From: Pseudomonas paralcaligenes
GTDB taxonomy: Bacteria > Pseudomonadota > Gammaproteobacteria > Pseudomonadales > Pseudomonadaceae
DNA length: 64,000 nt
Direction: 5' to 3'
Assembly (NCBI RefSeq): GCF_019655855.1
Contig: NZ_BPFX01000004.1
Location: 248,001-312,000, forward strand
Positions 1 through 64,000 of the stretch are shown piece after piece. The translations under genes and the position numbers were made by a program. Under the pieces are notes generated by a model. It was not told the origin of the DNA. It worked only from the letters and a program-made list of their open reading frames with translations, and made no database searches. The first letter of the stretch is position 1. Every line of letters starts with the position of its first letter.

Positions 1-390
1 ATGATGTTCCCGCGCCGCGCCCACGTGGTGCGCTTCCTCGCCGAAGTGGCGCGGCCGGCGATGGACGCGGTGGCCGACGAGCTGCGCAAGCAGGGCTTCC
101 CGGTGCAGGTGGAGGACGGTGACGACGGCCGCGTGCGCCTGTCGCTGGGCGCGCCCGAATCACCGGAGTTCGTCTACCAGGTCCGCCCGCGCGCCTACGT
201 GATGCCCGGTTTCGCCCTGGTCGGCAGCCAGGAGGACAGCCGCGAGGAGCGCAAGTACTTCCGCGCCGAGGTACACCTCAAGGAAGGCGGCCAGGACTAC
301 GACGTGATGGGCTGGAGCCGCGACGACCTGATCGGCGACATCCTCGACCAGTACGAGAAGCACATGCACTACCTGCATCTGGTGCGTTGA
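1..390 (+). CDS. betT: BetT-like BCCT choline/betaine transporter, C-terminal cytoplasmic domain (partial)
   Basis: The reading frame is open at the left edge of the window, and only the last 129 or so codons are present. The visible part is the soluble C-terminal tail of the long BetT-type BCCT transporters, which take up choline for glycine betaine synthesis and use this tail for osmotic control. The recognisable stretches are RKYFRAEVHLKEG followed by QDYDVMGW and ILDQYEKHMHYLH at the extreme C terminus, a typical family ending. The roughly twelve-helix membrane part must lie upstream. The ATG at position 1 is an internal methionine, not a start. A repeat and the spu terminator lie downstream, so it is not in an operon with the spu genes. 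Confidence is high for the family and lower for the exact substrate. Confidence 0.8.
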   Translation: MMFPRRAHVVRFLAEVARPAMDAVADELRKQGFPVQVEDGDDGRVRLSLGAPESPEFVYQVRPRAYVMPGFALVGSQEDSREERKYFRAEVHLKEGGQDYDVMGWSRDDLIGDILDQYEKHMHYLHLVR

Positions 391-544
391 GACCGGGATA
401 GCGTGTGCCGTGCAGATATCCCAACAGCGCACTCCTCATGCTCCGTGTGTACAGCGATGGAAGCGTCGATGCATGGCGACCCGCAAGATCGGACCGCCCC
501 CTCTTCGGCAATACGCGATCACCCAACCGCGGAGCCATGAAGAA

Positions 545-678
545 GGCTGTGCCCCCGTTACGGGTTGGTGGCGCAATCCTGCTGTTGTGGGAGCGGCTAG
601 GCGGCATTCCGATTGGCCGCGACTTTCGCGGATAAATCCGCTCCCACAAGGTGTGCAACGGCTAATGTGGACATAGCC
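545..678. repeat. 134-bp palindromic repeat, copy A (REP core plus terminal inverted repeats)
   Basis: This fills most of the gap between betT and spuH (391-726); nothing else is seen in 391-544. The two ends are inverted repeats of about 16 bp (GGCTGTGCCCCCGTTA at the left, complement of the right end GGCTATGTCCACATTA). The core at 586-649 is a REP-type palindrome starting TGTGGGAGCGG and ending CCGCTCCCACA. The same element, inverted and without gaps, is at 11581-11714; by hand alignment about 118 of 134 positions match. Confidence 0.85.
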
Positions 679-681
679 ATG

Positions 682-709
682 AAAAAGGCCACCCGAGGGT
701 GGCCTTTTT
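682..709 (-). terminator. Rho-independent terminator of the spu operon
   Basis: A perfect hairpin (AAAAAGGCCACCC, loop GA, GGGTGGCCTTTTT) lies 17 nt beyond the spuH stop codon. With A and T runs on both sides it can work in either direction, so it also insulates betT. Confidence 0.9.
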
Positions 710-726
710 CATGGGCGGGTAGTGGC

Positions 727-1605
727 TCAGGCGGGCTGGGCCGGTTTCCAGTTGGAGTTGGTGGCTTCCTCGGCCATCGACTCCATGGCCTGCTGGATCG
801 CGCGCTTGCGGCGCTCCTCGGCACGGCGGGCGAAGTACCAGGCGAAGAAGGTGAAGATCGACACGGTCAGCAGGATCAGGCTGGCGATCGCGTTGATCTC
901 CGGCTTCACGCCCAGGCGCACGGCGGAGAAGACTTCCATCGGCAGGGTGGTGGAGCCCGGGCCGGAGACGAAGCTGGCCAGCACCAGGTCGTCCAGCGAC
1001 AGGGCGAAGGACATCATGCCGCCGGCCGCCAGGGACGGCGCGATCATCGGGATGGTGATCAGGAAGAACACCTTCCACGGCTTGGCGCCGAGGTCCATGG
1101 CCGCTTCCTCGATGGACAGGTCCAGCTCGCGCAGGCGCGCCGACACCACCACCGCCACGTAGGCCGAGCAGAAGGTGGTGTGGGCGATCCAGATGGTCAT
1201 CAGACCGCGCTCGGCGGGCCAGCCGATCAGCTGGGCCATGGCCACGAACAGCAGCAGCAGGGACAGACCGGTGATCACTTCCGGCATCACCAGCGGCGCG
1301 GTGACCAGGCCACCGAACAGGGTGCGGCCCTTGAAGCGGGTCACCCGGGTCAGCACGAAGGCCGCCAGGGTGCCCAGCGCCACCGCCGCGACGGCGGTGT
1401 ACAGGGCGATCTCCAGGGAGCGCATCACCGAGCCCATCAGCTGGCTGTTGTCGAGCAGGCCGACGTACCACTTCACCGACCAGCCGCCCCATACGGTGAC
1501 CAGCTTGGAGGCGTTGAAGGAGTAGATGACCATGATCAGCATCGGCAGGTAGATGAACAGCAGGCCGACCCAGAGCATCACGTTGGAGAAGCTGAAGCGT
1601 TTCAT
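727..1605 (-). CDS. spuH: SpuH, polyamine ABC transporter permease (PotC type)
   Basis: Inner-membrane subunit of the spermidine/putrescine importer, 292 aa. It has about six predicted membrane helices and the binding-protein-dependent transport loop EEAAMDLGAKPWKVF near residue 180, which contacts the ATPase. It is the last gene of the minus-strand spuABCDEFGH run. Its ATG overlaps the spuG stop (ATGA), indicating translational coupling with the partner permease, and a strong terminator follows. Length, order and sequence match P. aeruginosa SpuH and E. coli PotC. In the family it pairs with SpuG to form the channel, driven by SpuF and fed by SpuD/SpuE. Confidence 0.95.
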   Translation of the reverse strand: MKRFSFSNVMLWVGLLFIYLPMLIMVIYSFNASKLVTVWGGWSVKWYVGLLDNSQLMGSVMRSLEIALYTAVAAVALGTLAAFVLTRVTRFKGRTLFGGLVTAPLVMPEVITGLSLLLLFVAMAQLIGWPAERGLMTIWIAHTTFCSAYVAVVVSARLRELDLSIEEAAMDLGAKPWKVFFLITIPMIAPSLAAGGMMSFALSLDDLVLASFVSGPGSTTLPMEVFSAVRLGVKPEINAIASLILLTVSIFTFFAWYFARRAEERRKRAIQQAMESMAEEATNSNWKPAQPA

Positions 1606-2510
1606 GCGCGGCCCTCCATCTCTTTGGCCTGGTTACGGTTGAACAGGATGATCGGGACGATCAGGATCGCCAGCATCACCACCGCCAGGGCGGATGCCAC
1701 CGGCCAGTCGCGGTTGTTGAAGAACTCCTGCCACAGCACCTTGCCGATCATCAGGGTCTCCGGGCCGCCGAGCAGTTCGGGGATGACGAACTCACCCACC
1801 ACCGGGATGAACACCAGCATGCTGCCGGCGATGATGCCGTTCTTGGACAGCGGCACGGTGATCTTCCAGAAGCTGTTGAAGTTGCTAGAGCCCAGGTCGG
1901 AGGCCGCTTCCAGCAGGCTCATGTCGTGCTTGACCAGGTTGGCGTAGAGCGGCAGCACCATGAACGGCAGGTACGAATAGACGATGCCGATATACACCGC
2001 GAGGTTGGTGTTGAGGATCTGCAGCGGTTCGTTGATCACCCCGATCATCTGCAGGAAGCCGTTGAGCAGGCCGTTGTTGCTGAGGATGCCCATCCAGGCG
2101 TAGACGCGGATCAGGATCGCGGTCCAGGTCGGCATCATGATCAGCAGCAGCAGGACGGTCTGCGCTTCCTTGCTGGCACGGGCGATGGAATAGGCCATCG
2201 GGTAGCCGAGCAACAGGCAGAGGACGGTGCTGACGAAGGCTATCTTCAGCGAACCCAGGTAGGCCGCCAGGTACAGCTCGTCCTCGCTGAGGAAGATGTA
2301 GTTGCCCAGGTTGAGCACGATCGACAGCTGGTTGTCGGCCCAGTTGTAGATCTCGGTGTAGGGCGGGATGGCCACGTCGGCTTCGGCGAAGCTGATCTTC
2401 AGGACGATGAAGAACGGCAGCAGGAAGAACAGGAACAGCCAGAAGAACGGCACACCGATCACGGCATGCCGCCCGGTGGGCAGATAGCGCTTCAGTTTGC
2501 CGATTCTCAT
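1602..2510 (-). CDS. spuG: SpuG, polyamine ABC transporter permease (PotB type)
   Basis: Second inner-membrane permease of the polyamine importer, 302 aa. The ATG at 2510 overlaps the spuF stop (ATGA) and gives the normal N terminus MRIGKLKRYLPTG; a longer frame upstream lies within spuF and is not needed. After a first helix (FFWLFLFFLLPFFIVL) come further helices and the EAA loop LEAASDLGSSNFNSFWKI. The 4-nt overlaps on both sides (spuF-spuG-spuH) show that the channel and motor subunits are made from one coupled message. The assignment rests on order, length and PotB-like sequence. Confidence 0.95.
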   Translation of the reverse strand: MRIGKLKRYLPTGRHAVIGVPFFWLFLFFLLPFFIVLKISFAEADVAIPPYTEIYNWADNQLSIVLNLGNYIFLSEDELYLAAYLGSLKIAFVSTVLCLLLGYPMAYSIARASKEAQTVLLLLIMMPTWTAILIRVYAWMGILSNNGLLNGFLQMIGVINEPLQILNTNLAVYIGIVYSYLPFMVLPLYANLVKHDMSLLEAASDLGSSNFNSFWKITVPLSKNGIIAGSMLVFIPVVGEFVIPELLGGPETLMIGKVLWQEFFNNRDWPVASALAVVMLAILIVPIILFNRNQAKEMEGRA

Positions 2511-3661
2511 GATTGCAGTACCACGCCGCTGTCGTCTTCCCAGTACACCACCACGTGGTCGTCCCAGGTCGGACGCTTGCCGCGGCGCTCGGCGTTGGCG
2601 ATGAAGCACTGCACGATCTGCCCGGAGGCCAGCTTGACGTGGTACACCGAGTGGCCGCCCAGGTAGGCGATGTCGTGCACGGTGCCGTTGCACCAGTTGT
2701 ACTCGGGGTGCTCGTGGTCCGCCGGCAGGGTGGTGGCCATCAGCAGTTTTTCCGGGCGCAGGGCGTAGGTGACGGCCTTGCTCTCAGCGCGGGTGGTTAC
2801 GCCGTGGCCGATGTAGATCGGCTTGTCCAGCTGCGGGCAGCCGATGATGGCGTGGTCAGCCTCGTCGGTGGTGATCACGCCGTCGAACAGGTTGACGTTG
2901 CCGATGAACTCGCAGACCAGGCGGCTGGCCGGGGTCTCGTAGATGTCCACCGGGCTGCCGGTCTGGGCGATCCAGCCGAGGTGCATGATGGCGATGCGCT
3001 GGGCCATGGTCATGGCCTCCTCCTGGTCGTGGGTCACCATCACGCAGGTCACGCCCACGCGCTCGATGATCTCGACCAGTTCCAGCTGCATCTGCGAGCG
3101 CAGCTTCTTGTCCAGCGCGCCCATTGGCTCGTCGAGCAGCAGCAGCTTGGGCCGCTTGGCCAGGGAGCGGGCCAGGGCCACGCGCTGGCGCTGGCCGCCG
3201 GACAGCTGGTGCGGCTTGCGCCGGGCGTACTGGGTCATGTGCACCAGCTTGAGCATCTCGGCCACGCGCTCGTCGATCTCGGCCTTGGGCAGACCGTCCT
3301 GCTTGAGGCCGAAGGCGATGTTCTGCGCCACGGTCATGTGCGGGAACAGCGCGTAGGACTGGAACATCATGTTGATCGGCCGCTCGTAGGGCGGCATGTC
3401 GGTGATGTCGACGCCATCGAGCAGGATGCGACCCTCGGTGGGGCGCTCGAAGCCAGCGAGCATGCGCAGCAGGGTCGACTTGCCCGAACCGGAGCCGCCG
3501 AGCAGGGCGAAGATCTCGCCCTTGTTGATGGTCAGCGAGACGTCGTCGACGGCGATGGTCTCGTCGAACTTCTTGGTCACGCGGTCGATCTTGACCAGCA
3601 CCTCTTTGGGTTGCTGGCTGCCCTCGAGGGCTTTCTTGTAGGCGCTGGAAGCAACAGCCAT
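2507..3661 (-). CDS. spuF: SpuF, polyamine ABC transporter ATP-binding protein (PotA/PotG type)
   Basis: ATPase motor of the polyamine importer, 384 aa. Walker A is GGSGSGKST, the ABC signature LSGGQRQRVALA and Walker B KLLLLDEP; the D-loop and H-loop (VMVTHDQEE) are present, and a TOBE-type C-terminal region follows from about residue 280. The ATG at 3661 was chosen because a GGGAG Shine-Dalgarno sequence sits 8 nt upstream and the N terminus (MAVASSAYKKALEG) matches the P. aeruginosa protein; a TTG two codons upstream is the alternative. It is 54 nt from spuE and overlaps spuG by 4 nt. Confidence 0.95.
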   Translation of the reverse strand: MAVASSAYKKALEGSQQPKEVLVKIDRVTKKFDETIAVDDVSLTINKGEIFALLGGSGSGKSTLLRMLAGFERPTEGRILLDGVDITDMPPYERPINMMFQSYALFPHMTVAQNIAFGLKQDGLPKAEIDERVAEMLKLVHMTQYARRKPHQLSGGQRQRVALARSLAKRPKLLLLDEPMGALDKKLRSQMQLELVEIIERVGVTCVMVTHDQEEAMTMAQRIAIMHLGWIAQTGSPVDIYETPASRLVCEFIGNVNLFDGVITTDEADHAIIGCPQLDKPIYIGHGVTTRAESKAVTYALRPEKLLMATTLPADHEHPEYNWCNGTVHDIAYLGGHSVYHVKLASGQIVQCFIANAERRGKRPTWDDHVVVYWEDDSGVVLQS

Positions 3662-3715
3662 TTCCAAAACTCCCGGAAAAAGAAATCGCGCCCGGCCGCT
3701 GGCCGGGCAATTAAT

Positions 3716-4834
<1,119 letters not shown>

Positions 4835-4838
4835 CTAG

Positions 4839-4858
4839 CGGAGCGCTGGCGCGCTCCG
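4839..4858 (-). other. Intercistronic hairpin ahead of spuE
   Basis: An 8-bp perfect stem (CGGAGCGC, loop TGGC, GCGCTCCG) lies between the spuD stop and the spuE start, about 28 nt upstream of the GTG. It is one of two hairpins in the 215-nt spuD-spuE gap. It has no U-tract, so it is more likely an RNA-stability or processing element than a terminator. Confidence 0.55.
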
Positions 4859-4973
4859 GGGGTGGTGGAGAATCTGTGTCCTATCCCTGGCGCCCATGCC
4901 GATCGCCCAGCCGCCCGCGCACGGAGCTGTGTGGGGCTCGTGTGTAACGGTAGTCGAGGTGGGTCATGGGACC

Positions 4974-5008
4974 TCCTGGCGGTTGCTCCGGCGGAGCACC
5001 CGCCGGAG
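4974..5008 (-). other. Stem-loop just 3' of spuD
   Basis: A long imperfect stem (arms around GGCGGTTGCTCCG and CGGAGCACCCGCC) begins about 17 nt after the spuD stop codon. Such structures after a binding-protein gene can block 3' exonucleases and keep the receptor message abundant, as known for malE. A role in partial termination before spuE is equally possible. Confidence 0.6.
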
Positions 5009-5025
5009 GGTGTCGCTGCTGTCGG

Positions 5026-6246
<1,221 letters not shown>

Positions 6247-7620
6247 TTACACCAGCACCGCGCGGGCCGTCAGATCGAGGCACTTGCGCGCCTTCTCGAC
6301 CAGCTCGTCGATCTCGCTTTTGCTGATCACCAGCGGCGGCGCGATGATCATGGTGTCGCCCACGGCGCGCATGATCAGACCGTTCTCGAAGCAGTGGCTG
6401 CGGCAGATCATGCCGACGCCCATATCGCCCGGGAAACGCTCGCGGGTCTGCTTGTTCTTCGCCAGTTCGATGGCGCCGAGCATGCCCACTCCGCGTACCT
6501 CGCCCACCAGCGGATGATCCGCCAGCTCACGCAAACGTTTCTGCAAATAGGGTGCCGTTTCCGCCTGGACGCGCTCGAGAATCTTCTCCTCCTTGAGAAT
6601 GCGCAGGTTGGCCAGGCCGACGGCGGCCGCCACCGGGTGGCCGGAGTAGGTGAAGCCGTGGTTGAAGTCGCCACCGGCGTTGATCACCTGGAACACCTTG
6701 TCGCTGACGATCAGGCCGCCCATGGGCACGTAGCCGGAGGTCAGGCCCTTGGCGATGGTCATCAGGTCCGGCTTGTTGCCGAAGTAGTCGCTGCCGAACC
6801 ATTGCCCGGTACGGCCGAAGCCGCAGATCACTTCGTCGGCGACGAACAGAATGTCGTACTTGGCGAGGATCTCGCGGATGCGCGGCCAGTAGCTGTCCGG
6901 CGGGATGATCACGCCGCCCGCGCCCTGGATCGGCTCGGCGATGAACGCGGCGACCTTGTCCTCGCCGACTTCGAGAATCTTCTTCTCCAGCTGGTCGGCG
7001 GCCCAGATGCCGAATTCCTCGGGGCTCATGTCGCCGCCCTCGCCGAACCAGTAGGGCTGCGGGATATGCACGATGCCCGGGATCGGCAGGTCGCCCTGCT
7101 CGTGCATGTAGGTCATGCCGCCCAGGCTGGCGCCGGCCACGGTGGAGCCGTGGTAGCCATTGTGGCGGCTGATGATCACCTTCTTCTCCGGCTGCCCCTT
7201 GAGCGCCCAGTAGTGGCGGACCATGCGCAGCATGGTGTCGTTGCCTTCCGAGCCGGAGCCGGTGAAGAACACGTGGTTCATGCCTGCCGGCGCCACGTCG
7301 GAAATGGCCTTGGCCAGTTCCAGCGCCGGCGGGTGGGCGGTCTGGAAGAAGGTGTTGTAGAACGGCAGCTCGCGCATCTGGTGGCTGGCCGCCTCGACCA
7401 GCTCTTCGCGGCCGTAGCCGACGGCGACGCACCAGAGACCGGCCATGCCGTCGAGAATCTTGTTGCCTTCGCTGTCCCAGAGGTAGACGCCGTCGGCCTT
7501 GGTAATGATGCGCGGGCCCTTGTCGTGCAGCTGCTGGTAGTCGCTGAACGGCGCGAGATGGTGCTCACGGCTCATGGCCTGCCATTCGCGGGTTTTCGGG
7601 TTGTTCGCTTGATTGGTCAT
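6247..7620 (-). CDS. spuC: SpuC, putrescine/polyamine:pyruvate aminotransferase
   Basis: Class III PLP-dependent transaminase, 457 aa, cytoplasmic. It transfers an amino group from putrescine or related diamines to pyruvate, giving 4-aminobutyraldehyde and alanine. Visible features are the glycine-rich cofactor site [10 protein letters not shown] (residues 121-130), the PLP-pyridine aspartate D262 in [13 protein letters not shown], and the Schiff-base lysine K291 in [15 protein letters not shown]. Its position between the glutamyl-polyamine ligase spuB and the receptors matches P. aeruginosa. A second class III transaminase of the same length is at 39843-41216, with an unrelated transporter next to it. 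Confidence 0.93.
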
Positions 7621-7681
7621 CGTTCACCTCAGATTGCGCATCCGGTCGGGCGCCGGGCGTCGCCGCCCGGCCCCTTCCCTG

Positions 7682-9040
7682 TCAGACGGAGAGCAGCAGG
7701 AACTCGCGTTCCCAGGAGCTGATCACCCGCTTGTAGTTTTCGTGCTCGGCGCGCTTCACCGCGACATAGCCGCGAATGAACTTCTCGCCCAGGTACTTCT
7801 CGGCGTCCTTGCAGGCTTCCATGCGCTCCAGGGCGCTCTCGATGGTCACCGGCAGGCGCAGGTTGCGACGCTCATAGCCGCGGCCCTTGACCGGCGCGCT
7901 CGGCCTCACGTGCTCGACCATGCCCATGTAGCCGCACAGCAGGGTGGCGGCCAGCACCAGGTAGGGGTTGGCGTCGGCGCCGGCCAGGCGGTTCTCCACG
8001 CGGCGGTTCTGCGGGCCGGCTTCCGGCACGCGCAGGCCCACGGTGCGGTTCTCCTCGCCCCACTCCACGTTCACCGGCGCCGAGGTGTCCGGCAGGAAGC
8101 GGCGGAACGAGTTGACGTTCGGCGCGAACAGCGGCAGCAGCTCGGGGATGTACTTCTGCAGGCCGCCGATGTGGTGCAGGAACAGCTCGCTCATGGTGCC
8201 GTCGGCGTTGGAGAAGATGTTCTTGCCGGTCTTCAGGTCCACCACGCTCTGGTGGATGTGCATGGCGCTGCCCGGCTCGTCGGTGATCGGCTTGGCCATG
8301 AAGGTGGCCGCCACGTCGTGCTTGAGCGCGGCCTCGCGCATGGTGCGCTTGAACACCAGGATCTGGTCGGCCAGGTCGAGGGCGTCGCCGTGACGGAAGT
8401 TGATCTCCATCTGCGCCGGGCCTTCCTCGTGGATCAGGGTGTCCAGGTCCAGGCCCTGCAGCTCGCACCAGTCGTACATGTCCTCGAACAGCGGGTCGAA
8501 TTCGTTGGCCGCGTCGATGGAGAAGGACTGGCGGCCGGTCTCCGGGCGGCCGGAGCGGCCGATCGGCGCCTCCAGCGGGAAGTCCGGGTCGGCGCAGCGC
8601 TTGGTCAGGTAGAACTCCATCTCCGGCGCGACGATCGGCTTCCAGCCCTTGTCGGCGTACATCTTCAGCACTTTCTTGAGGATGTTGCGCGGCGACAGCT
8701 CGATCGGGTTGCCCTGCTTGTCGAAGGTGTCGTGGATCACCATCGCGGTGGGCTCGATGGCCCAGGGCACGACGTACACGGCGCTCTCGTCCGGGCGGCA
8801 GAACATGTCGATGTCCGCCTCGTCGAGCAGGTCGTAATAGATGTCATCCTCGACGTAGTCGCCGGTCACGGTCTGCAGCAGCACGCTCTCGGGGAGGCGC
8901 ATGCCCTTCTCGTCGAGGAACTTGTTGGTCGGCGAGATCTTGCCCCGGGCAATGCCGGTAAGATCGCTGATCAAGCATTCAACTTCGGTGATTTTGCGTT
9001 CTTTCAGCCAGCTGGTGAGCTGGTCTAGCTTGGTACTCAT
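7682..9040 (-). CDS. spuB: SpuB, glutamate-polyamine ligase (glutamine synthetase-like)
   Basis: Type I glutamine synthetase-like enzyme, 452 aa. In the family it attaches glutamate to a terminal amine of putrescine or another polyamine using ATP, the first step of the gamma-glutamyl pathway. It has the N-terminal beta-grasp part (VECLISDLTGIARGK), the metal-binding glutamate stretch APEMEFYLT, the nucleotide region SAMHIHQS and the C-terminal NRLAGADANPYL motif. It is separated by 61 nt from spuC and by 91 nt from spuA. SpuI, encoded divergently, is a second enzyme of the same family; their division of labour cannot be read from sequence. Confidence 0.92.
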   Translation of the reverse strand: MSTKLDQLTSWLKERKITEVECLISDLTGIARGKISPTNKFLDEKGMRLPESVLLQTVTGDYVEDDIYYDLLDEADIDMFCRPDESAVYVVPWAIEPTAMVIHDTFDKQGNPIELSPRNILKKVLKMYADKGWKPIVAPEMEFYLTKRCADPDFPLEAPIGRSGRPETGRQSFSIDAANEFDPLFEDMYDWCELQGLDLDTLIHEEGPAQMEINFRHGDALDLADQILVFKRTMREAALKHDVAATFMAKPITDEPGSAMHIHQSVVDLKTGKNIFSNADGTMSELFLHHIGGLQKYIPELLPLFAPNVNSFRRFLPDTSAPVNVEWGEENRTVGLRVPEAGPQNRRVENRLAGADANPYLVLAATLLCGYMGMVEHVRPSAPVKGRGYERRNLRLPVTIESALERMEACKDAEKYLGEKFIRGYVAVKRAEHENYKRVISSWEREFLLLSV

Positions 9041-9131
9041 AGAGACCTCAGGGTTGTAGAGCGGCTACTGCGGACCGGTTGAAGCCTAGCGAGACCTCCG
9101 GGGTTTCACCGCCTGCCGGATGCTCACCTAC

Positions 9132-9884
9132 TCAGCGTTGCCCCGCCCTCTCCCTGCAAGCCTCACCAAAGGCCTGGAAGATGGCGAGATAATTCGGGTT
9201 GGAGCCTACCTGCCATTCCGGGTGCCACTGCACCCCGAGCGCGAAGCTAGGCGAACCTTCGACGGAGAAGGCTTCGATCAACCCGTCGGGCGCCAGTGCT
9301 TCTACGCGAAGGCCCGGCGCCAGACGCTGAACGCCCTGGCCATGAATGGAATTGACCTGAAACTCGTCCGGCAAGCCGATGCCGGCGAGCACCCCGCCCG
9401 GCTGCACGCGCACGGCGTGGCGGGGGGCATACTGGATTTCCACCGGCGCATCGGCCGGTTCGCGGTGGTCCATCATCCCGGGCACTTCCTGCACGCGCTG
9501 GTGCAGGCTGCCGCCGAAGGCCACGTTCATTTCCTGGAAGCCGCGGCAGATGCCCAGCAGCGGAACGCCGGCGGCGATGGCCTTGCGGATCAGCGGCAGG
9601 GTGGTGGCGTCGCGGGCGGGATCGTGATGGGTGCCGGCCTCGCTGGCCGGGCCACTATAATGATGAGGCTCGACATTCGAGGGCGAGCCGGTGAACAGCA
9701 GGCCGTCGATGGCGTCCAGCAGGGTGCCCTGGTCGATCAGATCACCCAGCGCCGGAATCACCAGGGGCAGCCCTTCGGCTCCTACCGCCACCGCGCGAAC
9801 ATATTTGTCGCCGACGATGTGGTTGGGATGGAGGCCGACCTGCTTGGTGCAGGCGGTGACGCCGATGATCGGCAGGCGCAACAT
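9132..9884 (-). CDS. spuA: SpuA, gamma-glutamyl-polyamine hydrolase (class I glutamine amidotransferase fold)
   Basis: 250 aa, PuuD-like. It removes the glutamate tag from gamma-glutamylated intermediates such as gamma-glutamyl-GABA. The catalytic triad is visible: nucleophile C113 in LLGICRGFQEMN, with H221 and E223 in VQWHPEWQ. It has no synthetase domain, as expected for this subfamily. It is the first gene of the minus-strand spu run, with a divergent promoter region shared with spuI, and is likely induced by polyamines. Confidence 0.92.
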   Translation of the reverse strand: MLRLPIIGVTACTKQVGLHPNHIVGDKYVRAVAVGAEGLPLVIPALGDLIDQGTLLDAIDGLLFTGSPSNVEPHHYSGPASEAGTHHDPARDATTLPLIRKAIAAGVPLLGICRGFQEMNVAFGGSLHQRVQEVPGMMDHREPADAPVEIQYAPRHAVRVQPGGVLAGIGLPDEFQVNSIHGQGVQRLAPGLRVEALAPDGLIEAFSVEGSPSFALGVQWHPEWQVGSNPNYLAIFQAFGEACRERAGQR

Positions 9885-10160
9885 GGGACACCCGTTCTTA
9901 TGCTGTTGTCAGGTGGAGCCGAGATTAGCGCCGTTCAATTTATTACACAATAGGGCTGTAAAAAATTGAACACGCCCCACTGAGCACCAGCGATAACGGG
10001 GCCGCCAGCGCCTTCAAAGGCGCCCGAAATGCCCCAAAACTGGCCATCGAGCCCCGTTTCGGGGCAGAATGCGTCACTATTGACAGCCTTGGGCGATTGA
10101 GATTGACTCACGGCTATATGACTGAATGATTGAAATTTTTAACAAGAAAGGTGTTGCATC
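9885..10160. promoter_or_regulatory. Divergent spuA / spuI control region with inverted repeat
   Basis: This 276-bp AT-richer region separates two divergent polyamine operons. It contains a spaced perfect inverted repeat, GTTCAATTT at 9933-9941 and AAATTGAAC at 9963-9971, centred about three helical turns after the spuA start. That makes it a candidate operator for a polyamine-responsive regulator. The spuI start has AAGAAAGGTG upstream (10144-10153). Which repressor binds is not shown by the sequence. Confidence 0.55.
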
Positions 10161-11540
10161 ATGTCGGTACCCCCGCGTGCCGTTCAGCTCAACGAAGCGA
10201 ACGCGTTCCTCAAGGAACATCCCGAGGTCCAGTTCGTTGACCTTCTGATTGCGGATATGAATGGCGTGGTGCGCGGCAAGCGCATCGAACGGAACAGCCT
10301 GCACAAGGTGTATGAAAAGGGCATCAACCTGCCCGCCTCGCTGTTCGCCCTCGACATCAACGGCTCCACCGTCGAAAGCACCGGCCTCGGCCTGGACATC
10401 GGCGACGCCGACCGTATCTGCTTCCCCATCGCCAATACCCTGTGCAACGAGCCCTGGCAGAAGCGCCCCACTGCGCAACTGCTGATGACCATGCACGAAC
10501 TGGACGGCAAGCCGTTCTTCGCCGACCCGCGCGAAGTGCTGCGCCAGGTGGTGGCCAGGTTCGACGAGATGGGCCTGAAGATCTGCGCCGCGTTCGAACT
10601 GGAGTTCTACCTGATCGACCAGGAGAACGTGAACGGCCGCCCGCAGCCGCCGCGCTCGCCACTGTCGGGCAAGCGTCCGATCTCCACCCAGGTGTATCTG
10701 ATCGACGACCTCGACGAATACGTCGATTGCCTGCAGGACATGCTGGAAGCCGCCAAGGAACAGAGCATCCCGGCCGACGCCATCGTCAAGGAGAGCGCCC
10801 CGGCCCAGTTCGAAGTCAACCTGCACCACGTCGAGGACGCCATCAAGGCCTGCGACCACGCGCTGCTGCTCAAGCGCCTGATCAAGAATATCGCCTACGA
10901 CCATGAGATGGACACCACCTTCATGGCCAAGCCCTACCCGGGCCAGGCGGGCAACGGCCTGCACGTGCACATCTCGCTGCTCGACAAGAAGACCGGCAAG
11001 AACATCTTCACCAGCGATGATCCCCAGGAGAACGCCGCATTGCGCCATGCGATCGGCGGTGTCCTGGAGACCATGCCCGCGTCGATGGCCTTCCTCTGCC
11101 CCAACGTCAACTCGTACCGCCGCTTCGGCGCCCAGTTCTACGTGCCCAACGCGCCGAGCTGGGGCCTGGACAACCGCACGGTGGCCGTGCGCGTGCCGAC
11201 CGGCAGCGCCGACGCCGTGCGCATCGAGCACCGGGTAGCCGGCGCCGACGCCAACCCGTACCTGATGATGTCGGCGATCCTCGCCGGTATCCACCACGGC
11301 CTGACCAACCAGATCGAGCCGGGCGAGCCGATCGAGGGCAACTCCTACGAGCAGCTGGAGCAGAGCCTGCCGAACAACCTGCGCGACGCCCTGCGCGAGC
11401 TGGACGACAGCGAAGTGCTGAACAAGTACATCAGCCCGGACTACATCGACATCTTCGTCGCATGCAAGGAAGCCGAGCTGCAGGAGTTCGAGACCACCAT
11501 CTCCGACCTCGAATACAACTGGTACCTGCATACCGTTTGA
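10161..11540 (+). CDS. spuI: SpuI, glutamate-polyamine ligase (glutamine synthetase-like)
   Basis: 459 aa, same fold and probable reaction as SpuB: ATP-dependent gamma-glutamylation of a polyamine or monoamine. Key segments are FVDLLIADMNGVVRGKR near the N terminus, CAAFELEFYLID (metal ligands), GNGLHVHISL (nucleotide/phosphate site), and RVAGADANPYLMM in the C-terminal catalytic region. The ATG at 10161 is well placed behind AAGAAAGG. It diverges from spuA and ends in a clear terminator. Naming is by synteny with P. aeruginosa PA0296. Confidence 0.9.
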   Translation: MSVPPRAVQLNEANAFLKEHPEVQFVDLLIADMNGVVRGKRIERNSLHKVYEKGINLPASLFALDINGSTVESTGLGLDIGDADRICFPIANTLCNEPWQKRPTAQLLMTMHELDGKPFFADPREVLRQVVARFDEMGLKICAAFELEFYLIDQENVNGRPQPPRSPLSGKRPISTQVYLIDDLDEYVDCLQDMLEAAKEQSIPADAIVKESAPAQFEVNLHHVEDAIKACDHALLLKRLIKNIAYDHEMDTTFMAKPYPGQAGNGLHVHISLLDKKTGKNIFTSDDPQENAALRHAIGGVLETMPASMAFLCPNVNSYRRFGAQFYVPNAPSWGLDNRTVAVRVPTGSADAVRIEHRVAGADANPYLMMSAILAGIHHGLTNQIEPGEPIEGNSYEQLEQSLPNNLRDALRELDDSEVLNKYISPDYIDIFVACKEAELQEFETTISDLEYNWYLHTV

Positions 11541-11551
11541 TGCAACACCCG

Positions 11552-11579
11552 ACGCCAGCCCTCGTGCTGGCGTTGTTTT
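11552..11579 (+). terminator. Rho-independent terminator of spuI
   Basis: An 8-bp perfect stem (ACGCCAGC / GCTGGCGT, 6-nt loop) followed by TGTTTTA starts 11 nt after the spuI stop codon. Confidence 0.85.
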
Positions 11580-11580
11580 A

Positions 11581-11714
11581 GGCTATGTCCCGGTTAGTTG
11601 TTGCACGCCTTGTGGGAGCGGATTTATCCGCGAATTTCGCGGCCAATCGGAATGCCGCCCAGCCGCTCCCACAAAAGCAGGATTGCTCCACCAACACATA
11701 ACGGGGACATCGCC
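11581..11714. repeat. 134-bp palindromic repeat, copy B (inverted relative to copy A)
   Basis: This begins directly after the spuI terminator (GGCTATGTCC) and ends with GGGGACATCGCC. It is the reverse complement of the element at 545-678 with no gaps and about 16 mismatches. The REP core TGTGGGAGCGG ... CCGCTCCCACA is at 11611-11673. Together the two copies bracket spuH to spuI exactly. Confidence 0.85.
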
Positions 11715-11817
11715 TTGTTTTAGCCATGCCCCATTGAGCCGTGGCGCACCCTACGGCAGAGCGCCGCGCCTTCAGCAATGCGTGATCAGGTGCAACGCAT
11801 AACGGGTGCATGGCCTT
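11715..11817. repeat. Degenerate relative of the 134-bp repeat ends
   Basis: Directly after copy B, the sequence TAGCCATGCCCC and, about 85 bp later, CGTGCATGGCC-like sequence (CATAACGGGTGCATGGCC) again resemble the terminal inverted repeats. The intervening 11741-11756 segment, GTGGCGCACCCTACGG, belongs to another repeat family seen at 14864, 46797 and 61478. This fills the rest of the spuI to 11905 gap; no gene is seen. Confidence 0.45.
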
Positions 11818-11904
11818 GTTTTTACTGCCCTGGTTCTACCTTCCGCCCAGCCCCGGCGCGCGGAATGGCGGAGCCTTGCCCACCCATTCGCCAAGGAGGT
11901 CGTC

Positions 11905-12960
11905 ATGTTCCGCATTCTTGCTCCGCTGCTGCTGGCCCTCGCCCCCGGACTGGCGGCCGCCGCCGACAGCATCCGGGTCTACAACTGGAACGACTACATC
12001 GCGCCGCAGGTGCTGGAAGACTTCAGCAAGGCCACCGGCATCGCCGTCGAATACCACACCTACGCCTCGGCCGAGGAACTGGACAAGATCCTCGCCAGCG
12101 GCGAGAGCATCGACATCGCGGTGCCGTCGCAGAACGACCTGCCGGCGCTGATCCGGCAGAAGCTGATCCAGCCGCTGGACATGAGCCTGCTGCCCAACCG
12201 CAAGCACCTGGACAAGCAACTGCTGAGCAAGCTGGCCGCGGTCGACCCGCAGAACCGCCACGCGGTGCCCTACCTGTGGGGTGCCGTGGGCCTGGCGATC
12301 AACACGCCGCAGGCCGAGGCGGCCTACGGCGGTCCGCTGCCGCACAGCTGGAGCCTGCTGTTCGACCCGGCGCAGAGCGCCCGGCTCACCGGCTGCGGCA
12401 TCAGCGTGCTGGATGCGCCGGACGAGCTGCTCTACAACCTGCTCAGCTACCAGGGCCGCAGCCTCGCCAACAGCTCGCCGGGGCGCATCCGCAAGGCCGG
12501 CGAGACCCTCCAGGGCCTGCGCCCGAACCTGCGCTACGTGGACAGCGAGCGCTACATCGACGACCTCAACCAGGGCCGCCTGTGCATGGCCGTGGCCTGG
12601 GTCGGCGACGCCCTGGGCGCCAGCGACGCCGGCCAGCCGGTGCAGTTCGTGGTGCCGGAGGAAGGCTCCACTCTGTTCATCGACAACCTGGTGGTCCCGG
12701 CCAGCGCGCGCCGCGCCGACCTGGCGCACAAGTTCATCGACTACCTGATGCAGCCCCAGGTGGCCGCGCGGATCAGCGCCGAAACCCTCTACCCGAGCGC
12801 CAACACCGACGCCCGACAGTTCCTCGAGCCTCATCTGCGCGACCAGCTGGGCAGCAACCTGGACGACGTCAAGAATCGCCTGTTCGCCCTGATGCCGCTG
12901 CCGGACAAACTCAAGACCGCCCGCGACGAAGTCTGGACCCGCTTCCGCGACGGTAGCTGA
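11905..12960 (+). CDS. Periplasmic polyamine-binding protein (third PotD/SpuD-type receptor)
   Basis: 351 aa, PotD/PotF family. The ATG at 11905 follows a strong AAGGAGG and gives a signal peptide (RILAPLLLALAPGLAAA) with cleavage before DSIRVYNWNDYIAPQVLE. The family landmarks RYVDSERYIDDLNQGRL and FIDNLVVPASA are diverged from SpuD/SpuE. No permease or ATPase gene is adjacent, so it may feed the SpuFGH channel or act as a sensor. Its position next to aguR matches PA0295 of P. aeruginosa, so agmatine or N-carbamoylputrescine are reasonable ligand guesses, but the ligand is not proved by sequence. Confidence 0.88.
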   Translation: MFRILAPLLLALAPGLAAAADSIRVYNWNDYIAPQVLEDFSKATGIAVEYHTYASAEELDKILASGESIDIAVPSQNDLPALIRQKLIQPLDMSLLPNRKHLDKQLLSKLAAVDPQNRHAVPYLWGAVGLAINTPQAEAAYGGPLPHSWSLLFDPAQSARLTGCGISVLDAPDELLYNLLSYQGRSLANSSPGRIRKAGETLQGLRPNLRYVDSERYIDDLNQGRLCMAVAWVGDALGASDAGQPVQFVVPEEGSTLFIDNLVVPASARRADLAHKFIDYLMQPQVAARISAETLYPSANTDARQFLEPHLRDQLGSNLDDVKNRLFALMPLPDKLKTARDEVWTRFRDGS

Positions 12961-13020
12961 CGGCTTGCCACTCCTGTCCGCCTGGCGTCCAATAGCGCCT
13001 CACTCGGACAGGAGACCGGC

Positions 13021-13662
13021 ATGACCCGCACCGCCACCGCCCGCAAGCCCCGCGCCAGCAGCCAGGCGCGCATCGGCCTGATCCTGCAGGCGGCGCGCGA
13101 GCTGCTGAGCACCCAGGGCATCGCCAGCCTGACCATCTACGGGGTGGCCGAGCGGGCGGGCATCCCACCCTCCTCCGTCTACCACTTCTTCGCCAGCGTG
13201 CCGGCGCTGCTGGAGGCGCTGACGGCCGACATCCACGCCGCCTTCCGCGACTGCCTGCTGCAGCCGGTGGAGCACGCCGAGCTGCGCGACTGGCGCGACC
13301 TGTCGCGCATCGTCGAGCGGCGCATGCTGGCGATCTACGCCAACGACCACGCCGCGCGCCAGCTGATCCTGGCCCAGCACGGCCTGGCCGAGGTGACCCA
13401 GGCCGACCGTCAGCACGACCTGGAGCTGGGCCGCCTGATGCAGCGGCTGTTCGAGCGCCACTTCCCGCTGCCGCAGCTGCCGGACGACATCGACGTGTTC
13501 GCCCTGGCCATGGAGCTGGGCGACCGGGTCTACGCCCGCTCGGTGCAGCTGCACGGCGAGATCACCCCGCGCTTGGCCGAGGAAGGCATGCGGGTGTTCG
13601 ACGCCTACCTCGGCCTGTACCTGCCCGCCGCCCTGCCGAAAAGGCCAACCCCGCTGGCCTGA
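13021..13662 (+). CDS. aguR: AguR, TetR-family repressor of agmatine catabolism
   Basis: 213 aa. The N-terminal helix-turn-helix is clear (ASLTIYGVAERAGIPPSSVY, about residues 36-55), preceded by a basic tail; the C-terminal ligand domain is typical of TetR. GGAG lies 8 nt upstream of the ATG. It sits 60 nt after the binding-protein gene and upstream of aguB-aguA on the same strand, as in P. aeruginosa, where AguR represses aguBA and is relieved by agmatine or N-carbamoylputrescine. The AT-rich palindromes at 13799-13866 are the likely operator. Confidence 0.9.
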   Translation: MTRTATARKPRASSQARIGLILQAARELLSTQGIASLTIYGVAERAGIPPSSVYHFFASVPALLEALTADIHAAFRDCLLQPVEHAELRDWRDLSRIVERRMLAIYANDHAARQLILAQHGLAEVTQADRQHDLELGRLMQRLFERHFPLPQLPDDIDVFALAMELGDRVYARSVQLHGEITPRLAEEGMRVFDAYLGLYLPAALPKRPTPLA

Positions 13663-13708
13663 CCGATCTTCCCTGCAGGAAGGGGCCGCTGCGAAAGCCG
13701 GCCGCCTC

Positions 13709-13781
13709 TGTGGGAGCGGACTTGTCCGCGAATAGGCAGGCACCGGTGCCAACCCCTTTCGCGGACAAGTCCGCTCCCACA
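13709..13781. repeat. REP-type palindrome
   Basis: TGTGGGAGCGGACTTGTCCG at the left is mirrored by CGGACAAGTCCGCTCCCACA at the right. It is the same family as the cores at 586, 11611 and 16097, and lies between aguR and the aguB promoter. Confidence 0.85.
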
Positions 13782-13798
13782 TAAAAATCCCTGGATTA

Positions 13799-13866
13799 AT
13801 ATCGATAAAAATCCGTTTATTTTATGAAATAAACCGTTCTCATCTTTTAATACCGATATTTATCGG
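13799..13866 (+). promoter_or_regulatory. Candidate AguR operators / aguBA promoter region
   Basis: The aguR-aguB gap (13663-13966, 304 bp) turns sharply AT-rich after the REP element. It holds a perfect palindrome CCGATATTTATCGG (13853-13866), an imperfect inverted repeat CCGTTTATTT / AAATAAACCG (13813-13836) and TATCGATA (13800-13807). Their cluster about 100-165 bp upstream of aguB fits repressor sites. Assignment to AguR is by position only. Confidence 0.5.
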
Positions 13867-13966
13867 ATATAAATCGACCATTACGCCTTGGTCGATGCTC
13901 GACCATGGCACTCCGAAAAGGCCGCCGAGCCCCGGATCGGCCTGCGAACGAGCCAAGAGGTGCTTC

Positions 13967-14848
<882 letters not shown>

Positions 14849-14863
14849 CCGTACACAATGGGC

Positions 14864-14924
14864 AGGGTGCGCCGCGCGCACCTTGCCTCCAGATACCTTC
14901 GCCGGTGCGCATGGCGCACCCTAC
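14864..14924. repeat. GTGCGCC...GGCGCACCCTAC palindromic repeat
   Basis: AGGGTGCGCCGCGCGCACC faces GGTGCGCATGGCGCACCCT in the aguB-aguA gap. Related copies are at 46797-46834 and 61478-61533, with a fragment near 11741. Confidence 0.8.
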
Positions 14925-14935
14925 GGAGCCAAGCA

Positions 14936-16042
14936 ATGCCCACCCTGACCAGCACCCCACGCGCCGACGGTTTCCGCATGCCCGCCGAATGGGAACCCCA
15001 CGACCAGACCTGGATGGTCTGGCCCGAGCGCCCGGACAACTGGCGCCTCGGCGGCAAGCCGGCGCAGGCCGCCTTCACCGCCGTGGCCAAGGCCATCGCC
15101 CGGTTCGAGCCGGTGACCGTGTGCGTCTCCGCCGGCCAGTACGAGAACGCCCGCGCGCGCCTCGACGACGCCAACATCCGCCTGCTGGAGATCACCACCG
15201 ACGACGCCTGGGTGCGCGACACCGGCCCCACCTTCGTCATCGACGACAACGGCCAGGTGCGCGGCGTGGACTGGACCTTCAACGCCTGGGGCGGCTTCGA
15301 CGGCGGCCTGTACTGGCCGTGGCAGCGCGACGACCAGGTGGCGAGCAAGATCCTCGAGATCGAGCGCCGCGAGCGCTACCGCACCGAGGGCTTCGTGCTG
15401 GAGGGCGGCTCGATCCACGTCGACGGCGAAGGCACCCTGATCACCACCGAGGAATGCCTGCTCAACAGGAACCGCAACCCGCACCTGAACCGCGAACAGA
15501 TCGAGGCGGTGCTGGCCGAGCATCTGGCGATCGACACAGTGATCTGGCTGCCGGACGGCCTGTTCAACGACGAGACCGACGGCCACGTCGACAACTTCTG
15601 CTGCTACGTGCGCCCGGGCGAAGTGCTGCTGGCCTGGACCGACGACGCCAACGACCCGAACTACCCGCGCTGCCAGGCGGCGATGAAGGTGCTGGAGTCC
15701 GCCCGCGACGCCAAGGGCCGCCAGTTGGCGGTGCACAAGATGCCGATCCCCGGCCCGCTGCACGCCAGCGAGGAAGAGTGCGCCGGCGTCGACGCCGCCG
15801 CCGGCAGCCAGGAGCGCAGCCCGGACGTGCGCCTGGCCGGCTCCTACGTCAACTTCCTGATCGTCAACGGCGGCATCGTCGCGCCGAGCTTCGACGACCC
15901 GAAGGACGAGGAGGCCCGCGCCATCCTCCAGCGCGTGTTCCCCGAGCACCGGGTGGTGATGGTGCCGGGCCGCGAAATCCTGCTCGGCGGCGGCAATATC
16001 CACTGCATCACCCAGCAGCAGCCGGCACCGCAGCGGCGCTGA
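14936..16042 (+). CDS. aguA: AguA, agmatine deiminase
   Basis: 368 aa, peptidyl-arginine-deiminase-like fold. It hydrolyses agmatine to N-carbamoylputrescine and ammonia. Features include the N-terminal [17 protein letters not shown], the active-site segment [14 protein letters not shown], and the nucleophilic cysteine C357 in [13 protein letters not shown] near the C terminus. Its length equals the P. aeruginosa enzyme. The ATG at 14936 is preceded by GGAG about 8 nt upstream. It ends the plus-strand agu operon; a weak hairpin follows. Confidence 0.95.
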
Positions 16043-16056
16043 GGCCTGGATGAAAG

Positions 16057-16078
16057 AGGCCCTCTGTGAAGAGGGCCT
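16057..16078 (+). terminator. Hairpin after aguA (possible terminator)
   Basis: A perfect 9-bp stem AGGCCCTCT / AGAGGGCCT with loop GTGA lies 14 nt past the aguA stop. No T-run follows, so termination is only probable. Confidence 0.55.
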
Positions 16079-16096
16079 GATGGGGGAGCAGGCTTG

Positions 16097-16177
16097 TGTG
16101 GGAGCGGTTGGGCGGCATTGCGATTGGCCGCGAGTCTTCGCAGAGCTTAGAAGCTCGCGGACAAGTCCGCTCCCACA
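16097..16177. repeat. REP-type palindrome
   Basis: It runs from TGTGGGAGCGG to CCGCTCCCACA between the convergent aguA and cytochrome peroxidase genes. The internal GGCGGCATTGCGATTGGCCG matches the cores of the 134-bp repeats. Confidence 0.85.
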
Positions 16178-16189
16178 GCCGGCGCTACG

Positions 16190-17176
16190 CTACCGGAACG
16201 GCTTCGGCGACGGCGTGGCGCCGGTGGACGGCGGCAGGATCGGCAGCGCGAAGCTCGGCTGCTCGCCGGTCAGGGTCTTGAGGAAGGCAGTGACCTTGCC
16301 CACCTCGTCGGCGCTCAGCTGGCGACCCAGTTGCAGGCGCGCCATCACGTCAACCGCTTCTTCCAGCTTCCAGTAGGCGCCGTCGTGGAAGTAGGGGTAG
16401 GTCAGCTCCACGTTGCGCAGGGTCGGCACCTTGAACTTGAAGCGGTCGGCGTCCTTGCCGGTCAGGCCGGCGACACCCTCGGCGGGGTTCTGGGTCTGGT
16501 AGGGCTCGACCAGGCCCATCTTCTGGAACGAGTTGCCGCCCAGCGCCGGGCCGTTGTGGCAGGCCACGCAGCCGATCGACTTGAACAGCTCATAGCCCTC
16601 CAGCTCGGCGGCGCTGATCGCGTTGGCGTCGCCCTTGAGCCACTTGTCGAAGCGCGAGTTCGGCGTGACCAGGGTCTTCTCGAACTCGGCGATGGCGTCG
16701 GTCACCTCGTCCAGGGTGATCTCGTCGTTCTTGTACACCGCCTTGAACGACTCCCGGTACTGCGGAATGGAACGCAGCACGTCGAGCGCCAGGATGTGGG
16801 TGAAGGCCATCTCCTTCGGGTTGGCGATGGGGCCAGCGGCCTGTTCCTTGAGGTCGGCGGCACGGCCGTCCCAGAACTGGGCCAGGTTGAGGCTGGAGTT
16901 GAGCACGGTGGGCGAGTTGATCGGCCCCTCCTGCCAGTTGTGGCCGATGGAGGTCGGCAGGTTGTCGCTGCCACCCATGGACAGGTTGTGGCACGAGTTG
17001 CAGGAAATGAAGCCGGAACGCGACAGGCGCGGGTCGAAGAACAGTTGCTTGCCCAGTTCGACCTTGGCGGCATCGGTGACCTGGGCCGGGGCGATGGGCT
17101 CCACCGGTTCCTTGTTGGCCTCGGCGACGGTCGAGCCCAGACAGAGTCCGGCGAACAGCAGGGTAGCGGCGCGCAT
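16190..17176 (-). CDS. Periplasmic di-haem cytochrome c peroxidase
   Basis: 328 aa with a signal peptide (MRAATLLFAGLCLGSTVAEA). Two c-type haem sites are visible: C59-N-S-C62-H63 and C203-V-A-C206-H207. This is the bacterial CcpA/MauG-like family, which reduces hydrogen peroxide with electrons from small cytochromes. KVPTLRNVELTYPYFHDGAYW is the conserved C-terminal region. The start is supported by GAGGAG upstream. It stands alone between a REP element and the desA terminator. It is somewhat shorter than classical CcpR, and I do not assign a symbol. Confidence 0.9.
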   Translation of the reverse strand: MRAATLLFAGLCLGSTVAEANKEPVEPIAPAQVTDAAKVELGKQLFFDPRLSRSGFISCNSCHNLSMGGSDNLPTSIGHNWQEGPINSPTVLNSSLNLAQFWDGRAADLKEQAAGPIANPKEMAFTHILALDVLRSIPQYRESFKAVYKNDEITLDEVTDAIAEFEKTLVTPNSRFDKWLKGDANAISAAELEGYELFKSIGCVACHNGPALGGNSFQKMGLVEPYQTQNPAEGVAGLTGKDADRFKFKVPTLRNVELTYPYFHDGAYWKLEEAVDVMARLQLGRQLSADEVGKVTAFLKTLTGEQPSFALPILPPSTGATPSPKPFR

Positions 17177-17294
17177 GATGTTTTATCTCCTCGTTATTAG
17201 TGTTGGCACACGGTCTGGATTCACCATGCGCGCGCACGAAGGGGGAGAAGCTGACTCAGGTCAATGCGCTGCCGCCTCGCTTACATCCGGACAC

Positions 17295-17322
17295 AAAAAA
17301 CCCCACCAGAGGTGGGGTTTTT
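17295..17322 (-). terminator. Rho-independent terminator of the desaturase gene
   Basis: AAAAAACCCCACC / GGTGGGGTTTTT with a 3-nt loop lies 17 nt past the desaturase stop on the minus strand. It can also act on the plus strand. Confidence 0.9.
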
Positions 17323-17339
17323 AGCGAAGCGACCGCGAA

Positions 17340-18524
17340 TCAGGCGGTGGTCGGGCGCAGCGAGTAGGTCTTCAGCTGCTCGGCGAACTCGCGCAGGGAC
17401 TGGATGCCGCTGGCCTCGGCCTCGTGTATCCACTGCTTGATCGCTTCGAGCATGTCGTGGCCGTTGCTGCTGGTCTTGACCCAGATCTGCTGCAGGGCGA
17501 TGCGCTTCTCGTAGATCACCTTGAGCGCCTGGCTCTGCGCCAGCAGGTCGGCGATGCGCGCATGGTGGCGGTCGTCCAGCAGGCTGGTCTCGCGCGACAG
17601 CAGGCGCTTGGCGCGGCGGAACAGGTGGCGCACCGACTCGTCGGCCTTGGCCAGCTCCTGCTTCACCAGCGGCTTGATCACCAGCTTGCGGTACTGGGCC
17701 ATGATCTGGAAACGGTTGTTGAGGATGGCCATGGCGGTGTCCATGTCCAGGCTGCGCTTACCCTCGACCCGGTGGGCGATGGGCGCCACCCGCTGCACCT
17801 TGGCCAGGCGCAGGAAGCCGAACAGCTTGATCCAGGCCCAGCCCATGTCGAACTCCCACTTCTTCACCGACAGCTTGGCGCTGTTCGGGTAGGTGTGGTG
17901 GTTGTTGTGCAGCTCCTCGCCGCCGATCAGGATGCCCCAGGGCACCAGGTTGGTGGCGGCGTCGCGGCATTCGAAGTTGCGGTAGCCCACGGCATGGCCG
18001 AGGCCGTTGATCACGCCCGCGGCCCACACCGGAATCCACATCATCTGCACCGCCCAGACGGTCATGCCGAGCACGCCGAACAGGGCCAGGTCGATGATCG
18101 CCATGAGGATGATGCCACCCATGGGGAAGCGGCTGTAGAGGTTGCGCTCGACCCAGTCGTCCGGGCAGTTCTTGCCGTAGATGCGCAGGGTCTCCTCGTT
18201 CTTCGCCTCTTCCTGGTACAGCTCGGCGCCCTTGCGCAGCACGGTGCCCAGGCCCTTGATCACCGGGCTGTGGGGGTCGTCGGCGGTTTCGCACTTGGCG
18301 TGGTGCTTGCGGTGGATGGCGGTCCACTCGCGGGTGTTCTGGCCGGTGGTCAGCCACAGCCAGAAGCGGAAGAAATGCTTGAGGGCGGGGTGCAGCTCCA
18401 GCGCGCGGTGCGCGGAGTAGCGGTGCAGGTAGACGGTAACGCTGACGATGGTGATGTGGGTCATCACCAGGGTGACCGCCACCAGTTGCCACGGCGAAAG
18501 ATCGAGAAAACCGTTGTACCACAT
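17340..18524 (-). CDS. desA: Acyl (phospholipid/acyl-CoA) delta-9 fatty acid desaturase
   Basis: 394 aa integral membrane di-iron enzyme. The three histidine boxes are visible: HRYSAH (residues 34-39), HRKHH (71-75) and HNNHH (206-210). Hydrophobic stretches lie around residues 8-30 and 135-175. The C-terminal third after residue 250 is soluble and charged, rich in helix, as in Pseudomonas DesA (PA0286), which makes monounsaturated acyl chains in existing phospholipids. It is monocistronic with its own terminator. The symbol is by resemblance and position. Confidence 0.88.
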   Translation of the reverse strand: MWYNGFLDLSPWQLVAVTLVMTHITIVSVTVYLHRYSAHRALELHPALKHFFRFWLWLTTGQNTREWTAIHRKHHAKCETADDPHSPVIKGLGTVLRKGAELYQEEAKNEETLRIYGKNCPDDWVERNLYSRFPMGGIILMAIIDLALFGVLGMTVWAVQMMWIPVWAAGVINGLGHAVGYRNFECRDAATNLVPWGILIGGEELHNNHHTYPNSAKLSVKKWEFDMGWAWIKLFGFLRLAKVQRVAPIAHRVEGKRSLDMDTAMAILNNRFQIMAQYRKLVIKPLVKQELAKADESVRHLFRRAKRLLSRETSLLDDRHHARIADLLAQSQALKVIYEKRIALQQIWVKTSSNGHDMLEAIKQWIHEAEASGIQSLREFAEQLKTYSLRPTTA

Positions 18525-18648
18525 AGAAGGGTATTGCCTCGCGGGGAGAGAGATAGCGGCCGGGCCCTGGCCTTGCGCGCATTATCACCAACGACAGGGA
18601 GAAAGCCAGACCATCGTTAGACGAGAATGCACTGGATGCCGACTTATC

Positions 18649-18654
18649 TATAAT
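18649..18654 (+). promoter_or_regulatory. Candidate -10 element for the GGDEF/EAL gene
   Basis: A perfect TATAAT lies 36 nt before the ATG at 18690. No good -35 is seen at the usual spacing. If it is used, transcription starts near 18660, which argues against a GTG at 18663 as the start codon. Confidence 0.4.
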
Positions 18655-18689
18655 GTGCCGCCGTGCACATTTTCGATGCCAAGTCGCCC

Positions 18690-20957
18690 ATGAAATTTCA
18701 GCGTACCCCGCTGCAGCTGACCCTGCTCTACCTGCTCTTCGCCACGCTGTGGATTCTCCTCAGCGACTGCCTGTTGCTGTGGCTGGCGCTCGACGGGAAG
18801 TTGCGCACCGGCCTGGAAGTGCTGAAGGGCCTGGTCTTCGTGCTGATCACCGCTGCGCTGCTGTACTGCGCGCTCAGCCAATACCAGCAGGAGCAGCGCC
18901 GGGTGCAGGCGCGCATCCGGCGCAGCGAGGAACGCCTCGCCCAGGCCCTCGACGCAGCCCAGGAAGGCATGTGGGACTGGGATCTGAAAAGCGCCAGGGT
19001 GTTCTTCTCCAAGCGCTACTGCGACATGCTTGGTTACACACCCGAGGAGTTCGGCGACAGCCAGGAGGCCTGGCGGGATCGCCTCCATCCCGACGACCGG
19101 GAGCCGGCCATCCAGCGCCTGGAGACGCTGCTGGTCGACCGCCAGCCCTACTACGAGAACATCGCCCGCCTGCGCCACCGCGACGGCGGCTACCGTTGGC
19201 TGCATTCCCGCGGCCAGCTGCTGCTCGACGAGGACGGCCAGCCGCGCCGCTTCATCGGCACCTCCAGCGACATCACCCAGCGCCGCGCCGATGAGGACAG
19301 CCTGCGCCAGGCCGCCGCGGTGTTCGACAGCACCCAGGAAGGGGTGCTGGTCACCGACCAGACGCGCAAGATCGTCCACGTCAACCCGGCCTTCTCGCGC
19401 ATCACCGGCTTCAGCGCCGAGGAAGTGCTGGGCAAGGAACCCAACCTGTTCAAGTCCGGCCGCCACGACGCGGCCTTCTACCACAACCTGTGGCACGCCC
19501 TGGAGCAGCGCGGCTCGTGGAGCGGGGAAATCTGGAACCGGCGCAAGAGCGGCGAGGTGTTCCCCATGTGGCAGTGCATCCGCAGCATCCACGACGAACG
19601 CGGCAAGCTCAGCCACTACGTGGCGGTGTTCTCCGACATCAGCGCGCTGAAACGCTCCCAGCACGAGCTGGACTTCCTCGCCCACCACGACCCGCTGACC
19701 ACCCTGCCCAACCGCCTGCTGTTCGGCGAGCGCATCGAGCAGGCGCTGCAGCGGGCGCGCCGGGACAAACTGCGCGGCGCCCTGCTGCTGTTCGACCTGG
19801 ACCACTTCAAGATCGTCAACGAGAGCCTGGGCCACAACATCGGCGACCAGTTGCTCAAGCTGATCGGCGAACGCCTGGCCCAGTGCCTGGCGCCGCAACT
19901 GACCCTGGCACGCCTGGGCGGCGACGAGTTCGGCCTGCTCAGCGACGACTGCGCAGGCGCGGAACAGGCCTCGCTGCTGGCCCAGCACCTGCTCGACGAA
20001 CTGGCCCAGCCGTTCATGATCGACGGCCAGACCCTGTTCATCAGCGCCAGCATCGGCATCAGCCTGTTCCCCGAGGACGGCGACAGCGTCGAGCAGCTGA
20101 TGCGCAACGCCGACTCCGCGCTGTTCCGGGCCAAGAGCAGCGGGCGCCAGACCTTCGCCTTCTACAGCCAGGACATGACCGCCGTCGCCCAGCAGCGCGT
20201 GCGCCTGGAGTCCGAGCTGCGCGCGGCCCTGGAACAGGGCGACCTGCGCGTCCACTACCAGCCGATCCACCGCCTGGACGACCGCGGCCTGATCGGCGTC
20301 GAGGCGCTGGTGCGCTGGGAGCATCCCCAGCGCGGCCTGGTCACGCCGGGCGAGTTCATCCCCATCGCCGAGGACAGCGGGCTGATCGGCGCCATCGACG
20401 CCTGGGTGCTGGCGCACGCCTGCAACCAGATGCAGGCCTGGATCGGGGAAGGACGCGGCCTGGAATTCGTCGCGGTGAACGTCTCCAGCCGCCTGTTCGG
20501 CCGCGGCGACCTGGCCCAGCAGGTGGCCCGGGTGTTGGAAGACACCGGACTCGACCCGGCGCATCTGGAGCTTGAGGTGACCGAGAGCGCGGTGATGGAC
20601 AACCCGGAACAGGCGCAGACGGTGCTTGCCCAGCTGCGCGAGCTGGGCGTGCGCCTGGCCATCGACGACTTCGGCACCGGCTACTCCTCGCTCGCTCGCC
20701 TCAAGCGCCTGCCGGTGCACAAGCTCAAGCTCGACCAGAGCTTCGTCTGTGGCCTGCCGGACGACCATGAGGACGCCGCCATCGCCCGCGCCGTGATCAC
20801 CCTCGGCCAGAGCCTGGGGCTGCGCGTGCTGGCGGAAGGCATCGAGAAGGAGTCCCAGGCCGCGTTCCTGCGTGGCCTGGGCTGCAACCTCGGGCAGGGC
20901 TACTGGTTCGGCCGGCCGCAACCGGCCGAGCAGCTCATGTCCACCACGAAGCCATAG
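18690..20957 (+). CDS. Membrane PAS-PAS-GGDEF-EAL cyclic-di-GMP enzyme
   Basis: 755 aa. Two N-terminal membrane helices (about residues 6-30 and 36-57) are followed by two PAS/PAC sensor domains (about 70-190 and 195-315), a GGDEF domain with intact RLGGDEFG, and an EAL domain with intact IGVEALVRWEHP and IDDFGTGYSS. Both diguanylate cyclase and phosphodiesterase sites look functional, so the net activity cannot be told from sequence. An upstream GTG at 18663 would add nine residues, but a TATAAT at 18649 makes that nearly leaderless. No strong Shine-Dalgarno precedes either start. It is divergent from desA, as in P. aeruginosa PA0285-PA0286. Confidence 0.9.
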   Translation: MKFQRTPLQLTLLYLLFATLWILLSDCLLLWLALDGKLRTGLEVLKGLVFVLITAALLYCALSQYQQEQRRVQARIRRSEERLAQALDAAQEGMWDWDLKSARVFFSKRYCDMLGYTPEEFGDSQEAWRDRLHPDDREPAIQRLETLLVDRQPYYENIARLRHRDGGYRWLHSRGQLLLDEDGQPRRFIGTSSDITQRRADEDSLRQAAAVFDSTQEGVLVTDQTRKIVHVNPAFSRITGFSAEEVLGKEPNLFKSGRHDAAFYHNLWHALEQRGSWSGEIWNRRKSGEVFPMWQCIRSIHDERGKLSHYVAVFSDISALKRSQHELDFLAHHDPLTTLPNRLLFGERIEQALQRARRDKLRGALLLFDLDHFKIVNESLGHNIGDQLLKLIGERLAQCLAPQLTLARLGGDEFGLLSDDCAGAEQASLLAQHLLDELAQPFMIDGQTLFISASIGISLFPEDGDSVEQLMRNADSALFRAKSSGRQTFAFYSQDMTAVAQQRVRLESELRAALEQGDLRVHYQPIHRLDDRGLIGVEALVRWEHPQRGLVTPGEFIPIAEDSGLIGAIDAWVLAHACNQMQAWIGEGRGLEFVAVNVSSRLFGRGDLAQQVARVLEDTGLDPAHLELEVTESAVMDNPEQAQTVLAQLRELGVRLAIDDFGTGYSSLARLKRLPVHKLKLDQSFVCGLPDDHEDAAIARAVITLGQSLGLRVLAEGIEKESQAAFLRGLGCNLGQGYWFGRPQPAEQLMSTTKP

Positions 20958-21017
20958 GGCAGGTGCAACCCGCGCCCGCGACCTACGCGCCGCAGAGCCT
21001 GTACCGGTAACACAGAC

Positions 21018-21087
21018 TGTAGGAGCGGCTTTAGCCGCGAAGCTTTTCCTGCACCACCTCGGTTCGCGGCTAAAGCCGCTCCTGCAA
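21018..21087. repeat. REP-type palindrome (GTAGGAGCGGCTTTAGCCGCG family)
   Basis: TGTAGGAGCGGCTTTAGCCG faces CGGCTAAAGCCGCTCCTGCA between the GGDEF/EAL gene and ssuF, which converge. Confidence 0.85.
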
Positions 21088-21126
21088 CTGCGCCCGCCTC
21101 ATGCCCTCGAGGTCGTGAACGGGCTC

Positions 21127-21342
21127 TCAGAGCTTGGCGATCGACACCTCGGTGGACTTCACGAAGGCGATCACTTCGCTGCCCACCTGCAGGTCCAGCT
21201 CGCGCACCGAGCGGGTGGTGATCACCGAAGTGACGATGCCGGCGGCAGTCTGCACGTCGATCTCGGACAGCACGTCGCCGATCACGATTTCCTTGATGCT
21301 GCCCTTGAACTGGTTGCGTACGTTGATGGCTTTGATGGTCAT
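21127..21342 (-). CDS. ssuF: SsuF, small Mop/TOBE-domain protein of the sulfonate operon
   Basis: 71 aa. It is a single molybdopterin-binding-like (Mop/TOBE) domain: IKAINVRNQFKGSIKEIVIG, then SEIDVQTAAGIVTSVITTRS and a GSEVIAFVKSTEVSIAKL end. The ATG at 21342 follows GGAG. In Pseudomonas putida ssuF closes the ssuEADCBF operon and is needed for full growth on sulfonates; its biochemical role is unclear, possibly oxyanion binding. A repeat of about 82 bp separates it from ssuB. Confidence 0.88.
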   Translation of the reverse strand: MTIKAINVRNQFKGSIKEIVIGDVLSEIDVQTAAGIVTSVITTRSVRELDLQVGSEVIAFVKSTEVSIAKL

Positions 21343-21366
21343 GGTATTTCTCCTAACGTCGAAATT

Positions 21367-21448
21367 AGCTACAAGCGGCAAGCTTCGAGCTGCAAGAAAG
21401 AGCGGGGCGCTTTCACTTGCGGCTTGTCGCTTGCAGCTTGCCGCTGCT
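21367..21448. repeat. Inverted AAGCTGCAAGCTT-type repeat
   Basis: The left half (AGCTACAAGCGGCAAGCTTC) is complementary to the right half (GCGGCTTGTCGCTTGCAGCT) in the ssuB-ssuF gap. A sister copy is in the ssuE-ssuA gap (25450-25541). Confidence 0.75.
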
Positions 21449-22249
21449 CTAAAGCGCCCAGCGCAATTGCGTGGGCAGGGGTGAAACGGGTTCCGGCTCC
21501 GGCGGCGTGCCGGGCAGCGCCAGCACGCGGTCGAGCACCTGGGCTTCGAGCGCGCCGAGTCTCGCCGAGCCGCGCTGGCGCGGACGCGGCAGGTCGACGG
21601 CCAGGTCCAGGCCGATGCGACCCTCCTCGATCAGGATCACCCGGTCGGCAATGGCCACCGCCTCCGCCACGTCGTGGGTCACCAGCAGCACGGTGAAGCC
21701 GTGCTTCTGCCACAGGCGCTCGATCAGCTGCTGCATCTCGATGCGGGTCAGCGCGTCCAGGGCGCCGAGCGGCTCGTCCAGCAGCAGCAGGCGCGGCTGG
21801 TGGATCAGGGCGCGGGCCAGGGCCACGCGCTGCTTCTGCCCACCGGACAGCGCCGCCGGCCACTCGCCCGCGCGGTCGGCCAGGCCGACGGCGGCCAACG
21901 CCTCGCGGGCCTTGGGCTTCCAGTCACCGGACAGGCCCAGGCCGACGTTGTCGATCACCCGCTTCCACGGCAGCAGGCGCGCGTCCTGGAACATCAGCCG
22001 GGTGTCCTCGCGGGCCGCCGACAGCGGGCCCTTGCCGGCCAGCAGCTGGCCGCCGCTGGGCGCATCGAGGCCGGCCAGCAGGCGCAGCAGGGTGCTCTTG
22101 CCGCAGCCGCTACGGCCGACCACGGCGACGAACTGGCCGGCCGGGATGTGCAGGTCGATGCCCTGCAGCACCTCGCGCTCGCCGAACGCCTTGCGGATGC
22201 CCTGGATGGCCAGGGGGATGCCCTGGCGGATGTTGTGCAGGGCGGTCAT
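21449..22249 (-). CDS. ssuB: SsuB, sulfonate ABC transporter ATP-binding protein
   Basis: 266 aa. Walker [10 protein letters not shown], signature [14 protein letters not shown], Walker [12 protein letters not shown] and switch histidine VTHDVAEA are all present. The ATG at 22249 overlaps the ssuC stop (ATGA). It drives import of aliphatic sulfonates with SsuC and SsuA. The length is normal for the taurine/sulfonate ATPase family. Confidence 0.93.
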
Positions 22250-23040
22250 CGCGCACCCGCCTTGGCCTGGTAGGCCGGATGCCAGCGCAGCCAGGCGCGT
22301 TCGAGGCCGCGGGCGGCCACGTCGGCCAGCTTGCCGAGCACCGCGTAGAGCAGGATCGCCAGCACCACCACGTCGGTCTGCAGGAACTCGCGGGCGTTCA
22401 TCGCCAGGTAGCCGATGCCGCTGCTGGCGGAAATGGTCTCGGCGACGATCAGGGTCAGCCACATGAAGCCGAGGGCGAAGCGCACGCCGACCAGGATCGA
22501 CGGCAGCGCGCCGGGCAGGACCACCTGCCAGAACAGGGCGAAGCCCTTGAGGCCGTAGCTGCGCGCCATCTCCACCAGGGCCGGGTCGACGTTGCGGATG
22601 CCGTGGTAGGTGTTCAGGTAGATCGGGAACAGGGTGCCGAGGGCGACCAGGAAGATCTTCGCCGCCTCGTCGATGCCGAACCACAGGATCACCAGCGGGA
22701 TCAGCGCCAGGTGCGGCACGTTGCGGATCATCTGCACCGAGCTGTCGAGGAAGCGCTCACCCCAGTTGGACAGGCCGGTGATGAAGCCCAGCAGCAGACC
22801 GAGGCCGCCGCCGATGGCGAAACCGATGGCTGCGCGCTGGCCGCTGATGGCCAGGTGGGTCCAGATCTCGCCGCTCTTGAGCAGCGCCCAGCCGGCTTCG
22901 AGCACGGCGCTGGGCGCCGGCAGGATGCGGGTGGACAGCCAGCCGGCCGCCACCGCGCCCTGCCAGATCGCCAGCAGGGCCACGGGCAGGGCCCAAGGCG
23001 CCAGGCGGCGACCGATGTTGTGTAGCGTGTGCGTCGACAT
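22246..23040 (-). CDS. ssuC: SsuC, sulfonate ABC transporter permease
   Basis: 264 aa, six or so membrane helices, with the transport loop [20 protein letters not shown]. The ATG at 23040 is preceded by AAGGAG; nine codons further upstream a longer frame exists but lacks a site. It overlaps ssuB by 4 nt. A repeat element occupies the gap to ssuD. Confidence 0.92.
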
Positions 23041-23093
23041 GGCAACGCTCCTTTTCATGTTCGTCATACGTCAGGCTCGCACCTGGCCGATCT

Positions 23094-23187
23094 CCCTCAC
23101 CCCTGGCCCCTCTCCCAGGGGGAGAGGGGGATTTGGGCACAGCGCAGGCTGCCCCCTCTCCCTCCGGGAGAGGGTCGGGGTGAGGGG
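23094..23187. repeat. CCCTCTCCC...GGGAGAGGG repeat in the ssuD-ssuC gap
   Basis: It contains two short hairpins (CCCCTCTCCC/GGGGAGAGGGG and CCCTCTCCCTCCGGGAGAGGG) in a frame CCCTCAC ... GGTGAGGG. The same family is at 63320-63412. Confidence 0.8.
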
Positions 23188-23194
23188 CATGCCT

Positions 23195-24343
23195 TCAACT
23201 CGCCGCAGCCGCCTTGGGCAGGATGTCGCTGGAGATCATCTCGCCGAACGGGCTGACGTAGCCGCGGCTCTGCGGGCGCTCCGGCTGAGCGATGTCGAGG
23301 TGCGGGAACAGCAGCTCGGCGACCCGGTACGACTCTTCCAGGTGCGGGTAGCCGGAGAAGATGAAGGTGTCGATGCCAAGCTCGGCGTACTCCTTGACCC
23401 GCGCGGCCACGGTCGGGCCGTCGCCGACCAGGGCCGTGCCGGCGCCGCCGCGCACCAGGCCGACCCCGGCCCAGAGGTTGGGCGACACTTCCAGGTTGTC
23501 CTTGCGGCCGCCGTGCAGCGCGGCCATGCGCTGCTGGCCGACCGAGTCGAAGCGCGCCAGGGAGGCCTGGGCGCGGTCGATGGTGTCCTGATCCAGATGG
23601 CTGATCAGGCGGTCGGCGGCGGCCCAGGCCTCTTCGTTGGTCTCGCGCACGATCACGTGCAGGCGGATGCCGAAGCGCACTTCGCGGCCCAGCTTGGCGG
23701 CCTTCTCGCGCACGGCGGCGATCTTCTCGGCCACCGCGGCCGGCGGCTCGCCCCAGGTCAGGTACAGCTCGACCTGCTCGGCGGCCAGGTCCTGGGCGGC
23801 CTCGGAGGAGCCGCCGAAGTACAGCGGCGGGCGCGGCTGCTGGATCGGCGGGTAGAGCAGCTTGGCGCCCTTCACCTGGAGGTGCTTGCCGTCGTAGTCG
23901 ACGCTCTCGCCCTCCAGCACGCGGCGCCAGATGCGGGTGAATTCGACGGAGGCCTCGTAGCGCTCCTCGTGGGACAGGTGCAGGCCGTCGCCGGCCAGCT
24001 CGTCCGGGTCGCCGCCGGTGACCAGGTTGAACAGCGCGCGGCCATTGGACAGGCGGTCCAGGGTCGCCGCCTGGCGCGCGGCCACGGTGGGCGAGATGAT
24101 CCCCGGGCGCAGCGCGACCAGGAACTTCAGGTTCTGCGTCACCGGGATCAGCGAGGCGGCCACCAGCCAGGAGTCCTCGCAGGAGCGTCCGGTGGGGATC
24201 AGCACGCCGCCGTAGCCGAGACGGTCGGCGGCCTGGGCGATCTGGGTGAGGTAGCCATGGTCGACGGCGCGGGCGCCTTCGGCGGTACCGAGGTATTTGC
24301 CGTCGCCATGGGTGGGCAGGAACCAGAAGATGTTGAGGCTCAT
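23195..24343 (-). CDS. ssuD: SsuD, FMNH2-dependent alkanesulfonate monooxygenase
   Basis: 382 aa, bacterial luciferase-like TIM barrel. It uses reduced flavin from SsuE and oxygen to split alkanesulfonates into aldehyde and sulfite. The start [19 protein letters not shown] with AGGAG upstream is the family N terminus; other conserved parts are [31 protein letters not shown] and YFGGSSEAA. The length is typical. It lies between ssuA and ssuC in the standard order. Confidence 0.95.
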
Positions 24344-24402
24344 GGAGTGGTCTCCTAGATGGATTCGGTGTCGCCGCGGCCCGGCGGGCCGCGGCGTGGG
24401 GC

Positions 24403-25371
24403 TTACTGCTGGGCGACCTTGGCGGATGCCGGCGGCGTCCAGATCACGTCCTGGATGACCAGCTTCTTCGGGATCAGCTTGAGGTCGGTGAAGGTGTCGG
24501 CGATCTTCTGCTGGGCGACCACCACGTCCGGGCCGATCAGCTTGGCGCCGTAGCCCTGGCGCTTGACCGCGCTGTAGGTGATCTCGCGCGACAGGCCGAG
24601 CAGCGGCGCGACCTGGTCGGTGGCTTCGTCCAGGTTGCCCTGCACCCACTCGCCGACGCCGCGGATCTCGTCGATCAGCACGCCGATCACCTGCGGGTTC
24701 TTCTCCGCGTAGGGACGGGTGGCCAGGTAGAACTGGTGGTTGTCGACCAGGCCGGTGCCGTCGCGCAGGGTGCGGGCCTGCAGCTGGTGCTCGGCGGCGG
24801 ACTGGAAGGGGTCCCAGATCACCCAGGCGTCGACGCTGCCGCGCTCGAAGGCGGCGCGGGCGTCGGCCGGCGGCAGGTACACGGGCTGGATGTCAGCGTA
24901 CTTGAGGCCGGCGTCTTCCAGGGCGCGCACCAGCAGGTAGTGCACGTTGGAACCCTTGTTCAGCGCGACCTTCTTGCCCTTCAGCTCGGCGACCGATTTG
25001 ATCGGCGAGTCCTTCGGCACCAGAATCGCCTCGCCGGTCGGGGCGGGCGGCTCGTGGGCCACGTAGAGCAGGTCTGCGCCGGCGGCCTGGGCGAACACCG
25101 GCGGGGTCTCGCCGGTGACGCCGAAGTCCACCGAGCCGACGTTGAGCCCTTCGAGCAGCTGCGGGCCGCCCGGGAACTCGGTCCACTTCACCTCGACGCC
25201 CTGCTCGGCCAGACGCTTCTCCAGCGTGCCCTTGGCCTTGAGCAGCACCAGGGTGCCGTATTTCTGATAGCCGATCCGCAGGGTCTCGGCCTGTGCTTGA
25301 GTGATGGCGCCGAAGGAGATGGCCGCGGCAAACAGGGCGACCAGGCTCCGACGCAAAGTAATGGTGCGCAT
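24403..25371 (-). CDS. ssuA: SsuA, periplasmic sulfonate-binding protein
   Basis: 322 aa, with signal peptide ending [10 protein letters not shown]. The mature protein starts [17 protein letters not shown], and [20 protein letters not shown] is typical of the NMT1/SsuA family. GGAGAG precedes the ATG. It delivers sulfonates to SsuC-SsuB. Confidence 0.93.
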
Positions 25372-25449
25372 GGCGCTCTCCCTTTGCTGTGGTTTTTCTA
25401 GGTTGGCTACCTGCTTGCCCGTTGGCGGGCGAGTAAGGCGGGATAATCA

Positions 25450-25541
25450 GCGGCAAGCTACAAGCCTCAAGCGGCAAGCGGACGTGCCCGCTCTTGCTCT
25501 GGCCTTTACTTGCAGCTTGTAGCTTGAAGCTCGTAGCTGCT
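25450..25541. repeat. Inverted AAGCTGCAAGCTT-type repeat, second copy
   Basis: CGGCAAGCTACAAGCCTCAA faces ACTTGCAGCTTGTAGCTTGA in the ssuE-ssuA gap. It is the same family as 21367-21448. Confidence 0.75.
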
Positions 25542-25543
25542 CT

Positions 25544-26131
25544 TCAAATGCTCCAGCGGGCGTTCACCAGCCGGTCGTTCAACAATTGCGGGTCGATCGG
25601 TTTCGGCCGGCGGGCCAGGGCGGCGAGGAACTGCTCCAGCGCATCGTTCAGGCGCAGCTCCAGGTCCGGCACCAGCCGCACGCACTCTTCCAGGTACTGG
25701 ATCTGGCTGTCGTCGGCGAACACGCCGTGCAGCACTTCCTGGGCCTTGAGCGCGGCCAGCACCGGCTTCAGCGCGTAGTCCACCGCCAGCATGTGGGCGG
25801 GGCTGCCACCGCTGGCGATGGGCAGCGCCACCTTGTGCTGCAGGGCGCGCTCGGGGAGCACGTCCAGCAGCGTCTTCAGCGCCCCGGAGAACGAGGCCTT
25901 GTACACCGGCGTCGCCACCAGCAGGCCATCGGCCAGGGAGACCTGCTCGATGAAGTGACGGATCTGCGGGCTGGCGAAGTTGGCGTACAGCAGGTCTTCC
26001 GCCGGAAAGTCGCGGACCTGGTAGGAAACCACCTCCACGCCACGCAACTCCAGGCGGCGCCGGGCATAGTCGAGAAGACCGTTGGAACGGGACTTCTGGC
26101 TCGGGCTGCCGCCCAGTGAAACTACCAGCAT
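25544..26131 (-). CDS. ssuE: SsuE, NADPH-dependent FMN reductase
   Basis: 195 aa flavodoxin-like reductase that supplies FMNH2 to SsuD. It opens [16 protein letters not shown] and has the flavin-binding loop [27 protein letters not shown] precedes the ATG. It lies 10 nt behind lsfA, so the peroxiredoxin and the sulfonate genes form one transcription unit. Confidence 0.92.
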
Positions 26132-26141
26132 GATGACTTCC

Positions 26142-26780
26142 TTAACGGTTCGGCTGCGGCGTCAGGCGCAAGTACGGCTTCACCGCGCGGTAGCCTTTCG
26201 GGAAGCGGCGGGCGATCTCTTCCTCGTCCTTCAGCGAGGGCACGATCACCACCTCGTCGCCGTCCTGCCAGTTGGCCGGGGTGGCGACCTTGTGGTTGTC
26301 GGTGAGCTGCAGCGAGTCGATCACCCGCAGGATCTCGTTGAAGTTGCGCCCGGTGCTGGCCGGGTAGGTGATGATCAGGCGCACCTTCTTGTTCGGGTCG
26401 ATAATGAACAGCGAGCGCACGGTGAGGGTATCGTTGGCGTTCGGGTGGATCAGGTCGTACAGGCCGGATACCTTGCGGTCGGCGTCGGCCAGGATCGGGA
26501 AGTTGACCAGGGTGTTCTGGGTCTCGTTGATGTCGTCGATCCAGCGCAGGTGCGAATCCACCGGGTCCACGGAGAGGGCGATGGCCTTCACCCCGCGCTG
26601 GGCGAACTCGTCCTTCAGCTTGGCGGTGAAGCCCAGCTCGGTGGTGCACACCGGGGTGAAGTCGGCGGGGTGGGAAAACAGCACGCCCCAGCTGTCGCCC
26701 AGCCAGTCGTGGAAACGGATGCGACCCTCGCTGGAGTCCTGCTCGAAGTCGGGGGCGATGTCGCCCAGGCGGATGCTCAT
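26142..26780 (-). CDS. lsfA: LsfA, 1-Cys peroxiredoxin
   Basis: 212 aa Prx6-type peroxidase. The peroxidatic cysteine C45 is in [15 protein letters not shown]; no resolving cysteine is apparent. The family's long C-terminal domain ([19 protein letters not shown] onward) is complete. AAGGAAC precedes the ATG. It heads the lsfA-ssuEADCBF operon; in Pseudomonas LsfA is sulfate-starvation induced and protects against peroxide, which fits oxygen-dependent desulfonation by SsuD/E. Confidence 0.94.
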
Positions 26781-26983
26781 GGTGGTGTTCCTTCAGGTTC
26801 GTTGCGTGGGGCTCACTATGCGCAGGAACGAAAAGGAAGAAAAAGAATAAATAATGATTTATTTATTCCATTTTAAGATATGCATTTCATGCATAAACGC
26901 ATAAGCATCTAATCAATTATTCTTTCAATGAATAAGCAGCAGCCCATATAGTCAGCACCGCTCTTCCATTCCAAGGACGTCCG
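26781..26983. promoter_or_regulatory. AT-rich divergent control region lsfA-ssu / sbp
   Basis: 203 bp, far richer in A+T than its surroundings between 26830 and 26940. It holds an inverted repeat TTATTC / GAATAA (26917-26935), a double ATGCAT (26880-26894) and many ATAAAT runs. Both flanking units serve sulfur starvation, so CysB binding is the natural guess. The site itself is not proved. Confidence 0.5.
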
Positions 26984-27976
26984 ATGAAACGCCTACTGCC
27001 TCTCTCCCTGCTGGCCGCCAGCTTCGCCTTCGCCGCCTCCGCCCAGGCGGCGAACCTACTCAACGTCTCCTACGACGTGATGCGCGACTTCTACAAGGAC
27101 TACAACGCCGCCTTCCAGAAACACTGGCAGGCCGAGGGCGGCAAGCCGCTGACCATCCAGATGTCCCACGGCGGCTCTAGCAAGCAGGCCCGCGCCGTGA
27201 TCGACGGCCTGCCGGCCGACGTGATCACCATGAACATGGCCACCGACATCAACGCGCTGGCCGACAACGGCGGCCTGGTGCCCCAGGACTGGGCCGCGCG
27301 CCTGCCCGACAACAGCGCGCCCTTCACCTCCGCCACCGTGTTCATCGTGCGCAAGGGCAACCCCAAGGCCCTGAACGACTGGCCGGACCTGCTCAAGGAC
27401 GGCGTGCAGGTGGTGGTGCCCAACCCCAAGACCTCGGGCAACGGCCGCTACACCTACCTCTCCGCCTGGGGCTACGTGCTGCAGAACGGCGGTGACGAGA
27501 ACAAGGCCAAGGACTTCGTCGGCAAGCTGTTCAAGCAGGCGCCGGTGCTGGACACCGGCGGCCGCGCCGCCACCACCACCTTCATCCAGAACCAGATCGG
27601 CGACGTGCTGGTGACCTTCGAGAACGAGGCCGAGATGATCGCCCGCGAATTCGGCCGCGGCGGCTTCGAAGTGGTCTACCCGACCGTGTCCGCCCAGGCC
27701 GAGCCGCCGGTGACGGTGGTCGACAAGGTGGTCGATCGCAAGGGCACCCGTGCCGAAGCCGAGGCCTATCTGAAATACCTGTGGTCCGAAGAGGGCCAGC
27801 GCATCGCCGCCAACAACTACCTGCGCCCGCGCAACGAGAAGATCCTCGCCGAGTTCTCCGACCGCTTCCCGAAGGTCACTTTCCTCAACGTGAACGAAAC
27901 CTTCGGCGACTGGCCGAGCATCCAGAAGACCCACTTCAACGATGGTGGCGTGTTCGACCAGATCTATGCGCAGTGA
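26984..27976 (+). CDS. sbp: Sbp, periplasmic sulfate-binding protein
   Basis: 330 aa. The signal peptide is MKRLLPLSLLAASFAFAASA with cleavage near QA-ANLLNVSYD. The sulfate-binding family landmarks are the DVMRDFYKDYN start, HGGSSKQARAVIDGLPADV, and NPKTSGNGRYTYLSAWGYV. AAGGA precedes the ATG. The cysTWA permease/ATPase genes that follow sbp in P. aeruginosa are absent here: a hairpin and a convergent HU gene follow instead, so the rest of the transporter must be encoded elsewhere. Confidence 0.94.
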   Translation: MKRLLPLSLLAASFAFAASAQAANLLNVSYDVMRDFYKDYNAAFQKHWQAEGGKPLTIQMSHGGSSKQARAVIDGLPADVITMNMATDINALADNGGLVPQDWAARLPDNSAPFTSATVFIVRKGNPKALNDWPDLLKDGVQVVVPNPKTSGNGRYTYLSAWGYVLQNGGDENKAKDFVGKLFKQAPVLDTGGRAATTTFIQNQIGDVLVTFENEAEMIAREFGRGGFEVVYPTVSAQAEPPVTVVDKVVDRKGTRAEAEAYLKYLWSEEGQRIAANNYLRPRNEKILAEFSDRFPKVTFLNVNETFGDWPSIQKTHFNDGGVFDQIYAQ

Positions 27977-28036
27977 CGCCAGATCGGTGACATAAGGACA
28001 GGGAAGTGATGCGAAGGGCAGGGATGCCCGGGGAAC

Positions 28037-28066
28037 GCAGCCCGGAGCGACGAGGCTCCGGGCTGC
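28037..28066. terminator. Strong hairpin between convergent sbp and HU genes
   Basis: A perfect 12-bp stem (GCAGCCCGGAGC / GCTCCGGGCTGC, 6-nt loop) lies in the 99-nt gap. No long T-run is present, but position and strength suit a bidirectional terminator. Confidence 0.7.
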
Positions 28067-28075
28067 AGCAACGGA

Positions 28076-28348
28076 TCAGTTGACGGCGTCCTTCAGGGAC
28101 TTGCCCGGCTTGAAGGCCACGGTGTTGCTGGCCTTGATCTTGACCGGGGCGCCGGTCTGCGGGTTCTTGCCGGTACGGGCACCGCGATGGCGTTGGAGGA
28201 AGGTGCCGAAGCCGACCAGGGTGACACTGTCCTTGCGGTTCAGCGCACTGGTGATTTCTTCGAGCACGGCGTTGAGTACGCGATTGGCCTGGTCTTTGGT
28301 CAGATCGGCCTTTTCGGCGATGGCCGCGGCGAGTTCAGGTTTGCGCAT
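28076..28348 (-). CDS. hupA: HU-family nucleoid protein
   Basis: 90 aa DNA-bending histone-like protein. It starts MRKPELAAAIAEKADLTKDQ behind AAAGAGGC. The conserved VTLVGFGTFLQRHRGARTGKNPQTG beta-arm region (split here only by quoting) and the KASNTVAFKPGKSLKDAVN end are diagnostic. It resembles the HU-alpha type of Pseudomonas (PA5348). The longer upstream frame is not coding. The symbol is by resemblance. Confidence 0.92.
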   Translation of the reverse strand: MRKPELAAAIAEKADLTKDQANRVLNAVLEEITSALNRKDSVTLVGFGTFLQRHRGARTGKNPQTGAPVKIKASNTVAFKPGKSLKDAVN

Positions 28349-28580
28349 AGATGCCTCTTTGACGGTTTGTTGTTGTTGTGTCCGTGCTGTCCGTCCAGAA
28401 CAGCGCCAAAGGCGCCGCAACGGCTCTGCGCTGCGGCAGACCCGGGGAGAATGGCATGCCATCCGGCACCGCGCCAGTACTGCCCGCCGGTTTGCCGGGT
28501 CGATCACAGGACGAAACGGACAGAGCAGCCGCCATTTCAGCCATCGACCGGGCGCCTCCGGCAAACGGCCCACAAATGCA

Positions 28581-28604
28581 AACGGCGGCCCGCAGGCCGC
28601 CGTT
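28581..28604 (-). terminator. Terminator hairpin of rubredoxin gene
   Basis: A perfect 10-bp stem AACGGCGGCC / GGCCGCCGTT with a 4-nt loop lies 22 nt past the rubredoxin stop. The rest of the 28349-28625 gap is the HU promoter region, with no gene seen. Confidence 0.75.
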
Positions 28605-28625
28605 ACCGGTGGATAACGCCTTGGA

Positions 28626-28793
28626 TCAGCCGATCTCGATCATCTCGAAGTCGGCCTTGCCCACGCCACAGTCCGGGCACAGCCAGTCCGCCGGCACGTC
28701 TTCCCAACGGGTGCCGGGTGCGATGTCGTCATCGGGCCAACCCAGGCTCTCGTCGTAGATCAGGCCACAGACCACACATTGCCACTTCTTCAT
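28626..28793 (-). CDS. rubA: Rubredoxin
   Basis: 55-aa iron-sulfur (Fe-Cys4) electron carrier. The two CxxCG knuckles are visible: CVVCG at residues 6-10 and CPDCG at 39-43, with [11 protein letters not shown] between them. GAGGTAG lies upstream of the ATG at 28793. In Pseudomonas such rubredoxins pass electrons from rubredoxin reductase to alkane hydroxylases or oxidative-stress enzymes. It is single in this window, divergent from ubiC. Confidence 0.95.
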
Positions 28794-28950
28794 CGTCTAC
28801 CTCATCGCGGGCCGTCTTCTGGTGGACGCTTGCCCTGGTTAAAAAATCAGCAGGCTTTGTACTGGTATGGAGGCCGGTGTGCAAGTGCCTGGCACGGGCG
28901 TCCGTCGTGTTAAGCTCGCCGCCTTCCACAGGTTAGCCGAAGCCGTTGTC

Positions 28951-29502
28951 GTGCCCACCTCCGCCCTCGCCCACCCACCCCGCTGGCTCAACGCCGCCCA
29001 ATTGCACCCGGTGCCGGTGCCGCTGCTGCGCGACTGGCTGTTCGACCAGGGCTCGCTGACCCGCCGCCTCACCGCCCTCAGTGCGGACCGCTTCGCCGTG
29101 CAACCGCTGGAGCAGGGCTGGCAGGTGCTGCGCGCCGACGAATGCGCCGCCCTGCAGGTGCCGGCCGGCAGCCTGGGCTGGGTGCGCGAGGTGTTCCTGC
29201 TCGGCGCCGGCCAGCCCTGGGTGTTCGCCCGCAGCGTGGCGGCGCGCCATGCGCTGGAAGGCTCCGGCTTCGAGCTGGGCAAGCTGGGCAGCCGTTCCCT
29301 GGGCGAGCTGCTGTTCAGCGACCGCGCCTTCGCCCGCGGCGAGCTGCAGGCCTGCCGCTACCCGGCGGCCTGGCTGCCGGCCGAGGTGCGCGCCGAGCAG
29401 CTCTGGGGACGGCGCTCCTGCTTCCGCCGCGACGGCCTCGGCGTGCTGGTGGCCGAGGTGTTCCTGCCGGCGTTCTGGGAGCAGGCGCAGGCCATCGGAT
29501 AA
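28951..29502 (+). CDS. ubiC: UbiC, chorismate pyruvate-lyase
   Basis: 183 aa from the GTG at 28951; the frame extends upstream without stop, but this start gives the family length. It removes pyruvate from chorismate to give 4-hydroxybenzoate, the first step of ubiquinone synthesis. [17 protein letters not shown], the arginine in GWVREVFL, the [11 protein letters not shown] loop and the glutamate in LVAEVFLP are typical active-site parts. The Shine-Dalgarno is weak. ubiA, the next enzyme, follows after a 236-nt gap filled largely by a repeat. Confidence 0.92.
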
Positions 29503-29524
29503 GCCCCCTATCCGGACAAAACCC

Positions 29525-29604
29525 CGTCATTCCCGCGCAGGCGGGAATCCATGCTCAGGTCGAAACACCGCGCGCCTGGGTCCCCGCCTGCGCGGGGACG
29601 ACGG
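29525..29604. repeat. CGTCATTCCCGCGCAGGCGGGAA paired-palindrome repeat
   Basis: A pair of hairpins, CGTCATTCCCGCGCAGGCGG... and GTCCCCGCCTGCGCGGGGAC, lies between ubiC and ubiA. The same family occurs at 44975-45066, 45483-45594, 57154-57223 and 57271-57340. Confidence 0.85.
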
Positions 29605-29738
29605 AGCGTGGGGATGTGCGTACCGCCATCGCCCCACCCGATCGCCCTGGGAGCGCGCGTCCCGAAACCAGACGCCGCCCTCGCTACGGGCCGTGCCACT
29701 GCTCGTATAATCGGCGCTCCTGGCATGGAGACCCGCCG

Positions 29739-30632
29739 ATGTACCAATCCTTCCTGCTCGCCCTCAACCGCCTGCACCCGCGCACCTGGGACTTCGTCCA
29801 GCTGATGCGCCTGGACAAGCCCATCGGCATCTACCTGCTGCTGTGGCCGACCCTCTGGGCCCTGTGGGTGGCCAGCAAGGGCGTACCGAGCCTCAAGCTG
29901 CTGCTGATCTTCGTCCTCGGCACCCTGTTCATGCGCGCCGCCGGCTGCGTGATCAACGACTACGCCGACCGCCACTTCGACGGCCACGTGGCACGCACCA
30001 AGGCGCGGCCGCTGGCCGACGGCCGGGTGACGCCGCGCGAGGCGCTGATCCTGTTCGCCGTGCTGGTGGGCATGAGCTTCGTACTGGTGCTGTTCACCAA
30101 CCTGACCACCTTCCTGCTGTCCTTCGGCGGCCTGGCCCTGGCGGCGTGCTATCCCTTCATGAAGCGCTACACCTACTACCCCCAGGTGGTGCTGGGCGCG
30201 GCCTTCTCCTGGGGCATGCCGATGGCCTTCAGCGCGGTGACCGGCGAATTGCCGCCGGCCGAGGCCTGGCTGCTGTACATCGCCAACCTGCTGTGGACGG
30301 TGGCCTACGACACCTATTACGCGATGACCGACCGCGAGGACGACCTGAAGATCGGGGTGAAGTCCACCGCCATCCTGTTCGGCGACGCCGACCGCATCAT
30401 CATCCTGACCCTGCAGGGCCTGGCCCTGCTGTGCCTGGCCATGGCCGGCGCACGCTTCAGTTTGGGCATCTGGTTCCTGTTCGGCCTGTTCGCCGCCGCC
30501 GCCTGCTTCGCCTGGGAGTTCTGGAGCACCCGCGACCGCGACCCGCAGAAGTGCTTCGCCGCCTTCCTGCACAACCACTGGGCCGGGCTGGCGATCTTCG
30601 CCGGCATCGTGGTGGACTACGCCGTGCGCTAG
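29739..30632 (+). CDS. ubiA: UbiA, 4-hydroxybenzoate octaprenyltransferase
   Basis: 297 aa, multi-helix membrane prenyltransferase. It attaches the polyprenyl tail to 4-hydroxybenzoate. The two aspartate-rich motifs are visible: [19 protein letters not shown] and [21 protein letters not shown] precedes the ATG, and a TATAAT at 29706-29711 could be its own -10 element. The stop overlaps that of the convergent membrane gene by 4 nt. Confidence 0.95.
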
Positions 30633-30988
30633 GCGCCGCCGAGCCTCGCGGCCTTTCGCCAGAGCAGCCGGCCCAGCCAGGTGATCCCGAGCGGGATCAC
30701 CCAGCCGATGCCCGCCAGGGGAATCAGCCAGTAGGATTCGGCGGACTTCGGGCCACTCAGCCAGAAGAAGCCGCCATGGGTGTCGACGACGAACAGCACG
30801 CTGAACATCACCGCGCTCAGCAGGATCGCACCCAGGTTCGGCGCCCAGTAGGCGGCGAAGACGAAACCGAACCAGAAGGCAGATAGATCAGCATAGGCAA
30901 GGTTATTAGCCGGTCCGAGAAAACGCACAAGCGAATAAACCAAAGCTGAAGTTAATGTATAGGCGAGCGAATAGATGAACGATTTCAT
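30629..30988 (-). CDS. Small membrane protein, candidate immunity protein for the upstream effector
   Basis: 119 aa with three or four predicted membrane segments (about residues 3-24, 36-69, 86-110) and a basic C-terminal tail. No known domain was recognised. Its ATG overlaps the stop of the upstream L,D-transpeptidase-like gene (ATGA) and has its own GGAGGTG, so the two are co-translated. Immunity proteins to periplasmic peptidoglycan effectors are usually membrane-bound or periplasmic, which fits. The function is inferred from the pairing only. Confidence 0.6.
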
Positions 30989-31608
30989 ACACGCACCTCC
31001 ATCACGATGCGTTCCTTACTGTTCCGAATTAACTCTATAAGCCTCTGAACAGCCTCATCCCCAGCCAAACCCCCTCCTACATCAATACAGCCCGCCGACC
31101 CAGGCCAGCTGCCTCCATGCAGGAAGAAGCCTGTCCGCCCATAAGTGATTGTCTGTGGTGCTGGATGAAGAGGGACTCGAAAAGACCCCCAATCAGCACG
31201 CCGACGCAACAACCTATAGGTACTCCCCAGCAACCCCGGAGCACTCAACTCATCGGAATAAATAAAATAGATCCCAACAGGTATAGGCCCTGTACTTTCC
31301 ATCATCTGACATAAAAGCTCTGCTTTATTCATGCATGACTCTGGGCGCCCGCTGGTAGCGGACATGGCTCCTTTAAACTCAGGAGAGTCAATAATGAAAA
31401 TGCCCTTTGATATTTCAAAAGAGAACGAAGTCAATGACTTCGGGGCAGAAACAAAAGGCGCAACGACTTCTTGATCCAATGGATTGAACGCAATACCCAT
31501 GTCTTCTATGCCAAGCGGGCCTGGCCGATTCAATCCAAACTCCCTGTAGTTCTTCCTATCGCCAAAATCCTCGATCCCCTCCGGCCCCGGCACTTTATAC
31601 CCTGTCAT
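30985..31608 (-). CDS. Tlde1-like (DUF2778) L,D-transpeptidase domain protein, candidate type VI effector
   Basis: 207 aa. The C-terminal domain has the Tlde1 pattern: TSGRPESCMNKAE, then STGPIPVGIYFIYSDE, then a catalytic H164 in FFLHGG and C174 in SAGCIDVG, ten residues apart. Such enzymes cut or modify tetrapeptide stems in target-cell peptidoglycan. There is no signal peptide, as expected for a cargo loaded by a secretion machine. The N terminus carries two copies of a PGPxGIEDxG motif (residues 7-16 and 29-38). The ATG at 31608 follows AAGGA. Base composition is clearly lower in GC than the neighbours. No VgrG, Hcp or PAAR gene is nearby. Confidence 0.78.
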   Translation of the reverse strand: MTGYKVPGPEGIEDFGDRKNYREFGLNRPGPLGIEDMGIAFNPLDQEVVAPFVSAPKSLTSFSFEISKGIFIIDSPEFKGAMSATSGRPESCMNKAELLCQMMESTGPIPVGIYFIYSDELSAPGLLGSTYRLLRRRADWGSFRVPLHPAPQTITYGRTGFFLHGGSWPGSAGCIDVGGGLAGDEAVQRLIELIRNSKERIVMEVRV

Positions 31609-31775
31609 ATAAACGTCCTTGTCCAAATCCGTTCTTAATGCACCCCGAGATACATTGCACCCAGCTTACCCATCACCCTCTGACAAAAATGCTGAGCAAC
31701 GCCTGTTTTGGGAGATTTCTTCGCAAGGAGTTACGCCTTGCATGTGCAAGAGGGACATCATGAGGGCCCTCACAC

Positions 31776-31804
31776 CTGTCACATAGCTGCAATAATTCTG
31801 TTAT
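31776..31804 (+). promoter_or_regulatory. Pho box (three repeats) upstream of phoB
   Basis: Three direct 7-mers, CTGTCAC, CTGCAAT and CTGTTAT, lie 11 bp apart at 31776, 31787 and 31798, matching the PhoB half-site consensus CTGTCAT with 4-nt spacers. They end 38 nt before the phoB ATG and imply autoregulation of phoBR. Confidence 0.88.
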
Positions 31805-31842
31805 CTAATGCGGCGCAAGACAGACGACCCGAGGCTCGACCC

Positions 31843-32532
<690 letters not shown>

Positions 32533-32553
32533 CCCGATCAAGGACGCCCTGCG

Positions 32554-33858
32554 TTGAACCAGAACTGGCGTGGCGCCATCGGCCGCCATCTGTTGCTGCT
32601 GCTGATGGCCTGCGGCCTGCTCGGCCTGATCACCGGCGAGTACGCCTGGGCCCTGGTCGTCGGTATCGGCGGCTACCTGTTGTGGCACCTCAAGCAGCTG
32701 CTGCGCCTACACAAATGGCTGCGCGAGCGCCAGCCGGACGAGGCGCCGCCCGAAGGCTACGGTCTGTGGGGCGAGGTGTTCGACAACATCTACCACCTGC
32801 AACGCCGCGACCAGCGCGTGCGCGGCCGCCTGCAGGCGGTGATCGACCGGGTGCAGGAATCCACCGCCGCCCTGCGCGACGCGGTGATCATGCTCGACGC
32901 CGAAGGTAATCTGGAGTGGTGGAACCTCGCCGCCGAGCAGTTGCTGGGCCTGAAGACGCCCCAGGACAGCGGCCAGTCGATCACCAACCTGGTGCGCCAC
33001 CCGCGTTTCAAGGACTACTTCGAGGCCGGCCAGTACCAGGAGGCGCTGGAGCTTCCGTCGCCGGTCAACGACCGCCAGCGCCTGCAACTGCAGATCACCC
33101 AGTACGGCAACCACGAACACCTGATGCTGGTCCGTGACGTCACCCGCCTCTACCAGCTGGAGCAGATGCGCAAGGACTTCGTGGCCAACGTGTCCCATGA
33201 GCTGCGCACCCCGCTGACGGTGATCACTGGTTATCTGGAGACCCTGCTCGACAACGTCGAGGACGTGAATCCGCGCTGGCTGCGTGCCCTGCAGCAGATG
33301 CAGCAGCAGGGCGCGCGCATGCAGAACCTGCTCAACGACCTGCTCCTGCTGGCCAAGCTGGAGGCCACCGACTATCCGTCGGACAACCAGCCGGTGGCCG
33401 TCGACCTGCTGCTGCTGAGCATCCGCAACGACGCCCAGGCGCTCTCCGGCGCGCGCAGCCACCGGATCAGCCTGGAGGCGGACAACCAGATCCGCCTCAA
33501 GGGCAGCGAGGCGGAACTGCGCAGCGCCTTCTCCAACCTGATCTTCAACGCGGTGAAGTACAGCCCCGACGAGAGCGAAATCCGCATCCGCTGGTGGGGC
33601 GACGAACAGGGCGCCCATTTCAGCGTGGCCGACAGCGGCATCGGCATCGAGGCCAAGCACCTGCCGCGTCTGACCGAGCGCTTCTACCGGGTCGACTCCA
33701 GCCGCGCCTCCAACACCGGCGGCACCGGCCTCGGCCTGGCCATCGTCAAGCACGTGCTGCTGCGCCACCGGGCCCGGCTGGACATCGCCAGCGTGCCGGG
33801 CAAGGGCAGCACCTTCACCTGCCATTTCCCGGCCCAGCAGGTAAGCCGACGCGGCTGA
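32554..33858 (+). CDS. phoR: PhoR, phosphate sensor histidine kinase
   Basis: 434 aa. The start is TTG at 32554 with AAGGA 9 nt upstream; the N terminus LNQNWRGAIGRH matches the family. Two membrane helices span residues 12-46, a PAS domain about 95-195, the phosphorylated H215 lies in FVANVSHELRTPLTV, and the ATPase boxes include NLIFNAVKYS, DSGIGIE and GGTGLGLAIVKH. There is no large periplasmic sensor, as is usual for PhoR, which reads phosphate through PstSCAB-PhoU. Confidence 0.95.
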   Translation: MNQNWRGAIGRHLLLLLMACGLLGLITGEYAWALVVGIGGYLLWHLKQLLRLHKWLRERQPDEAPPEGYGLWGEVFDNIYHLQRRDQRVRGRLQAVIDRVQESTAALRDAVIMLDAEGNLEWWNLAAEQLLGLKTPQDSGQSITNLVRHPRFKDYFEAGQYQEALELPSPVNDRQRLQLQITQYGNHEHLMLVRDVTRLYQLEQMRKDFVANVSHELRTPLTVITGYLETLLDNVEDVNPRWLRALQQMQQQGARMQNLLNDLLLLAKLEATDYPSDNQPVAVDLLLLSIRNDAQALSGARSHRISLEADNQIRLKGSEAELRSAFSNLIFNAVKYSPDESEIRIRWWGDEQGAHFSVADSGIGIEAKHLPRLTERFYRVDSSRASNTGGTGLGLAIVKHVLLRHRARLDIASVPGKGSTFTCHFPAQQVSRRG

Positions 33859-33930
33859 TGCTCGGCGGCGGCTTGCAATCGCCCTTGCCAGCCGCCAACC
33901 TGTAGCGATCTTCCGCCAGCCCCGACCACC

Positions 33931-35271
33931 ATGGACCCTTCCTCGAGTCTTTCCACTTCCGCGTTGTTCGCCGACATCGGCCTCGTCCTGTTCGCCCTCT
34001 TCCTCGTTCTGCTCAACGGCTTCTTCGTGGCCGCCGAGTTCGCCATGGTCAAGCTGCGCGCGACCAAGGTGGAAGCCATCGCCGAGCAGCATGGCTGGCG
34101 CGGCAACATTCTGCGCACTGTGCACAACCAGCTGGACGCCTACCTCTCCGCCTGCCAGCTGGGCATCACCCTGGCCTCCCTGGGCCTGGGCTGGGTCGGC
34201 GAGCCGGCCTTCGCCGAGCTGCTCACGCCGCTGTTGGGCATGATCGGCATCGAGTCGGAGAAGCTGATCCACGGCATCGCCTTCTTCATCGCCTTCTTCA
34301 TCATTTCCTACCTGCACATCGTGGTCGGCGAGCTGGCGCCCAAGTCCTGGGCGATCCGCAAGCCAGAGCTGCTGTCGCTGTGGACCGCCGCGCCGCTGTA
34401 CACCTTCTACTGGCTGATGTACCCGGCCATCTACCTGCTCAACGCCAGCGCCAACGCCATCCTGCGCGTCGCCGGCCAGGGCGAGCCGGGGCCGCACCAC
34501 GAGCACCACTACAGCCGCGACGAGCTGAAGCTGATCCTCCACTCCAGCCGCGCCCGCGACCCCAGCGACCAGGACATGCGCGTGCTGGCCTCGGCCGTGG
34601 AGATGGGCGAACTGGAGGTGGTGGACTGGGCCAATTCCCGCGAGGACCTGGTCTACCTCGACCTGGGCGCCCGACTGGACGAGGTGTTCACCCTGTTCCG
34701 CCGGCACAAGTTCAGCCGCTACCCGGTGTACGACGAGGACAGCGCCAGCTTCGTCGGCGTGCTGCACATCAAGGACCTGCTGCTGCAGCTGTCGCTGTTC
34801 GAGATGCTGCCGTCGAAGTTCAACCTGGCCGAGCTGATGCGCCCGCTGGAGCGGGTCACCAAGCACATGCCGCTGTCCGCCCTGCTGGAGCAGTTCCGCA
34901 AGGGCGGCGCGCACTTCGCCCTGGTCGAGGAGGCCGACGGCAAGGTGGTCGGCTTCCTGACCATGGAGGACGTGCTGGAAGTGCTGGTCGGCGACATCCA
35001 GGACGAGCACCACAAGGCCGAGCGCGGCCTGCTCGCCTACCAGCCGGGCAAGCTGCTGGTGCGCGGCGACACCCCGCTGTTCAAGATCGAGCGCCTGCTG
35101 GGCATCGACCTCGACCACATCGAGGCCGAAACCCTGGCCGGGCTGGTCTACGAGAGCCTGAGCCGCGTCCCGGAAGAGGACGAGGTACTGGAGACCGAGG
35201 GCCTGCGCATCACCGTGAAGAAGATGAAGGGGCCCAAGATCGTCCTGGCCAAGGTGCTCAAGCTGGACTGA
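33931..35271 (+). CDS. HlyC/CorC-family membrane protein (DUF21, CBS pair, CorC_HlyC)
   Basis: 446 aa. The N-terminal DUF21/CNNM membrane region (about residues 10-185, with NGFFVAAEFAMVKLR) is followed by two CBS domains (about 205-340, FSRYPVYDEDSASFVGVLHI and ALVEEADGKVVGFLTMEDV) and a C-terminal transporter-associated domain. Members are linked to Mg2+ or Co2+ efflux and membrane integrity. It follows phoR by 72 nt, as in P. aeruginosa (PA5362). Its 3' end overlaps the convergent GMC gene by 14 nt, marking the left boundary of the accessory block. Confidence 0.88.
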   Translation: MDPSSSLSTSALFADIGLVLFALFLVLLNGFFVAAEFAMVKLRATKVEAIAEQHGWRGNILRTVHNQLDAYLSACQLGITLASLGLGWVGEPAFAELLTPLLGMIGIESEKLIHGIAFFIAFFIISYLHIVVGELAPKSWAIRKPELLSLWTAAPLYTFYWLMYPAIYLLNASANAILRVAGQGEPGPHHEHHYSRDELKLILHSSRARDPSDQDMRVLASAVEMGELEVVDWANSREDLVYLDLGARLDEVFTLFRRHKFSRYPVYDEDSASFVGVLHIKDLLLQLSLFEMLPSKFNLAELMRPLERVTKHMPLSALLEQFRKGGAHFALVEEADGKVVGFLTMEDVLEVLVGDIQDEHHKAERGLLAYQPGKLLVRGDTPLFKIERLLGIDLDHIEAETLAGLVYESLSRVPEEDEVLETEGLRITVKKMKGPKIVLAKVLKLD

Positions 35272-36895
35272 GCGCGGCCTCCCGGCTCGCCGCCTCACGC
35301 GGCGCGGCAGTGGCGCGGATGAGGTCGGCGGCCTTCTCGCCGATCATGATGCACGGCGCGTTGGTGTTGCCGCTGATCAGCGTCGGCATGATCGAGGCGT
35401 CTGCCACGCGCAGGTTGTCCAGGCCGCGCACCTTCAGCTCCGGCGTCACCACCGCCGCGTCGTCCGTGCCCATCTTGCAGGTGCCCACCGGGTGGAACAC
35501 GGTGGCGGCGCAGTCGCGCAGGTGCGCCAGCAGCTGCTCGTCGCTGCGCACCTGCGGCCCCGGCAGCATTTCCTCGCCGCGAATGGCGTCGAACTCCGGC
35601 TGGGCGAGGATGCTGCGAGCCAGCTTGACTCCCTCCACCAGCACCCGGGCATCGGCCTCGTCGCTGAAGAAGTTGAAGTCGACAGCCAGGCTCCTGCCCT
35701 CGCCCAGGCGCACCTCGCCGATGCTCTTCGGCCGCAGCACGCAGGTGTGGATGGCGTAGCCGTGGCCCCACTCGAACAGGCGGCCGCGGTGGCTGCGATA
35801 GCCGGGCACGAAGTGCATCTGCACGTCGGGCAGGCCGTCGGCCAGCGGCGTGCGGGCGAAGCCGCCGGCCTCGACGTAGTTGGTGGTCAGCCAGCCCATC
35901 TTCTGCGCCAGGTACTTGAACGGCGAGGCGATGATCTTCGGCAGCGCGCCGAGGGAGAAGCCCAGCGACAGCGGGCTCTTCGAGCGCACGGTGACCAGCC
36001 CGTCGATGTGGTCCTGGAGGTTCTTGCCCACGCCGGGCAGGTCGACCTTGCAGGCCACGCCGGCGGCCTCCAGCTCGGCCCTGGGGCCGATGCCGGACTT
36101 GAGCAGGAGGTGCGGCGAACCCAGCGAGCCCGCGCAGAGGATGGTCTCGCGGTCGCACCGCAGGGTGCGCCACTGGCCGTTCTCGCGCAGCTCCACGCCG
36201 GTGACACGCCCGCCGTCGAGCAGCAGACGCTCCACCTCGCAGCCGGTCAGCACGGTGAGGTTCTCACGCTGGCGCACCGGCGCGACGAAGGCGCGGTAGC
36301 TGGACAGGCGCCTGGCGTCCTTCTGGGTGACGTTGTACAGGCCCACGCCTTCCAGCGTGCCGCCGTTGAAGTCGTCGTTGCGCCTGAGGCCGATGTGCTC
36401 GGCGGCGCGGATATAGCGCTCGGACAGCGGGTTGGGGTCGCGCGGCCTGTCCACCAGCAGCTCGCCCTGAGTGCCGTGGTACTGCAGCGACTGGCCGAGG
36501 CGGTTGCCTTCGGACTTTTTGAAATAAGGCAGCACGTCGCTCCAGCCCCAGCCGGGGCAGCCGGCGGCCTCCCAGCGGTCGTAGTCGCTGGCGTCGCCGC
36601 GAATGTAGATCATGCTGTTCATCGAGCTGGAGCCGCCCAGCGCCCGGCCGCGCGGGGTGTGCAGGCGACGCCCGGCCAGGTGCTTCTGCGGCGCGGAGAA
36701 GTAGTTCCAGCTGAACACCTTGCTCTTGTACAGGGTGATGGTGCCGGCCGGCACCTGCACCCGCGGGCTGGCGTCGCTGCCGCCGGCCTCGATCAGGCAC
36801 ACGCGCACGGCGGGGTCGGCGCTCAGGCGGTTGGCCAGCACGCAGCCGGCCGAGCCGGCGCCGACGATCAGGTAGTCGTATTGGTTTTCTGTCAT
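35258..36895 (-). CDS. GMC-family FAD oxidoreductase (choline dehydrogenase-like)
   Basis: 545 aa flavoprotein. The FAD-binding GAGSAGCVLANRLS is at residues 13-26, GMC signature 1 is GRALGGSSSMNSMIYIRG, signature 2 is GSLGSPHLLLKSGIG, and the C-terminal catalytic histidine lies in VFHPVGTCKMG with GNTNAPCIMIGEKAADL. It oxidises an alcohol to an aldehyde; the substrate cannot be read. The ATG at 36895 follows GGAGG. It is on the same strand as, and 115 nt (with a repeat) downstream of, the ABC ATPase, so it may end the amine-catabolism cluster. Confidence 0.88.
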   Translation of the reverse strand: MTENQYDYLIVGAGSAGCVLANRLSADPAVRVCLIEAGGSDASPRVQVPAGTITLYKSKVFSWNYFSAPQKHLAGRRLHTPRGRALGGSSSMNSMIYIRGDASDYDRWEAAGCPGWGWSDVLPYFKKSEGNRLGQSLQYHGTQGELLVDRPRDPNPLSERYIRAAEHIGLRRNDDFNGGTLEGVGLYNVTQKDARRLSSYRAFVAPVRQRENLTVLTGCEVERLLLDGGRVTGVELRENGQWRTLRCDRETILCAGSLGSPHLLLKSGIGPRAELEAAGVACKVDLPGVGKNLQDHIDGLVTVRSKSPLSLGFSLGALPKIIASPFKYLAQKMGWLTTNYVEAGGFARTPLADGLPDVQMHFVPGYRSHRGRLFEWGHGYAIHTCVLRPKSIGEVRLGEGRSLAVDFNFFSDEADARVLVEGVKLARSILAQPEFDAIRGEEMLPGPQVRSDEQLLAHLRDCAATVFHPVGTCKMGTDDAAVVTPELKVRGLDNLRVADASIMPTLISGNTNAPCIMIGEKAADLIRATAAPREAASREAALSPA

Positions 36896-36935
36896 GGCAA
36901 CCTCCATGGACGCTCCCGTCTGCGCGGGGATCAAG

Positions 36936-36995
36936 GTAGGGCGGGTGAAACCCGCGTGCACCGGAGGGCCCCGACGCGGGTTTCACCCGCCCTAC
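36936..36995. repeat. GTAGGGCGGGTGAAACCCGCG palindrome
   Basis: GTAGGGCGGGTGAAACCCGC faces GCGGGTTTCACCCGCCCTAC between the ATPase and GMC genes. A single copy of this family is seen here. Confidence 0.8.
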
Positions 36996-37010
36996 GCGCT
37001 GCGTGGCCCC

Positions 37011-37844
37011 TCAGTGCACCTCTTCGAGGTCGTCGTGGAGCAGTTCGAGGATGTGCCGCTTCATGCGGATGAATTCCGGCTCCATCACCACCTCCAGGCT
37101 GCGCGGGCGCTCGATCGGCACCTGGAGGATTTCCTTGATCCGCCCCGGGCGCGCGCCCATCACGTAGATGCGGTCGGCCAGCAGGATGGCCTCGTCGATG
37201 TCGTGGGTGACGAACACCACGGTCTTCTTGCTGTTGCCCCACACCTGCAACAGCAGTTGCTGCATCTGCAGGCGGGTCTGGCTGTCGAGGGCGCCGAACG
37301 GCTCGTCCATCAGCAGGATCTGCGGGTCGTTGGCCAGCGCGCGGGCGATGGCCACACGCTGCATCATGCCGCCGGAGAGCTGCTTGGGATAATGCTCGGC
37401 GAAGCGGGCCAGGCCGACTTCGCCCAGGTAGAACTCGACGATGGTGCGGATTTCGTCCTGCGGAAGCCCACGGCGCTTGAGGCCGAACTCGACGTTCTGG
37501 CGTACCGTCAGCCAGGGGAACAGGGTGTAGCTCTGGAACACCATGCCACGGTCGGCGCCAGGGCCGTCGACCTTCTGCCCGCCGACGTAGATGGCACCTT
37601 CGCTTGGCTCGGCGAGGCCGGCGGTGAGGTACAACAGGCTCGACTTGCCACAGCCGGACGGGCCGACGATGACCGCGAACTGCTGGTCCGGCACCTCGAA
37701 GGACACGTTGTCCAGCGCGGTGAAGGTCTCGCCCTTGGGCGACTGGTAGCGCAGGCTGACGTTCTCGACCTTGAGCCGCGCGGTAACGTCGGCGTACTGG
37801 TCCAGCGCCGGCATGATGTAGGGTTTGGTGGCTACTGCGCCCAT
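37011..37844 (-). CDS. ABC transporter ATP-binding protein, nitrate/taurine type (system 1)
   Basis: 277 aa. Walker A VGPSGCGKSS, signature LSGGMMQRVAIARA, Walker B ILLMDEPFGALD and VFVTHDIDEAI are present. The start overlaps the permease stop by 13 nt. Closest in type to TauB/SsuB/NrtD, with a C-terminal extension ending LLHDDLEEVH. It works with the permease and receptor upstream. A paralogous ATPase is at 49838-50680. Confidence 0.9.
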   Translation of the reverse strand: MGAVATKPYIMPALDQYADVTARLKVENVSLRYQSPKGETFTALDNVSFEVPDQQFAVIVGPSGCGKSSLLYLTAGLAEPSEGAIYVGGQKVDGPGADRGMVFQSYTLFPWLTVRQNVEFGLKRRGLPQDEIRTIVEFYLGEVGLARFAEHYPKQLSGGMMQRVAIARALANDPQILLMDEPFGALDSQTRLQMQQLLLQVWGNSKKTVVFVTHDIDEAILLADRIYVMGARPGRIKEILQVPIERPRSLEVVMEPEFIRMKRHILELLHDDLEEVH

Positions 37845-38635
37845 GCGGCAATCCTCAGTCGAAGCAGACGGAACAGCTGGTCGGTGATCAGCCCGAGCAG
37901 GCCGATGATGGCGATCGCGAGGAAGATCACGTCGACCTGGAAGCCGCGCATGGCCTTCAGGCTGATGTAGCCCAGGCCGCTGGATGCGGCGACCAGTTCG
38001 GCCACCACCAGGTAGGTCCAGGCCCAGCCCATGGTCACCCGCAGGGTGTCGAGCACGCCGGGCAGCGAAGCCGGGCCGAGCACGTGGAGGACCACGTCGC
38101 GGCGGCTGGCGCCGAGGGTGTAGCTGGCGTTGATCAGGTCCTTGGATACGCCCTTGGACACGTCGGCGATCATCACCAGTTGCTGGAAGAACACGCCGAA
38201 GATGATCACCGCCACGCGCTGTTCCAGGCCGATGCCGATCCACAGGATGAACAGCGGCACGAAGCTGGTCACCGGCAGGTAGCGGATGAAGTTCACCAGC
38301 GGCTCGATGAAGGCCTGAACGATGCGGAAGCTGCCCATCAGCAGGCCCAGCGGCACCGCCACCAGCGAGGAGACGATGAAGCCGATCATCACCACCTCGA
38401 TGCTCGCCCACACATGCTTGCCCAGGGTGCCATCGGAGCCCAGGCGCACGGCGGCATCGACCACCGCGCCGGGCGTCGGCAGGAACATCGACTGCACCAC
38501 GCCGCCGTAGGACAGACCGGCCCACAGGCCGATCACCAGCAGCCAGCACAGCGTGCTGGCGCCAACAATGAGTCGGCCGGGCAGCTCGACCTTGGGGGTC
38601 AGGCAGCGCTGCAGCCAGGATTTTTGCGTGGCCAT
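37832..38635 (-). CDS. ABC transporter permease, nitrate/taurine type (system 1)
   Basis: 267 aa, about six helices, with the conserved transport loop region (NASYTLGASRRDVVLHVLGP) and a FIRYLPVTSFVPLFILWIG segment typical of the TauC/SsuC family. It overlaps the ATPase gene and lies 64 nt after the receptor gene. It is a paralogue of the permease at 50686-51522. Confidence 0.9.
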   Translation of the reverse strand: MATQKSWLQRCLTPKVELPGRLIVGASTLCWLLVIGLWAGLSYGGVVQSMFLPTPGAVVDAAVRLGSDGTLGKHVWASIEVVMIGFIVSSLVAVPLGLLMGSFRIVQAFIEPLVNFIRYLPVTSFVPLFILWIGIGLEQRVAVIIFGVFFQQLVMIADVSKGVSKDLINASYTLGASRRDVVLHVLGPASLPGVLDTLRVTMGWAWTYLVVAELVAASSGLGYISLKAMRGFQVDVIFLAIAIIGLLGLITDQLFRLLRLRIAAWAQ

Positions 38636-38699
38636 GCTGCCACCTCTCGAAGCGAAAATTGAACGACGGGAGCGGCGCGCGGCCGCCCCCGGTGGCGCG

Positions 38700-39686
38700 T
38701 TACGGCGTGACGAAGCGGGTGTCGACCAGCTCGTCGTATTTCACGTCGTAGGTCTTGCCCTGCAGCTGGGTCCAGGTCTCGTTGGCCAGCTTGATGATGC
38801 CGGCGATGTCGCCCTCTTTACCCGGGGTGCCGAGCAGCTTCTCGCTCATCGCCTGGTCGTAGAACTTCACGCCCTTGGCGGCTTCGGCCAGGTCCTTGGG
38901 ATCGGCCAGGTAGCCGCCGACGCCCTTGGCCATGATCTCGTGGGCCTTGTCCGGGTTGTTCTTGGCGAACTCGACCGCCTTGTACAGGCCCTTGACCAGC
39001 GCCTTCACATCCTCAGGCTGCTTGTCGATGACATCGCAGGACAGCGCCACCACGTCGACGATCACGCCAGGGGTTTCGCTGGAGTCGATCAGCACCTTGC
39101 CCTGGCCCTTCTGCTTGACCAGCGACAGGTGCGGCTCCCAGGTCACCGCCGCCGGTACGCGGCCGGCGATGAAGGCAGTGGCCGCGTCGTCGGCGGTCAT
39201 GTTCTGCACTTCCAGGTCGCTCATGTTCATGCCCTTCTGCTTGAGCAGGTAGCTCAGCCAGAACTGCGACACCGAACCTTCGTTGACCGCCACGGCCTGG
39301 CCTTTCAGCTGGTCCAGGCTGGTCACATCCTTGCCCACCAGCACGCCGTCGCCGCCGTGGGATTCGTCGAGCGCGGCCACTGCTTTGAAGCAGAAGTCCT
39401 TGGAGCGGTACTTGAGGATCTCGTCGATGGTCGAGGCGGAGCCGGAAATCTTGCCGGAGGCCTGGGCCGCCATGTACATGGCCGACTCCTCGATCACGGT
39501 GAACTCCACGTCCAGGCCCTGCTCCTTGAAGTAGCCAAGGTCGCGAGCCAGGTACAGGGTGCCGTAGCCAACCCAGGTGGTGTGACCGAGGGACAGGGTG
39601 CCCGCCTGCGCGGTGGCGGCCAGGCCCAGGGCCAGGCCGGCGCCGAGGGCGGTACGGGCGAAACGGTTGCGCAAGGTGTTGATCAT
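38700..39686 (-). CDS. ABC transporter periplasmic binding protein, NMT1/TauA type (system 1)
   Basis: 328 aa, with signal peptide ending LGLAATAQA. The mature protein begins GTLSLGHTTWVGYGTLYLAR, with AVTWEPHLS and GVIVDVVAL further on. The same pattern (VVWAGYGPFYVAD, VTYEPNVS, GLITDVLV) is found in the receptor at 57370-58377, so the two systems are paralogous. The ATG at 39686 follows GGAG; a GTG four codons upstream is the alternative. The ligand is unknown. Confidence 0.88.
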   Translation of the reverse strand: MINTLRNRFARTALGAGLALGLAATAQAGTLSLGHTTWVGYGTLYLARDLGYFKEQGLDVEFTVIEESAMYMAAQASGKISGSASTIDEILKYRSKDFCFKAVAALDESHGGDGVLVGKDVTSLDQLKGQAVAVNEGSVSQFWLSYLLKQKGMNMSDLEVQNMTADDAATAFIAGRVPAAVTWEPHLSLVKQKGQGKVLIDSSETPGVIVDVVALSCDVIDKQPEDVKALVKGLYKAVEFAKNNPDKAHEIMAKGVGGYLADPKDLAEAAKGVKFYDQAMSEKLLGTPGKEGDIAGIIKLANETWTQLQGKTYDVKYDELVDTRFVTP

Positions 39687-39762
39687 GGAGCTCTCCACAG
39701 CCTGACGGCAGATTTGTTGGTGTATGTGTGGCAGGGCTGGCCAGTGGCCGAATGCATCCCCA

Positions 39763-39785
39763 CGCCGGCCCGCAAACGGCCGGCG
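39763..39785 (-). terminator. Hairpin between transaminase and receptor genes
   Basis: A perfect 8-bp stem CGCCGGCC / GGCCGGCG with a 7-nt loop lies about 60 nt past the transaminase stop. It has no U-tract; it may attenuate read-through into the ABC genes. Confidence 0.5.
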
Positions 39786-39842
39786 GCTCTCTTCGTTGCA
39801 GCGCCCTCTGCGGGGCTTTTCTGACTTACAGCGGATATGGCG

Positions 39843-41216
39843 TTACAGCAGATTCAGTTCGCGGCCGGTGCGGTCCACCGCGCGGCGGGTCTTGTCGACC
39901 AGCTCCTCCAGTTCGGAGCGGGTGGCGACCAGGGCCGGAGCCATGATCATGCGGCCAAGGGTGGAGCGAATGATCAGGCCCTCGTCGAAGCCGACGGTGC
40001 GGCAGTGCCAGGCGATGTCGTTCTCGTTGGCGAAGCGCTTGCGGCTGCCCTTGTCCTCGGCGAACTGCAGCGCGGCGACCAGGCCGGCGCCCTGCACGTC
40101 ACCGATCAGCGGGTGGTCCTTGAAGGTCTCGCGCAGCAGCTGCTGCAGGTAGGGGCCGGTGTCAGCTTTCACCGTGTCGACGATCTTCTCGTCGCGCAGC
40201 GCGGTGAGGTTGGCGATGGCCACGGCAGCGGCCACCGGGTGGCCGGCGTAGGTCAGGCCGTGGGCGAACACGCCGCCCTCCTGTACCAGCGCGTCGGCGA
40301 TGCGCTTGCCCAGTACCAGGCCGCCCATGGGGATGTAGCCGGAGGTGAGGCCCTTGGCGATGGTCAGGGTGTCCGGCTCGAAGCCAAAGTGCTGGTGGGC
40401 GAACCACTCGCCGGTACGGCCGAAGCCGCCGATCACTTCATCGGCACACAGCAGCACGTCGTACTGGCGGCAGATGCGTTGCACTTCGGCCCAGTAGCTG
40501 GCCGGCGGGAAGATCATGCCGCCGGCACCCTGGAAGGGTTCGGCGACGAAGGCGGCGACGTTCTCGGCGCCCAGTTCGAGGATCTTGGCTTCCAGCTCGC
40601 GGGCGGCCTTGAGGCCGAAGGCCTCTTCGGACAGCTCACCGCCCTCGGCGAAGTAGTACGGTTCACCAATGTGGGCGAAGTCCGGCAGCATGCCGCCCAT
40701 CTCGTGCATGAAGCCCATGCCGCCGAGCGCGGTGCTGCCCAGGGTGGAGCCGTGGTAGCCGTTCCAGCGGCCGATCATGATTTTCTTCTGCGGCTTGCCG
40801 ACCACCTGCCAGTAGCGACGCACGGCGCGGATCAGCACCTCGTTGGCCTCGGAGCCGGAGTTGGTGTAGATGGCGTGGCTGTAGTGCTTGGGCAGCAGGC
40901 TGAAGAGCAGCTCGGACAGCTCGACCACGCGCGGGTGCGTGGTGTGGAAGAACAGGTTGTAGTACGGCAGCTCGGCCAGCTGGCGGGTGGCTGCGGCATT
41001 CAGGTCTTCGCGGCCATAGCCCAGCGCGGTGCACCACAGGCCGGACATGCCGTCGAGGTAACGCTTGCCCTCGGTGTCCCACAGGTTCAGGCCCTGACCC
41101 TTGGCGATCACCAGGGCGCCCTTCTCGTTGAGCGCCTTCTGATCGAGGAAGGCATGGATGTGGTGGGCCGCATCCAGCGCCTGGTATTCCTTGGTGGTGT
41201 GTTTCTGGGCAGTCAT
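39843..41216 (-). CDS. Class III omega-aminotransferase
   Basis: 457 aa PLP enzyme. Cofactor residues are visible: NSGSEANEVLIR, D259 in CADEVIGGFGRTG, and lysine K288 in [15 protein letters not shown]. It moves an amino group from a terminal amine to pyruvate or a similar acceptor, forming an aldehyde. AAGGAG precedes the ATG, and it lies 41 nt after the aldehyde dehydrogenase gene, so the two enzymes probably act in sequence. It resembles SpuC but is clearly a separate paralogue, and the neighbouring transporter is not a polyamine one. Confidence 0.9.
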   Translation of the reverse strand: MTAQKHTTKEYQALDAAHHIHAFLDQKALNEKGALVIAKGQGLNLWDTEGKRYLDGMSGLWCTALGYGREDLNAAATRQLAELPYYNLFFHTTHPRVVELSELLFSLLPKHYSHAIYTNSGSEANEVLIRAVRRYWQVVGKPQKKIMIGRWNGYHGSTLGSTALGGMGFMHEMGGMLPDFAHIGEPYYFAEGGELSEEAFGLKAARELEAKILELGAENVAAFVAEPFQGAGGMIFPPASYWAEVQRICRQYDVLLCADEVIGGFGRTGEWFAHQHFGFEPDTLTIAKGLTSGYIPMGGLVLGKRIADALVQEGGVFAHGLTYAGHPVAAAVAIANLTALRDEKIVDTVKADTGPYLQQLLRETFKDHPLIGDVQGAGLVAALQFAEDKGSRKRFANENDIAWHCRTVGFDEGLIIRSTLGRMIMAPALVATRSELEELVDKTRRAVDRTGRELNLL

Positions 41217-41257
41217 CGCAAGGCTCCTTATCCGGGTTCCGGCTCTATGGCCGCTGC

Positions 41258-42748
41258 TTAGCGCAATTGGAACCAGGTGGTTTTCAACTGGGTGTATTTG
41301 TCGAAGGAATGCAGCGACAGGTCGCGGCCGAAGCCGGATTGCTTGCCGCCACCAAAGGGGGTGCAGGGATCGAGGGCATCGACGGTGTTGACCGACACGG
41401 TGCCGGCACGCAAACGACGGGCCACGCGATGGGCGCGGTTGAGGTCGTCGCTCCACAGCGAGGCGGCCAGGCCGTAGATGCTGTCGTTGGCCAGGGCCAC
41501 GGCCTCGTCCTCGGAGTCGAACGGCAGCACGGCGAGCACCGGGCCGAACACTTCGTCGCGGGCCAGGCGGCTGTCGGCGGCCACGCCGGTGAAGATGGTC
41601 GGCGCGACGAAATTGTCCGAACCGTTGAAGCTCAGCTGCTTGCCGCCGCAGACCAGGCTCGCGCCCTCGGCCTGGGCGCCACGAATGAAGTCCATGACCC
41701 GCGCGGTCTGCCGCGTATCGACGATGGCGCCGGCGCGGCTGGCCGGGTCCAGTGGGTCACCCGGCTGCCAGTCGCGGGCCTTGGCCTGCAGGCGCTCGAC
41801 GAACTCGTCGTGGATCGAGCGCTGCACCAGCAGGCGCGAGTTGGCCGAGCAGACTTCGCCCTGGTTGAAGAAGATGCCGAAGGCGGCCTTGCTCGCCGCC
41901 AGATCGAGGTCCTGGCAGTCGGCGAACACCAGGTTGGCGCTCTTGCCGCCGCACTCCAGCCAGACCTGCTTGAGGTTGGACTGCGCCGAGTAGCCCATGA
42001 AGTATTTGCCGACTTCGGTGGAGCCGGTGAAGGCCAGGCAGTCGACGTCCATGTGCAGGCCCAGGGCCTTGCCGGCGCTCTCGCCGAGCCCGGGCACCAC
42101 GTTCAGCACGCCTTCTGGAATACCGGCTTCAAGAGCCAGTTCGGCCAGGCGCAAGGCGGAGAACGGCGACTGCTCGGCGGGCTTGAGTACCACCGAGTTG
42201 CCGGCGGCCAGGGCCGGAGCCAGCTTCCAGGCGGCCATGTCCAGCGGGAAGTTCCACGGCACCACGGCGGCGACTACGCCGAGCGCTTCGCGGGTGATGG
42301 TGGCGAGGGCGTCCGGCGCAGTCGGCGCGACCTGGTCGTAGAGTTTGTCGATGCTCTCGGCGTACCAGCGGAACACGCCGGCGGCGCCGGGCACGTCGAT
42401 GTTCCAGGCGTCCATCACCGGCTTGCCCATGTTCAGCGAGTCGAGCAGGGCCAGTTCGTCACGGTTGGCCAGGATCAGCTCGGCCAGGCGCAGCAGCTTC
42501 TGCTGGCGCTCGCGCGGTGCGCAGCGCGACCAGACACCGGACTCGAAGCTGGCGCGGGCGGCGCGTACCGCCAGGTCGACCTCGGCCTCGCCGCAGGCGG
42601 CAACATTGGCCAGCAGGCGGCCGGTGGCCGGATCGATGGAGGCGAAGGTGGCGCCGGAGGTGGCGGCGACACGATGACCGCCGATGATGGCCTGGTCGAT
42701 GAAACGCTGTTCGCTTGCGCGCCGTTGCCAGTCGTTGAGTTGCAGCAC
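41258..42748 (-). CDS. NAD(P)-dependent aldehyde dehydrogenase
   Basis: 496 aa. Catalytic C300 lies in FFNQGEVCSANSRL and the general base E265 in WLECGGKSANLVF; the cofactor loop FTGSTEVGKYF is present. The start is GTG at 42748 with GGGAG upstream. It is most like the gamma-glutamyl-aminobutyraldehyde / aminobutyraldehyde dehydrogenase group (PuuC/KauB). It would oxidise the aldehyde made by the adjacent transaminase. Confidence 0.9.
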   Translation of the reverse strand: MLQLNDWQRRASEQRFIDQAIIGGHRVAATSGATFASIDPATGRLLANVAACGEAEVDLAVRAARASFESGVWSRCAPRERQQKLLRLAELILANRDELALLDSLNMGKPVMDAWNIDVPGAAGVFRWYAESIDKLYDQVAPTAPDALATITREALGVVAAVVPWNFPLDMAAWKLAPALAAGNSVVLKPAEQSPFSALRLAELALEAGIPEGVLNVVPGLGESAGKALGLHMDVDCLAFTGSTEVGKYFMGYSAQSNLKQVWLECGGKSANLVFADCQDLDLAASKAAFGIFFNQGEVCSANSRLLVQRSIHDEFVERLQAKARDWQPGDPLDPASRAGAIVDTRQTARVMDFIRGAQAEGASLVCGGKQLSFNGSDNFVAPTIFTGVAADSRLARDEVFGPVLAVLPFDSEDEAVALANDSIYGLAASLWSDDLNRAHRVARRLRAGTVSVNTVDALDPCTPFGGGKQSGFGRDLSLHSFDKYTQLKTTWFQLR

Positions 42749-43065
42749 CCTGATTCTCCCGAACCGATCCTGTGGCTTGATGCGAACCGATGGTGGCCCA
42801 AGGCAGGGGTTAGGAAAATTATTAAAAATGTCATCGGGACATACGAAAAAGCTGGTTATCGACGCACCAGATCAGCGCAGCGCGCCAGCTTTGCGTGCAC
42901 AGTCCCGCTCCAGGCCGAAATGCGCTGTGGGCGTGCGCCTAACGCGTTGACGTCCAGCCCTTACCAGACCTGGCTTTGACGCCGAACGCCGGGGCGGCGA
43001 TGGCAATCAGCGCTGTCGCCACCGAGATGCCCAGCCACGACACCGGCGCACCAGTTCGAAGCGCA
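42749..43065 (-). pseudogene. Gap with possible remnant of a membrane-protein C terminus
   Basis: A 317-nt gap between the nitrilase and dehydrogenase genes. At 42939-43060 a minus-strand frame with GC-rich third positions reads TGAPVSWLGISVATALIAIA, then APAFGVKARSGKGW and a stop, which looks like the last helix and tail of a transporter. It has no start and no upstream remainder. The other part (42749-42900) is AT-richer, with TGTCATCGGGACA at 42829-42841, and may hold the dehydrogenase promoter. The remnant is a tentative call. Confidence 0.35.
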
Positions 43066-43866
43066 TCAACCCTCGACCAGGGCGCCATACAGCTGCGGGC
43101 GGCGGCCCTGCAGATAGGGAAAGGTTTCCGTCCACTGCGACCGCTGCGAACGATCCAGATCGACCATGAACAGCGTCTCACCACCGGCCACCGCGCCCAG
43201 GCGCTGGCCGTCCGGCGCGGCCACGCAGGAGCCGCCGAGGAACGGCAGGCCGTTCTCCACGCCACTGTGGTTGCAGTAGGCAACGAACAGCTGATTCTCC
43301 ACCGCACGGGTCGGCACGATCAGCTCCGGCACGGCGCGGTATTCCGGGGTCAGCGCGGTGGGAATCAGCACCAGCTCGGCGCCGGCCAGGGCGTGGCTGC
43401 GCACGTTCTCGGGGAACTCCACGTCGAAGCAGATCAGCAGGGCAATGCGCCAGCCATCCAGCTCGAAGGGCGCCTCCAGGCGGTCGCCGGCCTGGAACAG
43501 CTCGTGCTCCATCGCCCCGAACAGGTGGGTCTTGCGGTAATGCGCGACGCGTCGGCCCGCGGCGTCGATCACCTGCGCCGAGTTGAACGGCTTGCCGCCG
43601 GCCGCATCGCGCTCGGCGTAGCCATAGCAGAGCGCCACGCCATGCTCGCGGCACAGCGCGGCGATACGCTGCGCCGCCGCACCATCGGCGGCCTCGGCCA
43701 GCGCCGCCATCTGCTGTGGCACGTGGTAGCCACCCAGCCACAGCTCGGGGCATAACAACAGTTGCGCACCCGCAGCGGCCGCGGCGCGCAACTGCGGTTC
43801 GAGGGCCACCAGGTTGGCCTCGATGTCGGCGGGAAAGCCTTGGGTCTGCCAGAGGGCGAGGCGCAT
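43066..43866 (-). CDS. Nitrilase-superfamily C-N hydrolase
   Basis: 266 aa. The catalytic triad is E41 (LCPELWLGGY), K112 (HYRKTHLFG) and C146 (LLICFDVEFPEN). The ATG at 43866 follows AGGAG. It resembles the aliphatic amidase / carbamoyl-amine hydrolase branch and is a distant relative of AguB, but lacks the AguB signature around the cysteine (ICWDQWFPE). In context it may release ammonia from an amide or carbamoyl intermediate of the same amine pathway. It is divergent from the LysR gene. Confidence 0.88.
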   Translation of the reverse strand: MRLALWQTQGFPADIEANLVALEPQLRAAAAAGAQLLLCPELWLGGYHVPQQMAALAEAADGAAAQRIAALCREHGVALCYGYAERDAAGGKPFNSAQVIDAAGRRVAHYRKTHLFGAMEHELFQAGDRLEAPFELDGWRIALLICFDVEFPENVRSHALAGAELVLIPTALTPEYRAVPELIVPTRAVENQLFVAYCNHSGVENGLPFLGGSCVAAPDGQRLGAVAGGETLFMVDLDRSQRSQWTETFPYLQGRRPQLYGALVEG

Positions 43867-43901
43867 CAGTGGGTCTCCTGTCGTCGGTCGTGTACGGCTC
43901 T

Positions 43902-43917
43902 TGCAAGCAGGATACCC
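43902..43917 (-). promoter_or_regulatory. Possible sigma-54 promoter of the nitrilase cluster
   Basis: On the minus strand GGGTAT, 5 nt, TTGCA keeps the GG-N10-GC spacing of -24/-12 promoters, and the predicted start would lie about 25 nt before the nitrilase ATG. The -24 half is a weak match to TGGCAC, so this is tentative. Confidence 0.35.
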
Positions 43918-44033
43918 ACCGGCCGGCATCGACGAGCCAGGAAAAATGTCGTCGCTGCCGAGCAAAATGTTCACTCGTCACATCCTGGTCTGCGGCTAAG
44001 GTGGGCGAAAAACAAGATCGTCCGAGGTTTTGC

Positions 44034-44933
44034 GTGGCTTCTTACACCCTGCGTCAATTGAGGTATTTCGTCACCACCGTGGAGTGCGGCAGCGTCGCCG
44101 AGGCGTCGCGCAAGCTGTACATCGCCCAGCCCTCCATCTCCACCGCGGTCAAGGGCCTGGAGGAGAGCTTCGGCGTGCAGCTGCTGATCCGCCATCACGC
44201 CCAGGGCGTGTCGCTCACCCCGGGCGGCGCGCGCTTCTACCGCAAGGCCCAGGAGCTGCTGCGCATGGCCCGGGAGTTCGAGCAGAACGCCCTGGCCGAC
44301 AACGACGTGGTGGCCGGGCAGATCGACATCGGCTGCTTCGAGACGGTCGCGCCGCTGTACCTGCCACGCCTGATCGCCGGCTTCCGCGAACGCTACCCGG
44401 GGGTGGAGATCCGCCTGCACGACGGCGAACAGCAGGAGCTGGTGCAGGGGCTGACCGGCGGCCGCTTCGACCTGGCGATCTTCTACGAGCACGACCTCGA
44501 CGGCACCATTGAGACCGAGCCGCTGATGCCGCCGCAGCGCCCCTACGCCCTGCTGCCGGAGGACCACCGCTTCGCCGGGCAGAAGGAAGTCTCGCTGCGC
44601 GACCTGGCGCTGGAGCCGATGATCCTGCTCGACGTGCTACCCAGCCGCACCTACTTCGTGAGCATCTTCGAGGAGCTGGGGCTGTCGCCGAACATCGTCT
44701 TCAGCTCGCCGTCGATCGAGATGGTGCGCGGCATGGTCGGCCAGGGCTTCGGCTTCTCGGTTCTGGTCACCCGCCCGCACTGCAACACCACCTACGACGG
44801 CCGCAAGGTGGTCTGCGTGAACATCGTCGAGGACGTCACCGGCTCCGGCCTGGTCGCCGGCTGGCTCAAGCGCGCCCACCTGACCAAGCCGGCGCAGTTG
44901 TTCGTCGATTACTGCAAGGAGCAGTTGGGGTGA
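44034..44933 (+). CDS. LysR-family transcriptional regulator
   Basis: 299 aa from the GTG at 44034 (CGAGG upstream). The N-terminal winged HTH is TLRQLRYFVTTVECGSVAEA followed by SRKLYIAQPSISTAVKGLEE; the ligand domain resembles the CynR/CysB group. It is divergent from the nitrilase gene across a 167-nt region, the usual arrangement for a LysR regulator and its target, so the inducer is probably a metabolite of the amine cluster. Confidence 0.9.
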   Translation: MASYTLRQLRYFVTTVECGSVAEASRKLYIAQPSISTAVKGLEESFGVQLLIRHHAQGVSLTPGGARFYRKAQELLRMAREFEQNALADNDVVAGQIDIGCFETVAPLYLPRLIAGFRERYPGVEIRLHDGEQQELVQGLTGGRFDLAIFYEHDLDGTIETEPLMPPQRPYALLPEDHRFAGQKEVSLRDLALEPMILLDVLPSRTYFVSIFEELGLSPNIVFSSPSIEMVRGMVGQGFGFSVLVTRPHCNTTYDGRKVVCVNIVEDVTGSGLVAGWLKRAHLTKPAQLFVDYCKEQLG

Positions 44934-44974
44934 GGTGAGGAGGGTTGGAGGCATGCTGCTTGTGCGTGGCCCCG

Positions 44975-45066
44975 CTGGATTCCCGCCTGCGCGGGAATGA
45001 CGGAGTGGGTGGGAAGACATGTGCCAAACCCCCTACCTCGTCATTCCCGCGCAGGCGGGAACCCAG
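44975..45066. repeat. 90-bp paired palindrome, left copy flanking the GIY-YIG gene
   Basis: Two inverted hairpins, GGATTCCCGCCTGCGCGGGA near 44977 and TCATTCCCGCGCAGGCGGGA near 45041, are joined by about 35 bp (GGAGTGGGTGGGAAGACATG...). The whole unit recurs in the same orientation at 45483-45594. Confidence 0.85.
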
Positions 45067-45164
45067 ACAGGCAACTCCTCCCCCCACCTGAACAACGAGG
45101 CAACCCCGGCCACCAGCGACTAGACTCGCCGCCAAAGGAACACCAACGTCCAGGAAGGACACCC

Positions 45165-45464
45165 ATGCCCAGGCAACCTGCCGTCTACATCCTCGCCAGC
45201 CAGCGCAATGGCACGCTCTATATCGGCGTCACCAGCCACCTGCTCAAACGCATCTGGGAGCACCGCAACGACTGCGTCGAGGGCTTCACCCGCCGCTATG
45301 GCGTGCACCAACTGGTCTACTACGAGATGCACGAGAACATGCCCGCCGCCATCGAGCACGAGAAGCGGCTGAAGAAGTGGCGACGGGAATGGAAGCTGCA
45401 TCTGATCGAAGCGGGCAACCCTGGGTGGCGGGACTTGTGGGAGGAGATCGTGGGGCGGGCTTGA
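45165..45464 (+). CDS. Small GIY-YIG endonuclease-domain protein
   Basis: 99 aa, a single GIY-YIG domain (UPF0213/YhbQ-like): VYILASQRNGTLYIGVTSHL carries the paired tyrosines, HLLKRIWEHRND the arginine and histidine, and EHEKRLKKWRREWK the distal part with its catalytic glutamate region. AAGGAC precedes the ATG. No DNA-binding extension is present. The gene sits alone between two direct copies of a paired palindrome (44975-45066 and 45483-45594), unlike any metabolic gene here. The cellular role of such solitary domains is not established. Confidence 0.88.
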   Translation: MPRQPAVYILASQRNGTLYIGVTSHLLKRIWEHRNDCVEGFTRRYGVHQLVYYEMHENMPAAIEHEKRLKKWRREWKLHLIEAGNPGWRDLWEEIVGRA

Positions 45465-45482
45465 GGCTTGTTGGCTTTTGTT

Positions 45483-45594
45483 TGGGTTCCCGCCTTCGCG
45501 GGAATGACGGAGTGGGTGGGACGGCACAGCGCCAAATCCCCTACCCCGTCATTCCCGATCCCTACCCGTCATTCCCGCGCAGGCGGGAATCCAG
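45483..45594. repeat. Paired palindrome, right copy flanking the GIY-YIG gene
   Basis: GGGTTCCCGCCTTCGCGGGA at 45484, spacer GGAGTGGGTGGGACGGCACA..., then CGTCATTCCCG twice (45547 and 45567) and CGCAGGCGGGAATCCAG. The second hairpin carries a 20-bp internal tandem duplication absent from the left copy. Confidence 0.85.
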
Positions 45595-45612
45595 CGACGC
45601 CCCCGCAGCAGC

Positions 45613-46773
45613 CTAGGCCGCAGGCACCCGCATCCACTCCACCAACCGCGCCAGCAGCGCATCGCACTGCGCCAATTGATCGAGGCTGACGTACTCGTCC
45701 GCCTTGTGGCCCTGATCCATGCTGCCGGGGCCGCAGATGACGGTGGCGATACCGGCCTCGTCGAACAGGCCGCCCTCGGTGCCGAAGGCCACGGTGGAGA
45801 AGTTCTCGTGGCCGCAGAGCAGCGCCAGCAGGCGCGCCGCCTCACTGGCCGGCCCGGTGAGCAGGCCGGGGTAGCTGGAGAGTTCGCTGAAGCGGATGTC
45901 GCTGGTCGCGCTCACCGCGCGCATGCGCGGCAGCAGCTCGCGCTCGGCGTAGTCGCGCAGCTCGGCGGAGACCCGTTGCGGATCGTCGGCCGGCAGGGCG
46001 CGTATCTCGAAGTCGAAGCGGCATTCGGCCGGGACGATGTTGAGCGCCCGGCCGCCCTGGATGACGCCGGTCTGCACGGTCGAGAACGGCGGGTCGAAGC
46101 GCGCGTCGTGGCGCTCGGGGGCCGCCAGGCGCGTGCCGATCTCGCCGAGGCGGCCGATCAGCCTGGCCGCGTATTCGATGGCGTTGACCCCCTGCGGCGC
46201 GTAGGCCGAGTGGCAGGCCGCGCCGTGCACCTCGCAGCGCATCGCCAGCTTGCCCTTGTGGCCGAGCACCGGGCGCATGGCGGTGGGTTCGCCGATGATG
46301 CAGATGGCCGGCCGCTCCGGGCTGGCGCGCAGGCGCTCAACCAGGCTGCGCACGCCGAGGCAGCCGACCTCCTCGTCGTAGGAGATGGCGATGTGCAGCG
46401 GCAGGCGCAGCGGCCGGGCGAGGAAGGCCGGGACGGCGGCCAGCACGCAGGCGATGTAGCCCTTCATATCGGCCGTGCCGCGGCCGTACAGGCGGACGTC
46501 GCGCTCGGTCAGCTCGAAGGCCGGCAGCGTCCACGGCTGGCCGTCCGCCGGCACCACGTCGCTGTGGCCGGAGAGCATCACCCCACCCGGCCCGGAGGGG
46601 CCGATGCGGGCGTACAGGTTGGCCTTGCTGCGGTCGTGGTTGAACAGCAGATCGCTCTCGACGCCCAGGCCGGCCAGGTAGGCGCGCACATGGTCGATCA
46701 GCGCCAGGTTGGACAGGCGGCTGGTGGTGTCGAAGGCGATCAGGTCGGCGAGCAGGTCGCGGCTGGAGGGCAT
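45613..46773 (-). CDS. argE: ArgE-type M20 deacylase (acetylornithine deacetylase family)
   Basis: 386 aa metallopeptidase-fold hydrolase. Metal-site segments are LSGHSDVVPAD (His), YGRGTADMKGY (Asp), SYDEEVGCLG (Glu) and a C-terminal GPGSMDQGHKADEYV (His). ArgE removes acetyl from N-acetylornithine; M20 relatives also cleave N-carbamoyl or other N-acyl amino acids. Here it follows FMO-RidA-DUF1028 with only a repeat between, which suggests a catabolic deacylase rather than the biosynthetic enzyme. Symbol by family. Confidence 0.85.
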   Translation of the reverse strand: MPSSRDLLADLIAFDTTSRLSNLALIDHVRAYLAGLGVESDLLFNHDRSKANLYARIGPSGPGGVMLSGHSDVVPADGQPWTLPAFELTERDVRLYGRGTADMKGYIACVLAAVPAFLARPLRLPLHIAISYDEEVGCLGVRSLVERLRASPERPAICIIGEPTAMRPVLGHKGKLAMRCEVHGAACHSAYAPQGVNAIEYAARLIGRLGEIGTRLAAPERHDARFDPPFSTVQTGVIQGGRALNIVPAECRFDFEIRALPADDPQRVSAELRDYAERELLPRMRAVSATSDIRFSELSSYPGLLTGPASEAARLLALLCGHENFSTVAFGTEGGLFDEAGIATVICGPGSMDQGHKADEYVSLDQLAQCDALLARLVEWMRVPAA

Positions 46774-46796
46774 GGTCGGCTACCGTGGAAGCAAGC

Positions 46797-46834
46797 GGTG
46801 CGCGCGGCGCACCCTACGGGTAGCCGCGCGCACC
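46797..46834. repeat. Short GTGCGC...GCGCACCCTAC palindrome
   Basis: GGTGCGCGCGGCGCACCCTA followed by GTAGCCGCGCGCACC in the gap between the DUF1028 and M20 genes. It is a shortened copy of the family at 14864 and 61478. Confidence 0.65.
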
Positions 46835-46845
46835 AGGGGAACCGT

Positions 46846-47520
46846 TCACTCGTCGCCCGGCACGCCGTAGCTCGGCGCCTGGGTCGGGTCGAGGGCACGG
46901 GTGATGTAGTCGTGCAGCTGCGGCTCGTAGGCGCGCCAGAGGTCGTCCAGCGCACCGATCGGGTCCTCGTCGGCCCAGTCGACGCGCAGGTCGACCACCG
47001 GCCACACCAGATCGCCGACCACCGAGAGCGCCGCCGAATGCACCGGCCCGGCCTCGCCGCCGGCGGCCATCGCCGCGTGCATGGCGGCCAGCAGGCGGTC
47101 CGGCAGGCCGCCGCCGCTCTGCTCGAAGGCCTCGACCATGGCGTCGATCACCGCCGGCGTGCTCAGCAGGTTGCCGGCCGCCACGCACTGCTCGCCGGCG
47201 CGGGCGTGGTGCACGCCGAGCGCCTCGCTGCCGGTGAAGTGGGCGCAGGCGCCGTGGCTGTCGATCACCGTCACCTGGCGGTACTGGCCGTAGCCGTTGC
47301 GCGTCAGCGCCTTGTCCAGCGCCGCCGCGGGCGCCTCGCCGGCTTCCAGCAGGTCGAGCACCTGCGGCCCGAGCGCCGGCAGGGTGATGTTCTGCGTCGA
47401 CACCGCGCCGACCCCGGCCCGCAGCCAGGGACAGCGGGCGCCGACGGCGATGCTCGACGAGCTGATGGCGATGCCCAGCTGGCCGGTCTCGGCGCAGCGG
47501 CCGACGATGGAGAAGGTCAT
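46846..47520 (-). CDS. DUF1028-family protein
   Basis: 224 aa. The N terminus MTFSIVGRCAETGQLGIAIS, SSIAVGARCPWLRAGVGAV and the downstream VVDLRVDWADEDPIGALDDL are characteristic of DUF1028, a family thought to have an Ntn-hydrolase-like fold and often next to RidA and amidase genes. No reaction is established. The ATG overlaps the RidA stop (ATGA), so the two are made together. Confidence 0.85.
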   Translation of the reverse strand: MTFSIVGRCAETGQLGIAISSSSIAVGARCPWLRAGVGAVSTQNITLPALGPQVLDLLEAGEAPAAALDKALTRNGYGQYRQVTVIDSHGACAHFTGSEALGVHHARAGEQCVAAGNLLSTPAVIDAMVEAFEQSGGGLPDRLLAAMHAAMAAGGEAGPVHSAALSVVGDLVWPVVDLRVDWADEDPIGALDDLWRAYEPQLHDYITRALDPTQAPSYGVPGDE

Positions 47521-47945
47521 GGGCGCGCCTCCCAGTCGTCGGGGATGACCGCGATCACGTCGATCTCCATCAGCCACTGCGGCTGGCCGAGGGCCGACAC
47601 CACCAGCCCGGTGGAGATCGGGAACACGCCCTTGAGCCACTTGCCGACCTCCTGGTAGACCGGCTCGCGGTAGCGCGGGTCGATGAGGTAGGTGGTGGTC
47701 TTAACGATGTGCGAGAGGTCGCTGCCGGCCTCTTCCAGCAGCTGCTTGACATTCTTCATGGCCTGCTCGGCCTGCGCGCGCGGGTCGCCGAGGCCGACCA
47801 GCCGGCCCTCGAAGTCGGTGCCGACCTGGCCGCGCACGTACACCGTGTTGCCGGCGCGCACGGCCTGGCACAGGTCGTTGTCCAGGGTCTGGTTGGGGTA
47901 GGTGTCCCTGGTGTTGAACATGCGGATGCGGGTATGGGTGGGCAT
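47517..47945 (-). CDS. RidA/YjgF-family protein (enamine/imine deaminase-like)
   Basis: 142 aa. RidA proteins hydrolyse reactive imines and enamines made by PLP or flavin enzymes. Recognisable parts are GNTVYVRGQVGTDFEGRLVG, QAEQAMKNVKQLLEEAGSDL and LVVSALGQPQWLMEIDVIA. It overlaps the FMO stop by 1 nt and the DUF1028 start by 4 nt. Next to a flavin N-oxygenase this is a reasonable clean-up enzyme for an imine product. Confidence 0.88.
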   Translation of the reverse strand: MPTHTRIRMFNTRDTYPNQTLDNDLCQAVRAGNTVYVRGQVGTDFEGRLVGLGDPRAQAEQAMKNVKQLLEEAGSDLSHIVKTTTYLIDPRYREPVYQEVGKWLKGVFPISTGLVVSALGQPQWLMEIDVIAVIPDDWEARP

Positions 47946-49291
47946 CAGCGGACTCCCGGAAGGCTGACTTTCTGTGGGGCCTGCGCTTCGCGCTGCGTGG
48001 CGTCGCGGTAGGCCTGGTACTTGCGCTGGGTGGCGATGTGGTCGGCGACGTGCTTGGCGTCATGCCACACGCCCCAGATGAAGGTGGAGCCACGGCGCGA
48101 CAGCCAGGGCAGGCCGACGAAGTACACCCCCGGCTCGCTGGACACGCCGCGCTGGTGCCTGGGCTTGCCCCGCTCGTCGAAGGCCGCCACCTGCAGCCAG
48201 GAGAAGTCCGTGGCGTAGCCGGTGGCCCAGATGATCGAGGTGATCCCGGCGGCCCGCAGGTCCAGTTCGAGGATCGGCTGGCTCACGCACTCCGGCTCGG
48301 GGAAAGTTTTGCGCGCCTCCGGCTCCTCCGGCAGGTCGAGGCCGTTGCGGGCGATGTAGGCGTCGGCGGCGTCCAGCAGCGACAGGTAGTTCTCGTCGCC
48401 GCGCGCCAGGTTGTCCGCCAGGTCGTCCTGGAAGCGCACCCGGTCGCCGTCGAAGGCGCGGGTCAGGCCGACCAGGGTGATGCCCTCGCCGGCCAGCCGG
48501 CGGAAGTCGATGGTCTCGCCGCCGCGGGCGCCGCTCACGGCGATGGTCACGTGTTCCTTGCCCGGCTGGGCGGCCTCCATGTCCCACAGGCCGAGCACGC
48601 CCAGCCACCAGACGAAGTCACGACCCCGATAGCTGCGCGGCGGCCGGTCGTGGGCGCCGACCGAGAGGTAGACGCGGCGCCCGGCGCGGTTCAGCTCGTC
48701 GGCGATCTGCACGCCGGAGGAGCCGGCGCCGATCACCAGCACCGCCCCCTCGGGCAGCTGCTGCGGGTTGCGGTAGTCGGCGGAGTGCAGCTGCAGGACC
48801 GCGCCGTCCCGCGGCGCGATGGCCGGGATCACCGGGCGCTGGAACGGGCCGGTGGCGGCCACCACCCGGTTGGCCTGGATCGTGCCGATCGAGGTCTCCA
48901 CGGTGAAGCCGGGGCGGTCGGCGTTGCGCAGCACCCGCTTCACCTCCACGCCGGTGCGGATCGGCGCGTCGATCTGGCGGGCATAGGCCTCGAAGTAGTC
49001 GGCGACCATGTCCTTGTGCGGGAAGGCGTCGGGGTCGATGGCGAATTCCAGGCCGGGGAAGCGGTCGTGCCAGGCCGGGCCGTTGGCCACCAGCGAGTCC
49101 CAGCGGCAGGTGCGCCAGGCCTCGGCGATGCGGTTCTTCTCCAGCACCAGGTGGGGAATGCCGAGCTTGCCCAGGTGTTCGCTCATGGCCACGCCGGCCT
49201 GCCCGGCGCCGACCACCAGGGTATCGATCTCGATCTTTTCGACCGGCCGGCCGGTGAGACTCTGGAGGGTGGGTTGCTGCGGCTCGGCCAT
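47945..49291 (-). CDS. Flavin-containing monooxygenase (FMO/BVMO-like)
   Basis: 448 aa, class B flavoprotein. FAD motif VVGAGQAGVAMSEHLG (near residue 25), the FMO-identifying region LQLHSADYRNPQ, NADPH motif VIGAGSSGVQIADEL, and the C-terminal ATGYATDFSWL are all present. It would hydroxylate or oxygenate a nitrogen, sulfur or carbonyl group with NADPH and O2. It heads the four-gene FMO-RidA-DUF1028-ArgE cassette; GAGGAAAG precedes the ATG. The substrate is unknown. Confidence 0.88.
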   Translation of the reverse strand: MAEPQQPTLQSLTGRPVEKIEIDTLVVGAGQAGVAMSEHLGKLGIPHLVLEKNRIAEAWRTCRWDSLVANGPAWHDRFPGLEFAIDPDAFPHKDMVADYFEAYARQIDAPIRTGVEVKRVLRNADRPGFTVETSIGTIQANRVVAATGPFQRPVIPAIAPRDGAVLQLHSADYRNPQQLPEGAVLVIGAGSSGVQIADELNRAGRRVYLSVGAHDRPPRSYRGRDFVWWLGVLGLWDMEAAQPGKEHVTIAVSGARGGETIDFRRLAGEGITLVGLTRAFDGDRVRFQDDLADNLARGDENYLSLLDAADAYIARNGLDLPEEPEARKTFPEPECVSQPILELDLRAAGITSIIWATGYATDFSWLQVAAFDERGKPRHQRGVSSEPGVYFVGLPWLSRRGSTFIWGVWHDAKHVADHIATQRKYQAYRDATQREAQAPQKVSLPGVR

Positions 49292-49555
49292 GGGTTGCTT
49301 TCCTCGGGCTCTGAACGGAGTGGCTCGGCTGTCGCCGGGTTATGGCCGCATTCTGTTCAGCGCCGGGGATTCGCGAAATTATGTTTTTTGTGCTCGCTGG
49401 CGAGGAAAAAGCTGGCCGCGCGCCCTTCGTCGGCTCGCCGCGGCGCGGGGCAGCGACGGGCTTATGGTGGATGTGGGCAACGGACGCCCCGCGCACCCAC
49501 CCCAGCCCCGCTGCGCGCCGAAGAAGGCGGCGCCGGCAAGCCACGAGGTATCGCC

Positions 49556-49801
49556 ATGAACCTGCACTGTGTCCATCGCAACTACCAGATCAAGGCGGCG
49601 GTCGTCGAACATCCGGGCATTCCCACCCCCTGGGCGGGCGGCTGCCTGATCACCACTCCTACCGGTGAGACGCTGCGGCGCATGCCGCTGCCGTTGCAGC
49701 TCGGCTTCCTCGGCGACCTGGACAAGGCCCAGCACGCCTCCATCGCCCACGGCAAATGGCTGGTGGACCAGCATCTGGACCAGGGCCGCGAGCTGCACTG
49801 A
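49556..49801 (+). CDS. Small conserved-looking protein, unknown
   Basis: 81 aa from an ATG with ACGAGGT upstream. No domain recognised. The middle is PTPWAGGCLITTPTGETLRR and it ends AHGKWLVDQHLDQGRELH; there is no signal peptide or membrane segment. Codon usage is typical of the genome. It is the only plus-strand gene in 45.6-59.8 kb, divergent from FMO and convergent with the ABC ATPase. The 264-nt gap to FMO holds only promoter-like AT-rich sequence (around 49370-49400). Confidence 0.65.
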   Translation: MNLHCVHRNYQIKAAVVEHPGIPTPWAGGCLITTPTGETLRRMPLPLQLGFLGDLDKAQHASIAHGKWLVDQHLDQGRELH

Positions 49802-49837
49802 CGGCGCGCAAGGCGCCGCCACGGGGACGGCGCCGGC

Positions 49838-50680
49838 TCAGGCCGGCACGCCGCGGGTCAGCTGTTCCAGCAGTTCCAGGTCGGTGTTCATGCCCGAGGT
49901 CTCGCGGATGCGGGCGAGGATTTCCTTCTTGAGGGCGAGGAATTCGGCGGACAACTTCATGTCCTGGTGGCGCTCGGCCGGCAACGGTACCTCGTAGACG
50001 GTGTCGATGCGCCCCGGGCGCGGCGCCATCAGCACCACCCGGCCGCCGAGGTAGATCGCCTCCTCGACGTCGTGGGTGACGAACAGGATGGTGCTCTTCT
50101 CCAGCCGGTGCACATGGCGGATCAGGTCGTGCATCACCTCGCGGGTCTGCGCGTCGAGGGCGCCGAACGGCTCGTCCATCAGCAGGATCTGCGGCTTGGG
50201 CATCAGCGCGCGGGCGATCGCCACGCGCTGCTGCATGCCGCCGGAGAGCTGGTTGGGATAGGCCCCGGCGAAGGCCGACAGGCCCATCAGGTTGAGCAGC
50301 GCGTCGGCGCGGCCGCTGGCCACCTCGACGTCGGCGTCGCCGCGCACAGTGTCGCTGACCACCTTGAGCTGGCGGCAGAACCTGATGTTCTCCATCACCG
50401 TCAGCCAGGGGTACAGGCTGTAGTGCTGGAACACCATGGCGCGGTCGATGCCGGGGCCGTGGATCGGCCGGCCGTCGACCAGTATCTCGCCGGCGCTGTG
50501 CTGCTCCAGGCCGCCGATGCTGCGCAGCAGGGTCGACTTGCCGCAGCCGGAGGCGCCGACGAAGGTGATGAACTCGTTGGCGCGGATGTCCAGGCTGACA
50601 TCCTGCAGCGCCTGCACCTCGCGGCCCTTGCTCTTGAACAGCTTGCCCACGCGGCGCACTTGGATCTTGCTCTCGTTCAT
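49838..50680 (-). CDS. ABC transporter ATP-binding protein (system 2, riboswitch operon)
   Basis: 280 aa. Walker A VGASGCGKST, signature LSGGMQQRVAIARA, Walker B ILLMDEPFGALD, and LFVTHDVEEAI. It belongs to the nitrate/taurine/guanidine-associated ATPase group and is a paralogue of the one at 37011. It is the last gene of the riboswitch-controlled operon; 5 nt separate it from the permease. A C-terminal tail (ETSGMNTDLELLEQLTRG) extends beyond the core. Confidence 0.9.
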   Translation of the reverse strand: MNESKIQVRRVGKLFKSKGREVQALQDVSLDIRANEFITFVGASGCGKSTLLRSIGGLEQHSAGEILVDGRPIHGPGIDRAMVFQHYSLYPWLTVMENIRFCRQLKVVSDTVRGDADVEVASGRADALLNLMGLSAFAGAYPNQLSGGMQQRVAIARALMPKPQILLMDEPFGALDAQTREVMHDLIRHVHRLEKSTILFVTHDVEEAIYLGGRVVLMAPRPGRIDTVYEVPLPAERHQDMKLSAEFLALKKEILARIRETSGMNTDLELLEQLTRGVPA

Positions 50681-50685
50681 GGCGC

Positions 50686-51522
50686 TTACCTCTTCATCCA
50701 GGGGAAGGCCACCCGGCCGAGCCAGCGGAACGCCTGGTCGGTGAGCAGGCCGATGACGCCGATCAGGATGATGCCGGCGAAGATCTTGTCGGTGTGCATG
50801 TAGCGCTGCGCCTTGAGGATGGCGTAGCCGAGGCCGGAATTGGCCGCCACCAGCTCGGCCACCACCAGGTAGGTCCAGGCCCAGCCGCAGGTGATGCGCA
50901 GGGTGTCGAGCAGCGCCGGGCGCGCCGAGGGCAGGATCACCAGCTTGACGATCTCGCCGCGCGAGGCGCCCATGGTCTGCGCCGCCTCGATCTGCGCCAT
51001 GGGCACCCGGCGCACGTCCTCGGCCACCATCAGCACCATCTGGAAGAAGGTGCCGATGAAGATGATCAGCACCTTGGAGCCCTCGTCGATGCCGACCCAC
51101 AGCATGATCAGCGGGATGAAGGCCACCGCCGGCATGTAGCGGATGAAGTCGGTGAGCGGCTCGAGGAACGCCTGTACCGGGCGATAGGTGCCGATGTACA
51201 GGCCCAGCGGCAGGGCGATCAGCGCCGAGGCGGCGAAGCCGGCCATGACCCGGTACACGCTGATGCCGATGTCGGCAAGCAGGCCCTCCTCGCTCCACCA
51301 GCGGCCGACCCGCGCCAGCACCGCGTCCGGGCCGGGCAGGAACATCGGGTTGGAGACCCCGGCAGCGCTCGCCACCCACCACAGCAACAGCGGCAGCAGC
51401 AGGCCGGCGGCGGCCAGGCCCCAGATCGCGCCGCGCGGCAGCTCGCCGCGGATGACCCACCAGCGCGGACGGGGCGGCGCGACGCTGGGGCGGCTCTCGG
51501 GCAGGGGTTGATGGGCGGTCAT
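50686..51522 (-). CDS. ABC transporter permease (system 2, riboswitch operon)
   Basis: 278 aa. After a proline-rich cytoplasmic start come about six helices, with FIRYMPAVAFIPLIMLWVG and the transport loop EAAQTMGASRGEIVKLVILP. Its ATG at 51522 overlaps the upstream stop (ATGA). Paralogue of the permease at 37832. With the ATPase and the receptor at 57370 it forms a complete importer split across the two ends of one operon. Confidence 0.9.
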   Translation of the reverse strand: MTAHQPLPESRPSVAPPRPRWWVIRGELPRGAIWGLAAAGLLLPLLLWWVASAAGVSNPMFLPGPDAVLARVGRWWSEEGLLADIGISVYRVMAGFAASALIALPLGLYIGTYRPVQAFLEPLTDFIRYMPAVAFIPLIMLWVGIDEGSKVLIIFIGTFFQMVLMVAEDVRRVPMAQIEAAQTMGASRGEIVKLVILPSARPALLDTLRITCGWAWTYLVVAELVAANSGLGYAILKAQRYMHTDKIFAGIILIGVIGLLTDQAFRWLGRVAFPWMKR

Positions 51523-52271
51523 GGCGTCACCTCCTCGGCGAACAGGGGCGACTCGCGGCGCTGCCATCCGCCTGCGGGAGGCAGCGCACCGAGTTCGGCC
51601 AGCACGGCGGTAGTCAGGGCCCGGTCGAGTCCGTCCGGATCGACCGTCGCCGGCAACAGGGCCTGGCCGGCGCGGCCGGCCAGGGTGGAAAGCTCGATGG
51701 CCCAGGGCGTGGCGCCGCCCCGGTGACGGCCGAAGGACAGCTCGAAGGCCAGCAGCGCCTTGGCGTCGCCCTCCGCCAGCAGCGCGCTGAGCGACTCGGC
51801 GGGCGGCAGTATGGCCCCGCGCCCGGCGGCGAACAGGAAATAGTCGCCGGCCAGCAGCAGGCAGCCCTGGCGGCCGCCGTTCGCCACGAGCCACACGCCC
51901 CAGTTGCGCCCGAGCGATTCCGGCAGGCGCTCCCAGACCTCGTGGTAGCTGCCGTCGAGACCGTCCTCGAGCAGGTAGTCGGCGCGCTCGAAGCGCATGC
52001 GGCCGATGTCGTCGCGGCCGCTGGGCGGCTGGAAGTCGATCGCCCGGTGCCACTGGCAGATGTCGCCATCGATGGCGGTGACGCCGGCGAAACCGGCCTG
52101 CAGCGCGCGCCCGGCGGCGTCCCGCGGGCCGGGCTGGGGAATGCGCAGGTCGGCGAACAGGCTGGCGGTCTGCAGCCAGTACACGGCGGTGGCGGTGTCG
52201 TGCACGCCATCGGTGGTGGTCAGCAGGGTGCGCTGCCACACGCCCAGGTAATGCTCGGGTACGGACTTCAT
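51519..52271 (-). CDS. Unknown soluble protein in the riboswitch operon
   Basis: 250 aa, no domain that I recognise, no signal peptide and no membrane helix. The sequence has HYLGVWQRTLLTTTDGVHD, YWLQTASLFADLRIPQPGP and GNWGVWLVA-like beta-rich segments (RNWGVWLVANGGRQGCLLLA), which suggest a lipocalin- or barrel-like fold, but that is a guess from the pattern. It overlaps both neighbours by 4 nt (isochorismatase-type gene upstream, permease downstream), so it is an integral member of the operon. An enzyme of the pathway or a substrate-binding accessory is possible. Confidence 0.75.
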   Translation of the reverse strand: MKSVPEHYLGVWQRTLLTTTDGVHDTATAVYWLQTASLFADLRIPQPGPRDAAGRALQAGFAGVTAIDGDICQWHRAIDFQPPSGRDDIGRMRFERADYLLEDGLDGSYHEVWERLPESLGRNWGVWLVANGGRQGCLLLAGDYFLFAAGRGAILPPAESLSALLAEGDAKALLAFELSFGRHRGGATPWAIELSTLAGRAGQALLPATVDPDGLDRALTTAVLAELGALPPAGGWQRRESPLFAEEVTP

Positions 52272-52894
52272 GCGCCCTCCCACTCGGCCAGCAGTGCGGC
52301 GCTGTCGAGCACGCGGCCGAAGATGCCGCCTTCCACCGCGACCATGGCCAGGGCCGCGGCGTGCAGCGCCGGGTCGGCCGAGGCGCAGGCGTCGGAGACC
52401 AGGGTGCAGGCGTAGCCGAGGTCCACCGCGCTGCGCAGGGTCGAGGACACGCAGACCTCGGTGGTCACCCCGGTGATGATCAGCTCGGTGATGCCGCGAT
52501 TGCGCAGCAGCAGTTCCAGGTCGGTGGCGGCGAAGGCGCTATAGCCGGGCTTGTCGATCACCGGCTCGCCCGGCTCCGGGCGCAGCTCGTCGATCAGGTC
52601 GTGGCCGAATTCGCCACGCACCAGCAGGCGGCCGAGCGGGCCACGCCCGCCGATGGGCGCACCGGCGGCCTCGGCGCGGCGGCGCTTGAGTGCCGGCAGG
52701 TCGGACAGGTCCGGGCGATGGCCCTCGCGGGTGTGCAGCACCAGCAGGCCACGGGCGCGGGCGCCGGCCAGCAGGCGCTGGATCGCCGGGATCGGCGCGC
52801 GCAGGCGGCCGACGTCGAGGCCGGCGCGGTCGGCGTAGCCGCCCGGCGCGCAGAAATCGCGCTGCATGTCGATCACGATCAGCGCGGTGCTCAC
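52268..52894 (-). CDS. Isochorismatase-fold cysteine amidohydrolase (biuret/ureido-hydrolase type)
   Basis: 208 aa from a GTG that overlaps the creatininase stop (GTGA). Catalytic D9 (VIDMQRDFCAPGG), K115 (VIDKPGYSAF) and C148 (TGVTTEVCVSSTLR) are present. The segments DFCAPGGYADRAG and HTREGHRPDLSDLP are typical of the branch that contains biuret hydrolase and ureidoacrylate hydrolase; N-carbamoylsarcosine hydrolase of creatinine degradation also has this fold. It is therefore likely to cleave a carbamoyl, ureido or amide bond, releasing ammonia. Exact substrate unknown. Confidence 0.88.
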   Translation of the reverse strand: MSTALIVIDMQRDFCAPGGYADRAGLDVGRLRAPIPAIQRLLAGARARGLLVLHTREGHRPDLSDLPALKRRRAEAAGAPIGGRGPLGRLLVRGEFGHDLIDELRPEPGEPVIDKPGYSAFAATDLELLLRNRGITELIITGVTTEVCVSSTLRSAVDLGYACTLVSDACASADPALHAAALAMVAVEGGIFGRVLDSAALLAEWEGA

Positions 52895-53655
52895 AGGGCG
52901 AACTCCTTGCGCACCGCGCTGGCGATGCCACCGGCGATGTCGGCGGCCATCAGCGCGCCCTTCTCCGCCGTCGAGCCCCTGGCCGAGGACAGCACGCCGG
53001 ACGGCGGCACCCATTCGGTACGCGGCGGGTACATGTCGTAGGGCGGGAAGTCGGCCGGGCCGTCGTCGGGAATCAGGTCGAGGCGCACCAGCTGCGGCAG
53101 GTAGTGCAGCATCAGCGAGGTCTCGATCACCGCCGCGTGTTCCAGGGCGAAGCCGGGGAAGCCGTCGGGGAACACGTCGGCCAGGGTCTGCTCGGTGCAG
53201 AAGTCCCAGTGCTCCAGGCGCATCACCCGCAGCGCGCTCTGCGGCCCCAGCTCGCGGATCGCCAGCTCGATGCCCTCGGTGACGAACCACTGGTTCTCGT
53301 AGTGGCCGTCGACCAGCACCAGGCGGGTCACGCCGTGGCGGGCGAACTCGCGCACGGCGTCGCGCACCAGGGCGATCAGGGTCTGCCCGTCGAGGCTGGT
53401 GGTGCCGCAGAAGTGGTTGCCGCCGCCGCACTTGGGCTGCGACTTGTAGCCGTAGGACAGCGCCGGGGCGACCAGGCCGCCGACACGCGCGGCGGCGTCC
53501 TCGCAGATGGCGCTGGCAAGCAGCGCGTCGGTGCCCAGCGGCAGGTGCGGGCCGTGCTGCTCGGTGGCGCCGCAGGGCAGGAACACCACCGGCGACAGTT
53601 CGCGCACGCGGCGCGCGTATTCGACCCAGCTGAGCTGGTCCATGCGTACGGTCAT
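52891..53655 (-). CDS. Creatininase (creatinine amidohydrolase) family hydrolase
   Basis: 254 aa. It matches Pseudomonas creatininase strongly: metal ligands E32, H34 and D43 in GATEQHGPHLPLGTD, YGYKSQPKCGGGNHF, TTSLDG, H118 and E120 in VDGHYENQWF, and E172-H173 in FALEHAAV. Creatininase opens the cyclic guanidine creatinine to creatine. One active-site tryptophan (W154 of the P. putida enzyme, here W150) is kept, but the lid tryptophan W174 is replaced by F169, so substrate range may differ. No creatinase gene is nearby. The ATG at 53655 overlaps the EamA stop; M5 is an alternative start. Confidence 0.88.
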   Translation of the reverse strand: MTVRMDQLSWVEYARRVRELSPVVFLPCGATEQHGPHLPLGTDALLASAICEDAAARVGGLVAPALSYGYKSQPKCGGGNHFCGTTSLDGQTLIALVRDAVREFARHGVTRLVLVDGHYENQWFVTEGIELAIRELGPQSALRVMRLEHWDFCTEQTLADVFPDGFPGFALEHAAVIETSLMLHYLPQLVRLDLIPDDGPADFPPYDMYPPRTEWVPPSGVLSSARGSTAEKGALMAADIAGGIASAVRKEFAL

Positions 53656-54539
53656 GACTTGGCCTCACAGAGAACGGAAGAAGAAGGTCGGCTCGGCCGC
53701 TCGGCGAGCAGCGCGGCGATCAGCACCAGGGCGCCGCCGCTCCATTCGCGCAGGCCCAGCTCGCGCTCGCCGAACCAGGCGGCGGTGAGCACCGCCACCA
53801 CCAGCTCGATCACCACCAGCACCGCCGCGCGGCTGGCCTCGACGTGGCTGAAGCCGTATTGCGCTGCGCCCATGGCGAGCAGCCAGAACAGGCCGAACAG
53901 GGCGATCTGCAGCCACAGGCCGGGCCCGGCCGGTGGCAGCACGGTGTCCTGCAGCAGGCACAGCAGGCCGCCGAGCAACGCCGCGCCGACGAAGGCCACC
54001 ACCGCCTTGCTGGCCAGCGGCACGCGGTCGGCGGCGCGGGTCGCCAGGTTGTTGCAGGCGAAGGCCAGACCGGCGGACAGCGCCAGCCAGTCGCTGCCGG
54101 CGAGTGGGCGGAAGGTGTCGGCGCTGACGCCCAGGGTCAGGGCGATGCCGATCATCGCCAGCGCCAGGGCACCGACGCGGCTGGCGCTGAGCCGCTCGCC
54201 GAGCAGCAGCCAGCCGCCGAGCAGGCCCCACACCGGCGCCAGGTAGAACAGCAGCATGGCGCGCACCACGTCGCCCTCGGACAGCGCACCGACCAGCCCG
54301 GCGGTGGCCCAGCCGCCGCACAGGCAGATCACCGCCAGGGCGCGACGCTGCGGCCACCAGGCGCGCTGCTGGGCGGCCATGACCGGCAGCGCCACCAGGC
54401 ACAGCAGGCCGTAGGTGTAGAGCACCACCGGCATGCCGCGCAGGCCCTGGCCGGCAAGGTGCTCCAGCGGTAGCCAGCCCAGGCCCCAGAAGCTGGCGCC
54501 GAGCAGCAGGACCAGCTCAGGTCTGAAGAGGGGGCGCAT
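53652..54539 (-). CDS. EamA/DMT-family membrane transporter
   Basis: 295 aa with about ten membrane helices in two EamA repeats (starting LLLGASFWGLGWLPL and LALSAGLAFACNNLATR). Drug/metabolite transporters usually export small metabolites. Between the SDRs and the creatininase, and overlapping the latter by 4 nt, it may export a pathway product or toxic intermediate such as guanidine. Known guanidine exporters under these riboswitches are of the SMR or MATE type, so this would be a different family. Confidence 0.85.
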   Translation of the reverse strand: MRPLFRPELVLLLGASFWGLGWLPLEHLAGQGLRGMPVVLYTYGLLCLVALPVMAAQQRAWWPQRRALAVICLCGGWATAGLVGALSEGDVVRAMLLFYLAPVWGLLGGWLLLGERLSASRVGALALAMIGIALTLGVSADTFRPLAGSDWLALSAGLAFACNNLATRAADRVPLASKAVVAFVGAALLGGLLCLLQDTVLPPAGPGLWLQIALFGLFWLLAMGAAQYGFSHVEASRAAVLVVIELVVAVLTAAWFGERELGLREWSGGALVLIAALLAERPSRPSSSVLCEAKS

Positions 54540-54540
54540 C

Positions 54541-55290
54541 TCAGCCGCCCATCCAGGCGCCGCCGTTGGCGCCCAGGGTCTGGCCGTGGAAGAAGCCGGC
54601 CCCGGCCGAGGCCAGGAACAGCACGGCGGCGGCGATCTCCTCCGGGCGGCCGAGGCGCCCGGCGGGGATCGCCGTCTCGCGCGCGACCATCTCCGCGCTC
54701 ATGTGCTCCACCGAGACCATCGGCGTGTCCACCGGCCCCGGGGCCACCGCGTTGATGCGGATGGCCGGGGCGAATTCGCGGGCCAGCGCCTTGGTCAGGC
54801 CGATCACCCCGGCCTTGGCCGCGCAGTAGGCGGCATAGCGCTCGCGGCCGATCTGCCCGAGTTCCGAGGCGATGTTGACGATGCAGCCCTCGCCGCGCGC
54901 CTGCATATGCGCCAGGGCGTGGCGGCAGCAGCGGTACACCGCGTGCAGGTCGACCCCGAGCACCTGCGCCCACTCCTCCTCGCCGATGTCGAGAAAGGGT
55001 TTCTCCAGGATGATCCCGGCGTTGTTGACCAGGATGTCCAGGTCGTCTTCGGCGAGCACCCAGCCGAACATGTCGGCGACCTGCACCGGCGAGGCGACGT
55101 CGGCCTGCACCGCGTGCGCCCGGCCGCCATCGGCGGCGATGCGCGCCACCAGCGCGGCGGCCGCCTCGGGCTGGTCGAGGTGGTTGATCCACACCGTCGC
55201 CCCGGCGTCGGCCAGCGCCAGGACGATGGCCCGGCCGATGCCCTGGGTGGCGCCGGTGACCAGCGCGGTCTTGCCTGCCAGGGGTTTCAT
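54541..55290 (-). CDS. Short-chain dehydrogenase/reductase (SDR 1)
   Basis: 249 aa classical SDR. Cofactor motif TGATQGIGRAI, ILVNNAG, and catalytic S142, Y155, K159 (YCAAK) are all present. The ATG overlaps the SDR 2 stop by 1 nt (TGATG). It would oxidise or reduce an alcohol/carbonyl intermediate with NAD(P). FabG-like in length; the clustering argues for a catabolic role. Confidence 0.88.
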   Translation of the reverse strand: MKPLAGKTALVTGATQGIGRAIVLALADAGATVWINHLDQPEAAAALVARIAADGGRAHAVQADVASPVQVADMFGWVLAEDDLDILVNNAGIILEKPFLDIGEEEWAQVLGVDLHAVYRCCRHALAHMQARGEGCIVNIASELGQIGRERYAAYCAAKAGVIGLTKALAREFAPAIRINAVAPGPVDTPMVSVEHMSAEMVARETAIPAGRLGRPEEIAAAVLFLASAGAGFFHGQTLGANGGAWMGG

Positions 55291-56063
55291 CAGTGCATCA
55301 CCTCGCCGTGGCTGACCGACAGCGCCTGGCCGGTGACGGGCGCGGCCAGCGCACTGCCGAGGAACAGGAAGGTGCCGGCCAGGTCGGCCGGGGTGAGCAG
55401 CTCGGGCACCGCCTGGGCGGCGAGGATCAGCGCCAGTTCGTCGGCCTCGCTGCGGCCGTTGGCCTGAGCCATTACCGCCAGCGAGCGCATCGCCGCGTCA
55501 GTGCCGATCCAGCCCGGGCACACCGCGTTGACGCGAATGCGCCGTGGCCCCAGCTCCCAGGCCAGCGAGCGGGTCAGGCCGATCACCGCGTGCTTGCTGG
55601 CAACATAGGCGGAGAAGCCCGGCACGCCCTTGAGGCCCCAGATCGAGGCCTGGTTGATCACGCTGGCGCCGTCGCGCAACTGCCCCTGCAGGGCACGGGT
55701 CAGGCGCAGCATCGAGGCCACGTTGTTGTCCAGCAGCGCCTGCCAGCGGGCGTCGGCCTCGGTGCCGGTCTCGGCCAGCGGGGTGGCGTACTCCACCCCG
55801 GCGTTGTTGATCAGCACGTCGAGCGGCAGGTGGCCGCACCGTTCGACGTAGGCCGCCACGGCGGCGCTGTCGCCCAGCTCGACGCAGGCCCAGGCCACGT
55901 CGGTCAGCGGCGCCAGTTCGTCGGCCACCGCGGCCAGGGCCTCGGCATTACGGTCGAGCAGTTCCAGCGTCGCGCCGGCCTCGGCGAAAGCCCGCGCCAG
56001 GCCGCGGCCGATACCGCTGGCGGCGCCGGTGAGCAGCACGCGTTTGCCGCGATAGTCGATCAT
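55290..56063 (-). CDS. Short-chain dehydrogenase/reductase (SDR 2)
   Basis: 257 aa classical SDR. LLTGAASGIGRGLA, VLINNAGVEY, and S140, Y153, K157 (YVASK) are present, with the ARDxN-type C-terminal LSVSHGEVMH. Starts 2 nt after the desaturase stop. A pair of different SDRs directly after a membrane hydroxylase suggests stepwise oxidation of a newly formed hydroxyl group. Confidence 0.88.
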   Translation of the reverse strand: MIDYRGKRVLLTGAASGIGRGLARAFAEAGATLELLDRNAEALAAVADELAPLTDVAWACVELGDSAAVAAYVERCGHLPLDVLINNAGVEYATPLAETGTEADARWQALLDNNVASMLRLTRALQGQLRDGASVINQASIWGLKGVPGFSAYVASKHAVIGLTRSLAWELGPRRIRVNAVCPGWIGTDAAMRSLAVMAQANGRSEADELALILAAQAVPELLTPADLAGTFLFLGSALAAPVTGQALSVSHGEVMH

Positions 56064-56065
56064 CG

Positions 56066-57091
56066 TCACACCGCCGTCAGGAAGGACACGCCGACCGCGC
56101 CGTAGAAGCCGTCCGCGCGCTGCGCGCCGCTCGGCTCGACCGCGCCATAGTTGTCGTCGACGACCCGGCGCAGGCGGTGCTGGTGGAAGCTCTTGAGCAG
56201 CAGGCGCATCGGCAGCACCTGGCCGTAGTCGTCGCCGTACAGCTCGTGGTGCAGCCTGCGCAGGCGGTACCAGGGCGCCACCGGCTTCTCGTGGTGGGCG
56301 TTGTGGTAGGCGAAGTTGAGCAGCAGCAGGTCGAGCACCGGCCAGCGCACCGAGACCACGTTGGTGTAGGTGTTCATCTGCTCGTAGGCGCGGTCGCGCT
56401 GCTTGTCGGCGGGAATCTTGCCGCCGTCCTCGAGCACCGCGAAGGCGTCGTAGGTGTGCTGGTAGGCATCGGTGAAACGCAGCACGGTGAGCATGATCGA
56501 CCAGGCCACGAAGTAGAGGATCGCCGCCTTCGGCGACACCACCGCGAGCAGGCCGAACAGCGCCAGGCGCACCAGCAGGGTCAGCGCCACCTTGCGCCGG
56601 TGCGCGCGGTGCTTCTCGTTGGTGGTGATGAACGGCAGCACGATCACGTACCAGTGCATGATCAGCTCCACCGCCGGCACGTAGGCCCATTCGGCGGCCA
56701 GCACCAGACTGCGCAGCCAGCCCGGGCACTTCTGGTTGAGGAACTGCTTGGTGTCGAAGGTGATCACGTCGGCGCGGTCGACGTGGTGGCGCATGTGCTT
56801 CTTGCGCAGGTCCTGGAAGCCGGCGTAGCAGCTGCCGCAAATCCAGCTGGCGACCTCGCCGGCCCACTCGTTGTGCTTGGGTTTGGCGAAGATGGTCCCG
56901 TGGGCGAACTCGTGGATCAGGTAGGCGGCGACGATCATCGCGTGGCCGAGCAGCAGGGTGCCGGCGGCGTTGAGCAGCCAGCTGTCGGCCAGCAGCAGGC
57001 CGATACCGAGCGCGTAGCCGCCGAGGGCGTAGGCGATGGCCAGGCTGTTGGGCACACGGCCGTCGGCATAGCGGTAGATCTGGGTGGACAT
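56066..57091 (-). CDS. Membrane di-iron fatty acid desaturase/hydroxylase-like protein
   Basis: 341 aa from an ATG with GGAGGA upstream. Histidine clusters are HEFAH (residues 60-64), HMRHH (99-103) and HNAHH (263-267), plus H212 in DAYQHTYD, among four or so hydrophobic segments; these bind two irons in the desaturase/AlkB-type superfamily. It differs strongly from the lipid desaturase at 17340 and is locked into a nitrogen-compound operon, so hydroxylation of a small alkylated or cyclic substrate is more likely than lipid desaturation. Electron partners are not encoded here; the rubredoxin at 28626 is a possible donor. Confidence 0.85.
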   Translation of the reverse strand: MSTQIYRYADGRVPNSLAIAYALGGYALGIGLLLADSWLLNAAGTLLLGHAMIVAAYLIHEFAHGTIFAKPKHNEWAGEVASWICGSCYAGFQDLRKKHMRHHVDRADVITFDTKQFLNQKCPGWLRSLVLAAEWAYVPAVELIMHWYVIVLPFITTNEKHRAHRRKVALTLLVRLALFGLLAVVSPKAAILYFVAWSIMLTVLRFTDAYQHTYDAFAVLEDGGKIPADKQRDRAYEQMNTYTNVVSVRWPVLDLLLLNFAYHNAHHEKPVAPWYRLRRLHHELYGDDYGQVLPMRLLLKSFHQHRLRRVVDDNYGAVEPSGAQRADGFYGAVGVSFLTAV

Positions 57092-57153
57092 GGGTTCCTC
57101 CGGATACCGGGTGGCGTCATGGCGACGGGATAGCCCGGCGCCTCTTTCATCCT

Positions 57154-57223
57154 CGTCATTCCCGCACGGGCGGGAGTCCAGTTGCATTGCCTGGCTGGGT
57201 CCCCGCCTGCGCGGGGACGACGG
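57154..57223. repeat. Paired palindrome, first of two tandem copies inside the riboswitch operon
   Basis: CGTCATTCCCGCACGGGCGG ... CCCCGCCTGCGCGGGGACGA in the gap between receptor and desaturase genes. The next copy starts 117 bp further on, in the same orientation. Confidence 0.85.
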
Positions 57224-57270
57224 TCTGGGGCAACACAGAGGCGGGTGGATAACCGCCCTTCTTGCATCCT

Positions 57271-57340
57271 CGTCATTCCCGCGCAGGCGGGAATCCAGTG
57301 GCGTCGCCTGGCTGGGTCCCCGCTTGCGTGGGGATGACGG
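57271..57340. repeat. Paired palindrome, second tandem copy inside the riboswitch operon
   Basis: CGTCATTCCCGCGCAGGCGG ... CCCCGCTTGCGTGGGGATGA, ending 29 nt before the receptor stop codon. Same family as 29525 and the copies around the GIY-YIG gene. Confidence 0.85.
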
Positions 57341-57369
57341 TGGTGGAGTGGCCAGGCGAACCTTTGCCG

Positions 57370-58377
57370 TTACTTGGCCAGGGCCTCGACGAACTGGGCG
57401 TCGAAGGTGCTGGCAAAGTCGGGAATGGCGGGAATCTGGCCGTTGTCCTTGAGCAGCTTTCCGATCACTGCGCCGCTGCCGAAGAACGAGCTGGTGGCCT
57501 CGGACGGCTCGAAGTTCCTGCCCATCTCGGCCAGCGGGATGTTGTACACGCCGCTCATCTGTTCCTTGGCTTCCTCGGCGCTGACGCCGAGCACCTTGCC
57601 GATGATCCCGGCGGCCTCTTCCGGGTGGCTCTGCATGTAGGCCAGGCCGTCCAGGTAGCCCTGCATCAGCGCCTTGATCGCCGCCGGGCGCTTGGCAATG
57701 ACCTTCTCGTCGAACACCAGCACGTCGGTGATCAGGCCGGGAGCGTCCTTGGAGGAGTACACGACGTGGAACTTGTCGCCGGGCATGCCGAGGATCTGCG
57801 ACACGTTCGGCTCGTAGGTCACGCCCACCGGCAGGCTGCCGCTGGCCATCGCGCCGGGAATGCCCTCGGGGGTCATGTTCACCGGGCTGATGTCCTTCTC
57901 CGACAGGCCGTTGCTCTTCAGCGCATAGGCCAGCAGGAAGTCAGACGGCGACAGCGGGTTGAAGCCGACCTTCTTGCCCTTGAAGTTGGCCACCGAGGCG
58001 ACCGACTTGTCGGCGACGATGGCATCGCCGCCGTTGGAGAAGTCGATGGGCATCACCACCCGGTGCTTGAGGCCCTTGGCCACGCCGCCGACCACCTGGT
58101 CGTAGGTCAGCATGCCGCCGTCGAGGGCGTTGCCGGCCAGCGCCGAGGGGATCAGCGCCGGGTCGTTGAAGAATTGCAGTTCGACCTTGAGGTCGTGGGC
58201 CTTGTACAGGTCGAGGGCGTCAGCGACGTAGAACGGGCCGTAGCCGGCCCACACCACGGTGCCGATCTTCATCTTCTCGACGGCCTGGGCAGAAAGCGGA
58301 AGCAGGGCGGCGAGGCTGGCGAAGCAGGCGCCGAGCAGGGTCTTGCGCAGGAAACGCGGGGACAGCATCGGGTTCAT
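57370..58377 (-). CDS. ABC transporter periplasmic binding protein (system 2), first gene of the riboswitch operon
   Basis: 335 aa, NMT1/TauA-like. The signal peptide ends LAALLPLSAQA; the mature protein begins VEKMKIGTVVWAGYGPFYVA, with YDQVVGGVAKGLK, VGVTYEPNVSQIL and DAPGLITDVLVFDEK. TAGGAG precedes the ATG at 58377. Its 5' leader carries a guanidine-I riboswitch and a sigma-54 promoter. Receptors of this type are often found behind ykkC riboswitches. The ligand is probably a guanidine-containing or related nitrogen compound. Confidence 0.9.
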   Translation of the reverse strand: MNPMLSPRFLRKTLLGACFASLAALLPLSAQAVEKMKIGTVVWAGYGPFYVADALDLYKAHDLKVELQFFNDPALIPSALAGNALDGGMLTYDQVVGGVAKGLKHRVVMPIDFSNGGDAIVADKSVASVANFKGKKVGFNPLSPSDFLLAYALKSNGLSEKDISPVNMTPEGIPGAMASGSLPVGVTYEPNVSQILGMPGDKFHVVYSSKDAPGLITDVLVFDEKVIAKRPAAIKALMQGYLDGLAYMQSHPEEAAGIIGKVLGVSAEEAKEQMSGVYNIPLAEMGRNFEPSEATSSFFGSGAVIGKLLKDNGQIPAIPDFASTFDAQFVEALAK

Positions 58378-58420
58378 GGCATTGCTCCTACACGTGGGGA
58401 ATCGGGCACGGGATGACGTC

Positions 58421-58520
58421 ACGTCTCCCGGGCTTTTCTCCCGCCGTGTAGCCCTGCTCCCTAGGGCCGGAAAACTCTCGGACCAGCCATCCACTGCCGT
58501 GGACCGGAACCCTAGTTCGC
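58421..58520 (-). ncRNA. Guanidine-I (ykkC) riboswitch
   Basis: Read as minus-strand RNA, the conserved blocks of the ykkC aptamer occur in order and spacing: CUAGGGUUCCG, a short hairpin (GUCCAC / GUGGAU), GGCUGGUCCGAGAG, a variable hairpin, ACACGGCGGGA and AAAAGCCCGGGAGA. These match the Bacillus ykkC leader almost exactly. It ends 43 nt before the receptor ATG. The 3' part GGGAGACGUGACGUCAUCCC could refold into an alternative hairpin, but no clear terminator U-run is visible, so control of translation is likely. Conservation favours the guanidine subtype over the ppGpp or PRPP subtypes. Confidence 0.93.
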
Positions 58521-58607
58521 CTGTGATGCAGCTCCGATGTGCAAAGCGTCATGAGCGCCAGCCGACTGCGGCCGGCGCGGGTGACTCATCCCGTTCGGAG
58601 AGGATTT

Positions 58608-58623
58608 TGCAAGTCCGGTGCCA
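58608..58623 (-). promoter_or_regulatory. Sigma-54 (-24/-12) promoter of the riboswitch operon
   Basis: TGGCAC, 5 nt (CGGAC), TTGCA on the minus strand is a full match to the RpoN consensus with GG-N10-GC spacing. Transcription would begin near 58596, leaving a leader of about 220 nt that contains the whole riboswitch. RpoN plus an activator such as NtrC would limit expression to nitrogen shortage. Confidence 0.85.
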
Positions 58624-58658
58624 GGCATCGGAAATCTGCCGGAGCAGTTAAGAAAATC

Positions 58659-58693
58659 GCCGGCATTCAGGGACTTGCGTCCGCGATGCCGGC
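58659..58693 (-). terminator. Terminator of the M23 gene
   Basis: On the minus strand GCCGGCAT and ATGCCGGC enclose an inner GGAC-GCAA-GTCC hairpin and are followed by GATTTTCTT. It separates the M23 gene from the sigma-54 promoter. No gene is seen in the 58378-58809 gap besides the leader elements listed. Confidence 0.65.
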
Positions 58694-58809
58694 GTGGGCG
58701 ATGTGCCGCGCGCGGGCCGGCGGGCGGGCGTGGGCGCACCACCGGCTGGCAGGCGCCTGTTTTCAGTGCGCGCCGCGGTGGGGCGATTCGGGGAGTGGCG
58801 CCGGTAGGG

Positions 58810-59706
58810 CTATTCGCCGCCGACGGCGAAGTTGGGCAGGCTGTCCACCGGCTGGGCGAAGTCGAACGGGATGGACTCCAGCGCCAGGCCGATGTTGCGC
58901 TGCACCACGAAGTGCAGGTGCGGGCCGGTGCTGTTGCCGGTGTTGCCGGAACGGGCAATCTGGCTGCCGGCCTCGACCCACTGGCCTTCGCTGACTTCCA
59001 CCGAGCCGCGCATCAGGTGCAGGTAGACGCCCATGGTGCCGTCGTCGTGCAGGATGCGCACGTAGTTGCCGGAGGGGTTGTTGCCGCGCCCGCTCTGCTG
59101 GTTCTCGGTCTTCACCACCGTGCCGCGGCGCGCCGCGACGATCGGCGTGCCCTCGGGCATGGCGATGTCCATGGCATAGCGGCCCTTGGGCGTGAAGTGG
59201 CTGTACTTGCCGTTGGCCCCCTGGGTCAGGCGGAACGGGCCGCCGCGCCAGGGCAGCGGATAGTTGTACAACTGCGGCAGCTGGCGCGGGTCGCCCATGG
59301 CATAGCGCAGCTTCGGCTTGTAGCTCATGGGCTTGTCGCCCTCGCGCGGGGCGAGGGTCGCCAGGCGGATGGCGCTGCGCGGCGGCAGCACCCAGCGGAT
59401 CGGCTCGTCCGGCGCGCCCACGGCGTTGACCACCGCGTCCAGGCGCAACTCGACCTCCACCGGCGCGTACAGGTCGTTGCGCACCTGCAGGGTCTCGCCG
59501 CCGTCGTGCTTCTTGGTCTCCAGCTTCACCTGGCTGTCCAGCTTCTCGACCATGCGGTCGCGGAACACCAGCACCTGGGCACCGGGCATGGCCTTGTCGC
59601 TGTAGGTCACGGTGCCGTGCTTGTCGACATACTTGTAGATGGTCAGCGCACTGGCCTGGCCGGCGAGCAGCAGCAATGCGCCGAAAACGAATGAACGCCC
59701 TAGCAT
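58810..59706 (-). CDS. Secreted M23-family peptidase (LytM domain) with DUF4124-like N terminus
   Basis: 298 aa. Signal peptide MLGRSFVFGALLLLAGQASA, then a DUF4124-like segment (IYKYVDKHGTVTYSDKAMPG). The C-terminal LytM domain has zinc ligands H170 and D180 (SHFTPKGRYAMDIAMPEGTP) and H265 in GPHLHF, with H230 as a possible base. It probably cuts cell-wall cross-links or regulates amidases from the periplasm. In P. aeruginosa the equivalent gene (PA5363) lies directly after the PA5362 homologue, so it marks the right boundary of the accessory block. Confidence 0.88.
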   Translation of the reverse strand: MLGRSFVFGALLLLAGQASALTIYKYVDKHGTVTYSDKAMPGAQVLVFRDRMVEKLDSQVKLETKKHDGGETLQVRNDLYAPVEVELRLDAVVNAVGAPDEPIRWVLPPRSAIRLATLAPREGDKPMSYKPKLRYAMGDPRQLPQLYNYPLPWRGGPFRLTQGANGKYSHFTPKGRYAMDIAMPEGTPIVAARRGTVVKTENQQSGRGNNPSGNYVRILHDDGTMGVYLHLMRGSVEVSEGQWVEAGSQIARSGNTGNSTGPHLHFVVQRNIGLALESIPFDFAQPVDSLPNFAVGGE

Positions 59707-59906
59707 AACTTCGAATGTGTCGTTGAATCCCCGGGATCGGCAAGACTAGCAGCGCGGCGGGGAGCATGCGAGCGCCGGGGCGCCAGGCTGCGAGGAAATC
59801 CACACCCGCCGACGAAAGGCGCTCAATCCGACCTTGGTCGAACTGGCACGGCCGGACCCAGCCCCTAGACTCCGCCGCTGTTCTTTCCGCCGCCGAGTAA
59901 GCCCCC

Positions 59907-61400
59907 ATGTATTCTGATCGCGTGCGCCTGCCAGCCCTGCTGGACAAGCTGATGAGTGCGGCCGAGGCCGCGGCCCTGATCGAAGACGGCATGACCGTCG
60001 GCATGAGCGGCTTCACCCGCGCCGGCGAGGCCAAGGCGGTGCCCCGCGCGCTGGCCGAGCGGGCCAGGACCCAGCCGCTGCGGATCAGCCTGATGACCGG
60101 CGCCAGCCTGGGCAACGACCTCGACAAGCAGCTCACCGAGGCCGGCGTGCTGGCCCGGCGCATGCCGTTCCAGGTCGACTCGACCCTGCGCAAGGCGATC
60201 AACGACGGCAGCGTGATGTTCATCGACCAGCACCTGTCCGACACCGTCGAGCAGATCCGCAACCTGCAGCTGAAGAAGCCGGACATCGCGGTGATCGAGG
60301 CGGTGTCCATCACCGAGGAAGGCCACATCGTGCCGACCACCTCGGTGGGCAATTCGGCCAGCTTCGCGATCTTCGCCGACAAGGTGATCGTCGAGATCAA
60401 CCTGGCGCACAACCCCAACCTCGAAGGCCTGCACGACATCTATATCCCGACCTACCGGCCGACGCGCACGCCGATCCCGCTGGTGCGCGCCGACCAGCGC
60501 ATCGGCAGCGGCGCCATCCCGATCCCGCCGGAGAAGATCGTCGCCATCGTCGTCACCGACCAGGCCGACTCCTATTCCACGGTCACCCCGCCGGACGCCG
60601 ACACCCAGGCCATCGCCGACCACCTGATCGCCTTCTTCGGCCGCGAGGTGGAAGCCGGCCGCCTGCCGAAGAACCTCGGCCCGCTGCAGGCCGGCATCGG
60701 CAGCATCGCCAACGCGGTGATGTGTGGCCTGCTGGAGTCGCCCTTCGAGGACCTGGTGATGTACTCCGAGGTGCTGCAGGACTCCACCTTCGAGCTGATC
60801 GACGCCGGCAAGATGCGCTTCGCCTCCGGCTGCTCGATCACCCTGTCGGCACGCTGCAACGAGCGGGTGTTCGGCAACCTGGAGCGCTACAAGGACAAGC
60901 TGGTACTGCGCCCGCAGGAAATCTCCAACCACCCCGAGCTGGTGCGCCGGCTGGGCATCATCGGCATCAACACCGCGCTGGAGTTCGACCTGTACGGCAA
61001 CGTCAACTCCACCCACGTGGGCGGCACCCGGATGATGAACGGTATCGGCGGCTCCGGCGACTTCGCCCGCAACGCCCACCTGGCGATCTTCGTCACCAAA
61101 TCCATCGCCAAGGGCGGCGCGATCTCCAGCGTGGTACCGATGGTCAGCCACGTGGACCACAGCGAGCACGACGTCGACATCCTAGTCACCGAGCAGGGCC
61201 TGGCCGATCTGCGCGGCCTGGCGCCGCGCGAACGCGCCCGGGCAATCATCGACAATTGCGTGCACCCGGACTTCCGCGGCCCGCTGAACGACTACTTCGC
61301 CCGCGCCTGCGCCCGCGGCGGCCACACCCCGCACCTGCTGCGCGAGGCGCTGCAGTGGCACATCAACCTGGAAGAAACCGGACGCATGATGGCGAGCTGA
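59907..61400 (+). CDS. Acetyl-CoA hydrolase / CoA-transferase family protein
   Basis: 497 aa, the Cat1/ScpC/Ach1 family, which moves CoA between short acyl groups such as succinate, acetate and propionate. Landmarks are GMTVGMSGFTRAGEAKAVPR, GIGSIANAVMCGLLES, YSEVLQDSTFELIDAG and STHVGGTRMMNGIGGSGDF. A clear terminator follows. It is closest to PA5445 of P. aeruginosa. It is flanked on both sides by pho-region genes, so it may belong to the same insertion history, though it is not obviously linked to the nitrogen pathway. Confidence 0.9.
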   Translation: MYSDRVRLPALLDKLMSAAEAAALIEDGMTVGMSGFTRAGEAKAVPRALAERARTQPLRISLMTGASLGNDLDKQLTEAGVLARRMPFQVDSTLRKAINDGSVMFIDQHLSDTVEQIRNLQLKKPDIAVIEAVSITEEGHIVPTTSVGNSASFAIFADKVIVEINLAHNPNLEGLHDIYIPTYRPTRTPIPLVRADQRIGSGAIPIPPEKIVAIVVTDQADSYSTVTPPDADTQAIADHLIAFFGREVEAGRLPKNLGPLQAGIGSIANAVMCGLLESPFEDLVMYSEVLQDSTFELIDAGKMRFASGCSITLSARCNERVFGNLERYKDKLVLRPQEISNHPELVRRLGIIGINTALEFDLYGNVNSTHVGGTRMMNGIGGSGDFARNAHLAIFVTKSIAKGGAISSVVPMVSHVDHSEHDVDILVTEQGLADLRGLAPRERARAIIDNCVHPDFRGPLNDYFARACARGGHTPHLLREALQWHINLEETGRMMAS

Positions 61401-61426
61401 TTTCGGGCCTCGGCCCGGATGCCCGA

Positions 61427-61461
61427 AGCCGCTTCCGCCACGACCGGAAGCGGCTTTTTTT
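61427..61461 (+). terminator. Rho-independent terminator of the CoA-transferase gene
   Basis: An 11-bp perfect stem AGCCGCTTCCG / CGGAAGCGGCT followed by seven T's, 26 nt past the stop codon. Confidence 0.92.
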
Positions 61462-61477
61462 ATCGATGGCCGGTGCC

Positions 61478-61533
61478 GTAGGGTGCGCCGCGCGCACCGT
61501 CTCGGCGTCATCGGTGCGCACGGCGCACCCTAC
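61478..61533. repeat. GTAGGGTGCGCC...GGCGCACCCTAC palindrome
   Basis: GTAGGGTGCGCCGCGCGCAC faces GTGCGCACGGCGCACCCTAC between two convergent genes. Fullest copy of this family in the window. Confidence 0.8.
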
Positions 61534-61549
61534 GGGAAGTGCGGCGGGG

Positions 61550-62458
61550 TTACGCGCCCGGGACGAAGTGCTTCTGTGCGGTGCCGCGGGCGATCAGGCG
61601 GGACAGGTAGTCGAGCTTCTGCGGGTCGCGGTCGACGAACTTGAAGGTCAGCTGCAGCCATTCGCTGTCCGGCTTTGGCTCCAGCGCCGCCACGGCGTGC
61701 AGGTAGCCGTTGAGGCGCGCGGTCTCGGCGGCCTCGCCCTGCTCCAGGTCGAGCACGGCGCTCTCCAGCACCTGGGGCAGCTGCTCGGTGCGTCGGACCA
61801 CCAGCAGGGCCTCCTTGAGGCTCAGCGCCTTGATCACGCAGGCCATGCTGCCGGAGGGCAGGCGCAGCTGGCCCTGGCCGCGGCCGCCGCTGCTGGCCGA
61901 GGGCTTCGACGCGCTGGCGGGAGCCGGGGCGGGCGCCGCCCTGGGCGCGGTGGCCGGCTTGGCGGCGGGCTGCACCACCTCGGCCTTGCCGCCGGTCAGG
62001 GCGGCCAGGGAGTCGTTGGCGAAGGCGCCGCTGCTGAGCATCTTCGGCGGCGCGCTGGCGGCCAGGGCCTGCAGCTTGCCGGCGCGGTGCAGGGCCTTCT
62101 TGACCTTGGTCACCAGCTGGTCGTTGGAGAACGGCTTGCCGATGTAGTCGGAGACCCCGGCCTGGATGGCCTGGACCACGTTCTCCTTGTCGCCGCGGCT
62201 GGTGACCATGATGAACGGGGTGGTCTTGAGTTCGTCCTGCTCGCGGCACCAGGTGAGCAGTTCGAGGCCGGAAAGCTCCGGCATTTCCCAATCGCAGAGG
62301 ATCAGGTCGGCCGGCTGGCGGGCGAGCATCTGCTGGGCCTTGCGGCCGTTGATCGCTTCGTCGATCTGGATGCCGGGGAAGTGGTCGCGCAGGCCCTTCT
62401 TCACCAGATCACGGATAAAGGTGGCGTCGTCCACCACCAGCACACTGACTTTGCTCAT
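61550..62458 (-). CDS. Response regulator with C-terminal unknown/PilZ-like domain
   Basis: 302 aa. The CheY-like receiver (residues 1-125) has D56 in [13 protein letters not shown] and the KPFSNDQL lysine. An Ala/Pro-rich linker (about 160-195) leads to a C-terminal domain of about 100 aa with no HTH. Position next to phoU matches PA5364. The output function is unknown; it is not a DNA-binding regulator by sequence. Confidence 0.87.
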
Positions 62459-62536
62459 CGACCACTCCCGACAACGATGCCGACAAGCATAGCTGCGGAT
62501 GGTGGCTCAAGGCCAACGAGTCGCCCCGATGGTCAT

Positions 62537-62559
62537 CCGGGCGGCACGAAGCCGCCCGG
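62537..62559 (-). terminator. Hairpin after phoU
   Basis: A perfect 9-bp stem CCGGGCGGC / GCCGCCCGG, 5-nt loop, starts 5 nt past the phoU stop. No long U-run follows. Confidence 0.7.
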
Positions 62560-62564
62560 CAACC

Positions 62565-63293
62565 TCACTCGCTCTTGCCGCCCTGCACTTCTTCCTGCAT
62601 GCGGGCCAGCCCCATGTGGCGCACGTCGGTGCCGCGCACCAGGTAGATGACCAGTTCGGCGATGTTGCGCGCGTGGTCGCCGATGCGCTCCAGCGAACGC
62701 AGCACCCAGATGATCGACAGCACGCGGGTGATCGAGCGCGGATCTTCCATCATGTAGGTGACCAGTTCGCGCAGGGCGCTCTTGTACTCGCGGTCGATGG
62801 TCTTGTCGTACTGGGCCACGGACAGGGCCAGTTCGGCGTCGAAACGGGCGAAGGCGTCCAGCGACTCCTGCACCATCTTGCGCACCTGGTCGCCGATGTG
62901 GCGCACCTCGACGTAGCCGCGCGGCGCCTCGCCGCTCTCGCACAGCTCGATGGCGCGCTTGGCGATCTTCGAGGCTTCGTCGCCGATGCGCTCGAGGTCG
63001 ATCACCGACTTCGACACGCTGATGATCAGGCGCAGGTCGGAGGCGGCCGGCTGGCGGCGGGCGAGGATGCGCAGGCATTCCTCGTCGATGTTGGTTTCCA
63101 TCTGGTTGATCTGGTCGTCGATCTCGCGCACCTGCTGGGCCAGGCCGGAGTCGGCCTCGATCAGCGCGGTGACCGCGTCGTTGACCTGTTTCTCGACCAG
63201 GCCGCCCATCGCCAGGAGGTGGCTGCGCACTTCCTCCAGCTCGGCGTTGAACTGCTGGGAGATGTGATGGGTGAGGCTGTCTTTGTTGATCAT
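62565..63293 (-). CDS. phoU: PhoU, phosphate signalling regulator
   Basis: 242 aa, two three-helix PhoU repeats with the metal-binding E/DxxxD motifs (ERIGDEASKIAKRA and ERIGDHARNIAELV). It couples the PstSCAB transporter to PhoR, damping kinase activity when phosphate is plentiful. AAGGA precedes the ATG. It lies 129 nt (with a repeat) after pstB, as the last gene of the pst operon. Confidence 0.96.
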   Translation of the reverse strand: MINKDSLTHHISQQFNAELEEVRSHLLAMGGLVEKQVNDAVTALIEADSGLAQQVREIDDQINQMETNIDEECLRILARRQPAASDLRLIISVSKSVIDLERIGDEASKIAKRAIELCESGEAPRGYVEVRHIGDQVRKMVQESLDAFARFDAELALSVAQYDKTIDREYKSALRELVTYMMEDPRSITRVLSIIWVLRSLERIGDHARNIAELVIYLVRGTDVRHMGLARMQEEVQGGKSE

Positions 63294-63319
63294 CTTGAAG
63301 TCCTTGGCAGTGCATCTGT

Positions 63320-63412
63320 CTCCCCTCTCCCACCGGGAGAGGGGCCGGGGGTGAGGGGGTTCCAGGCGCCTGGCACTCCCTCACCCTAACCCTCTCCCAA
63401 GGGGAGAGGGGA
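63320..63412. repeat. CCCTCTCCC...GGGAGAGGG repeat in the pstB-phoU gap
   Basis: CTCCCCTCTCCCACCGGGAG and CCCTCTCCCAAGGGGAGAGG with flanking GGTGAGGG / CCCTCACC. Same family as 23094-23187. Confidence 0.8.
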
Positions 63413-63422
63413 CTGTCCTGCG

Positions 63423-64000
63423 TCAGCCGTAACGGCCGGTGATGTAGTCTTCCGTCTGTTTCTTCGCCGGGTTGGTGAACAGGGTGTCGGTGTCGCCGAA
63501 CTCGATCAGCTTGCCCATGTACATGAACGCGGTGTAGTCGGAGACGCGCGCCGCCTGCTGCATGTTGTGGGTGACGATGACGATGGTGTACTTGCTCTTC
63601 AGCTCGTAGATCAGCTCCTCGACCTTGAGGGTGGAGATCGGGTCGAGCGCCGAGCAGGGTTCGTCGAGCAGCAGCACTTCCGGCTGCACCGCCACGGTAC
63701 GGGCGATCACCAGGCGCTGCTGCTGGCCGCCGGACAGGCCGAGGGCGGAGTCGTGCAGGCGGTCCTTCACTTCGTCCCACAGGGCGGCGCTCTTCAGCGC
63801 CCACTCCACGGTCTCGTCGAGCACGCGCTTCTGGTTCACGCCCTGGATGCGCAGGCCGTAGACCACGTTCTCGTAGATGCTCTTGGGGAATGGGTTGGGC
63901 TTCTGGAACACCATGCCAACGCGGCGGCGCAGCTCGGCGACGTCCACCCCCTTCTTGTAGATGTCGTGGCCGTCGAGGCGGATCTCGCCTTCCACGCGGC
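63423..64000 (-). CDS. pstB: PstB, phosphate ABC transporter ATP-binding protein (partial)
   Basis: The C-terminal part of about 192 aa is inside the window; the start and Walker A lie beyond the right edge. Visible are [20 protein letters not shown], signature [14 protein letters not shown], Walker [14 protein letters not shown] and [14 protein letters not shown], ending in DYITGRYG, all diagnostic of PstB. It drives high-affinity phosphate uptake and, with PhoU, signals to PhoR. The apparent methionine near 63995 is internal. Confidence 0.95.

Follow-up and report, generated by a model that had tools for sequence, protein, structure and literature searches.

The window analysed here, a stretch of 64,000 nt from Pseudomonas paralcaligenes (GCF_019655855.1, contig NZ_BPFX01000004.1, positions 248,001-312,000 of the forward strand), contains a ten-gene operon headed by a Guanidine-I (ykkC) riboswitch. 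The genes, g1 to g10, span 49838-58377 on the minus strand in a single orientation and with no internal stops, and neighbours abut or overlap except for g1 and g2, between which lies the sole intergenic gap of the operon (278 nt, 57092-57369). By eye, that gap is occupied by REP-like inverted repeats, which account for the weak miRNA-family matches (MIR/mir) that Rfam placed there on both strands at 57188-57344; these fell below the gathering score and were rejected. The features are as follows.

58423..58526, minus strand: Guanidine-I riboswitch aptamer (RF00442; 79.6 bits, gathering score 63, full length)
58445..58451, minus strand: switch strand CUACACG in the aptamer's P2/P3 linker, the exact complement of 58388-58394
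58388..58394, minus strand: anti-aptamer strand CGUGUAG, overlapping the Shine-Dalgarno sequence UAGGAG (58385-58390)
57370..58377, minus strand: g1, NMT1/SsuA-type ABC substrate-binding protein (SBP), 335 aa (PF09084, 78 bits)
56066..57091, minus strand: g2 (DES), predicted membrane di-iron oxygenase of the FA_desaturase/AlkB fold, 341 aa (PF00487)
55293..56063, minus strand: g3, short-chain dehydrogenase (SDR) (PF13561)
54541..55290, minus strand: g4, FabG-like short-chain dehydrogenase (PF13561; NF009466, 226.5 bits, cut-off 222)
53652..54539, minus strand: g5, EamA-family transporter (PF00892, 74 bits)
52891..53655, minus strand: g6 (CRN), creatininase-family amidohydrolase with an altered lid (TIGR04448, 374.5 bits, cut-off 235)
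52268..52894, minus strand: g7 (ISO), isochorismatase-like hydrolase resembling guanylurea hydrolase (65% identical to the pMET-2 enzyme along 204 aa)
51519..52271, minus strand: g8, homologue of the MgdL-type N-(hydroxymethyl)guanidine lyase, 250 aa (no Pfam or NCBIfam family)
50686..51522, minus strand: g9, ABC permease (PERM) (PF00528)
49838..50680, minus strand: g10, ABC ATPase (ATP) (PF00005)

A preliminary description of this DNA had already placed a Guanidine-I riboswitch at the head of the operon, a claim that the score against the Rfam model bears out; its aptamer (58421-58520) lay on the correct strand and in the correct place, with ends off by a few bases, and the spacer to the g1 ATG at 58377, given there as 43 nt, measures 45 nt. 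The ABC importer, di-iron membrane protein, two SDRs, EamA transporter and creatininase-family enzyme that it named are likewise found by Pfam and NCBIfam profiles and, for g2, by the conserved histidines. The product of g1 additionally scores 94.5 bits against TIGR03427 (putative urea ABC transporter SBP), under the cut-off of 333.9. Adjoining the operon at 43716-49291 we noted by eye genes resembling those for a LysR regulator, an ArgE peptidase, a DUF1028 protein, RidA and a flavin monooxygenase; within the window no riboswitch lies ahead of them, and relatives of RidA and DUF1028 also stand behind the operon in four loci from the GTDB scan described below (L103, L113, L114, L115).

In the whole 64-kb window, the Guanidine-I aptamer (E 1.5e-12) is the only Rfam match over the gathering score, and it carries no mismatch to the upper-case consensus letters of the model. 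R1, our own model built from 19 Guanidine-I aptamers, none of them chosen from a DES locus (the DES status of rows from other families was unchecked), gives it 79.2 bits. We assessed covariation in 61 aptamers of DES loci from 56 sources, five of which (L150, L152, L159, L160, L173) contribute a second aptamer. Changes on both sides are seen in 16 of the 29 base pairs, 93.4% of structure cells pair, and the covariation score is 0.421, as against 0.172 +/- 0.007 for shuffled and at most 0.10 for slid controls, in an alignment fitted to the model and so favouring the score. The block GG(T/A)CCGAGAG is intact in 55/61 aptamers, that of the window among them; the other six (L069, L117, L155, L161, L162, L165) have GGTCCAAG instead of GGTCCGAG. 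In the window the block reads GGTCCGAGAG and includes the expected site of A46, placed here by the block and not by base-by-base crystal numbering; in the crystal structure A46 is the adenosine conserved in Guanidine-I, at a position where ppGpp and PRPP aptamers are reported to have a pyrimidine (PMC6031431).

The minimum-energy fold of the leader pairs the CUACACG strand of the aptamer with CGUGUAG at the Shine-Dalgarno sequence of g1. By folding energy the leader does not stand out (z -1.15, with 25 of 200 shuffles equally good), and the longest complement, taken locus by locus, is weak (p <0.05 in 14/61 and <0.01 in 0/61). In other lineages the corresponding strands are GGCUCC(A) in the aptamer and (U)GGAGCC in the Shine-Dalgarno region. 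At least six exact pairs form between a locus's own switch strand and its own Shine-Dalgarno region in 33/61 cases (shuffled mean 0.72, maximum 4), and are thus absent in 28/61. When all strands were compared with all regions at this threshold, the rates were 0.67 and 0.37 within type and 0.03 and 0.00 across types; with the threshold lowered to five pairs, one side shows less contrast (within type 0.73 and 0.55, across types 0.03 and 0.39). Because the pairing between aptamer and Shine-Dalgarno region varies in step between lineages, we predict a translational ON switch, and infer that guanidine would activate translation of the operon.

The riboswitch and the genes recur together in other genomes. 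Among 298 genomes of the genus, seven (the window's included) have a close DES, at 76-100% identity, and two have a distant copy only. All six orthologous loci outside the window's genome carry Guanidine-I and the same ten genes in the same order; in four (L045-L048) an extra gene of the metallo-beta-lactamase fold (MBL) lies between g7 and g8, and it is absent from this position in the window operon, L044 and L049. MBL is lactonase-like, yet it falls under every curated NCBIfam cut-off listed, and a search for it in the window's own genome, run without a positive control, gave no match. No guanidine riboswitch lies near the distant genus copies (L050-L053); phage-type C4 antisense RNAs occur less than 7 kb from two of them (L050:12588-12784, L053:1553-1639). 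A class-wide search of 369 genomes added ten with DES at 41-56% identity. Guanidine-I is present at four of these loci (L064, L065, L069, L072), and in three (L066, L068, L072) Guanidine-II, an unrelated riboswitch class, lies 18-20 nt ahead of DES; another four (L067, L070, L071, L073) have neither class.

A scan of GTDB genomes gave 453 DES relatives, from which we took the best 80 (L101-L180, 52-92% identity). In 72 of these 80 loci R1 places a Guanidine-I aptamer on the DES strand, upstream of the gene; the chance expectation, from the density in the window's own genome, is about 0.0008 aptamers per 3 kb of one strand. Four of the eight loci without an aptamer end less than 470 bases upstream of DES (L138, L157, L177, L180), and the remaining four (L130, L156, L167, L168) have enough upstream sequence but no guanidine riboswitch by either R1 or Rfam. 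DES directly follows Guanidine-I in L147, as it does in the class-wide L069. Across the same best 80 of 453, contigs that end early included, the counts are SBP 76, g8 63, SDR 62 and 59, CRN 60, ISO 57, EamA 54, PERM 51, MBL 51 and ATP 48, and all ten window genes are present in 39. Hosts include Pseudomonas nitroreducens, Stutzerimonas, Halopseudomonas, Tepidiphilus, Plasticicumulans, Paraburkholderia, Thiomonas and Acidithiobacillus; the two Acidithiobacillus loci have just SBP-DES-MBL-g8, without SDR, CRN or ISO. Some loci hold duplicates: a second, diverged DES (48-51%) lies downstream of the first in L159, L164, L169 and L170, and a second SBP (50-55%) is found in L159, L164 and L170. Acidithiobacillus ferrianus (L173:7223-8775) has a divergent pair of Guanidine-I aptamers: one precedes SBP-DES-MBL-g8, and the other precedes an ABC importer followed by CgdB-like and carboxylase genes.

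The preliminary description had stressed that the genes behind this aptamer are not the usual guanidine set, which is right for the operon, as Pfam and NCBIfam find no CgdA, CgdB, Gca or AtzF among g1-g10, but not for the genome: another contig (C6:194-204 kb) carries ABC importer genes, CgdB, a CgdA-like frame and a carboxylase-like frame. The CgdB scores 327 bits (cut-off 284.7) and lies with the carboxylase-like frame at C6:199-204 kb; that frame stands behind Guanidine-II. The genome has two Guanidine-II aptamers in all and two further Guanidine-I aptamers (L001, L002), which lie 1.3 kb apart at C6:194534-196004, each before an SBP-like match. With CgdB and the carboxylase present, we rejected the operon as the cell's sole guanidine route.

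This co-occurrence is general. CgdB (TIGR03424 over cut-off) is present in 35/35 DES-operon genomes tested out of the 80. In the genus (161/298 genomes overall) it is found in 9/9 DES genomes vs 152/289 others (p 0.0035), and in the class in 9/11 vs 20/358 (p 1.6e-9), both values being uncorrected for kinship. The two exceptions in the class are G485, with a distant DES and no riboswitch, and G581, with both operon and riboswitch; neither has a full-length carboxylase match. Carboxylase and/or CgdB genes lie in the 10-kb flanks of 27 of the best 80 of 453 loci, 16 of these 27 from Stutzerimonas or close kin, and when extra operon ORFs were clustered, most were flanking genes or antisense frames and the carboxylase formed the only useful cluster. 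CgdB-linked carboxylases are reported to use guanidine, not urea (PMC12186494), and by analogy with that literature the carboxylase of DES genomes presumably does the same. Since the usual guanidine set is present elsewhere in the genome, and nearly always in DES genomes, the operon probably feeds the guanidine carboxylase pathway and does not replace it.

The key clue is g8, the gene left unnamed in the preliminary description. Pfam and NCBIfam scans of g8 were empty, and its relatives in the protein database are named "hypothetical protein", with PF16815 on some rows. In a profile search, however, g8 proved homologous to proteins of L209 and L210 whose genes follow those for a carboxylase and an oxygenase (PF03171/PF14226), a gene order that matches the gca-mgdH-mgdL order published for MgdH and MgdL of Vreelandella boliviensis (PMC12508155); atzF is absent behind mgdL in the L210 stretch. 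In two-sequence comparisons with these MgdL-like proteins, g8 is 35% identical to one across 227 columns (E 4e-26) and 33% identical to the other across 234 (E 6e-21). The catalytic D-x-R motif is D41-L-R43 in g8 and Asp49/Arg51 in the L210 protein, numbers identical to those reported for the MgdL catalytic pair (PMC12508155), and it is kept in 63/63 g8 homologues from the best 80 of 453 loci (57 by pattern, six by reading the sequences). The beta-barrel fold expected for MgdL was also found for g8, in Foldseek and VIA-align lists that leave room for other folds. What connects g8 with MgdL is thus the synteny, the numbering of D49/R51 and the homology via L209 and L210, not the V. boliviensis MgdL sequence itself; g8 matches as a homologue of this N-(hydroxymethyl)guanidine lyase, and we predict that it has lyase activity. 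Homologues of g8 (51-56%) also occur in 14/298 genus genomes without DES, and a scan of six such loci (L095-L100) found no guanidine riboswitch, which may mean that the lyase family extends beyond guanidine. In L098 and L099, MgdL-like proteins adjoin ABC permease and ATPase genes.

For g2, nine histidines (H60, H64, H99, H102, H103, H212, H263, H266, H267) are invariant in 41 sequences, and an AlkB/FA_desaturase fold was found, again in Foldseek and VIA-align lists that leave room for other folds. A sequence search of the PDB gave nothing beyond a chance match. The 2-OG/Fe(II) dioxygenase domain that marks MgdH was not found in g2, which belongs to PF00487. One locus, L175, has in addition a 2-OG oxygenase gene upstream of DES (7564-8559) whose product is 42-43% identical to MgdH-like proteins.

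The two hydrolases are also informative. The g6 family keeps E34, H36, D45, H120, E122 and H178 (with one E34 exception in 61) as well as W154. W174 and D175, which we take to be lid residues from the P. putida creatininase, as we take the residue roles in general, are changed in 61/61, W174 to F or Y and D175 to A (F and A in the window), and for this reason we rejected a plain creatininase for g6. The preliminary description called g7 a biuret-type amidohydrolase; it is an isochorismatase-like hydrolase, but its score against the biuret hydrolase model (BiuH, NF050097; 268.6 bits) is under the cut-off of 370, and biuret hydrolase was rejected. The 65% match, NDO41_26705, is the only place matched on pMET-2 and adjoins a nucleoside deaminase, as published for BB_00025, with which we equate it by position. 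Guanylurea hydrolase activity has been reported for BB_00025 of P. mendocina MET (PMC9800807), and guanylurea hydrolase releases guanidine. Both g6 and g7, as judged from their sequences, point to acylguanidine hydrolysis.

We consider it probable that the operon is a guanidine-releasing module comprising import, hydroxylation of the AlkB/desaturase type and splitting of the MgdL type, with the carboxylase route as sink. The ABC importer would bring in an N-alkylguanidine, the likeliest being methylguanidine or something closely related; g2 would hydroxylate the carbon adjoining the guanidine nitrogen, and g8 would split the hydroxylated product to give free guanidine, which would enter the guanidine carboxylase pathway, apparently encoded elsewhere in the same genome. 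The released guanidine would bind the aptamer, freeing the g1 Shine-Dalgarno sequence and raising expression in a feed-forward ON switch. On the best reading, g2 stands in for the dioxygenase MgdH. The SDR pair g3/g4, g6 and g7, whose roles are the least certain part of the model, may oxidise and hydrolyse larger or cyclic acylguanidines and so admit substrates beyond methylguanidine.

Together, import, hydroxylation, splitting, sensing and disposal would account for the riboswitch and the core genes as well as for the co-occurrence and linkage. From a riboswitch over cut-off that precedes a conserved operon in 72 of the best 80 of 453 loci, the lineage-matched Shine-Dalgarno complementarity, the Guanidine-II aptamers before DES, the gene families with the AlkB fold of g2, the homology of g8 to MgdL with its synteny and D-x-R motif, the likeness of g7 to guanylurea hydrolase and the CgdB/carboxylase statistics, we infer the substrate, the g2 reaction and the direction of the switch. 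Several observations count against this guanidine-releasing module: the MgdH/MgdL route, as published, works without g3, g4, g6 and g7; MBL, in 51 of the best 80 of 453 loci, has no role in the model; the operon has no reductase, rubredoxin or ferredoxin to feed g2; there are riboswitch-less g8 homologues (L095-L100) and riboswitch-less DES loci (in the class, in the genus, and L130, L156, L167 and L168); G581 has operon and riboswitch without CgdB over cut-off or a full-length carboxylase; L175 holds both DES and an MgdH-like oxygenase; and the Shine-Dalgarno pairing is weak per locus.

The presence of additional SDRs and hydrolases hints at other substrates as well, including some that resemble creatinine. 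Tentatively, one may picture a widespread pathway, switched on by the guanidine it releases, that converts both creatinine-like cyclic acylguanidines and methylguanidine to free guanidine by means of an SDR, an MgdL lyase, a membrane hydroxylase of the di-iron kind, a creatininase put to new use and a guanylurea-hydrolase-type enzyme that hydrolyses acylguanidines; if true, it would fill the place of a missing enzymatic source for natural guanidine, drawing on a waste product that is abundant in vertebrates. It is less likely still, and on balance doubtful, that the operon is devoted to creatinine or a creatinine-like cyclic acylguanidine, with guanidine or methylguanidine as product. In that scheme g2 would hydroxylate the ring carbon, an SDR would oxidise it, g6 would open the ring and g7 would cleave the acylguanidine, much as in the non-enzymatic creatol route in animals. 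The likeness of g6 to creatininase, with metal and catalytic residues kept, suits this scheme, as do the acylguanidine hydrolase type of g7, the presence of SDR, CRN and ISO beside DES in 62, 60 and 57 of the best 80 of 453 loci, and the report that creatinine is an abiotic source of methylguanidine (PMC12508155). The changed lid in 61/61 g6-type sequences and the two Acidithiobacillus loci that dispense with SDR, CRN and ISO speak against it, and a simple hydroxymethyl lyase suits g8 better.

An operon that oxidises free guanidine itself, as a third degradation route beside carboxylase and guanidinase, is improbable. Guanidine is the expected inducer, DES stands directly behind Guanidine-II (L066, L068, L072) or Guanidine-I (L069, L147), and g1 has its sub-threshold match to TIGR03427; such a route would, however, be redundant where the CgdB/carboxylase route is nearly always present, and g8 matches a lyase that makes guanidine. 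Just as improbable is a cluster for the detoxification and uptake of diverse guanidinium compounds, where lipophilic guanidines (galegine or dodine, for example) would be modified by g2 and the SDRs and exported by g5. Enzymes with an FA-desaturase fold typically have greasy substrates. EamA is found in 54 of the best 80 of 453 loci, and guanidine riboswitches are reported to be frequently tied to efflux genes (PMC12186494), but the first operon gene is the binding protein of an ABC importer, the hydrolases are of the small-substrate kind, and g8 is homologous to MgdL, an enzyme whose reported specificity for N-(hydroxymethyl)guanidine is narrow (PMC12508155). Finally, it is scarcely credible that the aptamer senses ppGpp, PRPP or a nucleoside diphosphate and that the genes have nothing to do with guanidine: ykkC RNAs are reported to have switched ligand several times (PMC6031431, PMC5912903) and six of the 61 aptamers carry the variant block, but we rejected a ppGpp/PRPP variant because the Guanidine-I blocks are intact in the window and the gene context, with its carboxylase/CgdB linkage and with Guanidine-II at the same gene in other bacteria, is that of guanidine.

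To return to the guanidine-releasing module, the preliminary description had seen in this locus an undescribed way of obtaining nitrogen from a guanidine compound. A link of this kind is supported by the genuine aptamer and by the import and catabolic genes, but the principle, release of guanidine by hydroxylation and then splitting under the control of a guanidine riboswitch, has been in print since 2025 for methylguanidine, with an oxygenase unrelated to g2 (PMC12508155). What is new relative to it, as not found in the literature searched, is the di-iron oxygenase and the enlarged enzyme set. In the open PMC literature, including the available text of PMC11410670, PMC7266159, PMC7736828, PMC9788692, PMC2211319, PMC3766115, PMC2864571 and PMC12625717, we found no such set under a guanidine riboswitch, although an earlier listing beside ykkC RNAs is possible. 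The same literature gave no report combining a guanidine riboswitch with creatininase, or creatininase with guanidine and fatty acid desaturase, and only off-topic titles for a guanidine riboswitch with metallo-beta-lactamase; the desaturase that it names with guanidine carboxylase is the arginine desaturase NapI. For many proteobacteria the operon offers a concrete candidate system that would release guanidine enzymatically, through a predicted oxygenase that is not related to the 2-OG dioxygenases reported to do so. The question reduces to ordinary assays of one membrane enzyme, one lyase, two hydrolases and one RNA, and a function is suggested for one branch of AlkB-like enzymes as well as for the g8 family, whose members are named only "hypothetical".

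Each component can be set against a known system. Unlike AlkB alkane monooxygenase (8f6t, 8sbb), to which it is 13-15% identical, g2 has no rubredoxin partner and a predicted substrate that is small and cationic. With P. putida creatininase (PDB 1j2t, 3a6e), g6 shares 126/250 aligned positions, a score over the curated cut-off and the metal and catalytic residues, but in all 61 g6-type sequences W174 and D175 are replaced. With BB_00025, g7 shares 65% identity over 204 aa and a score of about 270 bits against the biuret hydrolase model; whereas BB_00025 is plasmid-borne, g7 lies on the chromosome, is preceded by a riboswitch and occurs in many environmental species, which makes metformin-derived guanylurea an unlikely original substrate. 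The guanidine carboxylase pathway (SBP-PERM-ATP, CgdAB, Gca, AtzF) has the same riboswitch class and distantly related SBP and ABC genes, and is a genomic neighbour in 27 of the best 80 of 453 loci, but its CgdA, CgdB, Gca and AtzF are not part of the window operon. The closest parallel is the MgdH/MgdL system, which, as described in the available text of PMC12508155, likewise combines Guanidine-I control, a carboxylase sink, an ABC importer and an oxygenase and Asp-x-Arg lyase in one operon. It uses a 2-OG dioxygenase where the window operon has a predicted membrane di-iron protein of the AlkB/desaturase type, and it is named there in the halophiles Vreelandella and Salinisphaera, whereas the DES operon occurs in Pseudomonas, Stutzerimonas, Halopseudomonas, Paraburkholderia, Acidithiobacillus and others, stands apart from the carboxylase operon, and adds SDRs, EamA and the creatininase-like and guanylurea-hydrolase-like enzymes.
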